Shown: one piece after another, positions 1 through 64,000 of the stretch
Position numbering within the stretch: the first letter of the stretch is position 1
Layout: the number at the start of each line of letters is the position of its first letter
The notes under the pieces: model-generated
Told to the model about the DNA's origin: nothing
Database searches by the model: none
The model's input: the letters and a program-made list of their open reading frames with translations, nothing else
Position numbers and translations under genes: made by a program
NCBI GenBank assembly: GCA_026004735.1
Contig: BPJS01000001.1
Span: forward strand, 1,302,001-1,366,000
From: Isosphaeraceae bacterium
GTDB lineage: Bacteria; Planctomycetota; Planctomycetia; Isosphaerales; Isosphaeraceae
DNA length: 64,000 nt
Direction: 5' to 3'

Positions 1-2
1 AC

Positions 3-458
3 ATCGTCCAGGTGATGACGACCACGCCGACCGAGCGTAAGACCGACCTGGGCGCGATCTTCCACGACCTGGCCGAGCGCTTCACCAAGCGAGGTCTGGT
101 GATCCTGATTTCGGACCTGTTCGACGATCCGACCCGCGTCCTGGCCGGCCTGCGTCACTTCCGCCACCGTCGCCACGACCTGATCGTTTTCCAGGTGCTC
201 GACCCGGCTGAATTAGATTTTCCGTTCCGCCAGACCACTCTGTTCAAGGGGCTCGAGGAGCTGGGCCAGGTCTTGGTCGAACCGGTGCTGCTCCGCCATG
301 CGTATCAGCAGGAGATCGAGAGCTTCTGCAGCGAGCTGCGACGCGGTTGCCAGTCGATGAATATCGACTACCTCTTGCTCCGCACCGATCAGGCCCTCGA
401 TGCCGCGCTGTCCGGCTACCTGGCCACCCGATCCGCCCGGCTGAGCCGCTTCCGCTGA
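3..458 (+). CDS. DUF58 domain protein, C-terminal part (5' end outside window)
   Basis: The reading frame is open to the left edge, so only the last 151 residues are present. They contain the DUF58-type stretch (a GLVILISDLFDD-like segment followed by HDLIVFQVLDPAE) typical of proteins encoded between MoxR ATPases and VWA/BatA proteins. DUF58 proteins are thought to belong to MoxR-linked envelope or chaperone-like assemblies; the molecular role is not settled. The next gene, a BatA-like VWA protein, starts 74 bp downstream on the same strand, which matches the usual MoxR-DUF58-BatA order. A MoxR gene is expected just left of the window but cannot be seen. Confidence 0.8.
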   Translation: MVQVMTTTPTERKTDLGAIFHDLAERFTKRGLVILISDLFDDPTRVLAGLRHFRHRRHDLIVFQVLDPAELDFPFRQTTLFKGLEELGQVLVEPVLLRHAYQQEIESFCSELRRGCQSMNIDYLLLRTDQALDAALSGYLATRSARLSRFR

Positions 459-532
459 GGCGGTGTTCAAGCCGCTCTGGTTGATGTTCGTCCCGATCGC
501 CCGATTCTGATCCCGCCGTCCACGAGCCACCT

Positions 533-2791
533 ATGCCGCCCGTTCTGTCCTCAGCGTTTGGCAGCCCCTTGATGCTCTGGGGACTGGCTGGTGCCGCGCT
601 GCCGATCCTGATCCACCTGCTCAATCGCCGTAAGTACCGTGAGACGACGTGGGCGGCCATGAGCTTCCTGCTGGCGGCGATCCGGAAGAATCAGAAGCGG
701 ATTCGCCTCGAGCAATGGATTCTGCTGGCCGTGCGGACCCTCCTGATCGTCCTGCTGGCGCTGGCGATGGCCCGACCGGCTCTGGAATCGCTCTCCAACC
801 TGGGCCTGCTGACCGGTCGCCGCCACTGGGTTCTAGCCCTCGACGCCTCGATGAGCATGGAAACCCGTCAGAATGGGACGACCCGCTTCGAACGCGCCCG
901 CGAGGCCGCTCGTCAGTTCGTCTCTCAAGCTCGAGCGGGCGACGGCTTCAGCCTGCTCACCCTCGGCGCAACCCCTCGGGTCGTGATCGGAGCGCCCTCG
1001 TTCTCCCAGGAGGCGGTCCTTCGCGCCCTCGACGGACTCAGCCCCACCCACACCATCCACGACCCGCTCGCCTCCCTTCGTGCCCTGCGTGAGGTTCTGC
1101 TCGCCTCCGACATCCCCCGCAAGGAGGTCGTGGTCTTCTCGGATTTCCAGCGGACCTCCTGGGAAACCGACGCCGCCGGCGTCGGTGAGCAGGCCCGGAT
1201 TGACGCCGTCCGCCGCTTTGCGGCGTTGTCTCCTAGGCTGGCGTTGATTGATGTCGCCGGTCCCGCCGACCGGAATCGCGCTGTGGTCGCCCTCGAATCC
1301 CAACCGCGCTTTGTCACACCGGGTACGGTCGTCGAGCTTCGAGCGAGGGTCGAGGCGTTTGGAGCCGGCTTCCCCTCGGGCCGCGCCCGCCTGGTCGTCG
1401 ACGGCCGCGTCATTGCCGGCCAGGAGCAGCAAGTCCCCCCTCTGGAGGCCGGTCAGAACGCCGAGCTGGCGTTCCATCACGCATTTAACGCTCCGGGCGA
1501 CTCGATCGTCGAAGTCCGCCTCGACAATGACAGCTTGCCCGTCGACGACCGCCGGGCCGCCTCGATCACCGTCCGCGACTCGATCCGCGTTCTGCTCGTC
1601 GACGGCGATCCCCGGCCCGGTCTGTTTGAGTCGGAGACCGCCTACCTGGCCGAAGCCATCAGTCCCGAACCGGACTCCCCCGGCCAACCCCGGCCGATCC
1701 TTGCCCAGATTGTCAACGAAGCCCAGCTCCTTCGCCTCGACCTATCGACCTTCGAGGTGATCGCTCTCTGCAACCTGGCCCGCGTTCCCCGCGAAGTTGT
1801 CCCTATGCTCGAAGCCTTCCTGGCCCAGGGAGGCGGCCTGGTTGTCTTCACCGGAGACCAGGTCCAGGCCGACCAGTACAACCGCGTTCTCTTCGACGGC
1901 GACCGGGGGATCCTCCCAGCACAAATCGGACCGGCCGTTGGCGACGCCAGCGACTGGGCCAATGCCCGGCCGATCGAACCCCGCGGCTTCGACCATCCGA
2001 TTGTGGCCGACTTTCAGGGCCAACCCGACCCTGTCCGCGCTAGCCTGACCAACGTGCGGTTTACTCGTTACCATCGCCTCAATCTCCCCCCCGAGACATC
2101 TGCACGAATTGCCATCGGCGTGGGCGGCGATCCCCTGATCGTCGAGGCACAACGCGGACGCGGCCGCGTCATCCTGGTCGCAACTTCCGCCGATCGGGAC
2201 TGGACGAGCTGGCCCGTTCACCAGAGCTACCCGGCCGTTATGGAGCGGATTGTCCTGGAGGCGGCTGCCGGCCGGCTGGCCGAACGCACCGCGCGGGTCG
2301 GCGAGCCGCTCCAGGCCGTGCTGCCCGCCTCGGCATCCGGCGCGGAAGCCTTGGTCACGCTGCCCTCCGACCTGATCTCGCCGAGCGATACCCCCGAACC
2401 GCCTCAGCGGATCCCCCTGATCGCCGAAGGCACGAGCGTCTGGCTCCGCACCGACCCGACCGAGCGCACCGGCGCCTACCGTGTCGAAGTCGGGCCGCCG
2501 GTCGGCTTCCTGGCTCGATTCGCCGTCAATCCCGACCCAGCCGAAAGCCGGGTCGAGCGCCTCGATGCCGCCGCCCTCCGAGCGACCTGGCCCGGTTTGG
2601 AATTCGACCTCCGCCCGGCCGATCAGCTTGCCCCAGAACGAAGCCTGACCCCTCCGGCTGCCGCCGAACTGCATCGCCCCTTGCTCTGGGGCGTGCTCTG
2701 CTTGCTGCTCGTCGAATCGGTCCTCGCCTGGTGGTTTGGCAACCGGGCCGGCTGGGCACCCGCTGGAGTCGCGACCCACCATGGCCGCTGA
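533..2791 (+). CDS. BatA-like membrane protein with von Willebrand factor A domain
   Basis: 752 aa. The first about 85 residues form the BatA/aerotolerance N-terminal domain: a membrane segment near residues 14-30 with the IPILIHLLNRR-type signature and a second near 66-85 ending in ARPAL. A VWA domain follows with a MIDAS-like D104-A-S106-M-S108. Around residues 350-470 lies a glutamine-amidotransferase-like fold starting LLVDGDPRPG, and a last hydrophobic segment sits near the C-terminus before a short tail. This is the common planctomycete form of BatA. The stop overlaps the next gene by 11 bp, so translation is probably coupled. It probably works with the DUF58 protein and the second VWA protein as a membrane complex; no substrate can be inferred. 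Confidence 0.85.
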   Translation: MPPVLSSAFGSPLMLWGLAGAALPILIHLLNRRKYRETTWAAMSFLLAAIRKNQKRIRLEQWILLAVRTLLIVLLALAMARPALESLSNLGLLTGRRHWVLALDASMSMETRQNGTTRFERAREAARQFVSQARAGDGFSLLTLGATPRVVIGAPSFSQEAVLRALDGLSPTHTIHDPLASLRALREVLLASDIPRKEVVVFSDFQRTSWETDAAGVGEQARIDAVRRFAALSPRLALIDVAGPADRNRAVVALESQPRFVTPGTVVELRARVEAFGAGFPSGRARLVVDGRVIAGQEQQVPPLEAGQNAELAFHHAFNAPGDSIVEVRLDNDSLPVDDRRAASITVRDSIRVLLVDGDPRPGLFESETAYLAEAISPEPDSPGQPRPILAQIVNEAQLLRLDLSTFEVIALCNLARVPREVVPMLEAFLAQGGGLVVFTGDQVQADQYNRVLFDGDRGILPAQIGPAVGDASDWANARPIEPRGFDHPIVADFQGQPDPVRASLTNVRFTRYHRLNLPPETSARIAIGVGGDPLIVEAQRGRGRVILVATSADRDWTSWPVHQSYPAVMERIVLEAAAGRLAERTARVGEPLQAVLPASASGAEALVTLPSDLISPSDTPEPPQRIPLIAEGTSVWLRTDPTERTGAYRVEVGPPVGFLARFAVNPDPAESRVERLDAAALRATWPGLEFDLRPADQLAPERSLTPPAAAELHRPLLWGVLCLLLVESVLAWWFGNRAGWAPAGVATHHGR

Positions 2792-5498
2792 AAGCAACCA
2801 CCAGTCTGCCCGGATCGCTATTCGCCTGGTCTTCCTCGGCGCTGCTGTGCTCTTGGGACTCCTGGCCCTAAGGTTTGGCCCCAGCCTCGCCCGTCACGCC
2901 GGCTGGACTCCACCCTCCGGGTCGCCCACCCCGACCGGTTCTTTCCGCCCTCTCCAACCGCTCGAGGACGCCCTCGCACACTGGCTCGCCGCCACTCTGG
3001 CCGAACCCCCGCCCCGCGGCGAAATCCTCAGCCCGCAAATCCGCTACCAGCACCCCTGGCCCCAGGGACTCTTCCTTCTGGTCGCCTTAGGCGGAACAGC
3101 GTTGATCGTCGCCCTCTACCGCCGCGAGGCCTCGGCACCTCCCGGTGCCCGCGCTTTGTTGACCAGCCTGCGGATCGGCCTGCTGCTGCTGGCCATGCTC
3201 TTCCTCGCCGAGGCGGCCCTGACCCTGGATCGGTTCGGGCTACCCACGTTCGTGATCCTGATCGACGACTCGGCTAGCTCCCAGGTGGAAGACGCGTTTG
3301 CCGACCCCGCCACCCAGGCCCGCGCCGCCCAGCTTGCCCAAATCGCCGAACGCCCCCAAGCCGACCGGCTCGCCTTGGCTCTGGGCCGACTGCTCGAAGA
3401 CAACGCCCAGTTGCTCCGTTTTCTGGCCGAGCGTCAGCGGGTCCGGCTCTATCGCGTCTCCGACGCGGCGGTCCAGATCGCCGAGATCGAACGCCCCGAC
3501 CAGGTCGATGAGATCCTCTCGCGCCTCAAATCGCTGGACACGTCCGGCCAGCACTCACGCCTCGGCGAGGCTGTGGCCCAGGTGCTCCGCGACCTGAGCG
3601 GCTCCCCGCCGACGGCCATCCTGCTGTTCTCCGACGGCCAGACGACCGACGGCCTCCGCCTGACCGAAGCCGCCGAACTGGCCCACAAGCAGGGCGTCCC
3701 TCTGTTTACCATCGGCCTAGGCGACGAAACCCCCCCGCTCGACCTGTCGCTCTCCGACCTGCAGGTCGACGACGTTGTGTTTGTCGACGACGTCATCCGT
3801 TTCACGGCCCGGCTCTCAGCCCGCGGCACCCAGGCCGGATCGCCGGCCAGCTCCTCAGCCACGATCCGGCTCCTGCGCCGCCGTCCCGATGGGAGCCTTG
3901 AACCGCTCGAATCCCGCTCGGCGGCAATCCCGCCGGAGGGCGAGCCGGCCCGCGTCGAGATCGCCCACCGCCCGACCGAGGTCGGCGCCTCCACGTTCGT
4001 CCTCGAGGTCGAGCCGTTGCCTCGCGAACGCCAGCGCGACAACAACCAGATCGACCGCGTCGTCGAGGTCCGCGACCAGAAACTCCGCGTCCTCTACGTC
4101 GAGGGCGAACCGCGATGGGAATTCCGCTATCTGAAGACTTACCTCGAACGCGACACAACCATCGACCTCCGGGTTCTGCTCCAACTGTCCGATGACCGCT
4201 ACGCCGAACAGGATCGCTCAGCCCTGCCCGAGTTCCCCCCCGGCAATGACTCGCCCGACGGACTCTTCAGCTTCGACGTCCTGATCCTGGGCGACGTCGA
4301 CCCCAGCCTGCTCAACACCCGACAGATGGAGGATATCGTCGAATTCGTGACCAAAAAGGGCGGCGGACTCTATCTGATCGCTGGAATGCTCAACCCTCTG
4401 GGTTTTGGCGGCAAACCGCTCGAACAGCTCCTGCCGATCCGCCTTGAGGATGCCCGCAATCCGGTCGTCGCCGGGATCCCGGTCGAACCCTTCCAGCTCC
4501 AACCTACCCCCGCGGGCCTGGCCAGCCCGCTCTTCCGACTCGGGGACGACGAAGCCCAGAGCCGCCAGATCCGCGAACGCCTGCAACCTTCACTCTGGTA
4601 CTTCGAAGCCCCCCGCATCCAGCCGGCCGCCGTCGTCCTCGCCGAGCATCCCACGCAGCCCGGCGCCAACGGCAAACTTCCCCTGATCGTCACCCACAAC
4701 GTCGGCGCGGGCCGCGTCCTCTTCAGTGCCGTCGACGACACCTGGCGCTGGCGGTTCCGGGTTGGCGACCGCTACTTCGGCCGCTATTGGGTCCAGGCCC
4801 TCCGTTACCTCGCCGCGGGCCGCCGGGCTGGCTCTCGCCAGGCGGAAGTGGTCGCCGACCGCCGCCGCTACCTTCGCGGCCAGCCGATCCGTCTGAGCGT
4901 CCGCTTCCTCAACCCCGCTCTGGTCCGCGACCAAAATCTGGTTCAAGCCGAACTCCGACGCGAAGGCCTGCCCCCGCGGACTCTCAGCCTCCGGCTCCTG
5001 CCCGGCTCCTCCGAGTCACCCACCTTCGAAACCACGCTGACCGATCTGCCTCAGGGGCGCTACAGCCTCAGGCTGGTTCCTCCGCCAGTGCTCGACGGCG
5101 AACCACCCAGCATCAGCTTCCAGGTCGACCCGCCGGCGGGTGAGTTTGTCCGCCTCGAACTGAACCGCGAAGAATTGATCGCCGCGGCCCGCATCTCCCA
5201 GGGTCACTACTTCCGGTGGGACGAAACCGCCAAACCTGTCGCCGATTTAGCTCAACCGTCCCCGCGAACCGAGCCTGCCAGCCCGCCCGCCGCCGTCGTC
5301 CTCGACGACGACTCCGGCCCGCCAGCGAGCAGCCCACCCCCGTTACGATCCCTGAACGAACTTCTGCCCGCCCCGCAACTGGTTCCTCTCGACGCCGACC
5401 CACCCATCCCCCTCTGGAACTCCTGGCCCCTGTTTCTGACCTTCCTAAGCCTCATTGCCATCGAATGGATTGTCCGCAAGCGACTTCGCATGACCTGA
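2781..5498 (+). CDS. VWA / glutamine-amidotransferase-like membrane protein
   Basis: 905 aa from the ATG at 2781, which lies inside the end of the BatA-like gene. An upstream in-frame start at 2736 would add 15 residues without a membrane or signal feature and is less likely. Three N-terminal hydrophobic segments precede a VWA domain with a metal-site-like DDSASS near residue 160 and LFSDGQTTDG near 281. A second domain begins at LRVLYVEGEPRWEFRYLK near residue 435, the amidotransferase-like fold seen in this family. One C-terminal membrane helix ends KRLRMT. It is a paralogue in architecture of the preceding protein. The two together look like the core of a MoxR/VWA envelope system; enzymatic activity of the amidotransferase-like part is doubtful. 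Confidence 0.82.
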   Translation: MAAESNHQSARIAIRLVFLGAAVLLGLLALRFGPSLARHAGWTPPSGSPTPTGSFRPLQPLEDALAHWLAATLAEPPPRGEILSPQIRYQHPWPQGLFLLVALGGTALIVALYRREASAPPGARALLTSLRIGLLLLAMLFLAEAALTLDRFGLPTFVILIDDSASSQVEDAFADPATQARAAQLAQIAERPQADRLALALGRLLEDNAQLLRFLAERQRVRLYRVSDAAVQIAEIERPDQVDEILSRLKSLDTSGQHSRLGEAVAQVLRDLSGSPPTAILLFSDGQTTDGLRLTEAAELAHKQGVPLFTIGLGDETPPLDLSLSDLQVDDVVFVDDVIRFTARLSARGTQAGSPASSSATIRLLRRRPDGSLEPLESRSAAIPPEGEPARVEIAHRPTEVGASTFVLEVEPLPRERQRDNNQIDRVVEVRDQKLRVLYVEGEPRWEFRYLKTYLERDTTIDLRVLLQLSDDRYAEQDRSALPEFPPGNDSPDGLFSFDVLILGDVDPSLLNTRQMEDIVEFVTKKGGGLYLIAGMLNPLGFGGKPLEQLLPIRLEDARNPVVAGIPVEPFQLQPTPAGLASPLFRLGDDEAQSRQIRERLQPSLWYFEAPRIQPAAVVLAEHPTQPGANGKLPLIVTHNVGAGRVLFSAVDDTWRWRFRVGDRYFGRYWVQALRYLAAGRRAGSRQAEVVADRRRYLRGQPIRLSVRFLNPALVRDQNLVQAELRREGLPPRTLSLRLLPGSSESPTFETTLTDLPQGRYSLRLVPPPVLDGEPPSISFQVDPPAGEFVRLELNREELIAAARISQGHYFRWDETAKPVADLAQPSPRTEPASPPAAVVLDDDSGPPASSPPPLRSLNELLPAPQLVPLDADPPIPLWNSWPLFLTFLSLIAIEWIVRKRLRMT

Positions 5499-5612
5499 TC
5501 CTCGGCCTCCCTACTATCGAAAAATCGAAAGCTCGACCTGCGACAATTTCGGAGAATGCGATAGAATCCCTTGGTGGCCCTCCGCCCTGTTGCCCGTCGA
5601 AAGGAGGCGCTG

Positions 5613-8600
5613 ATGTCCCATCCGCTGGAGCGTCGACTCGCCACTCTGCGGCGTCAGGTCCGGCGTTTGCTCGCCTTGCACGGTTTGGGGATCGTGGTTG
5701 CCGGGCTGCTGGCCTCGGTCCTGTTTGCGTGCCTGCTCGACTGGCTCTTTCACCTTTCGCGCGAGATTCGGGCGCTTCTGCTGGTGGGAATTGTTGGTCT
5801 GACCACCTGGCTCCTGGTTCGCCATGTTTTCATTCCGCTGCTGATTCGGTTCCGCGACCTGGACGTCGCGCTGCGGATCGAGCAGCGGTGGCCGGGCCTG
5901 CAAGACCGCTTGGCCACAACCGTTCAGTTCCTCGGCTTGCGAGGTCGGGGGCCGGAGATCGAGGCTCGGTTCGGCTCTTCCGAACTGCGCGAGGAGACGA
6001 TCCGCCGCACCCTGTCCGAAGTCGAGTCGATCGACTTTCGTGAAGTGGTCGATCCGCGTCCCGCGCGTCAGGCCGTGCTGATAGCGGCCTTACCGGTAGT
6101 GGTGGGGTTGCTCCTGTTGGGTCTGGCGCCGGGTCTCTGCCTGATCGCCCTCGATCGGCTTGTCCGCCCGCTCGGTCCGACGCAATGGCCGCGTCAGACG
6201 CATCTGGTCGTTATCGAGCCTCGGTCGGATACCCCGCGGTTGGCCAAAGGGGACCCGTTCCGCCTCGAGGTCGGGGTCGCGCCCGGCGAGGCGATTCCCG
6301 AGTCCGGCGAGGTGATCTACCGCTTCGCCAACGGCGAGGTCCTGACCCGCCGCCTCGGAACCCGACTCGGCGGCGCCCAAGCCAACGAGCCGGATCGACT
6401 GACCGACCGCCTCGCCGAGGTCAATCAGTCGTTTACGTTCACCGTCCGCGCCGGCGACGACGAAACCCTGCCCCGCGCCGTCGAGGTGATCCCCCCACCC
6501 GCACTGACCCACGCCCGCGCTTTGCTGACCCCGCCGCCCCACACCGGCGAGCCACCCTCGTGGATCGAGCCGCTCGGTGCACGCGTCGCGCCCAGCGCCA
6601 CCTTCGCCCTCGATCGCGTCGTCGAAGGCTCGATCGTCGAGATCCAGGCCACCGCCAGCAAGCCGCTGGCCACCGTTACGCTTGATGCGACCGCCCAGGC
6701 CCCATGGAATCCTCATCCCGCCTCCCCATCCGACTCCGCTTCACCGACCGCTTCCGTCTCCCCGGCCTCCCAGCCGGAAGTCTCCTTGGAGGATACGGGG
6801 CTTCAACTGGTCGCGCGCTTCACGGCCCTGAGCTCGGGCACCTTCGCCTTCTCCCTCAAAGATCGCGAGGGGTTCACATCCCGCCCCCGGGAGGCCGTTC
6901 GGTTCGCCGTCGATGCCCTGGCCGACACCCCCCCGTCGATCCATTTTGAGGAGCCCACGAGCAACCGGGACGTGACCGCCCAAGCCTTGGTTCCCGTCCG
7001 GCTCCAGGCGACCGACGACTTCGGTCTGACCCGAATCCAGCTCGAAATCGAAGTGGCCAGCGCCGGTAGTTCGGAGTTCGTCGCCCGTGACCCCCTGCCG
7101 CTCTGGAGCCCGGCCTCCGACGAAGCTCCCCACACCGTCCGGGAACGCTCTCTGGAGCAGACGCTCGACCTCTCCTCCCTCCAACTTCAACCCGGCATGG
7201 TAGTGACGATTCAGGGCGTCGCCTACGACAACGACGGACGCCTCGGCCCGAAACCGGGTCGAAGCCGCACCATCCAACTCCGCATCCTCGACGAGCCTAA
7301 GATCGCCGAGCAACTCGACGAACGCCGCCGGGCCATCCGCGAGGAGATCGCGCGCATTCTCGAAATGCAGCGTCAGGCGCTCCGCACCGTCGGCGACACC
7401 CGCCGTGCGCTCGAACAGGACGCCCAGCTCCGCGACGAACAGCGCGACGCCGTCCGAAACGCCGGGTCGCTTCAACGCCAGGTCACCAGCCGCGTCGCCG
7501 ACCCCGCCGAGGGACTTCGCGGCAAAGTCGAACGATTCCTCGACGATCAAGCCAACCTCCGGCTCGCGAACCCGGACGCCCGCGACCAGATGGAACGTAT
7601 CCGCCAGGCCGTCGCACGGGTCGAAACCGAACATCTCAATCCCGCCGAGCAGCACCTCACCCGCGCGATCGCCGCCTTGGAGGAACCGAGCCGTCCCAAT
7701 TCCCTTGATTCCGACGCCACGCCCCCCGCCGAGACCACGGCCGACGCAAACCGGGCTTCCCCCGACTCCCGATCCCTGCTCGATCCCAACCGTCCTCGCC
7801 CACCCTCGGCCAGGCCGGATGCCCCGCAACCGCCAACCGATGCCTCGACGCCCCGCCCGGCCGATGCTGCTCCGTCCGGAGATACCTCCCGACCTTCAAC
7901 GTCCGCGCCACCGGGTCGTCCGACAGCCCGGCCCGGTGACGCAGCCAATCCGCCTTCTGCTCCAGAGCCGAGCGGCCCGCGCGACCGCGCCGCGACTGCC
8001 GACCTGGCCCAAGCCGCCGACAACCAGTCGGCAATCGCCGACGAGCTTCAGCGTATGCTCGACAGCCTGGGTGAGTTTGAGACGTATCGCGGGATGGTCC
8101 GGGAAGCCAAAAATCTCTTGAACGAACAGCGCGAGGCGGCCCAAGCCGCGGACAAAATCGCCGATGAAAACGACTTGGAGGGCAAGAGTCTCGACGCCCT
8201 GAGTCCGGAGCAGAGGGCGGATCTGGCCAATGCGGCCGCCCGTCAGTCGGCCGTGGGCGATGACCTGCGCCGGCTTGAGTCCAAACTCGACGAGGTGGCC
8301 CGCGGCCTTGAGACCGCCGACCCTCTGGCCGCGGCGGCTCTGCGTGAGGCGGCCGCCAATAGCCGCCGTCGCCAGACCGCCAGCAAGGCCGGCCAGGCTG
8401 GCCAGGAGCTTGCTAACAACCAGCTCGGGCGCGCCCGCCAGTCCCAGCAGGACGTCGAGCAGGGCCTCAAGAAACTGGTCGACGAGCTTCAGAATCGTCG
8501 GGCCAACGAAATCGCCCGGCTCGTCCAGGAACTCCAGAACGCCGAGGCGGCGCTCGAAGACCTGCGTCAGCGCCAGGCCGAGAATCGCCGCAACACAGCT

Positions 8601-9548
8601 CGCGCTGCCCGTAATCCTGACCCCCAGGCTCGTGCCGAGGAACTACGCAAACTGGCCCGCGAGCAGCGTCAGATCGAATCGGAACTCCGGCGTCAGCTCC
8701 AGAAACTCCAGAAACTGCGCGCCGACGCGGCCGCCCGTTCCGGTCAACGCGTCGCCGAACGGATGACTAAGGCCGCCCAGAATCAGGAAGCCGATGACGC
8801 CGACGACGCTCAGGACGAGCAGGATCAGGCCCTGGCCCAGCTTGAGCAGATGCAAGACGAGCTGGAGCAGGCTCGCCGCGACGCCGAAGAACAGCTCGCT
8901 ATGGAGCAGCTTTCCCGCATACAGGACGACCTGGCCAACCTGGCCCAGCGTCACGACGAGCTCGTGGCGCAAACCGAGCCGTACGGCAAGCTGGCCCGGG
9001 AGGGTGCTCTCACCCGAGCCCAACGGCGGAGCGTCGTCGGCCTGGGCCGCGCCCAGGACGCGCTCCGGGCCGAGGCCGACGATCTGGCCGGCTCCCTCGA
9101 CGCGGCCCCGGTCTTTTCCCTGACCCTGAAGCGAGCCGCCGACTCCCTGCGCACCGCCACCGAGAGCCTCCGCCGCGGCGATCCCAGCCCTGAGGCACTC
9201 CTGGCCCAGCAGGCCGCCGCCCGTCGCTTCCACCAATTGCTTGACGCCCTCAAGTCCGACCCCAACGCCGCTGGCGGCCAGGCTGGCGGCGAAGGCGGTG
9301 GCGGAGCCGGTGGCGCCGGCGGTGGCGGCGGCGACGGAATCCCTGCGGTCGCCCAGCTCAAGCTCCTCAAGGCTCTGCAAGAAGAAATCAACGAACGGAC
9401 CGAAGCGCTCGACCTGCTCCGCCAGCGCGGTAAAACGCTCAGCCCCGAGCAGCAAGCCGAGTTTGCCCGCCTCGAGTCCGAGCAACGCGAAGTCGGCGAC
9501 CTGGTTCGCGACCTGACCCGCCCACGCCGCCCGGACGGCGAGGAGTGA
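5613..9548 (+). CDS. DUF4175-like membrane-anchored coiled-coil protein
   Basis: 1311 aa. The start at 5613 is preceded by a strong AAGGAGG at 5601-5607; the frame is open further upstream but without a ribosome-binding site. Three hydrophobic segments lie in the first about 180 residues, followed by beta-rich sequence, then a very long Gln/Arg/Glu/Ala-rich coiled coil from about residue 563 almost to the end. A Pro/Ala/Thr/Ser-rich linker sits near residues 700-800, and a glycine-rich tract near 1230 breaks the coil. This is the layout of the DUF4175 family, regularly encoded after BatA/VWA genes in planctomycetes. Likely role: a large periplasmic or cytoplasmic scaffold for the VWA complex. 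The function is inferred from position only. Confidence 0.78.
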   Translation: MSHPLERRLATLRRQVRRLLALHGLGIVVAGLLASVLFACLLDWLFHLSREIRALLLVGIVGLTTWLLVRHVFIPLLIRFRDLDVALRIEQRWPGLQDRLATTVQFLGLRGRGPEIEARFGSSELREETIRRTLSEVESIDFREVVDPRPARQAVLIAALPVVVGLLLLGLAPGLCLIALDRLVRPLGPTQWPRQTHLVVIEPRSDTPRLAKGDPFRLEVGVAPGEAIPESGEVIYRFANGEVLTRRLGTRLGGAQANEPDRLTDRLAEVNQSFTFTVRAGDDETLPRAVEVIPPPALTHARALLTPPPHTGEPPSWIEPLGARVAPSATFALDRVVEGSIVEIQATASKPLATVTLDATAQAPWNPHPASPSDSASPTASVSPASQPEVSLEDTGLQLVARFTALSSGTFAFSLKDREGFTSRPREAVRFAVDALADTPPSIHFEEPTSNRDVTAQALVPVRLQATDDFGLTRIQLEIEVASAGSSEFVARDPLPLWSPASDEAPHTVRERSLEQTLDLSSLQLQPGMVVTIQGVAYDNDGRLGPKPGRSRTIQLRILDEPKIAEQLDERRRAIREEIARILEMQRQALRTVGDTRRALEQDAQLRDEQRDAVRNAGSLQRQVTSRVADPAEGLRGKVERFLDDQANLRLANPDARDQMERIRQAVARVETEHLNPAEQHLTRAIAALEEPSRPNSLDSDATPPAETTADANRASPDSRSLLDPNRPRPPSARPDAPQPPTDASTPRPADAAPSGDTSRPSTSAPPGRPTARPGDAANPPSAPEPSGPRDRAATADLAQAADNQSAIADELQRMLDSLGEFETYRGMVREAKNLLNEQREAAQAADKIADENDLEGKSLDALSPEQRADLANAAARQSAVGDDLRRLESKLDEVARGLETADPLAAAALREAAANSRRRQTASKAGQAGQELANNQLGRARQSQQDVEQGLKKLVDELQNRRANEIARLVQELQNAEAALEDLRQRQAENRRNTARAARNPDPQARAEELRKLAREQRQIESELRRQLQKLQKLRADAAARSGQRVAERMTKAAQNQEADDADDAQDEQDQALAQLEQMQDELEQARRDAEEQLAMEQLSRIQDDLANLAQRHDELVAQTEPYGKLAREGALTRAQRRSVVGLGRAQDALRAEADDLAGSLDAAPVFSLTLKRAADSLRTATESLRRGDPSPEALLAQQAAARRFHQLLDALKSDPNAAGGQAGGEGGGGAGGAGGGGGDGIPAVAQLKLLKALQEEINERTEALDLLRQRGKTLSPEQQAEFARLESEQREVGDLVRDLTRPRRPDGEE

Positions 9549-9553
9549 TCGCC

Positions 9554-10492
9554 ATGACTGCCTCCCTTCGACACCGCCAGACGGCTGGTCTGACAATCGC
9601 TGGACCGATTCGACGCATGAGCCTCCTCGGGGCCGGATTGGCAATTCTCCTGGCTGCGACCGAGCCGCTCCTGGCCCAGGAACCGGCTCCCGACGCCGAT
9701 CTGGAGCGTCTCCTCGACCAGATCGATCCCCGGCCCGACTCCGACCTGGCAGACCAGCCATCCTCGAAAACCGGCGCTTCACCCAAGCCCGCTCAGCGGC
9801 CAACTGTTCCCGACGAAGCTCTCGACAGCCTGCTCGAGAAGCTCGGCCAGACCCGCGACCAACCTGATACACTCGACCCCACCGGTCCCTTTGTACCGGG
9901 TCAAACCCCACCTGATCCGGATGCCCGCGAGGGCGCTGGTCGGCAGCCTCCGGATGTCGGTCCGGACCCGCTCGATCCGTCCCGTCGAGCCTTGGATGAG
10001 CATCTCGAAGAGCTGACTGGGCGGATTCGTCGGAAACGCGCGCCCCAGGACCCTCAAACCGGTCCGCTGAGCCAAACGATCCGTAAGATCCGCGAGGTCG
10101 AAAAACGGCTCGGCGAAAACGAAACCGGCGAATCGGTTCGCCAGCGCCAGCGGGAAATCGTCAAGGACTTCGATCAACTGATCCAGCAGGCCCGTCAGGC
10201 CTCGCGTCGCTCGCGGAACCAGACCACCCAGGCCGGCGATCCTGGTTCCCAGCCGGGGCCGAACACCGGCAACACCGGGCTGGGCACCCCAGCCCAGCGC
10301 CCCAAGACGCCCACGGCCCGCGAGGTGATCGCCGCGGCCAAGGACGAATGGGGCCACCTGCCCCCCGAACTCCGCGCCGAAATGGAAAACGTCTTCAACG
10401 AGGGCGCGTTGCCCGGCCGTCGAGAATTGATCGAACGTTACTACCTGTCGATCAACCGCAAGGCCATCGAACGTCGCGGAGGCAGCCGATGA
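9554..10492 (+). CDS. exported protein of unknown function in VWA operon
   Basis: 312 aa from ATG 9554, which has GAGGAG eight bases upstream; a GTG at 9545 overlapping the previous stop is the alternative. A hydrophobic stretch ending LLAQEP near residues 25-41 looks like a signal peptide with a long basic leader. The rest is charged, Pro/Gln/Arg-rich and low in hydrophobics, with a coiled-coil-like section around residues 170-220. I do not recognise a named domain. The gene sits between DUF4175 and a prenyltransferase-repeat protein and overlaps the latter by 4 bp, so it is probably made with them and may be a partner of the coiled-coil protein. Confidence 0.65.
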   Translation: MTASLRHRQTAGLTIAGPIRRMSLLGAGLAILLAATEPLLAQEPAPDADLERLLDQIDPRPDSDLADQPSSKTGASPKPAQRPTVPDEALDSLLEKLGQTRDQPDTLDPTGPFVPGQTPPDPDAREGAGRQPPDVGPDPLDPSRRALDEHLEELTGRIRRKRAPQDPQTGPLSQTIRKIREVEKRLGENETGESVRQRQREIVKDFDQLIQQARQASRRSRNQTTQAGDPGSQPGPNTGNTGLGTPAQRPKTPTAREVIAAAKDEWGHLPPELRAEMENVFNEGALPGRRELIERYYLSINRKAIERRGGSR

Positions 10493-11616
10493 CCGCCGCT
10501 CGCCCTCCGGCTACCCCGGGAGGCTTATTCGTACCACTGCCAGCGCGGATCGGACGTTATCTGGTCTGCTGCGTCGCCCTTTGGTGTTCGGCGGTGACCC
10601 CAGCGAAGGCCCAGGAGCCGGATCCGGGCGGATTTGTCGAGGGGCGCTCGGGTGAAGTCCCTGAGGGTAGCTCGGAACTGGTCACTCCGGCCACCGAGGC
10701 GGCCATCGAACGCGGCCTGAAATGGCTGGCCGCTCAACAAGCCGCCGACGGCTCGTTTGGCTCGGGTCCCTATCGGGGCAACGTCGCCGTCACCAGTCTC
10801 TGTGCCTTGGCGTTCATGGCCAATGGCTCGACCCCGAGCCGAGGCCCCTACGGCCTCGAGGTCGAGCGCGCACTCCAGTATGTCCTCGACAACACTAGCC
10901 CATCGGGCTTCGTCTGCGTGGCCAACGCGGCGACGCACGGCCCGATGTATTCTCACGGCTTCGGCACACTTTTCCTCGCCGAGGCCTACGGCATGACAGC
11001 GCGCCCGGAAATCCGCGAGAAGCTCGAAAAGGCGGTCCGCCTGATCATCGATACCCAAAACAAGGAGGGCGGCTGGCGCTATCAGCCTCGCCCCGACGAC
11101 GCCGATCTCTCGGTGACCATCTGCCAGATCAACGCTCTACGCGCCGCGCGCAACGCCGGTCTGTTCGTTCCCAAGGAAACGGTCGAGGCGTGCATCAACT
11201 ATGTCAAAAAGGCCCAAAATCCCGACGGCGGCTTTAAGTATATGCTCTCAGGAGGCGGGTCGGCCTTTCCTCGCTCGGCCGCTGGCATCGTCGCGCTCCA
11301 GAGCGCCGGTCTCTATGAAGGCGAGGAGATCGATCGCGGTTTCGCCTACCTCGCTCAATTCATGCCGGACGCACGCTTCGGTCCACGCTTCACCCACTAT
11401 TATTATGGCCACTATTACGCGGCTCAGGCGTTCTGGATTCGCGGCGGGGCCGACTGGAACCGGTGGTATTCCGCGATCCGCGACGAACTGATCGGCAAAG
11501 CCCGTCAGTCGGACCAGGGCTTCTGGACCGACTCGATCTGCAACGAGTACGGTACCGCAATGGCCCTCATCATTCTTCAAATGCCCAACAACTTCCTGCC
11601 GATCTTTCAGCGCTGA
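10489..11616 (+). CDS. exported prenyltransferase/squalene-oxidase repeat protein
   Basis: 375 aa from the ATG at 10489, which overlaps the preceding stop (ATGA). A signal peptide is visible in the first about 45 residues (hydrophobic CCVALWCSAV, then AKAQ). The mature part carries alpha/alpha-toroid repeats with the QxxDGSFG / QNxxGGW / QNPDGGFKY signature of the prenyltransferase and squalene cyclase repeat family. The catalytic DDTA/DxDD motifs of true cyclases are not seen, so this is the large secreted repeat class common in planctomycetes rather than a hopanoid cyclase. It may bind a ligand or polysaccharide in the envelope; that is inference. Confidence 0.8.
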   Translation: MTAARPPATPGGLFVPLPARIGRYLVCCVALWCSAVTPAKAQEPDPGGFVEGRSGEVPEGSSELVTPATEAAIERGLKWLAAQQAADGSFGSGPYRGNVAVTSLCALAFMANGSTPSRGPYGLEVERALQYVLDNTSPSGFVCVANAATHGPMYSHGFGTLFLAEAYGMTARPEIREKLEKAVRLIIDTQNKEGGWRYQPRPDDADLSVTICQINALRAARNAGLFVPKETVEACINYVKKAQNPDGGFKYMLSGGGSAFPRSAAGIVALQSAGLYEGEEIDRGFAYLAQFMPDARFGPRFTHYYYGHYYAAQAFWIRGGADWNRWYSAIRDELIGKARQSDQGFWTDSICNEYGTAMALIILQMPNNFLPIFQR

Positions 11617-11657
11617 GGGTACTGCGTCCCTGACGATCCTTGCGTCTCGATCCTTCT

Positions 11658-12884
11658 ATGTTTCTCACCGCTCTGCTGGTCCTGACGCTGGTCCAAGCGC
11701 CGACTCCAGGACGAGTCGACCCGGACTTCGAGGCCATCTTGCTCGATGGATCGGTCGTCCGAGGCCGGCTGACTCAGCTCCGCCTCGAACCCGGCGGCTC
11801 CGGTTCGCTGACCCTGGCCCGTGATTCCGAGGTGGCGATTCCCTGGAACCGCTTGCTCCGTCTGGAACGCCTCGGCCCGCTCGCTCCATCGTCGTTGGTC
11901 GAGGAGACCCTGCTGTTTCCAAACGGAGACCGGTTACTCGCCACGATCCGCCGTGGCGACGCCGACTCAATCGAGGCAATCCCCGGCCTCGCGCCCGACG
12001 TCCCGGTGACGATCCCGACGAGCCGGTTGCTGGGACTGATGCTCTCTCGGCCGTCGACCGATCGTGAGCGTCGAGCGATCGAGTCCGCCCTCGCCGCCCC
12101 GAACCGCGACGGCGAGTCAATCTGGCTGACAAACGGTGATCAGAGGGCAGGCAGCCTGACGCGCCTGGAGCGCGATCGCCTTGAGGTCGAGGTCGAGGGC
12201 CGGGAGACGGGCTTTGACCGAGGCACCGTCGCTGCGATCGGCTTCGACCCCGCCCTGCTTGATCCGGAGCCGCCCCCGATGCCCTTCCTGGAGATCCATC
12301 TGGCCGATGGCTCACGCCTGGGCTTGATCGAAGCCAGCCTCGAGGCGGGCCAGGTTCGCGTTCGGACCCGCGCCGGACTGGAGCTTCGCCTTCCCTCGGC
12401 CAGTCTCTTTGAGGCGTATCCTCGCGGCGGTTCGGTCGTTTATCTCGACGAACGCGAGCCGGCCGCGCTGGACTTCATTCCGTATCTCGACCGGCATCCC
12501 GGCCTGCTCGGGATCAACACGACCTGGGATGGCTTTCCGCTGAGCGTCCGGGGCCGGCGCTACCGGCACGGACTGGGGATGCTGCCTCGGACGCTGGTCG
12601 TTTACCGTATCGAGCCCGGCGATCGCCGCTTCCAGGCTCTGCTGGCCCTCGACGACCGTGCCGGCGACCAGGCGAGTGTGGCCTTCCGCGTGCTTCTGGA
12701 TCGCCGAGAGATCTATGCGTCCCCTCGCCTGACCCGGCTCGACGATCCGGTGCCGATCGACCTCGATCTGACCGGCGGTCGACTCCTGGTGCTGATCGCC
12801 GAGTTCGGCGACCGCGGCGATGTCCAAGACTACGCCGACTGGCTCGAGGCCCGCCTGATCCGCCAGGCGCCCCAAGTTCCATGA
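11658..12884 (+). CDS. exported NPCBM-like carbohydrate-binding protein
   Basis: 408 aa from ATG 11658, giving a short signal peptide (MFLTALLVLTLVQAPTPG). An upstream TTG at 11640 is possible but unneeded. The N-terminal two thirds contain repeated small beta units that mention a stored value and switch (LLDGSVVRGRLTQLRL, LTNGDQRAGSLTRLE, LADGSRLGLIEASL), about 80-100 residues apart, resembling SH3-like or DUF-type barrels. The last about 140 residues match the NPCBM/NEW2 jelly-roll: GMLPRTLVVYRI, FQALLALDD, VLLDRREIYAS. NPCBM modules bind sugars next to glycosidases. It ends in a 4-bp overlap with the next gene, so it belongs to the same operon. Confidence 0.72.
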   Translation: MFLTALLVLTLVQAPTPGRVDPDFEAILLDGSVVRGRLTQLRLEPGGSGSLTLARDSEVAIPWNRLLRLERLGPLAPSSLVEETLLFPNGDRLLATIRRGDADSIEAIPGLAPDVPVTIPTSRLLGLMLSRPSTDRERRAIESALAAPNRDGESIWLTNGDQRAGSLTRLERDRLEVEVEGRETGFDRGTVAAIGFDPALLDPEPPPMPFLEIHLADGSRLGLIEASLEAGQVRVRTRAGLELRLPSASLFEAYPRGGSVVYLDEREPAALDFIPYLDRHPGLLGINTTWDGFPLSVRGRRYRHGLGMLPRTLVVYRIEPGDRRFQALLALDDRAGDQASVAFRVLLDRREIYASPRLTRLDDPVPIDLDLTGGRLLVLIAEFGDRGDVQDYADWLEARLIRQAPQVP

Positions 12885-13552
12885 GCACTCCAGACGATCG
12901 GACCGCACCGGAGACCGACGCCGTTCGCCTGATCGACCAGGCGTTTCTGACCTCGGTCATCGTCCATCGCGCCATCAACGAACTCGGCTCGGCCACCTCC
13001 GAGCTGGAATACATCCAGAAGGTTGCTTCGGCCCGATTGCCCGAGATCGAGCTGGACGCGAGCCGTGCGCTGGAGGCGACGTTGTCGGCCGCGGCCCTGC
13101 TTCGCCAGTTTTCAACCGCCGCCCTCGAGTCGATCCCGAACCAGACCCAGCCCCTGGACCTCGCCAGTCTGGCCCTTCGGGTCCAGCAGCGAATCGCCGC
13201 CGGTGCCCCCGCCTCGATTCGGTGGTCAGTCCACCTCGACGATCCCCTGAGGCTCGACGGCAATCCCGCCCAGCTCACCCGCATGCTCGAACACCTCCTG
13301 ACGCATGCGGTCGAAATGACGGCCGGTGGGGGGGGCCTGATCAGCCTCCGCAGCGAAGCCCGTGCGCGTGACCCTCTCCTTGCCATCGCCACCGACGCTG
13401 GTCCCTGGCCGATCGGCGACGAAACGGCCGCACTCGCCGACCCGAGCCGCCGCCTGATGATCGCCCGTGCCATCTGGCGTCGGCACCGCGGCCGCATCCA
13501 GGCGACGAACGACCCCATCGGACCGGCGATCCATCTGGTCAGGAACAACTAG
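12881..13552 (+). CDS. degenerate histidine-kinase-like / phosphotransfer-like protein
   Basis: 223 aa, overlapping the preceding gene by ATGA. The N-terminal half is a helical hairpin with VHRAINELGSATSEL near residues 28-42, in the place of an H-box but lacking the usual acidic residue and proline after the histidine. The C-terminal half resembles a HATPase fold: an N-box-like LTRMLEHLLTHAVEM near 130 and a G1-like stretch reduced to DAGPW. No G2 GxGxG is visible. There is no sensor or membrane segment. It could be a ChpT-like histidine phosphotransferase or an inactive kinase paralogue; ATP binding seems unlikely. The neighbouring convergent ANTAR regulator is a possible partner. Confidence 0.6.
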   Translation: MSTPDDRTAPETDAVRLIDQAFLTSVIVHRAINELGSATSELEYIQKVASARLPEIELDASRALEATLSAAALLRQFSTAALESIPNQTQPLDLASLALRVQQRIAAGAPASIRWSVHLDDPLRLDGNPAQLTRMLEHLLTHAVEMTAGGGGLISLRSEARARDPLLAIATDAGPWPIGDETAALADPSRRLMIARAIWRRHRGRIQATNDPIGPAIHLVRNN

Positions 13553-13680
13553 CGCTGACCGCACCAGACGGATTGTCGGAAGGTGCGGACTATCCCTTGC
13601 CGGACTCGATTCGGCGTAGAGCGGCCATGCCAAGATCGCGGGAACCAGTTTGCCCGCAACCGTCCGCCTCGCCGCCGTTT

Positions 13681-14262
13681 TTAGATCAATTCGTCGGCCT
13701 GGACGATCATCTCGGCCAGCCGTGACATCGGAATCCGCCGATCCTGGCTCTGACGCTGAAGGAAACGGAACGCCTCGGGCTCGGTCAGATTGCGCCGGGC
13801 CTGCAAGATCCCCTTGGCACGCTCGATCAATTTGCGTTCCCGAAGAGTACTCTCCAGGTTGGCCACGCTTTGCCGCAATTCCCGGATTTCGGTGGCCTTA
13901 GCCACGGATGTCTGGATTGCCGCGTGGAGCGCTGGGCTGGTGATCGGCTTGACCAGATACTGGATGACGCCTTCGGCGACGGCCTGATCGATCAAATTGG
14001 GGTGGCCATGGGCCGTCAGGATGATGACCGGTGTTCCCGGATCGGCGGCGATCTCCCGGGCGGCGGTCAGTCCATCCAGCCCCGGCATTTCGATATCCAG
14101 CAGCGCCAGGTCCGGCAGGCTCCGCCGGCAGAACTCGATCGCCTGCTGACCATCGCCGACAATCCCCACCACTTCGTGACCCAAATCCTCGAGCTGGCGT
14201 TGAAGCCCCGAGGCAACTGCCTTCTCGTCCTCTGCGACCAGAACCCGGTACGACTTCGGCAT
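13681..14262 (-). CDS. ANTAR-domain response regulator (AmiR/NasT type)
   Basis: 193 aa. A receiver domain (residues 1-120) carries the acidic pocket (E11-D12-E13), phospho-acceptor D56 in LLDIEMPG, T83 and K102 in YLVKP. A coiled linker leads to an ANTAR domain (about 134-190; ERKLIERAKGILQARRNLTEPEAFRFLQRQS). ANTAR proteins act as antiterminators by binding paired hexaloop RNA hairpins. No kinase is adjacent on its strand; the degenerate kinase-like gene converges on it 128 bp away. I saw no target antiterminator RNA in the flanking regions. The MaoC-like gene is divergent from it across a 261-bp gap. Confidence 0.92.
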   Translation of the reverse strand: MPKSYRVLVAEDEKAVASGLQRQLEDLGHEVVGIVGDGQQAIEFCRRSLPDLALLDIEMPGLDGLTAAREIAADPGTPVIILTAHGHPNLIDQAVAEGVIQYLVKPITSPALHAAIQTSVAKATEIRELRQSVANLESTLRERKLIERAKGILQARRNLTEPEAFRFLQRQSQDRRIPMSRLAEMIVQADELI

Positions 14263-14523
14263 ACGTCGAACTCCTTCGATCAGTCTCTCCCCCGACGCCT
14301 CTTCCTGATACGCAGAGGGGCGACCCGTCGCGGTCGAAATCGTCCACGACGTTTGGATAATTTATTCTCGCCCAGGACACCTCGCTGGACAAGACCGTCC
14401 AAGGCCAGAACGCCGCTTGACGACAGCCCGGCCTCGTCGGAAAATCCCCAATTCGATAAGGACTGGCTGCCGTTCAATGTCCCGACCGTCCTCAGGCGGT
14501 CGTCGCAACATGGAGGCCGTCCG

Positions 14524-15036
14524 GTGTCCACGACGCGCGACCCGGAGATCCTGCTCCTGGGAGATCTTCGACCGGGTGATCAGTGGCGCAGCCCCGGACG
14601 CACGATCACCCAAGCCGATGTGGTCGCCTTTGCCGGAATCTCGGGCGATTTCAATCCGATTCACATGGATCACGAATTTGCCCAGAGCACGCCGTTCGGC
14701 AAGCCGATCGCGCACGGGCTGCTCGGCCTAGCGATTGCCAGCGGGCTTGGATCGCACAGCCCTCGGGTGGATACGGTCGCGTTTCTCCAGATTCTGGAGT
14801 GGAAGTTTCTCGAGCCGATCTATTTTGGCGACACCGTTCACTTGATTAGCCGGGTGGTCTCCGTCGAGCCGCGGGGCGTTGGGCGCCGCGGCGTCGTCAC
14901 GTGGCACCGCCAGCTTGTCAATCAACGTGGGCGGGTCGTCCAGGAGGGTCAGGCCCAGACGATCGTCCGCAGCGCACCCGCGCCACAACGAAACCGCTCC
15001 GCCGATGCCTCGCCGGAAACGACCGACCCGTCCTGA
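14524..15036 (+). CDS. MaoC-like (R)-specific enoyl-CoA hydratase family protein
   Basis: 170 aa from GTG 14524, with GGAGG at 14512-14516 seven bases upstream. The frame stays open for 650 bp upstream, but that part is antisense to the ANTAR gene and is not coding. The hot-dog hydratase motif is intact: FAGISGDFNPIHMDHEFA with catalytic Asp and His (about residues 36-48), followed by PFGKPIAHGLLG. MaoC proteins hydrate trans-2-enoyl-CoA or act in fatty-acid and polyhydroxyalkanoate metabolism. The SDR two genes downstream could work on the hydroxyacyl product, which would make a small acyl-chain unit. Confidence 0.85.
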   Translation: MSTTRDPEILLLGDLRPGDQWRSPGRTITQADVVAFAGISGDFNPIHMDHEFAQSTPFGKPIAHGLLGLAIASGLGSHSPRVDTVAFLQILEWKFLEPIYFGDTVHLISRVVSVEPRGVGRRGVVTWHRQLVNQRGRVVQEGQAQTIVRSAPAPQRNRSADASPETTDPS

Positions 15037-15109
15037 ATCCGTCTTCGACGCCCTCTGAGTCCCCTGGTTCTTCGGTTTGCCTTCCTCTCCCCTAACCCCA
15101 GGCCCCGCG

Positions 15110-15331
15110 ATGGACCTCGCCGTCCGCAGCTACCGAACGGAAGTCGTTGTCCCCGAAGACCGTGTGTTGCTGCTGCACTTGCCCGACGACCTCCCGGCCG
15201 GCCGGGCTTTGGTCATGATTCAGGCCCTGGACGCCGAGACGGTGGAGCCGGAATGCGACGATCTGGCCGATGCGCTGGACCTCGACCGGGCCGACATGGA
15301 ATGGTGGGAACTCGAGACCGATGATGAGTGA
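15110..15331 (+). CDS. small acidic hypothetical protein
   Basis: 73 aa from ATG 15110; a TTG at 15077 would add 11 residues. The protein has a beta-rich first half (RSYRTEVVVPEDRVLLLHLP) and a strongly acidic C-terminal tail (CDDLADALDLDRADMEWWELETDDE). No family is recognised by eye. Its stop lies inside the start of the SDR gene (overlap 15321-15331), so it is very likely translated and coupled to it. Similar small acidic proteins in planctomycete operons have no known role. Confidence 0.6.
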   Translation: MDLAVRSYRTEVVVPEDRVLLLHLPDDLPAGRALVMIQALDAETVEPECDDLADALDLDRADMEWWELETDDE

Positions 15332-16112
15332 GGCTCCGGTCGCGCTGGTGACCGGCGCTGCGCAGGGGATCGGCTTGGGGATTGCGACGGGCCTTGCGCG
15401 TGCTCATCACCGCGTCGCATTGCTGGACATCGACGCTCAGGCCGCTGCCGACGCCGCGGAGCGGCTGACCGCGGATGGGTTGGTGGCCCGAGTCGTCCGA
15501 CTGGATGTTGCCTCCGCCCTGGAGTGGCACGCCGCCGTGGCCACCATTCTCGAACAATGGCAACGGATCGACGTCCTGGTCAACAACGCGGGTGTCAGCC
15601 CCCGGGGCACGCCCGAATCGACCGACGAGGCGGTCTGGGACCAGACCCTGGCCGTCAACCTGAAAGGGCCGTGGCTGGGGATTAAGGCTTGTCTGCCGGC
15701 GCTGAGGGCAAGCCGCGGAACGATCATCAACGTCGGGAGCACGCGGGCGACGCGCCCACGCCGGGGACTGTTCGCCTACGGCGTCTCCAAGGCCGGGCTG
15801 CTCGGTCTGACACAGCAGGTGGCGATCGAGCTGATCGACGACGGCGTCACCTGCAACATGGTCGCTCCGGGCTGGGTCGACACGCCGGGCGAGCGCTTGA
15901 TTCAGGCTCGGCATGGTCGATCCGACTGGCCGCAGGGCGTCCGCAACCTGACCACGCCTGAGGAGATCGCCGCGGCGGTGCTCTACCTGGCGTCTCCCGG
16001 CGGGCGACGGGTCAACGGCGAGATCCTCTACGTCGATTCGGGGCTTCACCTGGCCGACGACGTCGCGATGATCTACGGCCAGCCCGACGACTCACGGACA
16101 TATCGCGGATGA
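15321..16112 (+). CDS. short-chain dehydrogenase/reductase (SDR)
   Basis: 263 aa from ATG 15321 (a second ATG follows at 15324). The classical SDR set is complete: cofactor motif TGAAQGIG near the N-terminus, LLDID after beta-2 (favouring NAD over NADP), VNNAGVSP near residue 90, and the catalytic YxxxK in YGVSKAG near 155. Its length is typical for FabG-like oxidoreductases; the substrate is not predictable. The start overlaps the small acidic gene and the stop overlaps the phosphatase gene (ATGA at 16109), so all three are coupled. Confidence 0.92.
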   Translation: MMSEAPVALVTGAAQGIGLGIATGLARAHHRVALLDIDAQAAADAAERLTADGLVARVVRLDVASALEWHAAVATILEQWQRIDVLVNNAGVSPRGTPESTDEAVWDQTLAVNLKGPWLGIKACLPALRASRGTIINVGSTRATRPRRGLFAYGVSKAGLLGLTQQVAIELIDDGVTCNMVAPGWVDTPGERLIQARHGRSDWPQGVRNLTTPEEIAAAVLYLASPGGRRVNGEILYVDSGLHLADDVAMIYGQPDDSRTYRG

Positions 16113-16798
16113 GCGAACCGGCGGGCCGGGTGATTGCAATCGGCGACATTCACGGCTACCCGGCCGCACTCGACGCGGTGCTCCGCGCCCTCGAACCCAC
16201 CCCGGCCGACACCCTGGTCTTTCTCGGCGACTATGCGGACCGGGGACCAGACAGCCGCGGCGTGCTCGAACGACTGATCGAGCTTCGTCGCCGCCTGCCG
16301 ATCGTGACCATCCTGGGCAACCACGACGAGATGCTGCTCGCAGCCCGCACCCATCCGCGCATTCTGGCCGATTGGCTGGACTTTGGCGGCGACGCGACCC
16401 TTCGCTCCTACGGGGTCGATCATGCCCAGGATCTTCCGGCTGAACACGTCGAAATGCTGTCGAGCTGTGTCGACTTCTATGCGACGGATCGATATCTGTT
16501 CGCTCATGGGAGCTACGATCCCGAGCTGCCGTTGGAGGAACAGCCCTGGAATCTGCTGCGCTGGGAGTCAATCCGCGACGGTCCACCCGCCGCTCACTCA
16601 AGCGGCCGGACGGCGATCCTAGGCCACACCTCCCAGAAAGACGGTCAGATTCTCGACCTGGGCCACCTGGTCTGCATCGACACGTATGCCTACGGAGGCG
16701 GCTGGCTGACCGCCTATGAGCCGCAGACAGGTCGCACCTGGCAGGCGGACCGTCAAGGCCGGCTCTGCCCCGATCCCCCCCAGTTGCCGCCGCGCTAG
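16109..16798 (+). CDS. PPP-family serine/threonine phosphatase-like metallophosphoesterase
   Basis: 229 aa with the full PPP metal-site series in order: GDIHG (about residue 13), GDYADRGPDSRG (about 42), GNHDE (about 73), AHGSYDP (about 133) and GHTS (about 173). Bacterial relatives (PrpA/ApaH-like) dephosphorylate phosphoproteins or dinucleoside polyphosphates. Lacking a long C-terminal extension, it fits the short protein-phosphatase class. The 4-bp overlap with the SDR gene places it last in this small operon; a strong hairpin follows at 16980-17017. Confidence 0.88.
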   Translation: MSEPAGRVIAIGDIHGYPAALDAVLRALEPTPADTLVFLGDYADRGPDSRGVLERLIELRRRLPIVTILGNHDEMLLAARTHPRILADWLDFGGDATLRSYGVDHAQDLPAEHVEMLSSCVDFYATDRYLFAHGSYDPELPLEEQPWNLLRWESIRDGPPAAHSSGRTAILGHTSQKDGQILDLGHLVCIDTYAYGGGWLTAYEPQTGRTWQADRQGRLCPDPPQLPPR

Positions 16799-16979
16799 CC
16801 GGTTGGCGGCGACGAGGCCGGCGGTCTGGATCTTGTCCATCTGGCTTATCGGGAACGGCTGCGTGGCGTATGCCCAGGTTGCTCGGCTTGAAGGGCCCGC
16901 CGGGTGATACGTGGAGTGGTTCAGCAGGCTTGGGTCGAACGCGAGCCGAACTCCAGGCTCAGGCAAGAATGCAAGTTGG

Positions 16980-17017
16980 CCGCTCGCGCTGTGAGGGTTC
17001 GCCCAGAGCGCGAGCGG
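16980..17017. terminator. GC-rich hairpin between convergent genes
   Basis: An 11-bp perfect inverted repeat (ccgctcgcgct at 16980-16990, agcgcgagcgg at 17007-17017) with a 16-nt loop lies between the ends of the phosphatase gene (plus) and the M28 peptidase gene (minus). There is no U tract on either strand, so it would be a weak or factor-assisted bidirectional terminator. Confidence 0.45.
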
Positions 17018-17046
17018 GGCGGGCAAACAGCGGCGTGCGGCAGGGA

Positions 17047-18645
17047 TTACGGTTCGGTTTTCGGCGTCTCGGTCGATTCGGCCACGACGAGGTGGGGCGG
17101 ATCTGGGGCGTTGGCCGCAGTCCAGCCGAGGCGGTAGGCGACTCGAGCGATCCGCGCTGCCTTGTCGAAGTCGGCTTTGTCCACTTCGTCGCTGGGCCTG
17201 TGGTAGTCGGCGTGCAGACCGGAGAAGAAGAAGACCACGGGGATGCCCTTGGCAGCGAAACTGGCACTGTCGGTCCGGAAGAAGAACTGGTCGGCATTGA
17301 ACAAAGCTTCGACCCCCTCGGCCGCGCAGGCTTCGACCGCCTGTTGAGTCAGCGACGAGAACTTCGGGTGTTGGGGTGAGGGGGTGATGCCGATTTGGTG
17401 GGCGTCGTTGCGACTGACCATATCCATGTTGATGTTGCCGACGATGCGGTACCCCTCGGGCAAGGTCACGTGATCGCTGAAATAACGACTTCCGAGCAGA
17501 CCTTTTTCCTCGCCGGAAACCCAGAGGAAAGCGATCGACCGGGCGGGTCTGGGGCCCATGCCGAAGGCCTGGGCGATTTCGAGCAGGGCGCTGGTTCCGG
17601 AGGCGTTGTCGTCGGAGCCGTTGAAGATCTGGTCGCCCTCGCCCTCGCCGGTGCCGACGTGGTCGTAGTGGGCGCTGTAGAGGATCACTTCGTTGGCCTT
17701 CTCGGGGTCGGTTCCGGGGAACAGGCCGATAACGTTGCGGTCGCGAAGGACCTGCACGTCGAGCGCGAATCGGAAGGTGACCGAGGCGTGATCGATGGGA
17801 CCAGGTTGGCGGCCGGGTTTGAGCACGTCGGCAAGCCCGAGCCGCTCGGTGAGTTGGTCGCGGGCCGGATCCTCGAGGGCGATGGTGGGGAAGTTGGTGC
17901 CCGCGCGAGACCCGAGGCTGATCAGCCGCCGAGCGAATCCGCGCTTGAAGGTGGCCAGTGTTTGGTGATAAGGCGGCGCCTCGGCGCCTGGAGCGTGGAC
18001 GACGATGATTCCGACGGCCCCTTTGCTGCGAGCTCGGTTGGCTTTGTCGAACAGCGAGCGCGTCGCGGGACGGGCGGCTCCCGCTTCAGGGTTGTCGGGT
18101 TCGGGCGTTGGAGCCTCGACGGCCAGGATGAACCGACCGGCGACGTCCAAGTCCGCATAGTCTTCCTCCCGACCCTCACCGACAAAGACCAGGGGGGCCG
18201 AAATCTCTCCGGGTGCCAAGCCGAAGGGGACCGTCACGAAGTCGGTGACCGCGTTTAGGGTGATCGTTTCGCGGTCCTCGTCACGCTCGATTGTCAGGAC
18301 AAGCTCGGTCTGCTCCTCGCGGGGCCTGGACGACTCGAGCGGGAATTCGGCGAAGTAGGTGGGTGTGCCGTCGACCAGATCGCCGGCTGGCTCGGCCCCG
18401 GCCATCAACAGCCGGGTGGCAAGATAATCGGCGGCGATCCGTATCTCGGGAGACAGCGTGTCGCGGCCGCGCATCAGGTCGGAGGCCAGGAAGGTCATGT
18501 GACCGCGAATGTCGCCCGGCGAGATCGAGTCCAACGCCGCCTCGGGCACCGGAGCGCTCGGCCCGGGCGGAGCCTGGCCCCAGGTGGACGGAGCCGACAA
18601 CCAGAGCAGGGGCAGAAAACCGATGATGTGGGGCCACGATCGCAT
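17047..18645 (-). CDS. secreted M28-family metallopeptidase with PA-domain insertion
   Basis: 532 aa from the ATG at 18645, which gives a clean signal peptide (MRSWPHIIGFLPLLWLSAPSTWGQ). The longer frame to 18735 adds residues that do not look like a leader. Zinc ligands of the M28 di-zinc centre are present: YSAHYDHVG near residue 322, SDDNASG near 343, SGEEKGLLGS near 377 and INMDMV near 400, with a final HADYHRPSDEVD near 500. A PA-like domain (about 150-260) precedes the catalytic part. Likely an exported aminopeptidase acting in the periplasm or outside. It is divergent from the DUF1501 gene. Confidence 0.9.
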   Translation of the reverse strand: MRSWPHIIGFLPLLWLSAPSTWGQAPPGPSAPVPEAALDSISPGDIRGHMTFLASDLMRGRDTLSPEIRIAADYLATRLLMAGAEPAGDLVDGTPTYFAEFPLESSRPREEQTELVLTIERDEDRETITLNAVTDFVTVPFGLAPGEISAPLVFVGEGREEDYADLDVAGRFILAVEAPTPEPDNPEAGAARPATRSLFDKANRARSKGAVGIIVVHAPGAEAPPYHQTLATFKRGFARRLISLGSRAGTNFPTIALEDPARDQLTERLGLADVLKPGRQPGPIDHASVTFRFALDVQVLRDRNVIGLFPGTDPEKANEVILYSAHYDHVGTGEGEGDQIFNGSDDNASGTSALLEIAQAFGMGPRPARSIAFLWVSGEEKGLLGSRYFSDHVTLPEGYRIVGNINMDMVSRNDAHQIGITPSPQHPKFSSLTQQAVEACAAEGVEALFNADQFFFRTDSASFAAKGIPVVFFFSGLHADYHRPSDEVDKADFDKAARIARVAYRLGWTAANAPDPPHLVVAESTETPKTEP

Positions 18646-18710
18646 CGCTCGAGTCCGTCGGGGGAATGAAATCGATCCACGGGGACATTCAAGATGGATG
18701 CAGCATACGA

Positions 18711-18738
18711 TTGACGGTTCAATAATTCCTAGCACAAT
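18711..18738 (+). promoter_or_regulatory. candidate sigma70-type promoter for DUF1501 gene
   Basis: TTGACG (18711-18716), a 16-nt spacer and CACAAT (18733-18738) point toward the DUF1501 gene in the M28/DUF1501 divergent region. The -10 is only 4/6 to consensus, so this is tentative. Confidence 0.35.
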
Positions 18739-18795
18739 GGGAATGGCGAATCGCGCGGCGTGATCGAAAACGAGGCCAGTTCACGAGATCCGATC

Positions 18796-20181
18796 ATGGA
18801 ACGGGTTTCGCAAATCGCCTTAGGCCCGAGCGGTTTGAACCCGGTCTGGACTCGCCGCGATCTGCTCCGGCTCGGCGGAGGCGTGGTTGGCGCGGCGTTC
18901 GGCCTGGGCGGCTGGTGGGCCCGTGCCGGTCAGACGCGTTCCTCGGCGCGGTCGTGCGTGCTGGTGTATCTGCTGGGTGGTCCGTCGCAGATTGACATGT
19001 TTGATCTCAAGCCGGGGGCACCCGCCGAAATCCGCGGGCCGTTTCGGCCAATCGCGACGACAGTCCCCGGCCTGTCGATTTGCGAGCATTTGCCGAGGCT
19101 GGCTGCGCGGGCGCATCGATACGCCCTGGTGCGTTCGGTTTCGCACCCGAACCACAATCATACGCCGATGATTTATTACACGTTGACGGGCCGGCCCGTC
19201 GAGCGGCCCGCCGAGGACAACGACATTCGTCCCCCGCAACGGACCGATGCGCCCCACCTCGGCGCTGTGATTGCTCGAGCCCATGGTTCGGGCAGTGGTT
19301 TGCCCCCGTTTGTTGCGATCCCCGGAGTCCGGACGCGGAGCAGCACGAGCGGGGAATACAAGCGGGTGATGCAGCCGTTGCGGGGCGGAGGAGCCGGTTT
19401 TCTGGGCGCGCTGTTCGACCCGCTCGAGATTGCCGGAGATCCGGGGACGCCGGAGGGGATGCCTGCGTTGTCGCCGCCGGCGGAGTTGACCGTGGCGCGG
19501 CTGGAGCGTCGCGCCGCGCTGCTCGATGCGATCGATCGGCCGGGTGCCTCGACCGTGGATTTGCTTCGCCGCCAGGCGGTGCTGCTGACCGGATCGGCCC
19601 GTTCGGGGGGCAGCCGGTTTGCGTTGGACGACGAGCCGCGTCGGCTGATCGAGGCGTATGGCGAGAATCGCTTCGGCCGCTCGATGCTGTTGGCGCGTCG
19701 GCTGGTTGAAGCCGGCGTTCCGACGGTGGCGATCCACTGGAACGAGATGACCGTCTGCGACGGCTGGGACACGCACGCGCGTAACTTTGAGGCCCTCGAG
19801 GGCGAGTTGCTGCCGATGCTGGATCGGGGTTTGTCGGCCTTGCTGGACGATCTGGACGCGCGGGGGCTGCTGGATTCGACGCTGGTGGTGGTCATGGGCG
19901 AGTTTGGCCGCACGCCCCGGATCAACAAGGACGCGGGCCGGGACCACTGGGGCTCGTGCCAGACGGTGCTGCTGGCCGGTGGCGGGGTGCGCGGCGGCGT
20001 GGTGATCGGCGCTTCGGATCGGGTGGGTGCGTATCCGACGGCCGACCCGGTCGATCCAGTTGACATTCATGCGACGATCTACACGGCGATGGGCGTCGAC
20101 CCGGAGGCGGAGCTGTTCGATCCGCTGGGTCGGCCGTTCGTGACGAGCACGGGCCGGGTCATCCCAGGGTTGTTGGGCTGA
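18796..20181 (+). CDS. DUF1501 protein (Tat-exported sulfatase-fold family)
   Basis: 461 aa from ATG 18796; a GTG at 18760 would add 12 residues. A twin-arginine leader (TRRDLLRLGGG, then a hydrophobic run) is followed by the DUF1501 body: LVYLLGGPSQIDMFDLKPGAP, VRSVSHPNHNHTPMIYYTLTG, HWNEMTVCDGWDTHARNFEALE, VVMGEFGRTPRINKDAGRDHWG. The fold belongs to the alkaline-phosphatase/sulfatase superfamily, and planctomycete genomes carry many copies, usually beside PSD1 cytochromes. Here it stands alone, with no DUF1549/DUF1553 partner nearby. Its activity is unknown. Confidence 0.9.
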   Translation: MERVSQIALGPSGLNPVWTRRDLLRLGGGVVGAAFGLGGWWARAGQTRSSARSCVLVYLLGGPSQIDMFDLKPGAPAEIRGPFRPIATTVPGLSICEHLPRLAARAHRYALVRSVSHPNHNHTPMIYYTLTGRPVERPAEDNDIRPPQRTDAPHLGAVIARAHGSGSGLPPFVAIPGVRTRSSTSGEYKRVMQPLRGGGAGFLGALFDPLEIAGDPGTPEGMPALSPPAELTVARLERRAALLDAIDRPGASTVDLLRRQAVLLTGSARSGGSRFALDDEPRRLIEAYGENRFGRSMLLARRLVEAGVPTVAIHWNEMTVCDGWDTHARNFEALEGELLPMLDRGLSALLDDLDARGLLDSTLVVVMGEFGRTPRINKDAGRDHWGSCQTVLLAGGGVRGGVVIGASDRVGAYPTADPVDPVDIHATIYTAMGVDPEAELFDPLGRPFVTSTGRVIPGLLG

Positions 20182-20211
20182 CGGGCTGCGCGCGGGCGGT
20201 TTTGGGGGCGT

Positions 20212-20679
20212 TCAGATCGTCTCTTCGACCATGACGGGCATGCGGTCCGAGCGAGTCATAACGCGGTAATAGTGGGTTGCCGGCTCGCAGATCATGTAGG
20301 CGACGGCTTTGCCGCGTTCGTCGGCGACGAGCAGGCCGCGGACGCCGACCCGGATGCGGAACCAGACGCCCTTTTCGTAGCCGAGCGTGGCGGGGATGAC
20401 GACGGGAACGGCGTCGACGTGGCGCCAGGCGCCGCTGTCGACGCTTTCCTTCCAGGTCCAGGCGGTGCGGGGTAGGCAAGCGCTGTGGCCGCGGAGATTG
20501 CCCCAGCGGACGATCTGCAACTGGCCGTCGCGCCAGATGGGAATTCTGGGGTTGCGGTCGTTGGCCAGGAAGCGGACCTCGCGTTCGCCGCCGCGGTCAT
20601 GGGCGCGGAGATGAAGGGCGTGGCGTTCGATGACGGGAAGAGGAAGCTCGCTCCAGGACAGAGCAATCCCGGCGCACAT
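20212..20679 (-). CDS. compact SRAP/HMCES-like protein, divergent active site
   Basis: 155 aa. It starts Met-Cys as SRAP (YedK/HMCES) proteins do; there Cys2 bonds to abasic sites in single-stranded DNA. Further SRAP-like marks are RWGNLR (about 58), PATLGYEKGVWF with Y101-E102 (place of the catalytic YEW Glu) and SDRMPV at 144-149 in place of HDRMP. The NARAE element and the catalytic His are not visible, and the protein is about a third shorter than YedK. It lies 15 bp downstream of a Y-family polymerase gene on the same strand, which fits a DNA-damage role. The family call is moderate; it may be a distinct subfamily. Confidence 0.55.
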   Translation of the reverse strand: MCAGIALSWSELPLPVIERHALHLRAHDRGGEREVRFLANDRNPRIPIWRDGQLQIVRWGNLRGHSACLPRTAWTWKESVDSGAWRHVDAVPVVIPATLGYEKGVWFRIRVGVRGLLVADERGKAVAYMICEPATHYYRVMTRSDRMPVMVEETI

Positions 20680-20694
20680 GGGTGGTTGATCCGG

Positions 20695-21936
20695 CTAGAA
20701 ACAGATTTTTCCCCGGACGTCGCAGATGTCGTAGCCGTTGGCGCGATCGGCGTAGATGGAGGCCAGCGGGAGGGTGGCGGCGCTGCGGAGCGCGAAGCGG
20801 CCGATGCGCTGATTGATCTGGCGTTTGACCTGGGCGACGGCCTCGGCGCGCTGGTCGGCCTCAGGCGGCTCGAACAGGCTGGCCGGGCGTGGGTCGCGGC
20901 GGTGCAGCTCCTCGGCGATCAGGTGCATCCGCTGGGCCGAAGCGCCGCGGATCCAGGCGCGGCGGAGACAGGGTCGGGCGGCCTCGAGCAGGAGGTCGAA
21001 GCGGTCGGTCGGCACGACCAGGCGGGTCTGGCCTAGGCCGAACCGCCCGTCCTTGTAGCCGACCCAGACCGAGAGCCGACCGGCCAGGGTCTCGTGGTAG
21101 TGCAGTTCTTCGATCAACCGCTCGAGGTTGCGGACCAGCCAGGCGTAGAGGACGACCGGATCGGCGGTGGCCTCGCCGAAACTGCCGCCACGGGAGAGGG
21201 CTTTGTGCAGCGGGCGTTGGGGGCGGATGGGGGTGGCCGGGGTGCCGTTGAGTTCCCACCAGAGGGCCTCACCGGAGCAGGTCAACAAACTGCGCACCAG
21301 CCGGCGGTCGGCCCGAGCCAGGTCGAGACAGGTGCGGATGCCCCAGGGCAGCAGCCGCCGCTCGCGGCGACCGGCAATGCCGGTAATTTCGGTCACCGGC
21401 CGCTCGGCCAGCAAGCGGGCCTCGGCCTCGGGATCGAGCACGGCGCGGGCGCCAAACGGCTTGGCGGAGTCGGAAATCAGCTTGGCCAGCGTACGCGAGC
21501 GAGCGATGCCGACAGTAACCGGCACCCCGACCCGCTCCCAAACCGCCGCCCGCATCGCCTCGGCCGTCTCCTGGAGCGTGCCACCCCGACGCACCGGCAC
21601 GGCCACGAAGAAAAATTCGTCGATCGAGTAATACTCGACCCGCGGCGAAAGCTCGCGGACCACCTCGATCATCCGGCGGCTAAGCACCTCATACCAGCGG
21701 AAGTCGCGCTTGACGTAAACACCGTCAGGGCACTTAACCAACGCTTCCCAGATCGGCTCGCCGGTTTTGACTCCCGCAGCCTTCATCTCGTAGCTCTTGG
21801 CAATCACGCACGCACCCTGATTGCCCAGCACACCCACCGGCTTATCCCGCAGGAACGGATCCCGCACCCGCTCGGCCGACACGTAGAAGCAGTCGGCGTC
21901 CAGATGACCGATGGCCGTCAGGTCCGTTCCCATCAT
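20695..21936 (-). CDS. Y-family (UmuC/DinB-like) translesion DNA polymerase
   Basis: 413 aa from ATG 21936 (the frame is open to a TTG at 21972). The palm motifs are intact: IGHLDADCFYVSAE with metal-binding D13, and YSIDEFFF with D105/E106. Helix-hairpin-helix-like TEITGIAGRRERRLLPWGI near residue 190 and a little-finger-like C-terminal half follow. It would copy past DNA lesions with low fidelity. It resembles UmuC/ImuB-like proteins more than classical DinB. The SRAP-like gene follows directly, suggesting a damage-tolerance pair. An insertion sequence sits only 56 bp upstream of the start. Confidence 0.88.
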   Translation of the reverse strand: MMGTDLTAIGHLDADCFYVSAERVRDPFLRDKPVGVLGNQGACVIAKSYEMKAAGVKTGEPIWEALVKCPDGVYVKRDFRWYEVLSRRMIEVVRELSPRVEYYSIDEFFFVAVPVRRGGTLQETAEAMRAAVWERVGVPVTVGIARSRTLAKLISDSAKPFGARAVLDPEAEARLLAERPVTEITGIAGRRERRLLPWGIRTCLDLARADRRLVRSLLTCSGEALWWELNGTPATPIRPQRPLHKALSRGGSFGEATADPVVLYAWLVRNLERLIEELHYHETLAGRLSVWVGYKDGRFGLGQTRLVVPTDRFDLLLEAARPCLRRAWIRGASAQRMHLIAEELHRRDPRPASLFEPPEADQRAEAVAQVKRQINQRIGRFALRSAATLPLASIYADRANGYDICDVRGKICF

Positions 21937-21943
21937 GTACGAA

Positions 21944-21972
21944 AATTTAGTATGGACATCCGAACAGGTCAA
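21944..21972 (-). promoter_or_regulatory. candidate promoter of polymerase gene, possibly leaderless
   Basis: Reading the minus strand, TTGACC (21972-21967), 17 nt, then TAAATT (21949-21944) ends seven bases before the ATG at 21936. If used, transcription would begin at or next to the start codon. The insertion sequence end is 20 bp further upstream, so the core promoter would have survived the insertion. Confidence 0.35.
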
Positions 21973-21981
21973 GAAAAGTCG

Positions 21982-21991
21982 AGAGCAGGCT
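21982..21991. repeat. 10-bp target-site duplication, left copy
   Basis: agagcaggct directly abuts the left inverted repeat of the insertion sequence and is repeated perfectly at 23248-23257. This size fits the 8-10 bp duplications of ISAs1-type elements. Confidence 0.9.
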
Positions 21992-23247
21992 CAGGGCTGT
22001 TTCATTCTTCTGCTCAAGTTGCCACAAGTTTCATGGCCTTTGTGACATGGAACCTCAGATCTCTGACGACGTCGGCGATTCCTCGTTTCGTCCGTCTGGC
22101 TTGCTGTCCCAGCAGAAACAACGCCACGTTGCGGAGGCTTGCAGCGACCTGCGCGGCGGTCCCGGTCCTCACTCGGCTGGCATCCTCGCCCAAGGTCCAA
22201 TCCCGCACGCCAAACAACTGGTTCTCGATCGCCCAGTGCGAACGGATCAGCGTCAGGAGCTTGGCGGGCGACGCCTTCTCGGGCCTCAGACTGGTGATAC
22301 CGTACACGTCCTCGACGGTCGTCACTCCCCGGAGGGTGCGTTCACGCCGCAGATGAAAAACCTGCCCCACGGCCGGCCAGTCCAGGAAGCTGTTCAGCCA
22401 GGTCGTGGTCCGAATCGTCCGCCGCTCACGTCGCCCATGCCCCTTGTGAATCATGCAGGCCTGGCGGATGCTCTCGGCGTGGAGTCGTCTCTGCCGGGGG
22501 GGAAAGCCCCGCTGGCGGGGCGTCCAAAACACTTCGGATGTCCGCCAGGAGCATCGCCTGATTTTCCTTGGCTGGTAGCACATAATCGCCGCCACGCCGC
22601 ACAATCTCCGAGCAGACGTCTCGGTGAGTAAACATGGCATCACCCGTGACAACCTTGCCAGAGAGTGGCAGAATTCCGAGCAATTCCAGGGCCGCCTTGT
22701 GCTCATTGGTTTTGGCATCGACCCGCAATTGGGTCAGGACCGCCCTCATCTCGGAGGCATAGGCAGCCAGCAGATGCACCGCGGGCAAATTCTCGCCCCG
22801 AGACCCACGCGCCGTCTTGCCGTCGATCGCGATGTGTTCGAAGCATCGGGTCCCGAGACGGGCCTGGATCCACTCGCTGATCAACTGCTCGAAGACCGCG
22901 ACGTCAATCCCGCGAAAGACACGGCTGAGAGTGGCCTCGCTGGGGGCCTTGGATCGGGTGCAGCCGAGGAGCTTCCGGAACTCGCGACCGAAGGCATTGC
23001 CGAACTGGACGACGCCCCGCCGCGAGGTGATGCCCGTGAGCATGGCTACGGCCGTCAAGGCCAGAATCGAAGGCAAAGGGTGCCGCAGGCCCTGGGCCCT
23101 GCGACGGTCCATAAGCTTCGGTGAACGAAAGACTTCCAGAAGAGATCGCGCGGCGTCCATGCCAAGACCTCCAGGTGTGGATCAAACGGTGACTACTGGC
23201 ATAACATCATTGCAGCCGATCGGATAGATCAGAACGGAATAGCCCTG
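21992..23247 (-). mobile_element. ISAs1-family insertion sequence, 1256 bp
   Basis: Bounded by imperfect terminal inverted repeats: cagggctgtttcattcttct at the left and, read inward, cagggctattccgttctgat at the right (about 15 of 20 match). A perfect 10-bp direct repeat flanks it. It holds one transposase gene in two frames. The element lies between the Y-family polymerase promoter and the region behind the RluA gene. The intact duplication means the insertion is fairly recent or at least unrearranged. Confidence 0.92.
22014..23160 (-). pseudogene. ISAs1-family DDE transposase, frameshifted
   Basis: The first part (23160-22426) starts MDAARSLLEVFRSPK and contains the first two catalytic Asp regions, IDGKTARGS and VTGDAMFTH, then VLPAKENQAMLLADI. 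The second part (to 22014) continues in another frame with IHKGHGRRERRTI, RERTLRGVTTVEDVYGITSL and the catalytic-Glu region HWAIENQLFGVRDWTLGEDASR. The switch occurs at a run of seven C (plus-strand G7, 22496-22502): with six C the frame would be continuous. The protein would be about 380 aa, normal for the family. Either a one-base expansion inactivated it, slippage restores it, or the run was miscounted. Confidence 0.85.
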
Positions 23248-23257
23248 AGAGCAGGCT
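23248..23257. repeat. 10-bp target-site duplication, right copy
   Basis: agagcaggct follows the right inverted repeat and matches 21982-21991 exactly. Outside it, the pre-insertion sequence would have read straight into the hairpin at 23260-23281. Confidence 0.9.
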
Positions 23258-23259
23258 CG

Positions 23260-23284
23260 AGCTGGCCGGAATCGGCCAGCTTTT
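23260..23284 (+). terminator. hairpin with T-run beside the IS
   Basis: agctggccg (23260-23268), loop gaat, cggccagct (23273-23281), then ttt. It has the form of an intrinsic terminator for the plus strand, although no plus-strand gene precedes it. It may instead mark the end of RluA transcripts from the right, with a poor U tract. Confidence 0.5.
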
Positions 23285-23417
23285 AGGGGGTGGGGCCGAT
23301 GTGGTCGTTCAGGCAGCGGCGAGATGCCGTGGTCGGCCTCTAGTGGTTGAGGCGGACGGCGTGGGAAGGTGGTCCGGACGCTGCGCGGGGGTGGTTGACG
23401 CGGGGGGCTTGGTGCGG

Positions 23418-24422
23418 TCAGGAGCGGCCGGGTCGATGCTGGCCGAGGGCGGCGAGGGTGGCGGTCATGTCGGCCGGGAGGGGGGCTTCGAGTTCAAGCG
23501 GCTGGCCGGTCAGCGGGTGGGTCAGGCTTAGACGGTGGGCGTGAAGGGCTTGGCGGGAGATCAGGACGCGGTCAGCGTCGGTCGCGTCGGGGCCGGCCAA
23601 GTCGCCGAGTGTGAGGCGGTCGCGGCCCGAGTACATTTTGTCGGCGACGATCGGGTGGCCGATATGAGCCAGGTGGACGCGGATCTGGTGGGTGCGGCCG
23701 GTTTCGGGCTTAGCGCGGATCAGGCTGAAGCCACAGAACCGCTCGACGACCTCATACAGGGTGACGGCCGGGCGGGCTCCGTCCTCGACCCGCCGGATGG
23801 CCATCTTTTCGCGGTGGACCGGGTGCATGCCGATCGGCTGATCGATCCGATCGCTGTCGCGGTCCGGCTGGCCGTAAACCAAGGCGAGGTATTCCTTGCG
23901 CACGGCGCGGGTCTCGAACTGAAGCGCGAGGGCCTTGTGGGCGCGGTCGTCCTTGGCGACGACGAGCAAGCCGGTGGTGTCCTTGTCGAGGCGGTGGACG
24001 ACGCCGGGGCGCTCCTCTCCGCCGATCGTCGAAAGCTTATCGAAGTGAAATTGCAGGGCATTGACGATCGTGCCCGACCAGTTGCCCTTGGCCGGGTGGA
24101 CGATGATGCCCGGATCCTTGTCGATGACGACCAGCGTTTCGTCTTCGTAGACGACGCGGATCGGGATCTCCTCGGGCTTCGGCGGGCCGGAGTGAAGTTC
24201 GGGCAGGTGGATTCGGATCAGGTCGCCAGTGCGAACCCGAGCCGAGGCGCGGCGGATCACCTCGCCGTTGACCGAGACGCCGCCGGCGTCGATCACCTTC
24301 TGGAGGACAGCGCGAGAGAAGTCGGTGAAGCGGGCTGCCAGATAGGCATCGAGCCGCTTACCGTCCTGCTTGGTCCGGATCACGAATTCCTGGGGCGTGG
24401 CCGAGAGCGAGGTCGGTGGCAT
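23418..24422 (-). CDS. RluA-family 23S rRNA pseudouridine synthase (RluD-like)
   Basis: 334 aa. An N-terminal S4 RNA-binding domain (about residues 15-75; RLDAYLAARFTDFSRAVLQKVIDAGGVSVNG) is followed by the pseudouridine synthase domain with the catalytic signature VVHRLDKDTTGLLVVAK near residue 140, KEYLALVYG, and RAKPETGRTHQIRVHLAHIGHPIVAD. This architecture and length match RluC/RluD enzymes that convert uridines of 23S rRNA; the RluD assignment is by overall likeness only. It is the last gene of a long minus-strand series. Confidence 0.92.
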   Translation of the reverse strand: MPPTSLSATPQEFVIRTKQDGKRLDAYLAARFTDFSRAVLQKVIDAGGVSVNGEVIRRASARVRTGDLIRIHLPELHSGPPKPEEIPIRVVYEDETLVVIDKDPGIIVHPAKGNWSGTIVNALQFHFDKLSTIGGEERPGVVHRLDKDTTGLLVVAKDDRAHKALALQFETRAVRKEYLALVYGQPDRDSDRIDQPIGMHPVHREKMAIRRVEDGARPAVTLYEVVERFCGFSLIRAKPETGRTHQIRVHLAHIGHPIVADKMYSGRDRLTLGDLAGPDATDADRVLISRQALHAHRLSLTHPLTGQPLELEAPLPADMTATLAALGQHRPGRS

Positions 24423-24526
24423 CGCTCACGCTCGAAAACCAATAGCCGGGACGTGCCTGGCGCGATGTTGTCTGGGAGGACCTGAGGTCGGTTGGCTCCG
24501 CCGCTTGCTGATGTGAGGTAACTCAA

Positions 24527-25540
24527 TCAGGGTGTTGGCGAGGAAGCGGCCTGTGCCTCGGGCGACTCGGCGGCGGGAGCCGACGCGGACGGCGGCTCCG
24601 TGGGGAGATTGGACGATTCGGCGGGCGGGGTCAGAACTGGGGCGGCGAAAGGGTCAGCCGGAAGTTCCGAAGCGGGGCTTGGCGAGGAGGGGATGGCTTC
24701 GGCAGGCGTCGCGGATTGAGCCGGCACGTTGCCCAGAGGCGGAAGAGCCGGTTCCCCAAACCGGGACGATTCGGAACCGCTACGAATGCCGGGCAGGTTC
24801 AGGATGCTGCCGGGGTCCAGGCCACCGCCGGTCGAACCCGCGGTCGAGAAGTCGAGCGTGTAGAATTTCTCGTAGAAATCGCGTACTTCGGGGGTTTGCA
24901 ACCGGGCGGCACGCTGGCTAGCGGCCGGAGCGTCGGGGCTGGTGGGCCATTTACTGGCGAATTGTTCGTAGAGTTCGATGGCCTGGTCCAGCTCGCCGCG
25001 CGCTTCGTACGCGCGGGCCTTGCTCAGGGCGGCCAGTTGCGCCTCGGGCGAGTCGGGCGGAGCCTCAGCGAGTACCTGATCGAAGAGCTTGATCGCCTCT
25101 TCCAAAAGCGGGCGACCGACCTCCTTGCGGTTGGGTAGATCGCGTAATCCTTCTTCGTAGAGAGTCAAAGCGGCACGAAGCCGCGCCCAGCGAGCTGCCG
25201 GCGTGGTCGCGTAGCGATCGGCGACGGCCAGCAGGGGCCGCACGCGGGCTGGGAATTTCTCGTAGCCAGAGACCGATTCGGGCAGGGTTGACGGAGGAAC
25301 GATCAGATCGCTCCAGGCATCCTGTCCGGCAGGGGGGCGACCAAAAAAGGCCGCGACGGCCGTGACGGCCACGGCTACGACCGCCAGACCGGCCACCCAC
25401 GGCAGCCAACCGGCCGGCCCCTTGGACCAAAGCCCCTTGAGCCAGCGAGCCAGAAGGGTTTCGTCGGCTTCGTGGTGGATGACAGGGGCCGCGGCGTCCT
25501 TGGTCAGGTGCGGCGGCAACTCGCGGTCTTTCGTCGCCAT
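24527..25540 (-). CDS. membrane-anchored TPR-like protein
   Basis: 337 aa. A short cytoplasmic N-terminus (MATKDRELPPHLTKD) precedes one membrane helix near residues 46-65 (GLAVVAVAVTAVAAFFG). The central part has helical repeats of TPR type: AQLAALSKARAYEARGELDQAIELYEQFASKWPTSPDAPAASQRAARL (about 165-215). The last about 100 residues are Pro/Ser/Ala-rich and probably disordered. This is the layout of YfgM/BamD-like tethered TPR proteins, but no precise orthologue is claimed. The next gene on the strand, an amidohydrolase, ends 138 bp upstream. Confidence 0.7.
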   Translation of the reverse strand: MATKDRELPPHLTKDAAAPVIHHEADETLLARWLKGLWSKGPAGWLPWVAGLAVVAVAVTAVAAFFGRPPAGQDAWSDLIVPPSTLPESVSGYEKFPARVRPLLAVADRYATTPAARWARLRAALTLYEEGLRDLPNRKEVGRPLLEEAIKLFDQVLAEAPPDSPEAQLAALSKARAYEARGELDQAIELYEQFASKWPTSPDAPAASQRAARLQTPEVRDFYEKFYTLDFSTAGSTGGGLDPGSILNLPGIRSGSESSRFGEPALPPLGNVPAQSATPAEAIPSSPSPASELPADPFAAPVLTPPAESSNLPTEPPSASAPAAESPEAQAASSPTP

Positions 25541-25678
25541 GGAGCAGAGGTCTCGATTTCGGATCCGTCGCGGTCGGTCTCGACGGCCTCGGCCGTGCCA
25601 CTTCCGGGTGGCTAGGACCGCAAGCCCATTGCGAAATCATAGCGGGCGATCTGGCGCAGCCGCAAGCCAGAGCAGGAT

Positions 25679-26521
25679 CTACGTCGTGAAGAGAAGCCGC
25701 TGGGCGGTTCGGGTCAGGAGCCAGTCGCGGTCGTCGTCGGAGAGGAAATCGAGTCGGTCGCGGATCAAGGCGATGCTGTCGTCGTAGGTGTGTTGGACCA
25801 CCTGGAAGGGGCAGTCGCTCTCCCACATCAGGCGGCGGCTGCCGTAGGCCTGGAGAACGCGGCGGATCAGGGGAGCCAAGTCGAGGTAGGGCGGCTGTTT
25901 TTTTCCGAGGGCGTAGAAGGCGCCGACTTTGACGTAGACCCTGGGGTGTTGGGCGAGGTCGCAGAGGGCTTGTACATCGGCGTCGCGGATGGTGCCATCG
26001 ACGCCGATGCGGGCCATGTGATCGATGACGACGGGGGTCTCCGGGAACTGCCGGCAGAGGCGATCGACCTCCCGGAGGCCCTCGGGGTCAATCAGGCAAC
26101 TGAGGACCTGTTGGGAGCGGGCCGCTTCGGCGAACATTGCCTGATAGCCTTCCGGAGCCAGCCAATCGGCGAGGCCCCGCTTGCTGTAATGCGGCTGGAT
26201 CCGAAAGGCGCGAACTCCGCGGGGCGCCAAGGCGCGCATGGCCGCGGCGGGGTCGGGACCGAGCGGGTCGACGATCGCCGTGCCGACAAACCGGTCGGGA
26301 TACTGGGCGATGCAGTCGAGCAGATAGGAATTGTCAAATTCGTAATAGCTCATCTGGATCAGATTGACCCGGCCGACCCCGCTGGGGCGGCAAATGGCAA
26401 GCAGCTCCTCGGCGGTGAACGAGGGCGGTTGCATCTGGTCGACGGTGAACGATCGGGCCAGGGGATAGCGCCCGACGTCAGGAGTCCAGACGTGGCAGTG
26501 GGCGTCGATGTACGGTTCCAT
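25679..26521 (-). CDS. amidohydrolase (PF04909-type TIM-barrel metal hydrolase)
   Basis: 280 aa beginning MEPYIDAHCHVWT, the HxH metal site. Further family marks are VGTAIVDPLGPDPAAAMRAL, GVRAFRIQPHYS, VVIDHMARIG near residue 155 and LMWESDCPFQ near 235, which supplies the last Asp. The amidohydrolase_2 family includes decarboxylases and lactonases of aromatic and sugar-acid pathways. Without catabolic neighbours the substrate is open. No signal peptide, so cytoplasmic. Confidence 0.88.
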   Translation of the reverse strand: MEPYIDAHCHVWTPDVGRYPLARSFTVDQMQPPSFTAEELLAICRPSGVGRVNLIQMSYYEFDNSYLLDCIAQYPDRFVGTAIVDPLGPDPAAAMRALAPRGVRAFRIQPHYSKRGLADWLAPEGYQAMFAEAARSQQVLSCLIDPEGLREVDRLCRQFPETPVVIDHMARIGVDGTIRDADVQALCDLAQHPRVYVKVGAFYALGKKQPPYLDLAPLIRRVLQAYGSRRLMWESDCPFQVVQHTYDDSIALIRDRLDFLSDDDRDWLLTRTAQRLLFTT

Positions 26522-26555
26522 ACCCCGAATAGGATAGCGGTTGAGAGGGGGCGGA

Positions 26556-27653
26556 TCAGCGGACGACCGTTCGGGAACCGATTCGGGTCAACTGATCGGG
26601 CGTGAAGAGGTCCAGGTCTTCAAGCTCGTCGAGCGAGCGGAATGGGCGATTGCGGATGATCGCGGCGGAGGTGGCGGGGTTGAGTCCTAGAATGCGTTCC
26701 AGTTGGCGGCGGCTGGCGGTGTTGAGGTTGAGGCGAGGACCGTCCGCGAGCGGGCGGGTTTGGGTGTTTCGGCGCGAGGGAAGTGAGCTGGAGGCGAGCG
26801 TAAAGGCAGGGCGCTGGCCGGTAATGTCGGTGCGCCGGCCATCGGTTTCGATGCGGATGGTGCCACGCTGATCGGTGCGGAGGAGGGGAATCCGGTACTC
26901 GGCCAGGAGTTGAAGGACTTGGGGGTGGGGGTGGCCGTAGGGGTTGCCGGCGCCAAGGCTGACGATGGCCACGCGGGGCCGCACGACATCGAGCCAGAGC
27001 GGGTCGGTGCCGTTGTGGCTGCCGTGGTGGGCCAGCTTGAGGATCTGGCAGTCGGCGATCAGGTCGGGGCAGTTTTGGAGCCAGTAGCGGCGTGCCCGGC
27101 GCTGGCTATCGCCGGTGAGCAGGACGTGAAGGTCGCCGTAGGAGACCCGAAGCCCGATGCTGTTTTCGTTTTCTTCCTGAAGATCCTCGGGAGGTTGGGG
27201 GAGGACGGTCAGGAGGACGGAGCCGAGGTGGATGGTTCGCGGCCGGTCATGCCAGGGGTAGACGGGCGTGATGTCGGAAGCGGCGACGGCTTCGAGCAGC
27301 CGGACGTACAGGCCGGTGGATCGGCGGGACTCGGTCGCCAGGAAATACCGGGGAGGGAACTGTCGGATGACCTCGAGCATGCCGCCGTAGTGGTCGGCGT
27401 GGTGGTGGGTGACGACGACCAGGTCGAGAGATTGAAGACCGGTTTCCCGGAGCCGGTCGACGACGGCGCGTGAGGGTCCGGCGTCGACGAGCGCGGCTTT
27501 GCCCTCGGGCGAGCGGATGAGGATGGCGTCGCCCTGGCCGACGTCGAGCAGCTCGATGACGGCCTTTCCGGGAGGCGGCGGCTGGGCGCTGGCGGTCAGG
27601 AAGCCAGCCAGGGTCAGCAGCGCGGCGGTGAGCCGGGCGACCCAGCGATTCAC
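26556..27653 (-). CDS. secreted ComEC-like metallo-beta-lactamase-fold hydrolase with C-terminal HhH
   Basis: 365 aa. A signal peptide (to about residue 23, ...ASAQPPPPG) leads to a metallo-beta-lactamase domain of ComEC/Rec2 type: VIELLDVGQGDAILI, ALVDAGPS, VTHHHADHYGGM (about 78-90), LLTGDSQ, LKLAHHGSHNGT. The last about 60 residues are a helix-hairpin-helix module of ComEA kind (LNLNTASRRQLERILGLNPATSAAIIRNRPFRSLDEL). ComEC proteins are thought to degrade one DNA strand during uptake; here the catalytic and DNA-binding parts are joined without the membrane channel. Overlaps the DUF3006 gene by 4 bp, a usual pairing. Confidence 0.85.
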   Translation of the reverse strand: MNRWVARLTAALLTLAGFLTASAQPPPPGKAVIELLDVGQGDAILIRSPEGKAALVDAGPSRAVVDRLRETGLQSLDLVVVTHHHADHYGGMLEVIRQFPPRYFLATESRRSTGLYVRLLEAVAASDITPVYPWHDRPRTIHLGSVLLTVLPQPPEDLQEENENSIGLRVSYGDLHVLLTGDSQRRARRYWLQNCPDLIADCQILKLAHHGSHNGTDPLWLDVVRPRVAIVSLGAGNPYGHPHPQVLQLLAEYRIPLLRTDQRGTIRIETDGRRTDITGQRPAFTLASSSLPSRRNTQTRPLADGPRLNLNTASRRQLERILGLNPATSAAIIRNRPFRSLDELEDLDLFTPDQLTRIGSRTVVR

Positions 27654-27898
27654 AGCCTGAGATCTCCGCCAGGGTCGCGGGCTTTGAGTTCGGCCTGGAG
27701 GGCTTGGGTCTTCTGAGCCAGTGCGGCGGTGGCCGCGTGGTCGATCGCCTTGAGGTCCTCGGAGAGCACATCACCGGGCTTGGCGCCGGCGGGCAGGTCG
27801 GCGCGGGGAACCTCGCGGGTGGACCCGTCGACCTCGACCAGCACGGCGATTTGCCGGTCAGGCCCTTCGAATCGATCGATCGTCGGCCGCCGGTCCAT
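27650..27898 (-). CDS. DUF3006 protein
   Basis: 82 aa, beginning MDRRPTIDRFEGPDRQIAVLVEVDG and continuing VPRADLPAGAKPGDVLSED, the compact beta-barrel pattern of DUF3006. These small proteins are regularly encoded beside ComEC-like metallo-beta-lactamase proteins, as here, with a 4-bp overlap with the hydrolase gene downstream. Their function is unknown; coupling suggests a fixed stoichiometry. Confidence 0.75.
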   Translation of the reverse strand: MDRRPTIDRFEGPDRQIAVLVEVDGSTREVPRADLPAGAKPGDVLSEDLKAIDHAATAALAQKTQALQAELKARDPGGDLRL

Positions 27899-27939
27899 TT
27901 CGGGGGCCTCTCGAAGCGTGAGGAACCGAGAGCCGAATC

Positions 27940-28674
27940 CTAGCGGATGATGATGGGATCGTCGTCGCCACGATCCGCGCGGCGCGCCGGGCGCTGACGG
28001 GCCAGGCGGGGTGGGTCGGGTTCGAGAGCCAGCCGCTTGGTTTCAAAGGTGACGCTGGCGACCGGGTCCGGTGGGCCAATCCCCGAACGGCTCCAGCGTG
28101 CCAGGGGCCAGGAACCGGTCTGAAACGGGAAGGAGCCGGCGTCACGGACCGGGAGGACGTACAGCTTTGACGGCCGCAGCCCGCGGCGATTCCAGACCTC
28201 GAAGGCGAACCGATCGCCCGGCGACCAGTTCACGCGAAAGGGATGTTCGGCCCAGCTCGCCGTGGCGGGGGAGGAAGCGATCGTCACGGATCGACGCGGC
28301 AGGGCGAATGTGTCCCAGACGATCGTCTCCTGACCGTGCCGGTCGTAACGGAGGACCCGGAGGTCCAGCTCGAGCGTCGAGCCGGCGGGGAACAGGGTGG
28401 AGGGCAGTTCAACCGAGCGGACGACCACCTCGAACCGTCCCGGCGATTCGTAGTTCGTCCGTCGGATCAGAGAGTCGCTCTTCTCGCTGATCGTCGAAAG
28501 GATCGGCAGGCGGGTTGCGGTGTCGACTGGTAGACCCAAGGCGCGAAGCACGGGCAGCAGATGCTCGCGGTACTGCCAGAGTCCGGCGCCAGCGCCACTG
28601 CCGGTCAGGAGCATCATGATCCAGGCAATCAGGCCCTTTTTCGAGTTGCGAGATTTCTTTTCCGTGCGGGCCAT
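27940..28674 (-). CDS. single-pass membrane protein of unknown function
   Basis: 244 aa from ATG 28674; the longer frame to 28827 lacks support. A very basic N-terminus (MARTEKKSRNSKKG) precedes a membrane helix near residues 14-33, so most of the protein is outside the cytoplasm. The outer part is beta-rich: FEVVVRSVELPSTLFPAGSTLELDLRVLRYD, WSPGDRFAFEVWNRRG, KLYVLPVRD, reminiscent of a C2/Ig-like sandwich. It ends in an Arg/Asp-rich tail. I do not recognise the family. Confidence 0.6.
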   Translation of the reverse strand: MARTEKKSRNSKKGLIAWIMMLLTGSGAGAGLWQYREHLLPVLRALGLPVDTATRLPILSTISEKSDSLIRRTNYESPGRFEVVVRSVELPSTLFPAGSTLELDLRVLRYDRHGQETIVWDTFALPRRSVTIASSPATASWAEHPFRVNWSPGDRFAFEVWNRRGLRPSKLYVLPVRDAGSFPFQTGSWPLARWSRSGIGPPDPVASVTFETKRLALEPDPPRLARQRPARRADRGDDDPIIIR

Positions 28675-28871
28675 GTTGGGGCGTGCTCCCCTAGCGAGAA
28701 GATGGAACGGGGCGTTCTGCGGCCGCAGAACGATCGAGGCACGACGGCAAGCCTCGCCAGGCATGGTGACGGCCAGGGCGTCGGCCGAGATGGGACTGGG
28801 TTGTACTCGACCAATGGCCTCGGTCAAGCCGAGTCTTCCGAGGCCAGCCGTTTTGTGACGCGGCTGGAGGG

Positions 28872-30362
28872 TTAGCCGAGGGCGTCGAAGAGAACCTGAC
28901 CGGTCGGGGTCAGCGTCAGGGGGCGGTCTTGTTTGTCCCGGAGTTCGGTTTGGGGGTCGATGCCGAGCAGGTGGTAGGTGGTGGCGAGGATGTCCTTAGG
29001 CGAGATCGGACGTTCGACAGGGTCGCTGGCGATTTTGTCGGACCGTCCGATGACGCGACCGCGTGCGACCCCTCCGCCCGCCATGAGGACGCTGTAGCAG
29101 CGGGACCAGTGGTCGCGGCCTCCGTTCTGGCCGGGGGTGATTTTGGGGGTCCGCCCGTGTTCGCTAAGCACCAGAACCAGGGTCTCGTCGAGCAACCCCC
29201 GGCGATCCAGGTCGATCAGCAAACCGGACAGTGTGGTGTCGAGGGCCGGCAGCAGTTCGTCGCGCATGCGGGGATAGTGGTCCCAGTGGGTATCCCAGCC
29301 GGTGCCAGCCAGTCCGTATTCGTCCCAAAAGACGGTGACGAAGCGGCCGCCGTGTTCGATTAGGCGGCGTGCGGTCAGGCAGGCCTGGCCCAGGAGCGTC
29401 ATGCCGTACAGGTCGCGGGTCGAGTCGGGTTCGGCTCCGAGGTCGAAGGCCCGCCGAAGCCGGTCGGAGTGGATCAGGGAGTAGGCGAGGGCCTGGTTTC
29501 GGGCGTGTCCGGACTGCTCGAGGGAGCGTTCCAGGTCGGGCCGCGCTTGGTCGAACTGTTCGAGCAGAGACCGACGTCGATCGAGCCGATCGAGCGTCAG
29601 CCCGTCGCTCGGCTGGCTGAGAGCCGAGAGTTCAAAACGGCTCTCGCGGGTGATTCCGCGGTAGGGTTCGACATCCTCCCAGACCTGTTCCTGGAGCGTT
29701 TTGCGCGCCCGGACAGTAGCCTGGCCGACGAATTCGGCGGAGACCGGGTCGTATTTTGGTCCGAGGAACCCGCCGTAGGGCCCGGCGCGGGCGACTTCGC
29801 CGACGCGCCTCGAACTGAAGGACCAGGGCAAGACGAGATTGCGGGGCAGGGGAGGCGGTGCGGGCTGGGTGCGTTCGTCGAGGTGGTCGACGACCGATCC
29901 GATAAACGGCCAGTGCCGCGCATCGCGCGGACTCAGCTCCATGGCCAATTCCATCGTGGGGATACCGGTCGTGGCGAACGCGACCCCATGAATCGGGTAG
30001 GGGTGGGTCACAGTGCGCAGGACCGTGAATTTGTCCATCACGCGGGCCAGGCGCGGCAGGCCCTCGCAAATCTGTAAACCGGCGACGTTTGTTTCGATGG
30101 AGCCGAATTCGCCGCGGATGTCCTGGGGGGCGTCGGGCTTGGGGTCGAACGTCTCGAGCTGGCTGGGAGCGCCATAGAGATAAATCAGGATGCACGCTCT
30201 GGCACGCCCGAAGTGGGGACCTGGCCGGGACAAACCGTTGACCTTGGCCGATGCCCACTCGGTGAGGTTCAGGCCAAAGAGTCCGACGGCGCCAGCATGG
30301 AGCAGGTCGCGGCGGGTCAGCCCATCGCAGAGACGCTTCGGAGAGCCAAGCACGCGGAGCAT
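28872..30362 (-). CDS. DUF1501 protein (Tat-exported sulfatase-fold family)
   Basis: 496 aa from ATG 30362; an open frame to 30578 adds 72 residues that place the twin-arginine motif too deep. The leader LTRRDLLHAGAVGLFGLNLTEWA is followed by LIYLYGAPSQLETFDPKPDAPQDIRGEF, TVTHPYPIHGVAFATTG, FWDEYGLAGTGWDTHWDHY and VLVLSEHGRTPKITPGQNGGRDHW. It shares the full domain with the copies at 18796, 40777 and 44681. As at 18796, no PSD1 cytochrome gene is adjacent; the neighbours are exported proteins of unknown function. Confidence 0.9.
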   Translation of the reverse strand: MLRVLGSPKRLCDGLTRRDLLHAGAVGLFGLNLTEWASAKVNGLSRPGPHFGRARACILIYLYGAPSQLETFDPKPDAPQDIRGEFGSIETNVAGLQICEGLPRLARVMDKFTVLRTVTHPYPIHGVAFATTGIPTMELAMELSPRDARHWPFIGSVVDHLDERTQPAPPPLPRNLVLPWSFSSRRVGEVARAGPYGGFLGPKYDPVSAEFVGQATVRARKTLQEQVWEDVEPYRGITRESRFELSALSQPSDGLTLDRLDRRRSLLEQFDQARPDLERSLEQSGHARNQALAYSLIHSDRLRRAFDLGAEPDSTRDLYGMTLLGQACLTARRLIEHGGRFVTVFWDEYGLAGTGWDTHWDHYPRMRDELLPALDTTLSGLLIDLDRRGLLDETLVLVLSEHGRTPKITPGQNGGRDHWSRCYSVLMAGGGVARGRVIGRSDKIASDPVERPISPKDILATTYHLLGIDPQTELRDKQDRPLTLTPTGQVLFDALG

Positions 30363-30625
30363 GCGAACCAGACGCTTCAGGACGCGAAGGTTGAAAACAG
30401 TTTTACCATACGAGGGGTTTCCGACTTGTTCAACATGAATTTGACGAGCCGGAGGTTTGGGGTGTTCCGTTGGAGCGACGAGTTCGGGGATATCCCAGAA
30501 AAGGCGGGTTGGCGGCAAGCCGGATAGGTCCGGGCCGTGGCTCTGGATGGAGGGGCCATGGGTGACCGGTATGGTCAAGCGGGGATTGTCGGGGGGGGCC
30601 GGGTTGGCGCGATTGGTGGGGGGCG

Positions 30626-32386
30626 TTAGCGGACGCGGGCCTGGAAGCGGACGGCCCCTTGAGCGCCGGGTTCGAGGGGGTCGCGGAGGTCCCAGCGGAG
30701 TTCGGCGGAGCCGGCGGCGTTTTCTCGGGCGGTGAAGACGGTGCCGGCGGGGCCTTGGGCCGAGTTGGGGACGTATTCGAGGCGGGGGAGTAGGCTGTCG
30801 ATGATGGAAACGTCGCGGATAGGCACATTGCCGATGTTGCGGAAGGTGATCGTATAGGTGAGGATGTCGCCTGGTTCGGCCTCGGTCTGATCGACCTGCT
30901 TGATGACGGCCAGTCCGGGCTTATCTGGAGGCTCTTCGACTGAGAGCAGTTCTTGGGGCTTCCAGGCCATGACCTGCTCGTTGGCGCCGGTGACGATGCC
31001 GGTGACGACCGCGCTCTCAGCGCTCTTAATCCCGGCGGGCGGTTGACGGGTGATCAGACCGACGGCGCGATCACGGTTGCGGGCGACCTGGGGTGCTTGG
31101 GTCAGGAGAAATCCGGCCACGTGCTGGCCCTGGGTCCAGCCGGCCAGGACGCGGAGCTCGGAGAAGACGCTGGTGGCTTGCCGGTTTTCCAACTCGGACG
31201 CGCGGGAACGCGAACGGTTCAGGAGGACCGATTCGTTTTTGGTCAGTCGGCGTGAGCCCTGGCGCGTGGCGCGAAGCTCGGTGCGCTGGATGGTTTCGTG
31301 CCCAGCGGCGACGTCGACGCGAACGTACTGATTGGCACCATAGGGCCGGCGCACGGCGCCGAAGCGTGGTGCGAAGAGGCAAACGACGTTGGTGGGCAGG
31401 ACGCGGTCTTTGCTGCGCTCGGCGCGGAAGCCTACGACGGTGTCGCGCGGTTCGATGCCCCAAAGGTCACGGCCTGGGGCCATGCCCGCGCGGCCGCCGC
31501 GGTCGCCGCCGTCGCAGAGATACTCGTCTCGCGGAAGGCTGGGACGCGGCAAGGGCGGACAGGGGATCGCGCAGGTCAGGGTGCACGGCTCGCCGAGGGG
31601 GCCGACGAAGGGGCAGGCGCCGCCGGTCATCGGGACCAGGGCCGGGGCGGCTTGGATCTCGTCGGGTGTTGGGGCACGGTTGCCCAGGTTCAGGACGGCG
31701 ATCGGGCGACCCAGCGCAGCAGCGACCCGGAGCGGGTCCTCAGCAGGACTTAAGGTCACGACGACAAGCTGGTCCTTGGGCAGGTGGAGCGGGAGAGCCT
31801 GATCGGGGTCTTCGAGATAGACGACGTGAGTGACCATCCGGCCTGAGTTGAGCACGTCGTCGAGATCGTCGTCGTCGAGCTGAATGCGGATCGGGTAGCG
31901 CGCTGGGTCGATGTCCGGAGGCCGGTGCAGATGCCCGATGAGTTGAAGGGTGGGATACAGCTCGACCCCGGGGCGATTCGGGAGGTCGGTGAGCTTGAGG
32001 TGGTAGGTCAGACCGACTTTGAGTCCCAGAGTAGCCAGGCCCTGGCCGTCACCGGCCAGCATCAGCGGTGGTTCTGGCCCGAGGACCTCGACCGCAATTC
32101 CTTCAGGACCCTGGAGGCGTACGACCTGGATATCGGGGGGAAGAGTGGTCTCGCTGGGTGCTGCGTCGTTGGGCTGGAGCGTCTCAACGGCCCGGGTGTC
32201 TCCGGTTCCGGTGCCTGGCGTCCCTGGGATGGGGGTGAGCGGCAGCGCGTTGATGTTGGGGGGGCTTAAGGCAGGAACCGAGTTAGAGGCAGCGGGCTGG
32301 GGCAACTGGGCCAGCGTGGCCGGGGTCCTCCCCAAAAGCAAGGCGGCAAGGAGGCAGGCCGTCAGGCGTGGCGACCGGGCGAACAT
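30626..32386 (-). CDS. exported protein with C-terminal DUF11 repeat
   Basis: 586 aa from ATG 32386 with GGAG ten bases upstream; a signal peptide (LTACLLAALLLGRTPATLAQ) confirms the start. Residues about 80-260 hold a domain shared with the next protein upstream (HLKLTDLPNRPGVELYPTLQL, then VTHVVYLEDPDQ). A Pro/Gly/Cys-containing middle follows. The last about 100 residues are a DUF11 module (AVIKQVDQTEAEPGDILTYTITFRNIGNVPIRDVSIIDSLLPRLEYV), a surface repeat found in planctomycete and other large wall proteins. Likely an envelope structural protein. Confidence 0.8.
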   Translation of the reverse strand: MFARSPRLTACLLAALLLGRTPATLAQLPQPAASNSVPALSPPNINALPLTPIPGTPGTGTGDTRAVETLQPNDAAPSETTLPPDIQVVRLQGPEGIAVEVLGPEPPLMLAGDGQGLATLGLKVGLTYHLKLTDLPNRPGVELYPTLQLIGHLHRPPDIDPARYPIRIQLDDDDLDDVLNSGRMVTHVVYLEDPDQALPLHLPKDQLVVVTLSPAEDPLRVAAALGRPIAVLNLGNRAPTPDEIQAAPALVPMTGGACPFVGPLGEPCTLTCAIPCPPLPRPSLPRDEYLCDGGDRGGRAGMAPGRDLWGIEPRDTVVGFRAERSKDRVLPTNVVCLFAPRFGAVRRPYGANQYVRVDVAAGHETIQRTELRATRQGSRRLTKNESVLLNRSRSRASELENRQATSVFSELRVLAGWTQGQHVAGFLLTQAPQVARNRDRAVGLITRQPPAGIKSAESAVVTGIVTGANEQVMAWKPQELLSVEEPPDKPGLAVIKQVDQTEAEPGDILTYTITFRNIGNVPIRDVSIIDSLLPRLEYVPNSAQGPAGTVFTARENAAGSAELRWDLRDPLEPGAQGAVRFQARVR

Positions 32387-32563
32387 GGCAGGGATTCTCC
32401 TCGCTCCGAGCGAAGGCGGATGGGCCTGGAGACGACCGTGGGCGACGCCGGGTCTGCCGGCGCGACGGGTGGCCCCGGTGGTGCACCACGCGAACGCAGG
32501 ATCGCGGGACGTCCACCGGGGCCGTCGTTTTGAGCCAAGGCCCGGGAGGGCCACCGGTTCGAA

Positions 32564-33454
32564 TCAGAAGCCCGGATCGGGAGCCGGAGGCGCCGGGGGT
32601 TGAGCCAGGTCCGGAGCGGGCGGCTGCGGGAGGGTCGGCGCGGGGTTGACCGGGGGCGAGTCGACCGGCGCCGAGGGGAGCATCAGGCTTGCGGGAGGTG
32701 CCGGCGGCTGGCTGGGAATGGACTCGTCGACGATGGGGGAGGTAGCGATCGTCCCGGAGCCGGAGCTGGGCATTTCGAGGTCGATACCGCCGAGCCGGAT
32801 GATCAGCAGGATCGTTCCGCGTCGGTCGGCTTCGAGGACGGGGTCGATGCCCGGCTCAAGCCGAGTGGAAACGAGGGTCTCGACGCCGGCGACGGCCAGC
32901 TCTTGATAGCGGGGATCGGGCAGATAGATCACTTTGGTGACGAAGTTGCCGGCCTGGACCTGGTCGAAGTCTTCCTCGGTGAATTGGACGGGGATGGGGT
33001 TGTGGGTCAGGTAGGCATCGGTCGCGGGGGTCGAGGGAGCGACTTCGAGCGTGGGGTAGAGATTCATCCCTTCGCGGCCGGGGATGTTGCTGAGTTTGAG
33101 GCGGTAGATATATCCCTGGAGGAAGTTGTAGCGGGCTGGCGCGACCAGTTGGGCGGGCAGATAGACGCGCTCGCCGGTACCGGCGGCGGTCTGCCAGCCG
33201 ATTTGCATGCCGACGGGTTCGACGAAGTAGAGCTGGCTGCGGACGTTGGGGAAGCGGCGGCCGGCGCCGGCGGCTAAGTCCATGCCGCTGGCGACCGAGC
33301 CGGTCAGCGCGGCCATGTCGACCGGACCGCTGGCCGGCGGTGCGCCGTGCATGGTTGCGTGGGGCCGGAGCCAACGTTTCGCCCCGACGTGGGGCTTGCC
33401 GATCCCGGAACTGGCGGTCGCCGCCGCCAGAAGCAGCACACCGATCGTGTTCAT
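32564..33454 (-). CDS. exported protein paralogous to the DUF11 protein's N-terminal part
   Basis: 296 aa from ATG 33454 with AGGAGG six bases upstream. Signal peptide [17 protein letters not shown]. The core (about 65-215) contains [27 protein letters not shown] and [14 protein letters not shown], clearly matching HLKLTDLPNRPGVELYPTLQL and VTHVVYLEDPD in the neighbour. The C-terminal 80 residues are Pro/Ala-rich. It is the first gene of the minus-strand series from the divergent gap and 177 bp ahead of its paralogue. Family and function are not recognised; the shared domain looks like a planctomycete envelope module. Confidence 0.72.
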
Positions 33455-33764
33455 GAGGGCCTCCTGCGACCACCCAGGCACCGGACCGGCCGTCGCGTGG
33501 GTGCCACGGGCCGGCGGACACTGCGGACGCCGCATCCTGCGGGCTGTCCACGACTTTGAACGAGATACAGAGGGCGGGCCCGACGCAACCAGCGTGGGAC
33601 CGCGGCGGGATCGTCAAGCGCCGCAAATCGGAGTGTTAGGCTTCGACATCGAGGCACCCGGGGATGCCCCGCGGAGCTGTAGCCCGACTTGCGGCCCTCG
33701 CCGCTCACCGATAAGATCGGGCTAATTTTGTGGACCCTTGAGACGAAACCCGTACGACCTTTCT
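33455..33764. other. 310-bp divergent intergenic region
   Basis: It separates the minus-strand exported-protein series from the plus-strand LolA-like gene and must carry both promoters. Apart from the ribosome-binding site at its left end I see no convincing -10/-35 pair, RNA or repeat. Confidence 0.5.
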
Positions 33765-34880
33765 ATGCGCGCGTTCGTGATCGCTCTGGGTGTAGGCATT
33801 GGGTTTGGCTCGGCTGCGGGGCTTGGCGGTCAGGAGCCGGGGTCGATCGGGTCCGAGGTGCGGCCGGCGGCCGATGCGGACGCGGAGGCGAACGCTCCCC
33901 CGACGGAGGCCGAGCGGGCGATCGACGCAGCGATCGAGTCGATCCGCGGGATGGCGGCGATCGCGGCCGATATTGCGCTCGATGCGGATATGTTGGGCCA
34001 CCGGTTTCGGGTTGTCGGTCAGTATGTGAAGGCCGACGGGAACCGGATGCTGCTGAGGTTGACGGTTGAGGGGTTGCCGGGCGGGTCGGGGACGATGCAG
34101 CAGGTCAGCGATGGTCAGACGTTCAAGGACTATCGCCGGGTGCTCGACGTGCAGCAGATGACCACGTTTCAGATGGAGCCGGTTTTGAGGATCTTGGATG
34201 CGCCGGATGCGGATGCCGAGTTTCGCCGGCAGGTGGTGGCGCAGCTTGGGATGGCCGGTCCGGAAGCGCTGTTGGAAGGTCTGAGGCGAACAGCGCGATT
34301 TGATCAGATGAGTGAGGAGACGTGGAATGACCGGCCGGTGCGGGTGATTCGCGGATTGTGGAAGGATCGGGAGGCGTTGGCTTTGCCGGCCAACCAGACC
34401 GCGCAGCTTCAGGCGGGTTTTCTGCCGTCGTATGTGCCGAGCCATATTACGCTCTGGCTCGACCGGGAGACGGGCTGGCCGTGGAAGCTCCAGATGCAGG
34501 GCAAGCTTCCATCGGTGTTGCGGGAGGAACGCATTCTGGGGCCGGATGGACGCCCGATCGGCCGCAAGACGTCTCAATCGAAGGACCGGCCCAGCACGCT
34601 GACTCTGAGCTACACGCTGGTGGATCGACCGATTGATCCCAATGAATTTTTCTTCGAGGCTCCGCCGAACATCTCGGTTCAGGATATCACGGAGCAACTG
34701 ACCGCGGGTCTACAGAATGCGTTTGCGCAGTTGTCGCAGCGACGGCGTCGGGAGGAAGCCGAGCAGGGCGGTCGGCTGGAACAGTCGCTGCCAGCGCCCG
34801 GTCCTGATACACCGGCACCGCCGACGCCCGGGCCCGTCCCATCGCCCGAGGAGTTTCGCTCGTCCGTGCCGCTGCGGTGA
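33765..34880 (+). CDS. exported LolA-like outer-membrane lipoprotein-sorting fold protein
   Basis: 371 aa from ATG 33765. A TTG nine codons upstream is less likely. Signal peptide MRAFVIALGVGIGFGSAAGLGGQ. The body has the order expected for the LolA/DUF2092 half-barrel family: AAIAADIALDADMLGHRFRVVGQYVKADGNRMLLRLTVEG, QQVSDGQTFKDYR, WNDRPVRVIRG, ITLWLDRETGWPWKLQMQG, and DPNEFFFEAPPNISVQDI at the end of the fold. A Pro-rich tail follows. The role of such planctomycete proteins is unproven; they may bind lipid or lipoprotein. The DUF1080 gene follows 93 bp later. Confidence 0.68.
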   Translation: MRAFVIALGVGIGFGSAAGLGGQEPGSIGSEVRPAADADAEANAPPTEAERAIDAAIESIRGMAAIAADIALDADMLGHRFRVVGQYVKADGNRMLLRLTVEGLPGGSGTMQQVSDGQTFKDYRRVLDVQQMTTFQMEPVLRILDAPDADAEFRRQVVAQLGMAGPEALLEGLRRTARFDQMSEETWNDRPVRVIRGLWKDREALALPANQTAQLQAGFLPSYVPSHITLWLDRETGWPWKLQMQGKLPSVLREERILGPDGRPIGRKTSQSKDRPSTLTLSYTLVDRPIDPNEFFFEAPPNISVQDITEQLTAGLQNAFAQLSQRRRREEAEQGGRLEQSLPAPGPDTPAPPTPGPVPSPEEFRSSVPLR

Positions 34881-34973
34881 TCGATCGCGTCGGCGGGTGG
34901 GAGGCGAGCGAGAGCGCGGAGAGTGGTTGACCGAGCATTGGGAGGTCGGGGCGACCCCTGGAGCGACTCCGAG

Positions 34974-35621
34974 ATGAGAGCGATCTGGCTGCACCTGGCC
35001 TTATTGGCCGTGGGGCAGGACCTCAAGGAGAGCGGTCCACATCGGTTGTTTGACGGCCGCAGCCTGGAGGGCTGGGCGGTCACCGACTTTCGCAACGCCG
35101 GCCCGGTGCGGGTCGAGGATGGGGCGATCGTTCTGGGTACCGGCCGCCCGATGACCGGGATCACCAGCACGCGTCAGGATCTGCCGACGGTCGATTACGA
35201 GCTGTGTTACGAGGCCAGTCGGATCGAGGGCCGGGATTTTTTTGCGGCGGCGACGTTTCCGGTTGGAATGAAGTTTCTGACGCTCGTCAATGGCGGTTGG
35301 GGCGGGACCGTGACCGGGTTGTCCAGCCTCGATGGCGCAGACGCCTCGGAGAACGAGACCACGACATCGATCCGTTACGAGAACGGCCGCTGGTATCGGT
35401 TTCGGATTTGGGTTACCCAGGATCGGGTGCTGGTCTGGGTGGATGAGAAGCCGGTGATCGACGTGACCTACGCCGGCCGCGATGTGCGGACGCGGCTTGA
35501 AGTGCGTCCCAATCAACCGCTGGGATTTGCGACGTGGGAGACGACCGGTCGTCTCCGCGCCATCTCGGTACGACGGTTGACGGACGAGGATCTGGCCCGG
35601 TTGCCTCGGACCGACGACTAA
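34974..35621 (+). CDS. exported DUF1080 (3-keto-disaccharide hydrolase) family protein
   Basis: 215 aa from ATG 34974, giving a short hydrophobic leader (MRAIWLHLALLAVGQ). The jelly-roll pattern is typical of DUF1080: HRLFDGRSLEGWAVTDFRNAGPVRVEDGAIVLG, YELCYEASRIEGRDFFAAATFPV, WYRFRIWVTQDRVLVWVDEKPVIDV and LGFATWETTGRLRAISVRRL. DUF1080 proteins bind or hydrolyse sugars, and some act on 3-keto-disaccharides or glucosides. It lies just before the esterase/PSD1 series, which supports a polysaccharide link. Confidence 0.85.
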   Translation: MRAIWLHLALLAVGQDLKESGPHRLFDGRSLEGWAVTDFRNAGPVRVEDGAIVLGTGRPMTGITSTRQDLPTVDYELCYEASRIEGRDFFAAATFPVGMKFLTLVNGGWGGTVTGLSSLDGADASENETTTSIRYENGRWYRFRIWVTQDRVLVWVDEKPVIDVTYAGRDVRTRLEVRPNQPLGFATWETTGRLRAISVRRLTDEDLARLPRTDD

Positions 35622-35990
35622 GCTCAGACCCTGCCGACCGGTAGCCCCACGAGGTCCGTGGCGACCGATCGTCGTGAACTGGCAACGCGCGATGGTCGAT
35701 GACGCCCCACGCGTGCGGCCCCGGCCGAGGTCGGTCGGAGCCACGCCACGGAGTTCGATGCCGCGGCGGGCGGCGACATTGCCCGGGCACTCCGAAGCGA
35801 ACGATGGACATCGTTGCTCAACCCGACTGACGGCTGGGACCCAACGGCTCGAGCCGGAGCGCAGGGGCAAAATATCGAACAAACGTAAAACACCCATTTC
35901 ATCCGGGCTGGGTGGTAGGTAAGGTGAGGAGGGTGATGGTTTGGGGTGGCTGCTGAGGGAGGGGGTCGAGGGGTGAACCAGGGCGCGGCG
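35622..35990. other. 369-bp intergenic region before the eight-gene series
   Basis: The GC-rich first part carries no visible gene. An AT-richer patch near 35865-35905 (aaatatcg and gtaaaacacc) is the likeliest place for the promoter of the downstream series, but no clear hexamer pair is seen. Confidence 0.45.
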
Positions 35991-37988
35991 ATGAGCGGGC
36001 GGGTGGTGATCTGGTTGGTGTTGGGTGTGTTGGGGTGGGGCGGGGCGGGTCGCGCGGCCTGGGCTCAGCGCTATGGGGAGCCGGATCGCGGGTTGCCGGG
36101 CGACGCTGGGATTCAAGCGTATCTGGCCGAGAGGGCCCGCGCGGCCGACGCCCGATTTATGGAGGGGATTCGAACGCGGGACGACTGGCTCGAGCGGCGT
36201 CCGGAGTGGCGTCGTCAGTATCTGGAGATGCTGGGGCTGTGGCCGCTGCCGGAGCGGACGCCGCTGGAGGCGACCGTGACGGGGGTTCTGGAGCAGGATG
36301 GGTACGTCGTCGAGAAACTGCATTATCAGAGCCGTCCGGGACTGTACGTCACGGCCAATCTCTACCGGCCGAGCCGAGTCGGGGCTGGGGAGCGGTTGCC
36401 CGGGATTGTGTATGTCTGTGGTCACTCGGCGATGGGTCGAAACGGGAACAAGACGGCCTTTCAAAGTCATGGAATCTGGTTTGCGCGGCACGGCTACGTC
36501 TGCTTGATTCTGGATACGTTGCAACTCGGGGAGATTCCGGGAATCCATCACGGGACGTATCGGGAGGGCCGGTGGTGGTGGGTTTCGCGGGGTTATACGC
36601 CGGCGGGGGTGGAGTGCTGGAATGGGATCCGCGCGATCGACTATTTGGAGACGCGGCCTGAGGTGGATCCGGCGCGGATTGGGGTGACGGGAATCAGCGG
36701 GGGCGGAGCGGCGACGTTCTGGATTGCGGCCGCCGATGATCGGGTGGCGGCGGCGGCACCGGTGAGCGGGATGGCAGATCTGGAGTCGTACGTCGGCAAC
36801 CTAGTGATCAATGGGCACTGCGACTGCATGTTTTTGCACAACGCGTACGGCTGGCCCTGGACGCGGATTGCCGGCCTGGTGGCGCCGCGGCCGTTGCTGT
36901 TTGTCAATAGCGATGCAGACCCGATTTTCCCGATGGATGCCAACGAGCGGGTGATCAATCGCCTCGAACGGCTCTACAGCTACTTCGGCGCGAGCGATCA
37001 GGTGGACGCGGTCGTCAGTGTGGGAGGTCACGACTACCGCCGCGACATCCGCGAAGCGGTTTTCCGATTCTTCAATACCCATTTCAAGAAGGATCCAAGT
37101 CCGATTGTGGATTCGGAGCGCGATCTGGTGGTGCGTTCGGGGGAGACCTGGACGTATCCGATTGAACCGGAGTCGCTGCGGGTCTTTCCGGCGGACTCGG
37201 ATCTGCCAGCAGATCGGCGTATTGGGGAAGTGGACCGCTGGTTCGTACCGCTTGCGGAGGTGGCCGTTCCGACGGCGGATCAGTTTGAGACCTGGCGGCG
37301 TGCGCTTTTGGAGCGGTTGCGAAGTCTGAGTCTGGCGGGATGGCCGGAGCGGGTGGCGGCTGGGAACCCGGCTGATGTGGACCGGATCGAGACCGAACCA
37401 GGGATCCGGCTGCCGCTGGTACGCGTCAGTCAGCCGACGGGCGGTTCCAAGGCGGGCCGGATTGTGCTTTTGCTCGAGGGGCAGGGGGGGGCTGAGGTGG
37501 AGGGGCTGTCGGGCGTGGCGGCTCCGGGGGATGCCGTCTACCGGCTCGAGCTGCGTGGGGTTGGGCCGACGCGATGGACCCGCAAGAATCCGCCAAATTA
37601 CGTCGAGCGATCGCTGGTCTTGCTGGGAGATACGGTCGATGCCGGTCGGGTTCGCGACGCGATTGCGGCCGCGCGCTGGCTAAACGCGACGGAGGGAACT
37701 CCCGTCCGTCTGGTCGGCGTCGGGGCCGATGGTGTGATCGCTGCTCTGGCGGCAGCACTCGAGCCGGAGATCGCCGAGGTGATCGCGGTGGGGCCACCGG
37801 AGAGCTTGATGGAGGAGGGAGCGCCGGTCTTGCTGAACGCGCTGAGGGTGTGCGACGTGGCGGAGATTTTTGGCCTGATCGCACCGCGGCCGTTGACGAT
37901 TCGGGGGTGGAGCGGCAAGGCGGGCCGGCATCGGGTGGGTGCGATCTATGAGGCTGCGGGAGCATCCGAGAGGCTTGCCGTGGAGTGA
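35991..37988 (+). CDS. exported two-domain acetyl-xylan-esterase-like alpha/beta hydrolase
   Basis: 665 aa from ATG 35991 with a signal peptide (MSGRVVIWLVLGVLGWGGAGRA). The N-terminal hydrolase (about 80-370) has an intact triad: nucleophile in GVTGISGGGAATFW, Asp in NSDADPIFP and His in VGGHDYR. A second, C-terminal hydrolase-like domain (about 490-660) shows RLVGVGADGVIAALAAAL where a nucleophile elbow would be, with no serine, and APRPLTIRGW near the end, so it is probably inactive. Likely removes acyl groups from polysaccharide outside the cell. The PSD1 gene follows 7 bp after its stop. Confidence 0.8.
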   Translation: MSGRVVIWLVLGVLGWGGAGRAAWAQRYGEPDRGLPGDAGIQAYLAERARAADARFMEGIRTRDDWLERRPEWRRQYLEMLGLWPLPERTPLEATVTGVLEQDGYVVEKLHYQSRPGLYVTANLYRPSRVGAGERLPGIVYVCGHSAMGRNGNKTAFQSHGIWFARHGYVCLILDTLQLGEIPGIHHGTYREGRWWWVSRGYTPAGVECWNGIRAIDYLETRPEVDPARIGVTGISGGGAATFWIAAADDRVAAAAPVSGMADLESYVGNLVINGHCDCMFLHNAYGWPWTRIAGLVAPRPLLFVNSDADPIFPMDANERVINRLERLYSYFGASDQVDAVVSVGGHDYRRDIREAVFRFFNTHFKKDPSPIVDSERDLVVRSGETWTYPIEPESLRVFPADSDLPADRRIGEVDRWFVPLAEVAVPTADQFETWRRALLERLRSLSLAGWPERVAAGNPADVDRIETEPGIRLPLVRVSQPTGGSKAGRIVLLLEGQGGAEVEGLSGVAAPGDAVYRLELRGVGPTRWTRKNPPNYVERSLVLLGDTVDAGRVRDAIAAARWLNATEGTPVRLVGVGADGVIAALAAALEPEIAEVIAVGPPESLMEEGAPVLLNALRVCDVAEIFGLIAPRPLTIRGWSGKAGRHRVGAIYEAAGASERLAVE

Positions 37989-37995
37989 TCTGACC

Positions 37996-40728
37996 GTGAA
38001 GTTGCGTTGGGTGGTTCCGATTTTGGGTGGGCTGGCCGGATCGGTTCAGGCGGCTCAAGACGCGTCGTTTTTCGAAGCCCGGATCCGGCCGGTCCTGGTC
38101 GAGAAGTGCGCGGGGTGCCATGGTCCGAAAAAACAGGAGATGGGGTTGCGCCTCGATACGGCGGCGGGGCTGCGTAAAGGGAGCGACGCGGGGCCGGTGG
38201 TTGAGCCGGGCCAGCCCGAGGAGAGCGTGCTCATCGAGGCGATCCGGTACGAGGGAGCGGTTCGGATGCCCCCGGACGGGCGATTGCCCGAGACGGTGAT
38301 TGCCGACCTGACTGAGTGGGTGCGTCAAGGCGCGGTCTGGCCGGAGGCAGCGAGCGACCAGACGGGGTCGGATGCGAGCGTTCATTGGGCCTTTCAGCCG
38401 GTCGTCAAGCCGACCGTACCGGAGACCCGTGGGGCTGCCGATCAGGCAATCGATCGGTTCATTTTGGCTCGGCTCGAGGCAGCCGGTCTGACGTGGGCGG
38501 CCGAAGCCGATCGGCGGACGCTGATTCGCCGCCTGAGCTACGATCTGACGGGATTACCGCCCAGTCCGGAGCGGGTCGAGGCGTTTGTCAGCGACCAGCG
38601 GCCGGACGCCTACGAGCGGCTGGTCGACGATCTGCTGGCCTCACCTCGGTATGGTGAGCGGTGGGGCCGGCACTGGCTGGACGTGGCGCGCTACGCCGAC
38701 ACCAAGGGGTACGTTTTCTTCGAGGACGCGGCGTATCCCTGGGCCTGGACCTACCGCGACTATGTGATTGAGGCGTTCAACGAGGATCGGCCCTTTCATC
38801 AGTTTGTGATCGAGCAAGTGGCGGCTGACAGGCTGGGGCCAGACGCCGATCGGCGCGCGCTGCGGGCCATGGGGTTTTTGACGGTCGGCGGCCGGTTCAT
38901 GGGCAACATCCATGATGTGCTGGACGACCGGATTGACGTCGTGAGCCGGGGTTTGATGGGGCTGACGGTGACATGTGCGCGCTGTCATGATCATAAGTAT
39001 GATCCGATCACGCAGGCCGATTATTATGGGCTTTACGGAATCTTTGCTAGCGCGGTCGAACCGGCGACGCCCCCGCTCTACGAGGAACCGGAGCCGACGG
39101 AGGCGTATCGCGCGTTTGTTCGGGAGCTGGAGGCGCGGCAGGGCCGGCTGGCCGAGTTCATCCGCCGGAAGCGGGCGGAACTGACCCAGAGCGCGCAACG
39201 TCGGGTGGCTGAGTACTTGCTGGCGGCGCATGCGCGGCGTCGACAGCCGTCGACCGAATCGTTCATGGTCATCACGGACGGGGGAGATCTGAATCCGGCG
39301 ATATTGAAGCGGTGGTCGGCCGTGCTCGAGCGAGCGAGGCGTCATCATCATCCGGTGCTGGCGGCCTGGGTGGCGGTTGAGGAGGTTCCCGACGACGCTT
39401 TTGGCTCGACGGGTGCGGAGCTGTTGCTCAGGCGGCTGGAGGCAGGGCCGCCTATCAACGAATTGCTGGCACGACTGCTCCGCGAGGAACCTCCAGTGAG
39501 TCGGACGGAGCTGGCCGAGCGATACGCGCGGTTGCTCAACCGTGTTGAAGGGATTTGGGTGGAGCATCAGGCGCGGACGGCCGCGGCGGGGCAGCCTGCC
39601 GAAGGGCTTGCCGATCCGGTGCTGGAGGAATTGCGTCAACTGTTCCACGGTCCGGATGCGCCCTCGGATATTGCGCTGCTGGATCATGGGGATCTGGATT
39701 TGCTGCCGGACCGGCCGTCGCAGGAGGAATTGAAGAAGCTCCAGGGTGCGGTGGAGGAGTGGCGGAAGACTGGGCCGGGCGCTCCGCCGCGGGCGATGGT
39801 TCTGGAGGATCAGCCCCGGCCGGTTCAACCTCGGATCTTTGTGCGCGGCAATCCGAATCGGCCGGGCGATCGGGTGGACCGGCGCGCGCCGACGCTGTTG
39901 ACGGGCGGAGAGCCGCGGCCGTTTGAGAGCGGAAGCGGTCGGTTGGAGCTCGCGCGGTTGCTTGTGGACCCGGCCAATCCGTTGACGGCGCGGGTATTGG
40001 TCAATCGGGTCTGGATGCACCATCTGGGGGCGCCCCTGGTGGCGACGCCCTCCGATTTTGGTCTCCGGGGCGAGCTGCCGAGCCACCCGGAGCTGCTCGA
40101 TTGGCTGGCCGCGACGTTTGTGGAGGATGGCTGGTCGATCAAACGATTGCACAGACGGATTGTGACGTCGCGGACGTATCGGCAGGCAGTTCGCAACCCG
40201 GAGGCGGAGGTCGCCGATCCGGATAACCGCCTGCTTGGCCGAGCGCACCGGCGTCGGCTCGACCTAGAGGCGATGAGAGATACGCTTCTGGTCGTTTCGG
40301 GTCGGCTGGAAGAACGGATCGGCGGGCCGTCCGTGCCTAATCTGGGAGATCCCGAAAACCGGCGGCGTACGCTGTACGCGGCGATCGACCGGCTGAATCT
40401 GCCGCTCGTGTACCGGACGTTTGACTTTCCCGACCCGAATCACAGCGCACCGCGTCGAGATCCGACGACGGTGCCGCCGCAGTCGTTGTTTCTGCTGAAC
40501 CATCCGGTCGTGCTCCTCGCGGCCAGCGATTTAGCGGGGCGGAGCCTGAGCGAGGCCGATCCGGGGTTGCGAGTTGGCAAGCTCTATCGCTGGCTGTTCC
40601 AGCGGGAGCCTTCGGAGGCGGAGCGATCGGCGGCGTTAGCGTTTGTGGCAGCCGAACCGGCGGATGTCGCCTGGGAGCGGCTGGCCCATGCGCTGATCCT
40701 GACGCACGAATTCTTGTTTCTGGAATGA
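37996..40728 (+). CDS. PSD1 / DUF1549-DUF1553 planctomycete cytochrome c protein
   Basis: 910 aa from GTG 37996, which gives a signal peptide (MKLRWVVPILGGLAGSVQAAQ). Domains in order: a PSD1 cytochrome c box with CAGCHG near residue 36, DUF1549 with LIRRLSYDLTGLPPSPE and YGERWGRHWLDVARYADTKGY, a second heme-like CARCHDHKYDPI near 330, then DUF1553 with LARLLVDPANPLTARVLVNRVWMHHLG and YRTFDFPDPN near the end. Two CxxCH motifs suggest heme binding. The family is confined largely to planctomycetes and their relatives and pairs with DUF1501; a redox role in polymer breakdown is suspected but not shown. The DUF1501 gene follows 48 bp later. Confidence 0.9.
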   Translation: MKLRWVVPILGGLAGSVQAAQDASFFEARIRPVLVEKCAGCHGPKKQEMGLRLDTAAGLRKGSDAGPVVEPGQPEESVLIEAIRYEGAVRMPPDGRLPETVIADLTEWVRQGAVWPEAASDQTGSDASVHWAFQPVVKPTVPETRGAADQAIDRFILARLEAAGLTWAAEADRRTLIRRLSYDLTGLPPSPERVEAFVSDQRPDAYERLVDDLLASPRYGERWGRHWLDVARYADTKGYVFFEDAAYPWAWTYRDYVIEAFNEDRPFHQFVIEQVAADRLGPDADRRALRAMGFLTVGGRFMGNIHDVLDDRIDVVSRGLMGLTVTCARCHDHKYDPITQADYYGLYGIFASAVEPATPPLYEEPEPTEAYRAFVRELEARQGRLAEFIRRKRAELTQSAQRRVAEYLLAAHARRRQPSTESFMVITDGGDLNPAILKRWSAVLERARRHHHPVLAAWVAVEEVPDDAFGSTGAELLLRRLEAGPPINELLARLLREEPPVSRTELAERYARLLNRVEGIWVEHQARTAAAGQPAEGLADPVLEELRQLFHGPDAPSDIALLDHGDLDLLPDRPSQEELKKLQGAVEEWRKTGPGAPPRAMVLEDQPRPVQPRIFVRGNPNRPGDRVDRRAPTLLTGGEPRPFESGSGRLELARLLVDPANPLTARVLVNRVWMHHLGAPLVATPSDFGLRGELPSHPELLDWLAATFVEDGWSIKRLHRRIVTSRTYRQAVRNPEAEVADPDNRLLGRAHRRRLDLEAMRDTLLVVSGRLEERIGGPSVPNLGDPENRRRTLYAAIDRLNLPLVYRTFDFPDPNHSAPRRDPTTVPPQSLFLLNHPVVLLAASDLAGRSLSEADPGLRVGKLYRWLFQREPSEAERSAALAFVAAEPADVAWERLAHALILTHEFLFLE

Positions 40729-40776
40729 GAGCCAGCCAGCCTGGCCGATGGGAACCAACCCTTGGATGAGGCAGAT

Positions 40777-42201
40777 ATGCGTCACGGAGAACGTCGGTGG
40801 GTCTTTTCCCGGCGGTTACTGTTGAAGCAGGCCGGGCTGGGTGTGGGCTGGCTTGGGCTGGCGGCGACGCTTGCGCAAGACGGCCGGCTGGTCAGCGCCG
40901 AGGAACCCGACCGGCGGCTGCTGCCGCTTGCGCCGCGGCGTCCGCACTTCGCGCCGCGAGCCAGGCATTTGGTTCACTTATTTATGAACGGTGGTCCGTC
41001 GCACGTGGATACGTTTGATCCGAAGCCGCTGCTGGATCGTTATCACGGGCAGGCGTTGCCAACGCCCAACCTGCGTACAGAGCGCAAGACGGGTGCGGCG
41101 ATGCGGTCGCCGTTTAAGTTCCGGAAGTATGGTCAGAGCGGATTGGAGATCAGCGAACTGTTTGAGCAGACGGCTCGGCACGCCGATGACCTGTGCGTCA
41201 TCCGCTCCATGAAGGCGGAGGTACCGAACCATGAGCCGTCGCTGATGTTGATGAACTGCGGGGATGGGCGGCTTCAGCGGCCGAGCATGGGGTCATGGAT
41301 CACGTATGGGCTGGGCACGGAGAATCAGAATCTGCCCGGGTTTGTGGCGATGTGTCCGGGGGGCTACCCGATCGTCGCCACGCAGAACTGGCGGTCGGCG
41401 TTTCTGCCGGGAGCCTACCAAGGGACATACGTAGATACCCAGCATTCCGAGATTGACAAGCTGATCGAGAATATCCGCAATCCTCGGTTGACGCTGGAGG
41501 ACCAGCGGCGTCAGTTGGATCTGGTGAGCCGGTTGAATCGATTGCAGCGTTCGACGGGGGGGCTAGCGCCTGAGCTAGACGCACAGGCACAGACCTTGGA
41601 ACTGGCTTATCGCATGCAGCTCGAGGCGGCGGAGGCTTTCGACATTTCGCGTGAGCCAGAGTCGATTCGTAAACTCTACGGGGAAGGAACCGCTGCCCGG
41701 CAGTTGCTGATTGCGCGTCGATTGATTGAGCGGGGTGTGCGGGTGGTGCAGGTCTGGAGCGGCGCGGGCCAGCCGTGGGATAATCATGAAAATCTGGAAA
41801 AGGAGCATCGTCGTCTGGCGGCTGAGTGGGATCGACCGATCGCGGCGTTCCTGAGCGATCTGAAATCCCGGGGACTGCTGGCCGAGACGTTGGTGCTTTG
41901 GGGAGGGGAGTTTGGGCGAACGCCCGTGGCCGAACTGCCTCAGCTTTCGGGCCGAGACCACAATCACTATGGGTTTAGCGTCTGGATGGCCGGAGGCGGA
42001 GTACGAGGCGGATATGCCCACGGGAGCACCGATGAGTTTGGCTTTGCTGCGAGCGAAGCGCCGGTTCATGTTCATGACCTGCATGCCACGATCTTGCATT
42101 TGCTGGGCTTTGATCATGAGCGGCTGACCTACCGTTACGCGGGGCGGGACTTCCGGTTGACGGACGTGCATGGCACGGTGGTCCGGGAGGTGCTCGCCTG
42201 A
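40777..42201 (+). CDS. DUF1501 protein, partner of PSD1 (first pair)
   Basis: 474 aa from ATG 40777; TTG 40762 would add five residues. The leader is FSRRLLLKQAGLGVGWLGLAATLAQ, an RR-type signal. Family marks: HLVHLFMNGGPSHVDTFDPKPLLDRYHGQ, VRSMKAEVPNHEPSLMLMNCGDG, PSMGSWITYGLGTENQNLPGFVAM, WGGEFGRTPVAELPQLSGRDHNHYGFSVWMAGGGVRGG. It follows the PSD1 gene by 48 bp and precedes a second PSD1 gene by 58 bp. The extended PSMGSW... segment distinguishes this and the copy at 44681 from those at 18796 and 28872. Confidence 0.92.
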   Translation: MRHGERRWVFSRRLLLKQAGLGVGWLGLAATLAQDGRLVSAEEPDRRLLPLAPRRPHFAPRARHLVHLFMNGGPSHVDTFDPKPLLDRYHGQALPTPNLRTERKTGAAMRSPFKFRKYGQSGLEISELFEQTARHADDLCVIRSMKAEVPNHEPSLMLMNCGDGRLQRPSMGSWITYGLGTENQNLPGFVAMCPGGYPIVATQNWRSAFLPGAYQGTYVDTQHSEIDKLIENIRNPRLTLEDQRRQLDLVSRLNRLQRSTGGLAPELDAQAQTLELAYRMQLEAAEAFDISREPESIRKLYGEGTAARQLLIARRLIERGVRVVQVWSGAGQPWDNHENLEKEHRRLAAEWDRPIAAFLSDLKSRGLLAETLVLWGGEFGRTPVAELPQLSGRDHNHYGFSVWMAGGGVRGGYAHGSTDEFGFAASEAPVHVHDLHATILHLLGFDHERLTYRYAGRDFRLTDVHGTVVREVLA

Positions 42202-42259
42202 GGGATGGGTCGGGTGCCGGGCGGGGGACCTGGGTTGGGAAAGTGAGGAGAGCCAGGCG

Positions 42260-44677
42260 ATGATCGGGCCGCGGTTCCTCGGGTTCCTAACTTTAGCAGC
42301 CGCGCCGTGGGGCTGGTTGAAGGGTGACGAGGTTGACTACCTACGGGATGTCAAGCCGATCCTGGCTCGGCATTGCGTAGCTTGTCATGGCGTGGAGCGT
42401 CCGCGAGGGGGGTTGCGGCTCGACACGGGAGTGGCGGTTTTGCGGGGAGGCGATGCAGGTCCGGTGGTGGTGGCGGGCGACCCGGAGTCCAGTGAGTTGA
42501 TCCTGGCGGTGCGGGGCGAGGGGAGCGGCGAGCGGATGCCACTCAAGCGTCCGCCGCTCGTCGAGAGTGAGATTGAGGTCTTGCGGCGTTGGATTGCAGC
42601 AGGAGCCGAGGTGCCGGACGATGAGACGCCGAGTGAGCCAGGAGGGGTTCATTGGGCGTTTGTGGCTCCGAAGCGTCCGGCGGTTCCGGAGGTAAGCCAT
42701 TCGGATCGCGTTGTGAACCCGATCGATGCGTTTGTCGAGGTGGAGCTGGAACGGGGCAATCTGACGCCGAATCCCGAGGCCGAGCGCTCGACGTTGATCC
42801 GCCGCCTGAGCCTGGACCTGATCGGGTTGCCGCCGACGCCGGCGGAGACGGCGGCGTTTGTGGCTGATGAGCGGCCGGATGCGTATGAGCGGCTCGTCGA
42901 TCGCTTGTTGGCGTCGCCGCACTATGGGGAGCGCTGGGCCCGCTTGTGGCTCGACATGGCTCGATACGCCGATTCGCACGGGTATTCGATTGATGGACCC
43001 CGGTCGATCTGGCCTTACCGTGATTGGGTGATCCGAGCGCTGAATGGCGACATGCCGTTTGACGCGTTTACGATCGACCAACTGGCCGGCGACTTGCGAC
43101 CCGAGCCGACCCTGGATCAGCGGATCGCCACGGGATTTCACCGCAACACGCCGACCAACATGGAGGGTGGTATCGACAAGGAGCAGTTCCGTGTTGAGTC
43201 GGTTGTGGATCGGGTGAACACGACCGCCACGGTCTGGCTGGGGCTGACGCTGGGCTGCGCGCAGTGTCATGACCACAAGTACGACCCGCTCTCGATGCGG
43301 GATTATTACGCTTTGTTTGCCTTTTTCAATTCGAGCGATGAGCCGGAGATGGCGGTTGCTGGGCCTGAGGCCGTCGCTCAACGAGACCAGATCCGTGAGC
43401 AGATCGCCGACTATTTAGAGTCGATCGAGGGGGATGCCCAACTTCGGGAACTTCAATCGGCTTGGGAACGAGGTTTGACGCCAGCGGAGCGTCAGGCGTT
43501 GACCGAGGAGGTGCGGAAAGCGCTGGATGTTCCGCTGGACCGCCGCGACCCGATCGCCAATCGGCCGGCGTTTGCCGCCTTCGTCGAGCAGGCGAGGCTG
43601 CCCGAGTTGGTTGAGCACCAGAGGCGAATCGCTGCGCTGCGGAAGCAGGAACCTCGACTGGCGACTACGCTGGTGGTCCGCGAGCGGGCGGAGCGTCGCG
43701 AGACACGGATTTTGCTAGGCGGAGATTTTACGCGTCCGGGCGAGCCGATCGAGCCGGGCGTTCCGGCAGTGCTCCCGCCGCTGGAATCGAGCGCTTGCGC
43801 AGCCGGTCCGACTCGGATGGATCTGGCTTGCTGGCTCGTCGACCGTCGCAACCCGCTTACCGCGCGGGTTTTGGTCAATCGCCTGTGGCAGACGTTCTTC
43901 GGACGCGGGCTGGTGGAGACCGACGCCGATTTTGGCACCCAGGGTACCCCGCCGTCGCACCCCGAGCTGCTGGACTGGCTCGCGGTCGAGCTGATGGATC
44001 GGCAGTGGAGTCTGAAGAGTCTGCAGCGGCTGATCGTCGGATCGGCCGCGTATCGGCGCAGCTCGAGCGTGCGGGCCGATTTGCTGGATCGCGATCCCGA
44101 AAACCGATGGCTTGCCCGCCAGGCCCGGATCCGGCTGGATGCGGAACTGATCCGGGACTCGGCTCTGGCGGTGTCGGGCCGGTTGACGCGGCGGATCGGA
44201 GGACCGCCGGTCTTTCCGCCGCAGCCTGAGGGGATCCTCAATCTGGGTCAAAACCGGCGGGAGTGGGTTGCTGACACCGGGCCAGACCGAGATCGCCGCG
44301 GGCTGTATATCCACATCTGGCGGGCGACGCCGCACCCCTTATTGACCGTCTTCGATGCGCCCGATCCGGCTCGAACCTGCACGCGGCGCGTCCGCTCGAA
44401 CACGCCGCTTCAGGCGTTGCTGTTGCTCAACGACGAGGCGTTTGTCGAGTGTGCGCGGTCGTTGGCTGAGCGGACCCTGGCCGAGTCGCACGCCAGCGAC
44501 ACGGCCCGGCTCGATTCGGTCTTTGCCAGGGTTCTGAGCCGTGCTGCCACGGATCGGGAGCGGCTTCGCCTGCTCGATTTGCTCGAAGCCGAGAGATGCC
44601 GCGCGGGCGAGATCGAGGCTTGGACGTCGATTGCTCGGGTCCTGCTCAACCTTGACGAATTCATCACGCGGGAATGA
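42260..44677 (+). CDS. PSD1 / DUF1549-DUF1553 cytochrome c protein (second copy)
   Basis: 805 aa from ATG 42260, preceded by GAGGAG; the frame is open to 42170 inside the DUF1501 gene. An N-terminal hydrophobic stretch (FLGFLTLAAAPWGWLKG) is a plausible signal. CVACHG is near residue 40. DUF1549 shows LIRRLSLDLIGLPPTPAE and YGERWARLWLDMARYADSHGY, with a second CAQCHDHKYDPL near 335. DUF1553 shows LACWLVDRRNPLTARVLVNRLWQTFFGRGLV, and the end reads VFDAPDPARTCTRR. It is about 100 residues shorter than the first copy, mainly in the middle. Three bases separate it from the next DUF1501 gene. Confidence 0.9.
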   Translation: MIGPRFLGFLTLAAAPWGWLKGDEVDYLRDVKPILARHCVACHGVERPRGGLRLDTGVAVLRGGDAGPVVVAGDPESSELILAVRGEGSGERMPLKRPPLVESEIEVLRRWIAAGAEVPDDETPSEPGGVHWAFVAPKRPAVPEVSHSDRVVNPIDAFVEVELERGNLTPNPEAERSTLIRRLSLDLIGLPPTPAETAAFVADERPDAYERLVDRLLASPHYGERWARLWLDMARYADSHGYSIDGPRSIWPYRDWVIRALNGDMPFDAFTIDQLAGDLRPEPTLDQRIATGFHRNTPTNMEGGIDKEQFRVESVVDRVNTTATVWLGLTLGCAQCHDHKYDPLSMRDYYALFAFFNSSDEPEMAVAGPEAVAQRDQIREQIADYLESIEGDAQLRELQSAWERGLTPAERQALTEEVRKALDVPLDRRDPIANRPAFAAFVEQARLPELVEHQRRIAALRKQEPRLATTLVVRERAERRETRILLGGDFTRPGEPIEPGVPAVLPPLESSACAAGPTRMDLACWLVDRRNPLTARVLVNRLWQTFFGRGLVETDADFGTQGTPPSHPELLDWLAVELMDRQWSLKSLQRLIVGSAAYRRSSSVRADLLDRDPENRWLARQARIRLDAELIRDSALAVSGRLTRRIGGPPVFPPQPEGILNLGQNRREWVADTGPDRDRRGLYIHIWRATPHPLLTVFDAPDPARTCTRRVRSNTPLQALLLLNDEAFVECARSLAERTLAESHASDTARLDSVFARVLSRAATDRERLRLLDLLEAERCRAGEIEAWTSIARVLLNLDEFITRE

Positions 44678-44680
44678 ACG

Positions 44681-46144
44681 ATGAGTCGCCTGGACGCCCG
44701 ACGGAATCGAGAAGCGGAACTCCTGAAGATTCGAACCCGCCGCCATTTTTTTTCGGACTGCGGCGTGGGACTGGGCGCCATGGCGCTGGCGACGTTGATG
44801 GGAGGGCGGTCGGGTGCCGCCACGGCGAAGAACCCAATGGCGCCCCGGGCTGGGCATTACGCGCCGCGAGCGCGGCATGTGATCTTTCTGTTCATGGCGG
44901 GCGGGCCGAGCCAGCTCGACCTGTTTCTGCCGCGGCCCGAGCTGGCGCGGCGGCATGGGGAGCCGCTGCCGGCTTCGCTCCTGGCGGGCAAACGCTTCGC
45001 GTTTATGGACAGCTTTGCCAAAGAGCCGCCCAGGCTGCTGGCGTCAAAGCGGCGGTTTGCTCAACACGGGCAGTCGGGTGCGTGGGTGAGCGAGTGTCTG
45101 CCGCACTTGGCGCGCGTCGTGGACGACCTGACCTTCATTCATTCGATGCACACCGAGCCGATCAATCACGCACCAGCGAAGCTGTTCACGAACACGGGCA
45201 GCACGCAGTTCGGGCGGCCGAGCATGGGGGCCTGGGTCACGTATGGTCTGGGCTCGGAGTCGTCCGATCTGCCTGGTTTTGTGGTTCTTCAGTCTGGTCC
45301 GCGGGGGCCGCGGGGCGGTTCGGTTCTGTGGGGGAGTGGATTTTTGCCGACGGCGTATCAGGGGGTCCCGTTTCGCAACGGTCCGTCGCCGATCGTCGAC
45401 CTGGCCACACCGGCGGGCATCTCGGCCGAGTCGCAGCGTGATGTTCTGAGGACGATTCAGGACCTGAACCGCACCCGGCTGGATGTGACCGGCGATCCGG
45501 AGATCGCCACCCGAATTGCCGCGTACGAGATGGCGTACCGGATGCAGACCAGTGCGCCGGAGTTGATGGACTTAACAGGCGAGTCGGCCGCGACGCTGGC
45601 GCTGTATGGTGCGGAGCCGGGCCAGCCGTCGTTTGCGGTCAACTGTTTACTGGCACGTCGGCTGGTTGAGCGGGGCGTGCGGTTTATTCAGCTTTACCAT
45701 ACGAACTGGGATCATCATGGGGGGCCGGGCGAGGATCTCGACGAGAGCCTGGACGCGGTCTGCCGGGATGTCGATCGCGCATCGGCGGCCTTGATTACGG
45801 ATTTGAAGGCGCGCGGATTGCTCGACGAGACGCTCGTGATCTGGGGCGGCGAGTTCGGGCGGACGCCGATGGGGGAAATACGCGAACGGACTGGTCGCAA
45901 CCATCACGTTCAAGCGTACACGATGTGGCTGGCTGGCGGCGGCGTGAAGCCGGGGCAGAGCATCGGCGAGACTGATGAATTTGGGTTTGAGGTGGTGGCC
46001 GACCCGGTGCACGTCCACGACCTTCAGGCGACCATCCTGCACCTGCTGGGCTTAGACCATTTGCGACTGACCTACCACGTCCAGGGCCGCGACTTCCGCT
46101 TGACGGACGTGGGCGGGCGGGTCATCACGAAGCTCTTGGCCTGA
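44681..46144 (+). CDS. DUF1501 protein, partner of PSD1 (second pair)
   Basis: 487 aa from ATG 44681, three bases after the PSD1 stop. The leader has TRRHFFSDCGVGLGAMALATLMGG, a Tat-like run. Body motifs: HVIFLFMAGGPSQLDLFLPRPEL, IHSMHTEPINHAPAKLFTNTGS, PSMGAWVTYGLGSESSDLPGFVVL, WDHHGGPGEDLDESL, WGGEFGRTPMGEIRERTGRNHHVQAYTMWLAGGG. A full DUF1501 of the type always found behind PSD1. It is followed after 42 bp by the enolase-superfamily gene. Confidence 0.92.
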   Translation: MSRLDARRNREAELLKIRTRRHFFSDCGVGLGAMALATLMGGRSGAATAKNPMAPRAGHYAPRARHVIFLFMAGGPSQLDLFLPRPELARRHGEPLPASLLAGKRFAFMDSFAKEPPRLLASKRRFAQHGQSGAWVSECLPHLARVVDDLTFIHSMHTEPINHAPAKLFTNTGSTQFGRPSMGAWVTYGLGSESSDLPGFVVLQSGPRGPRGGSVLWGSGFLPTAYQGVPFRNGPSPIVDLATPAGISAESQRDVLRTIQDLNRTRLDVTGDPEIATRIAAYEMAYRMQTSAPELMDLTGESAATLALYGAEPGQPSFAVNCLLARRLVERGVRFIQLYHTNWDHHGGPGEDLDESLDAVCRDVDRASAALITDLKARGLLDETLVIWGGEFGRTPMGEIRERTGRNHHVQAYTMWLAGGGVKPGQSIGETDEFGFEVVADPVHVHDLQATILHLLGLDHLRLTYHVQGRDFRLTDVGGRVITKLLA

Positions 46145-46186
46145 GCGTGACGTAGTTCCTGATAAGGCTCAGAAGGCGGCTCGCTC

Positions 46187-47320
46187 GTGAAGATCACAGC
46201 TCTGGACCTGTATCCGCTTACGGGAGCGACCGTCGATGGCGGCTGGCCCCAGGGGCATGAGCCTCAGGAGAACCTGCATACACTCCTGGCGGTCCACACG
46301 GATGCGGGGCTGACGGGGTGGGGAAGTTGTTTTACGTCCGGACGGCTGGTCTCGGGGGCCGTCGAGTTGCTCTGGCCGCTTCTGAAGGGCGAGTCGGGGG
46401 TGGAGCCGGAGCGCGTTTCGGAAACGTTGCGACAAGCCACCTTCTGGCAGGGCCGGGGCGGAGCCGTTGAACATGCCATCTCGGGGATCGACCTGGCACT
46501 CTGGGATCTGATGGGGCAAGTGTGCGGCCAGCCCGTTTCGCGGCTGCTCGGGGGCAATTATCGACGGACGATCAAGCCTTATGGCTCGATCCTTTTCGAT
46601 GAGCCGGACGTGCTGCGGCGGAGGCTGGAGTCGGTGGTGGCTCGCGGGTTCAGGGCGATCAAGCTGGGTTGGCGGCCGTTTGGTCGGCGGGACCGGCGGT
46701 TCGACGAATTGCTGGTGCGGACGGCCCGGCAAACGGTCGGTCCGGATGTGGAGCTGATGGTCGACGCGGGCGGGAGCGAACAGTTCTGGCCCCACGGGGT
46801 CAACTGGGCCCGCAATACGGCCCGGATGCTGGCCGACTATGGGATCGTCTGGTTTGAGGAGCCGCTGCCACCCGATGATTTGGAGGGATATGCCGAGCTG
46901 ACGCGCAGTTCTCCCGTTCCGATCGCTGGGGGCGAAGTGTTGACCCGCCGCCAGTCGTTCCTGCCGTGGATCGAACGTCGGGCGGTCGACATTCTTCAGC
47001 CCGATTGCACGAAGAATGGCGGGTTAACGGAGTCGCGACGGATCGCCTGGCTGGCGGCCGACCGCAACATCCAGGTCGTTCCGCACGGCTGGAATACGGC
47101 GATCGGGCTAGCCGCCGATCTGCAGTTTTCGGCGGCGATTCCGGTGGCGCGGTATGTCGAATATTTAACGCCATGCGCGTATATTGATGAATTGACCGCC
47201 GAGCCGTTCAGGCTGGACGAGCGAGGTGAGCTTGTGATCCCCGACCGACCCGGACTGGGGGTCCGCGTTGATCGGGAACGACTCCGCCGCTTCTGCGTTC
47301 AGGCCGAACACTTCGAATGA
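46187..47320 (+). CDS. enolase-superfamily (mandelate racemase/muconate lactonizing-like) enzyme
   Basis: 377 aa from GTG 46187. The capping domain and barrel are complete; magnesium ligands D193 (VDAGG), E224 (WFEEPL) and E250 (GGEVLT) are present, as are D273 (QPDCTKNGG) and the acid/base H300 (VVPHGWN). K159 stands at the first Lys of the usual KxK pair, but the second is glycine (KLG). This leaves a His/Asp dyad, more like sugar-acid dehydratases than racemases. Likely a dehydratase of an acid sugar or related hydroxy acid; the substrate is unknown. It overlaps the next gene by 4 bp. Confidence 0.85.
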   Translation: MKITALDLYPLTGATVDGGWPQGHEPQENLHTLLAVHTDAGLTGWGSCFTSGRLVSGAVELLWPLLKGESGVEPERVSETLRQATFWQGRGGAVEHAISGIDLALWDLMGQVCGQPVSRLLGGNYRRTIKPYGSILFDEPDVLRRRLESVVARGFRAIKLGWRPFGRRDRRFDELLVRTARQTVGPDVELMVDAGGSEQFWPHGVNWARNTARMLADYGIVWFEEPLPPDDLEGYAELTRSSPVPIAGGEVLTRRQSFLPWIERRAVDILQPDCTKNGGLTESRRIAWLAADRNIQVVPHGWNTAIGLAADLQFSAAIPVARYVEYLTPCAYIDELTAEPFRLDERGELVIPDRPGLGVRVDRERLRRFCVQAEHFE

Positions 47321-48369
47321 CGTCGGGAACGTGGAGTATGCCGCGCGAGGTTGTTTTTCCGGACGGCCTGGACCTGGAGACTCCGGGTCGACGCGATTAC
47401 TGGGTTGCGCTTGAGCACGATACGATGTGGGGGGCGCAACTGATTCCTCTCACCGTGATGGTGGGACCAAAGGCTCAGCCCGGCCGGGGTCTGGTGGCCT
47501 TCGGATCGACTCATGGCAACGAGTATGAGGGGCCGACGGCCATCAAGAATCTCATTCAGGAGATTGATCCGGCGCAGGTCCTGGGTCGGCTGATTCTGAT
47601 CCCCGTGCTCAATCCGGAGGCCTTCCGGACAGGGACGCGGGACAGTGTCGGAGCCGACGGGGTTAATCTGAATCGCGCGTTCGTGCCGGGGGCTGGCGAG
47701 AATCCGGCCCTGGGCGGAATCACCCACCGGATCGCGGCGTTTGTGCGCCGGGTGTTCTGGCCACAGGTGGACGTGGTCCTGGATCTGCACTCGGGCGGGT
47801 CGCAGATTCGCTTCATGCCGTGCGCGAGCTTTCATCCGATCGAGGACCCCGACCAGGCGGCGGCAACGCTCGAGACCGCCCGCTGGTTCGGGACGCCGTT
47901 GATCATGGTCTACCAGAACCGGACGCCCGGTCTGTTGACCAGTGAGGCCGAGCGCCTAGGCAAAATCACCGTCGGCACGGAACTGGGATGGGGCGAGGCG
48001 GTCTCGGCGCAGGGGGTGGCCTACGGTCGCCAGGGGGTGCTTGCCGCGGCGATTCGTCATGGCCAACTCGCGGGGACGATTGAGCCGGCGGGTCACCACG
48101 CGGCGGGGACTCAGCGTCGCGCGGCGATCGTCGATGCCGGCTGCTATGTGCCTGCCCCGTTCGCGGGGCACTATGAGGAGGTCGTTCCGTGCGGCGCGGG
48201 GGTCCGGCGGGGCGATGTGGTCGGCCGACTCCATGATTTCAACCGGCTGGATGAGCCGGCCTGGCCGGTGCGGGCGCCGCGCGACGGCCTGGTCGTCGCC
48301 CAGGCCTGGGCGGCTCGCGTACGCCAGGGTCAGTTCATCGTGTGTGTTGGAGACGAGATGCCGCTCTGA
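47317..48369 (+). CDS. succinylglutamate desuccinylase/aspartoacylase-family hydrolase
   Basis: 350 aa, starting at ATG 47317 inside the end of the enolase-like gene. Zinc site: GSTHGNEYEGPTAI (His and Glu near residues 69-72) and DLHSGG near 160; NLNRAF supplies the substrate-binding Asn/Arg. The C-terminal about 90 residues form a beta-rich lobe (AGCYVPAPFAGHYEEVVPCGAGVRRGDVVGRLHD) resembling the lipoyl-like domain of the family. It would split an N-acyl or amide bond of a small acid. Coupling to the dehydratase-like gene suggests one pathway. Confidence 0.85.
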   Translation: MTSGTWSMPREVVFPDGLDLETPGRRDYWVALEHDTMWGAQLIPLTVMVGPKAQPGRGLVAFGSTHGNEYEGPTAIKNLIQEIDPAQVLGRLILIPVLNPEAFRTGTRDSVGADGVNLNRAFVPGAGENPALGGITHRIAAFVRRVFWPQVDVVLDLHSGGSQIRFMPCASFHPIEDPDQAAATLETARWFGTPLIMVYQNRTPGLLTSEAERLGKITVGTELGWGEAVSAQGVAYGRQGVLAAAIRHGQLAGTIEPAGHHAAGTQRRAAIVDAGCYVPAPFAGHYEEVVPCGAGVRRGDVVGRLHDFNRLDEPAWPVRAPRDGLVVAQAWAARVRQGQFIVCVGDEMPL

Positions 48370-48484
48370 TACAACCGGCTGTATCGTCCGGTCGGCCCGC
48401 GTTGGGATTTGCTGACCGTTGGGACCATCCCCGGCTCGGGCGGAAATCCGGGTCGTGACCGTATGAATTTGCGGGGCCTCGAAG

Positions 48485-49309
48485 ATGACCAACGCTCTGG
48501 CCGAATACCGCTACAATCGGCTGACGTGGCCCGAGATGAATGAGGCGATCGGCGCGCAAAAGCTAGTGATCCTGCCGACCGGCTCGACCGAACAACACGG
48601 CCCCCATCTGCCACTGGACGTGGATCTGTTTCTCTGCGAGTCGATCTGCCTGGAGGTGGGCCGGAGGATCCCGGAGCAGGTGTTAATCTTGCCGCCGATT
48701 TCTTACGGTCTGAATCGTCACCATATCGACTTTCCGGGGACGATTCATATTGAGCCGGATATATTCATCAATTTCTGCGTCAATATTACGAAGAGTGTCG
48801 CTTATCATGGATTTCAGAGGATTCTGATCGTTAACGGCCACGGCTCGAACGCGCCGCTCGTGGACCTGGTTGCCCGCAGGACGGTTCTGGAGACCGAGTC
48901 GCTCTGTTTCGCCACGACGTATTTCTGGTTTCTGCTCGAGGCATTCGAACGCGTGCGTGAGTCGACGGTGATGGCTCACGCCGACGAGTTTGAGACCTCG
49001 CTCTATCTCCACCTCGCCCCCGAGCGCGTGCAGATGGATCGGGCCGTGGCGGATCAGGATCGGGTGGGCAAATACGTCAGCAGCGACAGCACCATGAACT
49101 ACGGGGTACGGTTTAACGATTACTGGGGCCGCTGGACCCGGACGGGGGTTCATGGCGATCCGACGGTGGCGACCGCCGAAAAGGGACGCGTGATTTTTGA
49201 GGCCGCGGTCGAGGGGCTGGTCGGACTGGTCGCCGAGCTGCGCGGCTGGCCGATCGAGAAGCGGGCCGACCTGCACGTTCACCCGGTTCAGTCGTCGATT
49301 CGCTGGTAA
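48485..49309 (+). CDS. creatininase-family amidohydrolase
   Basis: 274 aa from ATG 48485. The metal-binding set of the creatininase family is complete: STEQHGPHLPLDVDLFL (Glu, His, Asp), LIVNGHGSNAP near residue 116 and HADEFETSLYL near 163 with the second Glu. Members hydrolyse cyclic amides (creatinine, formamidopyrimidine intermediates, peptide-like precursors). It follows the aspartoacylase-like gene by 115 bp on the same strand and closes the eight-gene series. There is no signal peptide, so cytoplasmic like the two enzymes before it. Confidence 0.9.
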   Translation: MTNALAEYRYNRLTWPEMNEAIGAQKLVILPTGSTEQHGPHLPLDVDLFLCESICLEVGRRIPEQVLILPPISYGLNRHHIDFPGTIHIEPDIFINFCVNITKSVAYHGFQRILIVNGHGSNAPLVDLVARRTVLETESLCFATTYFWFLLEAFERVRESTVMAHADEFETSLYLHLAPERVQMDRAVADQDRVGKYVSSDSTMNYGVRFNDYWGRWTRTGVHGDPTVATAEKGRVIFEAAVEGLVGLVAELRGWPIEKRADLHVHPVQSSIRW

Positions 49310-49419
49310 TCGGGGCGTCAGCCGTTCGAAGGTCGCGCGACGGGCCGGGTTTCCTTTTTGGGACAGGCTCTGATTCAGGTGGCGCGACGATTTGTCCGGT
49401 TCGCTGAACCATTCGTTGA

Positions 49420-49641
49420 TCACCGCTGGTGCGGTTGACCGAAGAGAAGCCGCTTCAGGAAGTCCCACAGACCGATGGTGGTTCGGCTGTAGATGCGGTT
49501 GTAGGCGGCTCGCTTGGGATTCGTCAGCCATCCCCAGCCGCGTGGAGCCTTAAGTCCGAGGGAATGGCGAAGCTTGCGCTTCACCGAAAACCGCGCGGCT
49601 AGGGATTTCTTCAATGACGGTCGACGGATGCCGAATTTCAT
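49420..49641 (-). CDS. small basic conserved protein (KKS...AAYNRIY type)
   Basis: 73 aa from ATG 49641, with GAGGAG eight bases upstream; longer frames to 49797 lack support. Strongly basic: MKFGIRRPSLKKSLAARFS, KRKLRHSLGLKAPRGWGW, NPKRAAYNRIYSRTT. This matches a known small family of unknown function (KKSxxAR..., GxGWxxNPKKAAYNxxYxxTT), widespread in Gram-positive bacteria and phages, rarely discussed in planctomycetes. The charge suggests nucleic-acid or membrane contact. It stands alone, with a 110-bp gap to the creatininase gene, which is convergent to it. Confidence 0.65.
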   Translation of the reverse strand: MKFGIRRPSLKKSLAARFSVKRKLRHSLGLKAPRGWGWLTNPKRAAYNRIYSRTTIGLWDFLKRLLFGQPHQR

Positions 49642-50580
49642 GGAACAGCTCCTCGACGCGAGAGGAACCGACCTGGATGCTTCGAGGCCAGATGAGCGTG
49701 TTCGTTTCATCGCTCCGCGCGGTTCGAAGCGACCTGATCGATATCGGCGACCGTACGGGTAGACGGGTGTCGCCGCGCGATGTGCGGACCAACCCAAGGG
49801 CGCCGAGGATCCCTTATTTCACATTGTCGCCCCGGATGTCGGTGGGTCAATCCGGCGGACGGTTGGCCCGGTGAGGCTCCAGCCCAGCCGGAGCGGCCGA
49901 TTCTGCCGTTGCTCGTTTCGGGTCCCGAGATCGGGGGAAGCTCGTTCCGTTTTGATTGATTTTCGCGATTCTGGGTGCCAAACATTACGGAACCGGCTTC
50001 TTGGGGCGCGCTGATCGGAGAACGCTCGAAACACGGGTGCTTCGAAATGGCGGAAGCGGTGGGCTTCTTGCCTAAACGGTGACTTGTACGTGAGGGGAGG
50101 AGATCAGGGCGAGTGTCCACGGGGTCGAATGATCCGCGGTTGTCGGGTCCGGGCGATTGCAACCGATCGGCCTGGCTCGAAGTTGGGCGGCCAGGGCATG
50201 CAGAACCGCCGACGGGAGATCGAGGGCCGGGCCGCAGGTGTTGCCGTTTGAGGTGCCCGGCTCGAGACTCGCCGTCGCGTTGGGTGCATGGCTGAGCCGA
50301 GAGACCCGAACGAATGGGCTAGTGGGCGGGGCGGGTGTCTCGAGCGGGCCAAGGCGATACATGGCTTCGAGACGCACTGGATGCCGCGGTTGGGCCGCCG
50401 GGACGGCCAACCCGAGCGGCCTGCCTTCCGGTGGTGGCTGGCGACCTGAGCCACAAGGTCCGGGCTCGAGGCCGCGGGATCCGCAGGTGTTTTGTGATCT
50501 GTATTGACAGGGGAATGTCGCGGGAAATTATGATATTTATCGGTAGCCGGATTTCCTACGCGTCTGATTGCGGCGATTCG
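49642..50580. other. 939-bp intergenic region
   Basis: Lies between the small basic protein (minus) and tadA (plus). Apart from the tadA promoter candidate at 50504-50534 I see no supported gene, RNA or repeat. Open frames here are GC-driven, without ribosome-binding sites or family features. Confidence 0.5.
50504..50534 (+). promoter_or_regulatory. candidate sigma70 promoter for tadA
   Basis: TTGACA (50504-50509, perfect -35), a 19-nt spacer and TATGAT (50529-50534, 5/6 -10). The spacer is two longer than ideal. It ends 46 bp ahead of the tadA start and would also transcribe the tRNA-Ser. Confidence 0.55.
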
Positions 50581-51102
50581 ATGTCCGGGATTCAAGCCAG
50601 TGAGACGGATCGCGTCTTCATGGCGCGGGCGCTGGAACTGGCCCGGGTGGCCGCGGACCTGGGGGAAGTGCCGGTTGGCGCGATCGTTGTTCGTTCGGGT
50701 CGCGTGATCGCCGAAGGTTACAATCTTCGAGAGACGCTCGAAGACCCGACGGCTCACGCGGAGCGCCTGGCGTTGACGCTCGCGGGTCGCTCTTTGAACT
50801 CCTGGCGGCTCGATGGGTGTACCCTGTATGTCACCCTTGAGCCTTGCCCGATGTGCGCGGGTGCGATCCTCCAGGCGCGGGTGCCGCGTGTGGTCTACGG
50901 GGCGCGGGATCCGAAGGCGGGAGCCTGTGAGTCGCTTTATCGTCTCCTCGACGATCCTCGCCTCAATCATCGGGCCGAGTGCCTGGGAGGCGTACTCGCT
51001 GATCCGTGTGGAGCGATCCTGAGCGATTTCTTCCGGGTGCGTCGGCCAAATCGTCACCCAGCGGAACGCACGTGGACAACGGAGGGGTGCCTGAGTGGTT
51101 GA
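50581..51102 (+). CDS. tadA: tRNA-specific adenosine deaminase TadA
   Basis: 173 aa from ATG 50581; the frame is open upstream but the promoter candidate lies inside that part. The deaminase zinc site is H59-A-E61 (THAE-like) and PC89PMC92, with the usual lead-in VPVGAIVV and [18 protein letters not shown]. TadA converts A34 to inosine in tRNA-Arg(ACG). The last 22 bases of the gene, coding for the EGCLSG end, lie inside the tRNA-Ser gene. The natural family end is close to RRPN..., so the tail is probably dispensable. Confidence 0.95.
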
Positions 51103-51168
51103 AAGGGCCGGTCTCGAAAACCGGTGTACCGCCTAGCGGTACCGTGGGTTCGAATCCCACCTCCTCCG
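51081..51168 (+). tRNA. tRNA-Ser(CGA)
   Basis: 88 nt with a class II fold. Acceptor GGAGGGG pairs with CTCCTCC (one G-T), D-arm CTGAGTGGTTGAAAG, anticodon stem CCGGT/ACCGG around loop CTCGAAA (anticodon CGA at 51115-51117), a long variable arm (GTACCGCCTAGCGGTAC) and T-arm GTGGGTTCGAATCCCAC. CCA is not encoded. Reads UCG codons. It overlaps the end of tadA by 22 bp and lies 69 bp before the FkbM gene start. Confidence 0.97.
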
Positions 51169-51237
51169 CTCGCTTCTGCAGATCCGGCTGGCTTCCACAA
51201 GGACGCAACGGCGACTTGGTTTGCACGGGGCGGCGAA

Positions 51238-52101
51238 ATGGCGGCGCGTGGATGCAGTGCGATCCCGTGGGAGCGTAGACTCGTCGGAACCTGGCTGGGC
51301 CGGTTAGTGATCCATGTCCGCGACCAAGCGCAGCTAGTCGGTGCCGTTTTGAAACGTCCGTGGGTTGCCGAAACGCTGATCAACGACTCGCTTGCCGGGC
51401 GGATTTCCGCGCGGTTGTGTCGGGAGGGCATGACGTTTCTCGACGTCGGAGCCCACATCGGATCGGTGATCGATGCAGTGAAACGCAGTTGCCCCCGGAG
51501 CCGAGTGGTCGCCTTCGAGGCGATCCCCGAGAAGGTGGCACATCTACACAAGAGATTTCCCGATGTGGATTGTCACGCTTGCGCCCTCGGAGAGCTCGAT
51601 GGGGAGGTGTCGTTTTTTGTGAATCCCGTGGCCTCGGGGTATAGCTCGTTGGGGGGTCCGCATGGCCCCGATGCCGCCGCGTCCATCGAGATTCGGGTGC
51701 CGATGCGCCGGCTTGATGGGTTTGGCAATCTGGGAAAAGTGGACGTCATCAAGATTGATGTCGAGGGGGCGGAACTCGGTGTACTCCGGGGCGGAGAGCA
51801 GGTGATCCAAACTCACCGGCCGGTGATTGTCTTCGAAAGTGGCCCCAGAACTCTCGAGGGACTGGGGTATACGAAGGAAGCGATGTGGACCTGGCTGACC
51901 GAGCGTTCCTACGCGGTGCTGGTCCCAAATCGGCTCGCCAACGAGGACTCCGGGCTGAGCCTCGACGGCTTTTCGGAGGCACACCGATTTCCCCGTCGGA
52001 CCACGAACTACTTCGCGGTTCCGCAGGAACGGCTCGACGACGTGCGGCAGAGAGCCCGACAGATCCTCGGTTTGAAGCGGGTCGATCGAGCCGGGGTCTG
52101 A
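51238..52101 (+). CDS. FkbM-family methyltransferase
   Basis: 287 aa from ATG 51238; the open frame to 51124 lies inside the tRNA. SAM-binding motifs: FLDVGAHIGSV near residue 65 (motif I), VVAFEAIPEK near 88, CALGELDGEVSFF near 115 and DVIKIDVEGAELGVLRGG near 170, which is the FkbM signature. FkbM enzymes methylate hydroxyls of sugars, polyketides or glycans. The single gene stands without a glycan cluster around it, so the acceptor is unknown. Confidence 0.88.
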   Translation: MAARGCSAIPWERRLVGTWLGRLVIHVRDQAQLVGAVLKRPWVAETLINDSLAGRISARLCREGMTFLDVGAHIGSVIDAVKRSCPRSRVVAFEAIPEKVAHLHKRFPDVDCHACALGELDGEVSFFVNPVASGYSSLGGPHGPDAAASIEIRVPMRRLDGFGNLGKVDVIKIDVEGAELGVLRGGEQVIQTHRPVIVFESGPRTLEGLGYTKEAMWTWLTERSYAVLVPNRLANEDSGLSLDGFSEAHRFPRRTTNYFAVPQERLDDVRQRARQILGLKRVDRAGV

Positions 52102-52943
52102 CCCCCGACGTCGCTGCTCGCGGGTCCGGATTGCATGCCGGGCTTCGGCAACGAACGGCAGGGTTGGTTCCGGGAGTCCGGGGACCTCGATGCCCGGCCG
52201 TGACGACCGAATCGGCGCAGCAAGTGGACCATCACCCTCAAGCCGGGTCGGGAATCGCTGATCGCTCGACCCGAAGACCTGGAATCGGTAGAACCGGCAG
52301 GGCCGAATTCGAGACCAGACGTATGTTGTGGCCCGACGTTCCCGCCCGTGACCTGCACGAATATTAGTGGGCCGCGAAGGTGAACTCAGGAACGGCCTGG
52401 CGAGGTCATGGTGGTCGCGGGGCGATGGACTGAGCGGGGACCAGTGCTTTTCGGGTTGGGTCGAGCTGGCAGTGGACCCGGCAGGCTGCCGATCAGCAAA
52501 CCAAGACACCGAGTGTCCGCGTTGATGCTTCTCTGCCGGTAACGCAACGTTTGCGGGCGGCCTGCGGAGAAAACGGAATGTCGGGAAAGGTCGCGGGCAA
52601 CCAGGCCCGGTCATCGTGCGTGCCGACGCTTCGCAGAACGCGATCGGGAACTCGGCGTGTCGGGCGGGTGCGAGGTCAGGCCGGCAACGCCCCGGCCCGG
52701 AGCCAATCGAACCGTCACGCCTAGCCGGCAAGCTGATGAGTTCAGACTGTTGATCCATTGTTGATCGCGATCATAGCGAACGAGCCTTTCCTCCCTGCGT
52801 GGGCTGAAGAAGGAATCCAGGATCTCGACTCTGAGTCGACGACCGGGACTGGCATCGCAAGCGGCCGATTCCGGCGATGGTCCGCCAACTCGCCGCTGAT
52901 CGCGCTCATGAGGGCCAGGCGATAGCGGCGAGACCTGTGATCC

Positions 52944-52962
52944 TAGGAGAGTCGTTGTCCTA
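52944..52962. promoter_or_regulatory. operator-like palindrome 1
   Basis: taggagagtcgttgtccta: inverted TAGGA/TCCTA arms with a symmetric centre. It differs from the second copy at two positions in the left half and is followed by TCATAAAA. It lies 157 bp ahead of the WYL start. Confidence 0.65.
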
Positions 52963-52996
52963 CCCTGTCTCATAAAACACGTGACGTACGTAGGGA

Positions 52997-53015
52997 TAGG
53001 ACAATCGTTGTCCTA
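52997..53015. promoter_or_regulatory. operator-like palindrome 2
   Basis: taggacaatcgttgtccta: a perfect 8-bp inverted repeat TAGGACAA/TTGTCCTA around TCG. It lies 53 bp (about five helical turns) from the first copy and is followed by TCATTAAAA, 86 bp ahead of the WYL start. Confidence 0.7.
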
Positions 53016-53100
53016 CGGGGTTCATTAAAATCGCGTTGTTTCGAGGAAGCGGTTCCTGGTCCGAATCGTGGCGTTTGGCAGCGTGTGATGAGCGGAGGGC

Positions 53101-54084
53101 ATGCGGTACGCATCACGGCCACCACTTGCGCGGATGATGACGATCGACCAGGCGGTGCGTGCGGGGGAGTGGCCGAACGCAACGCGGCTGGCCGCGCGGT
53201 TGGAGGTTGATGTTCGGACGATCCGCCGAGACATCTCGTACATGAGGGACCAGTTGGGGGCGCCGCTGGTCTATAGTGCCCGGAAGGGGGGATACGAATA
53301 CACGCAGCCCAGTTACCGGCTTCCGTTTTTTCAGGTCACCGAGGGCGAGTTGCTGGCGTTGTTGCTGGCCCAGCGTGTGTTGGGACAGTTTCGCGGAACG
53401 CCGTTCGAGGCCGAGCTGGCTCGAATTTTTGATCGCCTGACTCATTTGCTTTCGGATACCGTAAGCATCGCGCTGGATGAGATGGCTGACTGTGTGGCCG
53501 TGCTACCGCCTGTGGTGACGCCGCTTAAGCCCGAGGTCTTTGCGACGCTGGCCGAAGCTTTGGTGGAACGTCGATGCGTACGCGTGACGTACCATACGCT
53601 CGATCGCGACACCGAAACGACGCGGACGTGGCGGCCATATCATCTGGTGCTCCGCGGAGATGATTGGTATGTGCTCGCGCACGACAGCCTGCGCGAGGGG
53701 GTGCGGATCTTCGCGCTTCAACGGATCCGCGCGGTGCAACTGTTGGAGGAACGGTTTGACCGGCCTAAGGACTTCCGGGTTGATGAATACATGGGAATCG
53801 CTTTTCGGGCGATTCCGGGGGACGGCCTGACGCGCCACGAGGTCGTCCTGCGATTCCGCCCGCCCTCGGCTCAACGCATCGCGGAAAAAATCTGGCACCC
53901 GAGCCAAATTCTGGAACGCGAGGGCGACCAAGTCGTGCTCCGGCTTCAGGTGGGGGACTTGCGCGAAATCAAGCGTTGGGTGATGTTCTGGGGCTCGGAC
54001 TGCGAAGTGCTCGGACCGGAAGAACTCCGCGCCAGCCTCAGGCTGGAAGTTGAGTCGCTCAGGAAGTCATTGTCGCCACCCTGA
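53101..54084 (+). CDS. HTH-WYL domain transcriptional regulator
   Basis: 327 aa; ATG 53101 is the first start after an in-frame stop at 53086. Residues about 10-60 are a winged HTH (AGEWPNATRLAARLEVDVRTIRRDISYMRDQLGAPL). A WYL domain (about 145-220) has RCVRVTYHTLD and RPYHLVLRGDDWYVLAHDSLREGVRIFALQRI, then a WCX-type C-terminus ending WVMFWGSDCEVLGPEELRASL. WYL proteins sense ligands, possibly nucleotides or single-stranded nucleic acid, and BrxR/CapW-type members repress phage-defence operons. Two palindromes upstream are likely its operators. The helicase gene follows 202 bp later on the same strand. Confidence 0.9.
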   Translation: MRYASRPPLARMMTIDQAVRAGEWPNATRLAARLEVDVRTIRRDISYMRDQLGAPLVYSARKGGYEYTQPSYRLPFFQVTEGELLALLLAQRVLGQFRGTPFEAELARIFDRLTHLLSDTVSIALDEMADCVAVLPPVVTPLKPEVFATLAEALVERRCVRVTYHTLDRDTETTRTWRPYHLVLRGDDWYVLAHDSLREGVRIFALQRIRAVQLLEERFDRPKDFRVDEYMGIAFRAIPGDGLTRHEVVLRFRPPSAQRIAEKIWHPSQILEREGDQVVLRLQVGDLREIKRWVMFWGSDCEVLGPEELRASLRLEVESLRKSLSPP

Positions 54085-54286
54085 CGAGTTCGCAGCCGGG
54101 ACCATTGTCGCACGGACACCTAGGGCGGCCCGGTGGATCGGGCTGGCCGACAAGGGAGCAACGACGGCCACTCCTTGAAGCTTGTATATTGAGCGCGGTC
54201 TGATCAAGACCCGCTGGCCACGCGCCCACGCGCGGCGTGAATTGGAGTCAACGTGTGATCGCATTGCCACCGGGGAGCGAGCGCAG

Positions 54287-57200
54287 ATGCCGACCGACGT
54301 CGCCGAGCAACTCAAGCGGGCCAGGGAGCGCCTGCTCGATTTGACCAACCGTAATCGTCTCATCAACACGCCGCTAGAACGAAGCCGTTCAAGGCGTCTA
54401 GATATCGTGGACGAACTCAGCCGCGAGGTTTTTCGCATCCTGGTTTGCGAACGCCAGGAAATGAGCTTTTTGCCCTCTCTGAGGACGCTCGAACAGACCG
54501 GAGTGAACTGCGTGACCGACCCTGGGCAGACTTCAGGCGATGGTTTGCCTCACCTGGCCCAACCCGATGAAGGGGATGAACCGGAAGCCGAGATCTCGGA
54601 ACGACACAGCGATCGGTACCTTCAGACTTCGTTGGATGACGAAGCGCTGCAAGACCGACTTCTAAAGCTTCACAACGAAGCACGGACACGGATCGAGGAT
54701 CAGGGGTTCAACAGCCTATTCTTGGCGATGGGTTTTTTGAAATGGTTCGAGTCTCCAAACTCGGACCAGGCGCGCTACGCTCCGTTGCTGCTGCTTCCGG
54801 TCGAGCTGCATCGGCGGAGTGCCAATGCCCGCTTCCGCCTCAAGCTGTTGGAGGAAGAAATCACCACAAATCTCTCGCTTCAGGCCAGGCTCCGGAACGA
54901 TTTCCGGCTTAGGTTGCCGGATGTGCCGGATCTGGAGGAGCTAAATCCGGACGACTACTTCACCCAGGTCGAGCAGATGATCGCGGACCAACCCCGCTGG
55001 GTGGTTCAGCGCGATCGGATGACCTTGTGGTTTTTCTCGTTCGAGGAATTCGTCATCTACCGCGACCTAGGTCCAGAGATCTGGCCGGAGGGGAAGGGGC
55101 CCAGTGACCATCCGCTCTTGAAACAGCTCCTAGGCGAGTCGGGCATCTTTGATCCACCGTTGATCGGCGAAGACGAACCCTTGGACGATCGGATCGACCC
55201 CCGGACGTCGTGCCATGTAGTCGACTGCGACAGCTCTCAGGCGGCCGCCATCGAAGAAGTCCGCGCTGGACGCACCCTCGTGATCCAGGGACCGCCCGGA
55301 ACGGGTAAATCACAGACGATTGTCAACATGATCGCCGCGGCGGTCCGTGATGGTAAGACCGTCTTGTTCGTCGCCGAGAAAATGGCAGCGCTCGAAGTGG
55401 TCAAATCGAGGCTGACATCACTTGGGATGGGAGAGATCTGCCTGGAACTCCATAGCCATAAGGCGAACCGGCGAGCCGTCCTCGAGGATTTGCGGAGAAC
55501 GCTCGAGCTCGGACGACCCGTAGCGAAGAACATGAAGCAAATGGTTGGCGAACTTGTGCGGACACGAGATCAGCTCAACGAATACGTCCGGCAGTTGCAT
55601 GACCCGATCGAACCGTTAGGTCGAACGCCCTATCAAATCCTCGGGACCCTCTGCCGATTGAAGAGCCGGGGAGTCAGCCCGTTCGAGTGCCAAATTCCGG
55701 ACATCGCCCAATGGTCCGAGAGCACTCTAAGCGAGAAACAGGCGCTCCTGCGGGACCTGGCGGAACACCTGACCCAGATCGGGCGGCCGGCTGAACATGT
55801 CTGGTACGGAGTGCGGCGAACGGCGCCCCTGTTCCCAGCGGAGCTGGACACGTTGCGAAAGCGGTTGGATCAGGTATACCACGGCATCGGCCGGATTCTC
55901 GATCGCGCAGAGCGTTTGTCGCTGTTGCTCAAATCCGAATGGAGACCGGCTGAGGAGTCGTTTCAGTCGGTCGAGCGCTTGGCGAAATTTGGCTTACGAG
56001 TTCGAACCAGTCCGGAGATGGACCAACGCGCCTTGGCCGATGCGGTCTGGGACAGGAATCGGGACCAGATCGAGCGAATCATCGAGCGGGGTCGCACACT
56101 GGCTGAGTACCGTCGCGAGCTGGAGGGCGTCGTCACTGCGGTCGCGTGGCAGACCGATGTCGGGCAGATCAGGGCCGACCTGGCGGCCACAGGCCGGTCC
56201 CTGTTTCGCTGGCTCAGCCGACGTTGGAAAGGCGCAGTCCGAAACCTGCGCCAGATCGTCGTGGGTCGCTGTCCCAACCGGCTCGACGAACAGTTATCGC
56301 TGTTGGATCGGCTCCTGTTGGCTCGGTCGTGCCTTGAGGAACTGGAGTCGGGCGGATCGCTGGACGCGCTTGGGCGATCGGCTTTCGGCAGCGTCTGGCG
56401 AGGGACGGATTCGGATTGGGACCAATTGACCCTCATCCTTGAATGGGAAAGCACGTTTCGCGAGCTAGGGGTATCCCGAACAGTTCTGCAGGATGTTCCG
56501 TCCTGGACGGAGGCGGAGGGTGCCGAGGAAGCCTTCGCTGGGCTCAAGAGCGTCTTCAAGCCGACCTGGGAGGCGCTCAACGAACTGATCAAGGAACTCG
56601 AAGTCGACGTTCGCCGGGTTTTTGGGCTGTCGGACCTGCTGGAATGTCCGCTCAAAGACCTTCACGCAAAACTGGCGAGCTGGAGAGCAGCTAGCCACCA
56701 GCTCGAGCGGTGGATTGTCTTTCAGCGTAAGCTCGGCGATCTGTCCAAGGCTGGCTTGAACATGCTCAGGCCACAGATCGAAAGGGGAGAGCTGAATCTC
56801 AGTAGCCTTGATCGGTTGGAGTTAATGGTTTGCGAAGCCGCTCTCCGAAAGGTGCTCCGGGAACGAGATCGAATCGCCCGCTTCGACGGAATCAGTCACC
56901 AACGGCTGGTCGAGGAGTTCTGCCGGCTGGACGAAAACCGGATTAAGCTCGCCACGACGGAGGTGGCCACTGCACATTTCGGTCGTCTTCCATCCGGTAG
57001 AGAGGGCGGCGAGGTGGGAATCATACAGGGTGAGATTCGCAAGAAACGCCGCCATCTTCCGCTTCGCAAGCTGCTGAGCGAGGCCGGCCATGCGATGCAA
57101 GCGATCAAGCCGGTTTTCATGATGAGCCCGCTCTCGGTCGCGCAGTTTCTTCAACCCCGTGTCATCGAATTCGACCTACTGGTGATCGACGAGGCCAGCC

Positions 57201-59215
57201 AAGTGGACCCGGTCAGGGCGTTTGGAGCCATCTGCCGATGCCGCCAGGCGGTGATCGTGGGGGACAACCGCCAGTTGCCTCCCACCGCGTTTTTCAAACG
57301 TTACGCGGAGAGTGATGAGGAACTCGATGACTCGAGCGAAGCGACGGCGGCGACCGACGTCGAAAGCATCCTGGACTTGTGCGTCGCGCGCAATGTTCCC
57401 CAGCGGATGCTTCGCTGGCATTACCGCAGCCGTCATCACTCGCTGATCGCCGTCTCGAATCGGGAGTTTTACGACAACCGACTCTTTGTTGTTCCTAGCT
57501 CGGATCGGGGTGGTGCGGCTCGTGGCCTTCAGTTCCGGTATATCGCCAACGGTGTGTTCGACCGAGGCCGCACGCGAACCAACCGCATTGAAGCCCAGGC
57601 CGTCGCCCAGGCCATCCTCGAACATGCCCGCCAATATCCCGACCGTTCGCTAGGCGTCGGGACGTTTTCCGTCAGTCAGCGAGACCTCATTGTCGACGAG
57701 CTGGAGTTGCTTCGTCGCAACCATCCCGAGACCGAGGAGTTTTTCTCCGAATCTCGAGACGAGCCGTTTTTCGTCAAAAACTTGGAAAACATTCAAGGTG
57801 ATGAACGAGACGTCATCTTCATCTCGGTCGGATACGGGCCGGACGAGGATGGCGTCATTCGCATCAACTTCGGTCCACTCACCAAACAAGGTGGTGAGCG
57901 CAGGCTCAATGTGCTGATCTCGCGTGCTCGGCAGCAGTGCGTCGTCTTCAGTTCGCTCCGCGCGGACGATATCAACCTTCGGCAGACCAGATCGCGCGGT
58001 GTCGAGGCCTTCAAGGCATTCTTGCAGTACGCAGAAACCGGGCGAATGGATCTTAGCCGGCCCAGCGGACGCGAATGGGATTCGGAATTCGAAGCCGAGG
58101 TGGCCGACGCCCTCCGAAACGCCGGCTGGGATGTCGATCCGCAGGTAGGGATCGCTGGCTTCTTCATCGACGTGGCTGTCGTCGACCCTGACGTTCCCAC
58201 GCGGTATCTGCTGGGCATCGAATGCGACGGAGCTTCCTACCACTCTGCACGTTGGGCACGCGACCGCGACCGACTCCGGCAAGCCGTGCTCGAAGCTCAC
58301 GGCTGGACGATCCATCGAATCTGGAGCACGGACTGGTTTTATAGTCGCGACCAGCAGTTAGGCAAGTTGCTCAAACGGCTCGAAGAGCTTCGTGAGCGGA
58401 GCCGGTCTGAAGGCGACGCGGCGAGGGGCAATGGCTCATCCGGACGGGGAGTTGCAAGCCCAGCCCGACTCTCAGATTCCCAAGGCTGCCCGGCAGCGGA
58501 CCCACATTGTGAAACCAGCCCTGTGATGGTCATCGATGCCGCGGCCAGCCCCACGGGGATCTGCGATGCCGAGGCCGGACCCGTAACGACCGATGGTACC
58601 GAGGTGGGAATCCCCCGAGAGAGGCCGGTTCATGATCCAGACAACGGGCAGCTTTCCGTCCCGTACATCGAGGCTGAGTTCAGAGATCCCCGCATGGCGG
58701 AAGAGATCCATGAACTCTGGCCTTCTGAGCTGGCCGAGATTGTCTCTCGGATTGTCGAGATCGAAGGGCCAATTCACGAGGACGAGATTGCTCGTCGCGT
58801 CACGTCACTTTGGGGACTCCAGCGAACCGGAAACCGAATCACGCAAGCCGTCAAAGCCGCTCTGAAATACGCAGTCCGCGCTGGACGCGTTGACGAATCG
58901 ACCGGGTTTTATTGGTGCCGCGGTCAGCGCGCATTTCCGGTTCGCAACCGCGAAACCGTCGCGAGCGCCACGCTCCGCAAACCCAACATGCTGCCGCCAC
59001 AGGAAATCGACTCAGCCATCCTTCATTTCGTCGCCTCGCACATCTCGGCCAGGTCTGACGAGACGACTCGGTTCGTAGCCCGGTCGTTCGGATTCCAAAA
59101 CGTCGGCCCGAATCTCAGAGAGCGAATCGAGTCCCGCATCGCCTTCCTAATCTCTGAGGGAAAACTGGTCGAGGATCGGGATGTGTTGCGAGCCGGCAAG
59201 CGTAACGATCCATAG
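54287..59215 (+). CDS. DUF4011-superfamily 1 helicase-Vsr-like nuclease-DUF3320 protein
   Basis: 1642 aa from ATG 54287, with GGGGAG about nine bases upstream; the frame is open to TTG 54182. In order: DUF4011 (about 9-60; RERLLDLTNRNRLINTPLE), SF1/UPF1-like helicase split by a long insertion (Walker A GPPGTGKSQ about 335, VIDEASQVDP about 966, VGDNRQLPP about 990, LNVLISRARQQ about 1206), a Vsr/MTES_1575-like nuclease (FEAEV about 1267, GFFIDVAV, GIECDGASYH about 1310) and DUF3320 near the C-terminus (about 1478-1545). The acidic nuclease residues are intact. This matches the single-gene phage-defence type called Hhe in defence catalogues (name from memory). Base composition looks less GC-rich than its neighbours. 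Confidence 0.88.
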   Translation: MPTDVAEQLKRARERLLDLTNRNRLINTPLERSRSRRLDIVDELSREVFRILVCERQEMSFLPSLRTLEQTGVNCVTDPGQTSGDGLPHLAQPDEGDEPEAEISERHSDRYLQTSLDDEALQDRLLKLHNEARTRIEDQGFNSLFLAMGFLKWFESPNSDQARYAPLLLLPVELHRRSANARFRLKLLEEEITTNLSLQARLRNDFRLRLPDVPDLEELNPDDYFTQVEQMIADQPRWVVQRDRMTLWFFSFEEFVIYRDLGPEIWPEGKGPSDHPLLKQLLGESGIFDPPLIGEDEPLDDRIDPRTSCHVVDCDSSQAAAIEEVRAGRTLVIQGPPGTGKSQTIVNMIAAAVRDGKTVLFVAEKMAALEVVKSRLTSLGMGEICLELHSHKANRRAVLEDLRRTLELGRPVAKNMKQMVGELVRTRDQLNEYVRQLHDPIEPLGRTPYQILGTLCRLKSRGVSPFECQIPDIAQWSESTLSEKQALLRDLAEHLTQIGRPAEHVWYGVRRTAPLFPAELDTLRKRLDQVYHGIGRILDRAERLSLLLKSEWRPAEESFQSVERLAKFGLRVRTSPEMDQRALADAVWDRNRDQIERIIERGRTLAEYRRELEGVVTAVAWQTDVGQIRADLAATGRSLFRWLSRRWKGAVRNLRQIVVGRCPNRLDEQLSLLDRLLLARSCLEELESGGSLDALGRSAFGSVWRGTDSDWDQLTLILEWESTFRELGVSRTVLQDVPSWTEAEGAEEAFAGLKSVFKPTWEALNELIKELEVDVRRVFGLSDLLECPLKDLHAKLASWRAASHQLERWIVFQRKLGDLSKAGLNMLRPQIERGELNLSSLDRLELMVCEAALRKVLRERDRIARFDGISHQRLVEEFCRLDENRIKLATTEVATAHFGRLPSGREGGEVGIIQGEIRKKRRHLPLRKLLSEAGHAMQAIKPVFMMSPLSVAQFLQPRVIEFDLLVIDEASQVDPVRAFGAICRCRQAVIVGDNRQLPPTAFFKRYAESDEELDDSSEATAATDVESILDLCVARNVPQRMLRWHYRSRHHSLIAVSNREFYDNRLFVVPSSDRGGAARGLQFRYIANGVFDRGRTRTNRIEAQAVAQAILEHARQYPDRSLGVGTFSVSQRDLIVDELELLRRNHPETEEFFSESRDEPFFVKNLENIQGDERDVIFISVGYGPDEDGVIRINFGPLTKQGGERRLNVLISRARQQCVVFSSLRADDINLRQTRSRGVEAFKAFLQYAETGRMDLSRPSGREWDSEFEAEVADALRNAGWDVDPQVGIAGFFIDVAVVDPDVPTRYLLGIECDGASYHSARWARDRDRLRQAVLEAHGWTIHRIWSTDWFYSRDQQLGKLLKRLEELRERSRSEGDAARGNGSSGRGVASPARLSDSQGCPAADPHCETSPVMVIDAAASPTGICDAEAGPVTTDGTEVGIPRERPVHDPDNGQLSVPYIEAEFRDPRMAEEIHELWPSELAEIVSRIVEIEGPIHEDEIARRVTSLWGLQRTGNRITQAVKAALKYAVRAGRVDESTGFYWCRGQRAFPVRNRETVASATLRKPNMLPPQEIDSAILHFVASHISARSDETTRFVARSFGFQNVGPNLRERIESRIAFLISEGKLVEDRDVLRAGKRNDP

Positions 59216-59639
59216 GGTCGTGCGTCTCGGCTGGCGGTCGGCTCGATGCGCTGACGAATCTGTACGTGCCGAGTCGGAGGCTTGGGGTGAGCCCCCAGGG
59301 ATGGACAGTGACGGGGCCCCTTTCGAAACAATCACCCCACGCCCGGATGAAAGACCCGGCTGGACGCTCGCCCGCTTGGCGAGGCGAATTCGCCTCCTGG
59401 GGCGAGGGGGTAGCCGCCGAACGGGTCGCATCCTCCGAACGGCGACCCCGGGCAGGTTCCCGCGCCGCGAACGGCCAGTACGCATGCGGACCCGCACTGA
59501 GCGCGATTCCAGGCTGGATCTGTAAGTTCCAGCACGTGTATCGCGCGGCTCAGCCTCGGCCGGGCTCGACAGAAACGTTGACGATCGAGTCCCGGTTCCC
59601 CGTCAGCAAACGATGCGCAGTCCGGTGCGAAGAGGAATA
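59216..59639. other. 424-bp convergent intergenic region
   Basis: Between the helicase gene and the NtrC-type regulator. It holds a perfect 16-bp palindrome at 59381-59396 and no supported gene or RNA. Confidence 0.5.
59381..59396. repeat. 16-bp perfect palindrome
   Basis: gaggcgaattcgcctc is its own reverse complement. It could be a terminator stem without loop or a protein site. No U tract is adjacent and no second copy was seen nearby. Confidence 0.4.
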
Positions 59640-61052
59640 TCACAGAATGATATTATGTTCGTCCAGTTTTCGATAAAGCGACGATAATCCCAGGCCCAAG
59701 CGCCGCGCGGCTTCGCGTTTGTCGCCGCCGCATCGGGTCAGGATTCGCCGCAGATGGTGGCGCTCGGCCTGGGCGAGGTAGGAGCGCAGGTCGTCGGGCT
59801 CGCCGGCACCGGTGGCTTCAACCAGCTCCGACGGAAAGTTCTCGGCGGTGAGGGTCGGGCCTTCGCCCAGAATGATGGCACGCTGTACGGCGTTCTCCAG
59901 CTCGCGGACGTTGCCGCGCCAGGGGGCCGAGAGGATCAACCGCATGGCTTCGCGATCGACTCCGCGGATGCGCTTACCGAGGGTTCGCGCGTGTCGTTCG
60001 AGCAGAGCTTCGACCAACACGGGAATATCTTCCGGGCGTTCGCGCAAGGGTGGGATCGTAAGGAAGAGCACGTTCAACCGATAGAATAGGTCGGCGCGAA
60101 ACCGGCCGGCTGCGACTTCGGCTCCGAGATTTTTGTTGCTGGCCGCGATGATGCGTGCCCGCACGGCCACGCTCTGGGTCGCTCGGACCGGTAGGACTTC
60201 CTTATTTTCGATGACCCGCAAAAGCTTCGCCTGCGCGGCCAGGGGAAGTTCCCCGACCTCGTCGAGAAAGACAGTTCCCTGACCGGCTGCGAGAAACAGG
60301 CCGACCGTCTCTGGCTCCAGACCATGAGCATCCGACCGCACTTGCCCGAAGAGCTGGATCTCCAGATCCTCCTCAGCTAAAGCCGCGCAGTTGACAGCCA
60401 GAAACGGCTCGTCCGGCGCGGGGCCTAGGGAATGAAGCGCCCGCGCGACAAGTTCCTTGCCGGTACCACTCTCGCCTGTGATGAGCACGGTGCTGGGCGA
60501 CGGACCAACCTTGCGGATCCAAGCCCGAATCTCCTCGATCTGAGGGCTGACGCCCAGCAGACTTTCAGGTCCGACTTCTCGCTGCAAGGCTCGCCGCAAC
60601 GCCTGGTTTTGCCGGACCAGGTGGCGGTACTGCGCCATCCGCTCAAGCTTTGCCAGCAACTCGTCGAACAGCACGGGTTTGATCAGGTAATCGTGTGCTC
60701 CGCGTCGGAACGCGGCGACCGCACTCTCGACCGTCGCGAACGCGGTGATCATCAAGACCATCGTTTCAGGGCGGTCCCGGACCACCCGATCCAAAAAGTC
60801 CAACCCATCGATGCCGGGCAGTTGGATGTCGCAAAGGACAACGTCCGGAGCGAACGCCGCCAGTCGCTCCAACGCGGTGGCCCCGTCTAGGGCTGTAGCG
60901 ACCTCGTATCCTTCACCCATCAGAAATTCACCGATGGTCTCGGCGATCACCGGCTCGTCGTCCACGATCAGAACGCGGCTGTGTCGGCGTTCGTCCTGCG
61001 GGTCGAGGGATCTCCCGACCGCCGCGCGCTCGCGATGATCCGGTGCGTTCAT
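59640..61052 (-). CDS. NtrC-family AAA+ response regulator lacking GAFTGA
   Basis: 470 aa. Receiver domain with D31/D32, phospho-acceptor D75 (LCDIQLPG) and K125 in LIKP; AAA+ domain with Walker A GESGTGKE (193-200), Walker B GTVFLDEVGEL (259-269) and NVRELENAVQRAI; Fis-type HTH at the end (GDKREAARRLGLGLSSLYRKL). The loop where GAFTGA contacts sigma54 reads RSDAHG (239-244), so sigma54 activation is doubtful. It overlaps the kinase gene by 4 bp and is surely its partner. Regulators like this may work with sigma70 or through DNA binding alone. Confidence 0.9.
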   Translation of the reverse strand: MNAPDHRERAAVGRSLDPQDERRHSRVLIVDDEPVIAETIGEFLMGEGYEVATALDGATALERLAAFAPDVVLCDIQLPGIDGLDFLDRVVRDRPETMVLMITAFATVESAVAAFRRGAHDYLIKPVLFDELLAKLERMAQYRHLVRQNQALRRALQREVGPESLLGVSPQIEEIRAWIRKVGPSPSTVLITGESGTGKELVARALHSLGPAPDEPFLAVNCAALAEEDLEIQLFGQVRSDAHGLEPETVGLFLAAGQGTVFLDEVGELPLAAQAKLLRVIENKEVLPVRATQSVAVRARIIAASNKNLGAEVAAGRFRADLFYRLNVLFLTIPPLRERPEDIPVLVEALLERHARTLGKRIRGVDREAMRLILSAPWRGNVRELENAVQRAIILGEGPTLTAENFPSELVEATGAGEPDDLRSYLAQAERHHLRRILTRCGGDKREAARRLGLGLSSLYRKLDEHNIIL

Positions 61053-62407
61053 CGAACCGGCTCCGACTCGATGATAGACGCACGGGCCGGTGCCGGAATC
61101 GCCTGCTCAATCGTCCGCAGCTCGATCCAAAACGTCGCACCCGATCCCGCTGACGATTCGACCCCGATACGCCCCCCCATCTCCTCCACCAGGGTACGAC
61201 TGACATACAAGCCTAAACCGGTGCCGTTCGGTTTGGTTGTGAAGTGAGGCTGAAACAGGCGGGCTTGATCAGGCTCGCTCAGTCCCCGGCCATCGTCGCG
61301 AACCAGCAGCCGAACCCAACCCGACCGCTCCTGCTCGGTCAGCAGTTCGATTCTTCCGCCCTTGGTCGTCGCATCGATCGCGTTCAGAACCAGATTGAGC
61401 ACGACTTGCGTCAGGTGGTCGCGAACCCCGTGGACGTGCAGCCGCTGTGCACCGAGCCGGTTCTCGATCCGCCGGTCCTTGGTGGGGTGGTAGTACTTGG
61501 CGATGTCCAGCGCGTCCTGAACGGCCTCATCGAGCGGGAATGGGCCGATTGCCGGCGAGGCTGGTCGGGAGAACGCGACCAGCTCGCCGATCGTCCGCCG
61601 AATCCGGTCCAACTGACTTTCGGCCAGCGCCAGCTTGGTCTCGGTGTACGGGTCGGGTCGCCGCCGCCTCAGCATCTGAACCAGCGAACTGAGCGCGGCC
61701 AGCGGGTTGCCGACCTCATGAGCGATTCCAGCGGACAGGAGACCGAAGGCCGCCATCTTCTCCTGCTGAATCAGACGCGCCTGGGAGGCGCGCAAGGCTT
61801 CAACCTGTTGGGCGATGCGCCGCTCCAACTCCGCCTGATGCCGCTCAAGCGCGGTGTTCGCGGCTTCGAGGCGCTGGCCTGTGGCCTTGAGCGTGTCCGC
61901 CAGAGCGGCCGCCGCCCAGGTCGCCCAGGCCACAACCACGAACGTCAAGGGGAGTGTGTGGAGATCACCGGTCATGCCTTCCGATTGTAGGATGACGGCC
62001 AGAATGAGCAGGGCGATCAGTTGTGTCGTCAGGGTGAGCGCAGCAGAAACCCGGTTGTAGCGGATCGCTACGCAGAGCGACGACAACAGGAAATACCAGC
62101 GAAACGGACTCTCCAGGCCCGTGTCGTAGTAACACAGCAAGGCAATAAACGTGGTCTCCATGACCGCGACGAAGAGCGGCCACGACCCAAGAAAGATCTG
62201 CCCCCGCCGCTGATAGATGGTGTCCACAAGAGCATAAACCGCTCCCAAGGCGAGGATGGCTCGCACGGCCTGAGCGTCGCGCAACCCGTCGCGGCTCTGA
62301 ACCAGAACATACCCCATCACAATCCCAAACCAGCGGATCTTGACGACGATCGACTCAGCGGCGCACTGCCAGTCGCCACGATCCGACGAGACCGGCGCGG
62401 AAGCCAT
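61049..62407 (-). CDS. membrane sensor histidine kinase
   Basis: 452 aa from ATG 62407; a GTG at 62458 adds 17 residues. Four to five hydrophobic segments fall between residues 20 and 175 (AILALGAVYALVDTIY, WPLFVAVMETTFIALLCYY, ALTLTTQLIALLILAVIL, LTFVVVAWATWAAAALADTL), with no clear periplasmic sensor, so it may sense within the membrane. A coiled linker leads to the H-box GIAHEVGNPLAALSS, N-box VVLNLVLNAIDAT, G1 RDDGRGL and G2 NGTGLGL. All catalytic boxes are intact. Paired with the GAFTGA-less regulator by ATGA overlap. Confidence 0.92.
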   Translation of the reverse strand: MASAPVSSDRGDWQCAAESIVVKIRWFGIVMGYVLVQSRDGLRDAQAVRAILALGAVYALVDTIYQRRGQIFLGSWPLFVAVMETTFIALLCYYDTGLESPFRWYFLLSSLCVAIRYNRVSAALTLTTQLIALLILAVILQSEGMTGDLHTLPLTFVVVAWATWAAAALADTLKATGQRLEAANTALERHQAELERRIAQQVEALRASQARLIQQEKMAAFGLLSAGIAHEVGNPLAALSSLVQMLRRRRPDPYTETKLALAESQLDRIRRTIGELVAFSRPASPAIGPFPLDEAVQDALDIAKYYHPTKDRRIENRLGAQRLHVHGVRDHLTQVVLNLVLNAIDATTKGGRIELLTEQERSGWVRLLVRDDGRGLSEPDQARLFQPHFTTKPNGTGLGLYVSRTLVEEMGGRIGVESSAGSGATFWIELRTIEQAIPAPARASIIESEPVR

Positions 62408-62458
62408 CTCCAGCCCAGGGCAAGGGACACATTCACGCGAATCGAACGGGCCAACCAC

Positions 62459-62857
62459 CCGCCTCGCAAACCATTATAGTCACACGAGCAGGGTCCGGCG
62501 GCATTCGCCGATTCCGGACAGAATCGGAGGACCGATCGACTGTCAAACCGCGAGTCCAACGCCTCTGACGGTGTGGTCCGAAGTCCAGCCGTCGGCAGAA
62601 GTGGCGTTCGGGGCTTCCAGGCGGAGAACACTGTGGGTACGCCGGTCGGCGTCGCCGGCGCGGCGAAGCACCAGCGCAGCCCTCAGCCACCCGAACTCGA
62701 TGGCGCGTTCCGCCCTAGCCGCCCGAACGATGCAGAAACTCTCGGCGGGGCCAGGCCGCGGTGCCGACCGATCCGCTGCGGCCGCTCTCCGATGGCTCAG
62801 CCCCGCCGTTGGTGATGCGCGCGGTTCGCGGTTGCGCGTCGTGGACGCACAGCCGGA
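62459..62857. other. 399-bp region between the kinase gene and the TPR gene
   Basis: Holds the presumed kinase promoter near 62473-62478 and the end of the partial TPR gene. No further gene, RNA or repeat is supported. Confidence 0.5.
62473..62478 (-). promoter_or_regulatory. perfect -10 hexamer (TATAAT) upstream of kinase gene
   Basis: On the minus strand TATAAT lies 65 bp before the kinase ATG. No good -35 is found at 16-18 bp spacing, so this is a tentative promoter. Confidence 0.35.
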
Positions 62858-64000
62858 TCAACGCGCCTTGTCGACCTGAACGCCCTGACTCGCCTCCGGA
62901 GGAGTGCTGTAACGCTGTTGGAGTCGCTCGATTTGTTTCAAGGTATTGCTACGATTGAGCATTTGCACATTCTGATCAAGCGATGGCATGTCCGTCGGCT
63001 CGCCGGCCTCGACGTAGCCTGGTATGCCCGCGGACTGTCGAGGCGGAGAGGTCTGCGGGGCTGTTCCGATGGGCGTCGTCCCTCGATAGAACGCATAGCG
63101 TGCTGAGCCTTGCCGAGCCACGGCGGTGACGGTCCCTGAGATCCCCTCGGCCACGAAAACCCCGCGAAGATCGGTCTCGCCCGAAACAAAGCGCGCCATG
63201 TTGGACCCGATGACTTTCACCTGAACCTTGGGCAGGTAGGCACGCGTCCGCGCATCGAGGACCCGGACCCGCACCCGCCCCTCGGGAGCTTCCTCGAGCA
63301 CCTCCAGCTCGAGCGGGCTGACCAGGACGATTCCGGAGGCGTAGTCATTGTCGCCTCGTGCCATGACCAGGTAGGCTCCTTCCTTCTCGAGAGGCAGATC
63401 GAGGTCTTTGAACCGGTCTTGGTAATCTTCGCCGGTACCGAGTCGGACAGTTCGCTCGACCAGGGGCTGGATCCCGGCCAAGTCGATCCCGCTGATGCCA
63501 TCGAGGCTGCGGCGAGTCAGATACAGCCGCATCAGGTCGACCGCATAGACCCTGACCTCCACCTCGGCGAGGTTGCGGTAGTTGAGGCGGATCGACGGCT
63601 GGGTGGCGGGCGGCCTCTCGAGTTCGACACTTCGCAGGCCGACTCCGCTGACAGCAGCCGCCGGCGAACCGTCCTGGGGCCGGACAACGGCCACTTCGGG
63701 CAGCGCCAGGCTCTTTCGAGTCAACTCCTTGATCGCTCCCGCCGCGTCGCCAAAGCGGTCGGCCACTTGACGGTAGTAGCTCAGGGCCTTGGCCGGGTCG
63801 TGCCGGGCGTCGTGAATCTGGCCCAGAATGTAGATCGCTTCCCACCGATTCGGGCTGGGATGCTCGACGCCCGCGGCGTCTCGGTAAGTTGCCGATGCAA
63901 TTTGTTCGGCCAGTCGTATGGCCCGGTCGTATTCGCCCAGGCTGAAGTGGGCCAAGGCCTGGCTGTAGAGGAAGCTGTCGAGAAACCGGCTTTTGGGATA
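62858..64000 (-). CDS. TPR protein, C-terminal part (5' end outside window)
   Basis: 380 residues, open to the right edge. The visible start has TPR-like helices (SQALAHFSLGEYDRAIRLAEQIA, AIYILGQIHDARHDPAKALSYYRQVADRFGD, to about residue 90). A beta-rich part follows: VELERPPATQPSIRLNYRNLAEVEVRVYAVDLM and VRVRVLDARTRAYLPKVQVKVIGSNMARFVSGETDLRGVFVAEGISGTVTAVARQG, of the carboxypeptidase-regulatory or MG2-like kind found in alpha-2-macroglobulin-type proteins. It ends in an Asn/Gln/Arg-rich tail. Probably the end of a much larger exported protein. Confidence 0.7.
   Translation of the reverse strand, partial: YPKSRFLDSFLYSQALAHFSLGEYDRAIRLAEQIASATYRDAAGVEHPSPNRWEAIYILGQIHDARHDPAKALSYYRQVADRFGDAAGAIKELTRKSLALPEVAVVRPQDGSPAAAVSGVGLRSVELERPPATQPSIRLNYRNLAEVEVRVYAVDLMRLYLTRRSLDGISGIDLAGIQPLVERTVRLGTGEDYQDRFKDLDLPLEKEGAYLVMARGDNDYASGIVLVSPLELEVLEEAPEGRVRVRVLDARTRAYLPKVQVKVIGSNMARFVSGETDLRGVFVAEGISGTVTAVARQGSARYAFYRGTTPIGTAPQTSPPRQSAGIPGYVEAGEPTDMPSLDQNVQMLNRSNTLKQIERLQQRYSTPPEASQGVQVDKAR

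What the first reader, a model, noticed from the sequence alone, without database searches (positions are those of the whole stretch)
52944..59215. WYL-regulated single-protein defence module: operators, regulator and DUF4011-helicase-nuclease effector
A 327-aa HTH-WYL regulator is followed on the same strand by a 1642-aa protein whose order DUF4011, SF1 helicase, Vsr-like nuclease, DUF3320 matches the Hhe-type phage-defence protein. WYL regulators (BrxR, CapW) control BREX and CBASS. A regulator, spaced operators and this effector together would be a regulated version of a system usually described as one gene. Seen: motifs, order and spacing. Inference: repression and antiviral role.
Basis: partly seen in the sequence, partly recalled or inferred. 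Interest (0 to 1): 0.88.

Follow-up and report, generated by a model that had tools for sequence, protein, structure and literature searches.

The report
WYL-controlled helicase-nuclease phage-defence cassette
A planctomycete carries a large predicted anti-phage helicase-nuclease gene behind its own DNA-binding switch; the switch belongs to a group otherwise found at the head of CRISPR operons and looks built to turn the gene on when single-stranded DNA appears, not simply to hold it off.

Summary
Two matched palindromes (52944-52962, 52997-53015), a 327-aa HTH-WYL-WCX regulator (53101-54084) and an intact 1642-aa DUF4011-SF1 helicase-nuclease-DUF3320 protein (54287-59215) lie in order on one strand. 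Two corrections. (1) The effector is PADLOC PDC-S37 / NCBIfam ProA, not Hhe (1081 bits, cut-off 2000). (2) By sequence profile, predicted fold and operator, the regulator is closer to the ssDNA-triggered activators DriD and PafBC than to the repressors BrxR and CapW. The operator TAGGAC-N7-GTCCTA has DriD's half-site geometry (GAC-N7-GTC), centred at -32 of a predicted promoter with a good -10 and no -35. The same operator-spacer--10 block stands upstream of the regulator's close relatives (six loci, five genomes), and the full motif occurs once in the 4.8-Mb genome. The WYL-effector pairing is not conserved: about 123 effector homologues have no adjacent WYL gene. The closest WYL relatives mostly head type I CRISPR-Cas operons. 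Best reading: an autoregulated, ssDNA-responsive WYL activator cassette of CRISPR-operon type placed before a usually solitary defence gene. Activation, ligand and antiviral function are inferred, not shown.

The parts
52944..52962 (+). Operator W1, TAGGAGAGTCGTTGTCCTA (imperfect), centre at -32 of its -10
52973..52978 (+). Predicted -10 hexamer of P1, TAAAAC (predicted start 52985)
   Evidence: same spacing as W2 and as relatives
52997..53015 (+). Operator W2, TAGGACAA-TCG-TTGTCCTA (perfect palindrome), GGAC-N7-GTCC core
53026..53031 (+). Predicted -10 hexamer of P2, TAAAAT (predicted start 53038); no consensus -35
53101..54084 (+). WYL regulator, 327 aa, PafBC/DriD-like (HTH-WYL-WCX)
53179..53295 (+). 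HTH_11 DNA-binding domain (residues 27-65)
53533..53739 (+). WYL domain (residues 145-213) holding R175, Y190, R198, R202, R208, equivalents of PafB ssDNA-binding residues
53833..54054 (+). WCX domain (residues 245-318)
54287..59215 (+). PDC-S37/ProA-type DUF4011-helicase-nuclease-DUF3320 protein, 1642 aa
54329..54892 (+). DUF4011 domain
55289..55312 (+). Walker A GPPGTGKS (residues 335-342)
57188..57202 (+). Helicase motif II DEASQ (residues 968-972)
58088..58381 (+). MTES_1575 / Vsr-like nuclease domain, D1295, E1312-x-D1314
58721..58843 (+). DUF3320 (winged-helix region in the model)

Best explanation
An autoregulated, inducible defence cassette. Shown: a conserved operator-spacer--10 block upstream of a PafBC/DriD-like WYL regulator, followed by an intact PDC-S37/ProA helicase-nuclease. 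Inferred: single-stranded DNA (phage replication intermediates or broken DNA) binds the WYL pockets. The dimer then binds TAGGAC-N7-GTCCTA, centred at -32 over the missing -35, and recruits RNA polymerase to the two tandem -10 elements, as DriD does. Transcription reads through the regulator into the effector, giving positive autoregulation and a burst of helicase-nuclease that degrades the invading or damaged DNA. The regulator is of the type that heads type I CRISPR-Cas operons and has been placed in front of a usually stand-alone defence gene.
For: Family: profile search of solved structures gives PafBC 1e-27 and DriD 2e-15 against CapW 7e-7 and BrxR 3e-5; Foldseek ranks DriD first (TMq 0.60-0.63), then PafBC, with CapW/BrxR at 0.31-0.38. 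Operator: the same half-site geometry as DriD's ATACGAC-N7-GTCGTAT, which lies over the -35 at a fixed distance from the -10 in promoters with poor -35s (PMC12340889); PafBC promoters are tTGTCRgtg-8-TannnT (PMC5656591) and SiwR also activates from -26 (PMC10693628). The block is conserved upstream of relatives (leave-one-genome-out, 0 of 2000 randomisations each). GGAC-N7-GTCC occurs in 5 of 20 more distant WYL loci against 0.09 expected, and the gap of 7 stands out among 0-15. No sigma70 promoter and no terminator between the genes. Five of six PafB residues needed for ssDNA binding are conserved. Relatives' neighbours are defence genes.
Against: No expression, binding or phage data. Sll7009, a CRISPR-associated WYL protein, is a negative regulator (PMC4012209), and Acinetobacter BrxR binds at -51 to -27, so operator position alone does not prove activation (PMC9122589). 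The -10 hexamers are inferred. The operator block is not found in two CRISPR-operon members of the same clade (L167, L169). The 202-nt gap between regulator and effector leaves co-transcription unproven. The effector's defence role rests on profile names only.
Confidence: 0.6

Rival explanations
1. WYL repressor of the BrxR/CapW kind: the dimer sits on the two operators and blocks transcription until a ligand (ssDNA) releases it, de-repressing regulator and effector.
For: WYL repressors of defence operons exist (BrxR, CapW: PMC9122601, PMC9122588); Acinetobacter BrxR covers the -35; Sll7009 represses a CRISPR locus; tandem operators suit cooperative repression; CapW also binds ssDNA (PDB title 9c5g).
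Against: No consensus -35 in any of the seven sites (0-2 of 6 matches at spacers 16-18), so there is little to repress; operator-to--10 spacing is fixed in relatives; CapW sites cover the -10 and these do not; fold and sequence rank BrxR/CapW well below DriD/PafBC.
Confidence: 0.25
2. Chance neighbours: the WYL regulator controls only itself (or is a leftover of a lost CRISPR operon) and the PDC-S37 gene is unregulated by it.
For: No PDC-S37 homologue among about 123 loci has an adjacent WYL gene, and none of 115 with readable upstream sequence has the operator; the closest WYL relatives head CRISPR operons; 202-nt gap; the own genome's CRISPR locus lies 1.5 Mb away with no WYL gene.
Against: Same strand, no intervening gene, terminator or other promoter; in a relative (L170) the same kind of operator-WYL unit precedes another large defence-like effector; a useless regulator with two intact operators is unlikely to be kept.
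Confidence: 0.13
3. The effector is a housekeeping DNA-repair helicase-nuclease under DNA-damage control rather than a phage-defence protein (compatible with either sign of regulation).
For: Regulators of this fold (PafBC, DriD) run DNA-damage responses; the nuclease resembles Vsr, a repair family, and the DUF3320 region resembles the repair enzyme AlkX/YcaQ.
Against: Patchy distribution (18 of 45 genomes of the family; about half of a phylum sample), divergent sequences, plasmid copies in several phyla, and PADLOC/NCBIfam defence models.
Confidence: 0.15

Closest known systems
PADLOC PDC-S37 / NCBIfam NF058533 anti-phage protein ProA (effector)
   Same: End-to-end profile match (1837.6 bits; ProA 1519.1 bits, cut-off 1500); same domains, intact catalytic residues
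   Different: Matches ProA from profile position 355, i.e. lacks about 350 N-terminal positions of that model; has a dedicated WYL gene upstream, unlike about 123 homologues examined
Hhe (NF042953 / PDLC02194)
   Same: Same superfamily and domain order DUF4011-SF1 helicase-nuclease
   Different: Scores 1081 bits against a cut-off of 2000; not Hhe
DriD (Caulobacter) WYL activator
   Same: HTH-3-helix-WYL-WCX fold (best Foldseek hit); GAC-N7-GTC operator; operator over the -35 at fixed distance from the -10; poor -35
   Different: About 18% identity; different outer bases of the operator (TAG..CTA, not ATAC..GTAT); likely single-locus regulon rather than a dispersed repair regulon
PafBC (mycobacteria)
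   Same: Best sequence-profile match; TGTC element near -26 with TANNNT -10; ssDNA-binding WYL residues conserved
   Different: Single-chain homodimer expected, not a heterodimer; symmetric palindrome; spacing 13 rather than 12
BrxR / CapW
   Same: WYL regulators in front of defence genes, palindromic operators, wHTH-WYL-WCX
   Different: Clearly lower sequence and fold similarity; CapW operators cover the -10; BrxR half-sites 5 apart over a canonical -35
CRISPR-associated WYL regulators (PADLOC PDLC01457)
   Same: Best PADLOC match of the regulator; closest homologues head type I-B and I-G operons
   Different: Here no cas gene is adjacent; the controlled gene is PDC-S37

Membership tests
PDC-S37 (PADLOC) | Full-length match to the PDLC05009 profile | tested here: met
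   residues 2-1635 to positions 2-1545 of 1550, 1837.6 bits
ProA (NF058533) | Score above the equivalog cut-off of 1500 | tested here: met
   1519.1 bits, narrowly above; N-terminal ~350 profile positions unmatched
Hhe (NF042953) | Score above the equivalog cut-off of 2000 | tested here: not met
   1080.9 bits
Anti-phage defence protein (function) | Protection against phage | not testable with these tools
   needs phage challenge
DriD/PafBC-class WYL activators | HTH-WYL-WCX architecture with closer sequence/fold to DriD/PafBC than to BrxR/CapW | tested here: met
DriD/PafBC-class WYL activators | Operator at fixed distance upstream of a -10, with no good -35 | tested here: met
   seven sites in five genomes, centre at -32, GTC ending at -26; transcription start not measured
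DriD/PafBC-class WYL activators | WYL residues that bind ssDNA (PafB R181, Y196, R204, R208, R211, R214) | tested here: met
   five of six present (R175, Y190, R198, R202, R208; R211 is A205)
DriD/PafBC-class WYL activators | Activates transcription on ssDNA binding | not testable with these tools
   needs EMSA and in vitro transcription
BrxR/CapW WYL repressors | Operator overlapping the -10, or a canonical promoter, so that binding represses | tested here: not met
   operators end 10 bp upstream of the -10 and no consensus -35 is present; repression itself not testable here
CRISPR-associated WYL regulators | Groups with WYL genes of cas operons | tested here: met
   99/97-supported clade of 7 with 4 type I CRISPR members
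CRISPR-associated WYL regulators | Adjacent cas genes or array | tested here: not met
   none in the window near 53-59 kb; the genome's only cas1 hit lies at 2.87 Mb
Conserved WYL-PDC-S37 two-gene system | WYL gene adjacent in homologous loci | tested here: not met
   0 adjacent among about 123; one non-adjacent, opposite-strand WYL in L060

The most novel reading that the evidence does not exclude
A portable, ssDNA-triggered activation cassette (operator-promoter plus WYL activator of DriD type) is shared among unrelated planctomycete defence systems: type I-B and I-G CRISPR-Cas, probably type I restriction, an LmuA-like effector and PDC-S37. It would make otherwise constitutive immunity inducible by DNA damage or phage replication, a positive-feedback counterpart to BrxR/CapW repression.
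Probability: 0.4. Interest if true: 0.75.

Novelty: new variant of a known kind. Interest (0 to 1): 0.56.

Why it matters
WYL regulators of defence are mostly discussed as repressors. An activator with DriD-like operator geometry would mean that some defence genes are switched on by ssDNA itself, linking DNA-damage signalling to immunity. It would also explain how a large, potentially self-harming helicase-nuclease is kept quiet. The prediction is sharp (operator bases, transcription starts at 53038 and 52985, key WYL arginines), so it can be tested directly.

Tried and rejected
Hhe identity: rejected on score. Conserved WYL-PDC-S37 module: rejected; BLAST and a purpose-built WYL profile found no adjacent WYL gene in 109 phylum and database loci or 14 same-family loci. 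A recurrent other regulator upstream of PDC-S37: none among 34 adjacent upstream genes. A wider regulon in the own genome: the full motif occurs only here; the looser pattern adds one weak site at 2442312, fetched (L188) but not analysed. The own CRISPR locus as an additional target: no genome-wide motif match falls there. Island boundaries: GC content shows no sharp step, and a 24-nt inverted repeat spanning 50931-59682 lies inside coding genes and is probably chance. Literature on PDC-S37 and ProA: nothing found in the held library. L176's 1626-aa ORF next to a WYL gene looks like a spurious reading frame and was not counted.

Full report
What is there. The window lies at 1,302,001-1,366,000 of a single-contig 4.82-Mb genome. 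Neighbouring loci and database relatives point to a planctomycete. On the + strand, in order, are two similar 19-bp palindromes (52944-52962 and 52997-53015, 53 bp apart), a 327-aa WYL regulator (53101-54084), and a 1642-aa protein starting at ATG 54287. Pfam gives HTH_11, WYL and WCX for the first protein, and DUF4011, AAA_11/AAA_12 helicase, MTES_1575 nuclease and DUF3320 for the second. Helicase and nuclease catalytic residues are intact and conserved. The C-terminal model (mean pLDDT 83) resembles a putative endonuclease (3hrl) and the Vsr-like homing endonuclease I-Bth0305I over the nuclease domain, and DNA- or RNA-binding winged-helix proteins over DUF3320, all with modest E-values.

Effector identity. 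PADLOC matches PDC-S37 end to end at 1837.6 bits and Hhe at 776.4. NCBIfam gives ProA 1519.1 (cut-off 1500) and Hhe 1080.9 (cut-off 2000). The protein is therefore PDC-S37/ProA, a relative of Hhe. The family is patchy but common: 152 of 294 phylum genomes have some match to the profile (including partial helicase matches), 18 of 45 in the own family, and copies on plasmids of several phyla. No paper on PDC-S37 or ProA was found in the held library.

Is the pairing conserved? No. TBLASTN and a WYL profile built from 40 regulators found no WYL gene beside any of 29 planctomycete loci (1.5-kb flanks), 80 database loci (up to 8-kb flanks) or 14 same-family loci. The one exception is a distant WYL gene about 5 kb away on the other strand in L060. 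No operator occurs within 500 bp upstream of 115 homologues with readable sequence. Among 34 genes immediately upstream of homologues there is no recurrent regulator. In G327 both a subfamily WYL gene and a PDC-S37 homologue exist, on different contigs.

Where the regulator comes from. Its nearest relatives in the same family (38-51% identity) were read with their surroundings. L132, L133 and the partial L136 head type I CRISPR-Cas operons, and L134 follows a type I restriction hsdR gene. Phylum-wide, L167, L169, L174 and L175 also head type I-B or I-G operons. L170 precedes a 1480-aa protein with an LmuA-like N-terminus. In a maximum-likelihood tree the window protein pairs with the CRISPR regulator L113 (99/98), inside a clade of seven (99/97) of which four head CRISPR operons. 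The genome's own type I CRISPR-Cas locus (cas1 at 2.87 Mb, 64 repeats) has no WYL gene; the window's is the only WYL gene found in the genome.

Which kind of WYL regulator? With a five-member profile, PafBC scores 1e-27 and DriD 2e-15 against CapW 7e-7 and BrxR 3e-5. The AlphaFold model (mean pLDDT 88) matches DriD first (E 4e-17, TMq 0.60-0.63), then PafBC, then CapW and BrxR (TMq 0.31-0.38). Of six PafB residues shown to be needed for ssDNA binding (PMC11804915), five are present: R175, Y190, R198, R202 and R208; the sixth, R211, is A205.

The operator. W1, W2 and the sites upstream of L132, L133, L134, L135 and L137 align without gaps from the palindrome to a TANNAT-like hexamer: consensus T(A/G)GGAC-N7-GTCCTACCC-N8-TANNAT. 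Leaving out each genome in turn, the held-out site scored above all 2000 first-order randomisations of its own upstream region. In 20 more distant WYL loci GGAC-N7-GTCC occurs in 5, against 0.09 expected; gap 7 gives 5 loci, gap 6 gives 1, and all other gaps from 0 to 15 give none. In the own genome the full motif occurs once, here. Taking the hexamer as the -10, both palindromes centre at -32 and the GTC ends at -26. No site has a usable -35, and the region holds no sigma70 consensus promoter. DriD's consensus is ATACGAC-N7-GTCGTAT, centred on the -35 at a constant distance from the -10 in promoters with poor -35s (PMC12340889). PafBC promoters read tTGTCRgtg-8-TannnT (PMC5656591), and SiwR also needs a -26 element (PMC10693628). 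CapW sites instead overlap the -10 (PMC9122588). The caution is Acinetobacter BrxR, which binds -51 to -27 over a canonical promoter (PMC9122589), and Sll7009, a negative regulator of a CRISPR locus (PMC4012209). The inference of activation is therefore good but not proven.

Mechanism proposed. ssDNA loads the WYL pockets; the dimer binds W1 and W2, takes the place of the missing -35 contact and recruits RNA polymerase; transcription proceeds through the regulator (positive feedback) into the helicase-nuclease, which then attacks the DNA that produced the signal. Shown: gene content, order, intact motifs, conserved operator block, family placement. Inferred: ssDNA as ligand, activation, read-through across 202 nt (no terminator or promoter predicted there), antiviral role.

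Verdict. The effector name, the sign of regulation and the idea of a conserved two-gene system need correcting. It is a new variant of a known kind: a CRISPR-type WYL activator unit in front of a known defence-candidate gene.

Noticed in passing
L170 (G439:C76:19000-35300), WYL then ORF 7628-12067 (-): The same WYL subfamily with a TAGGAC-N7-GTCC site in front of a 1480-aa protein with an LmuA-like N-terminus (PADLOC 5e-13) and no Pfam match: possibly an undescribed WYL-controlled single-protein effector.
   Followed up: partly
G000:C1 about 2,864,000-2,878,000 (L187): Type I CRISPR-Cas locus with 64 repeats (GTTTCAATCCACGCCCCCGTGAAGGGGGCGAC), no WYL gene nearby and no operator match.
   Followed up: partly
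51081-51169 and 51124-52101 (+): tRNA-Ser(CGA) overlapped by the predicted start of an FkbM methyltransferase ORF; the true start is probably further downstream. The tRNA sits about 1.8 kb upstream of the cassette.
   Followed up: no
50931-50954 and 59659-59682: A 24-nt, 79% inverted repeat pair brackets the cassette and its neighbours; both arms lie in coding genes, so probably chance.
   Followed up: no
59640-62458 (-): NtrC-type response regulator and histidine kinase gene pair directly downstream, convergent with the effector.
   Followed up: no
L188 (G000:C1:2442312-2442330): One weak operator-like site (TAGGACTATCGATTTCCTA, 3 mismatches) elsewhere in the genome.
   Followed up: no
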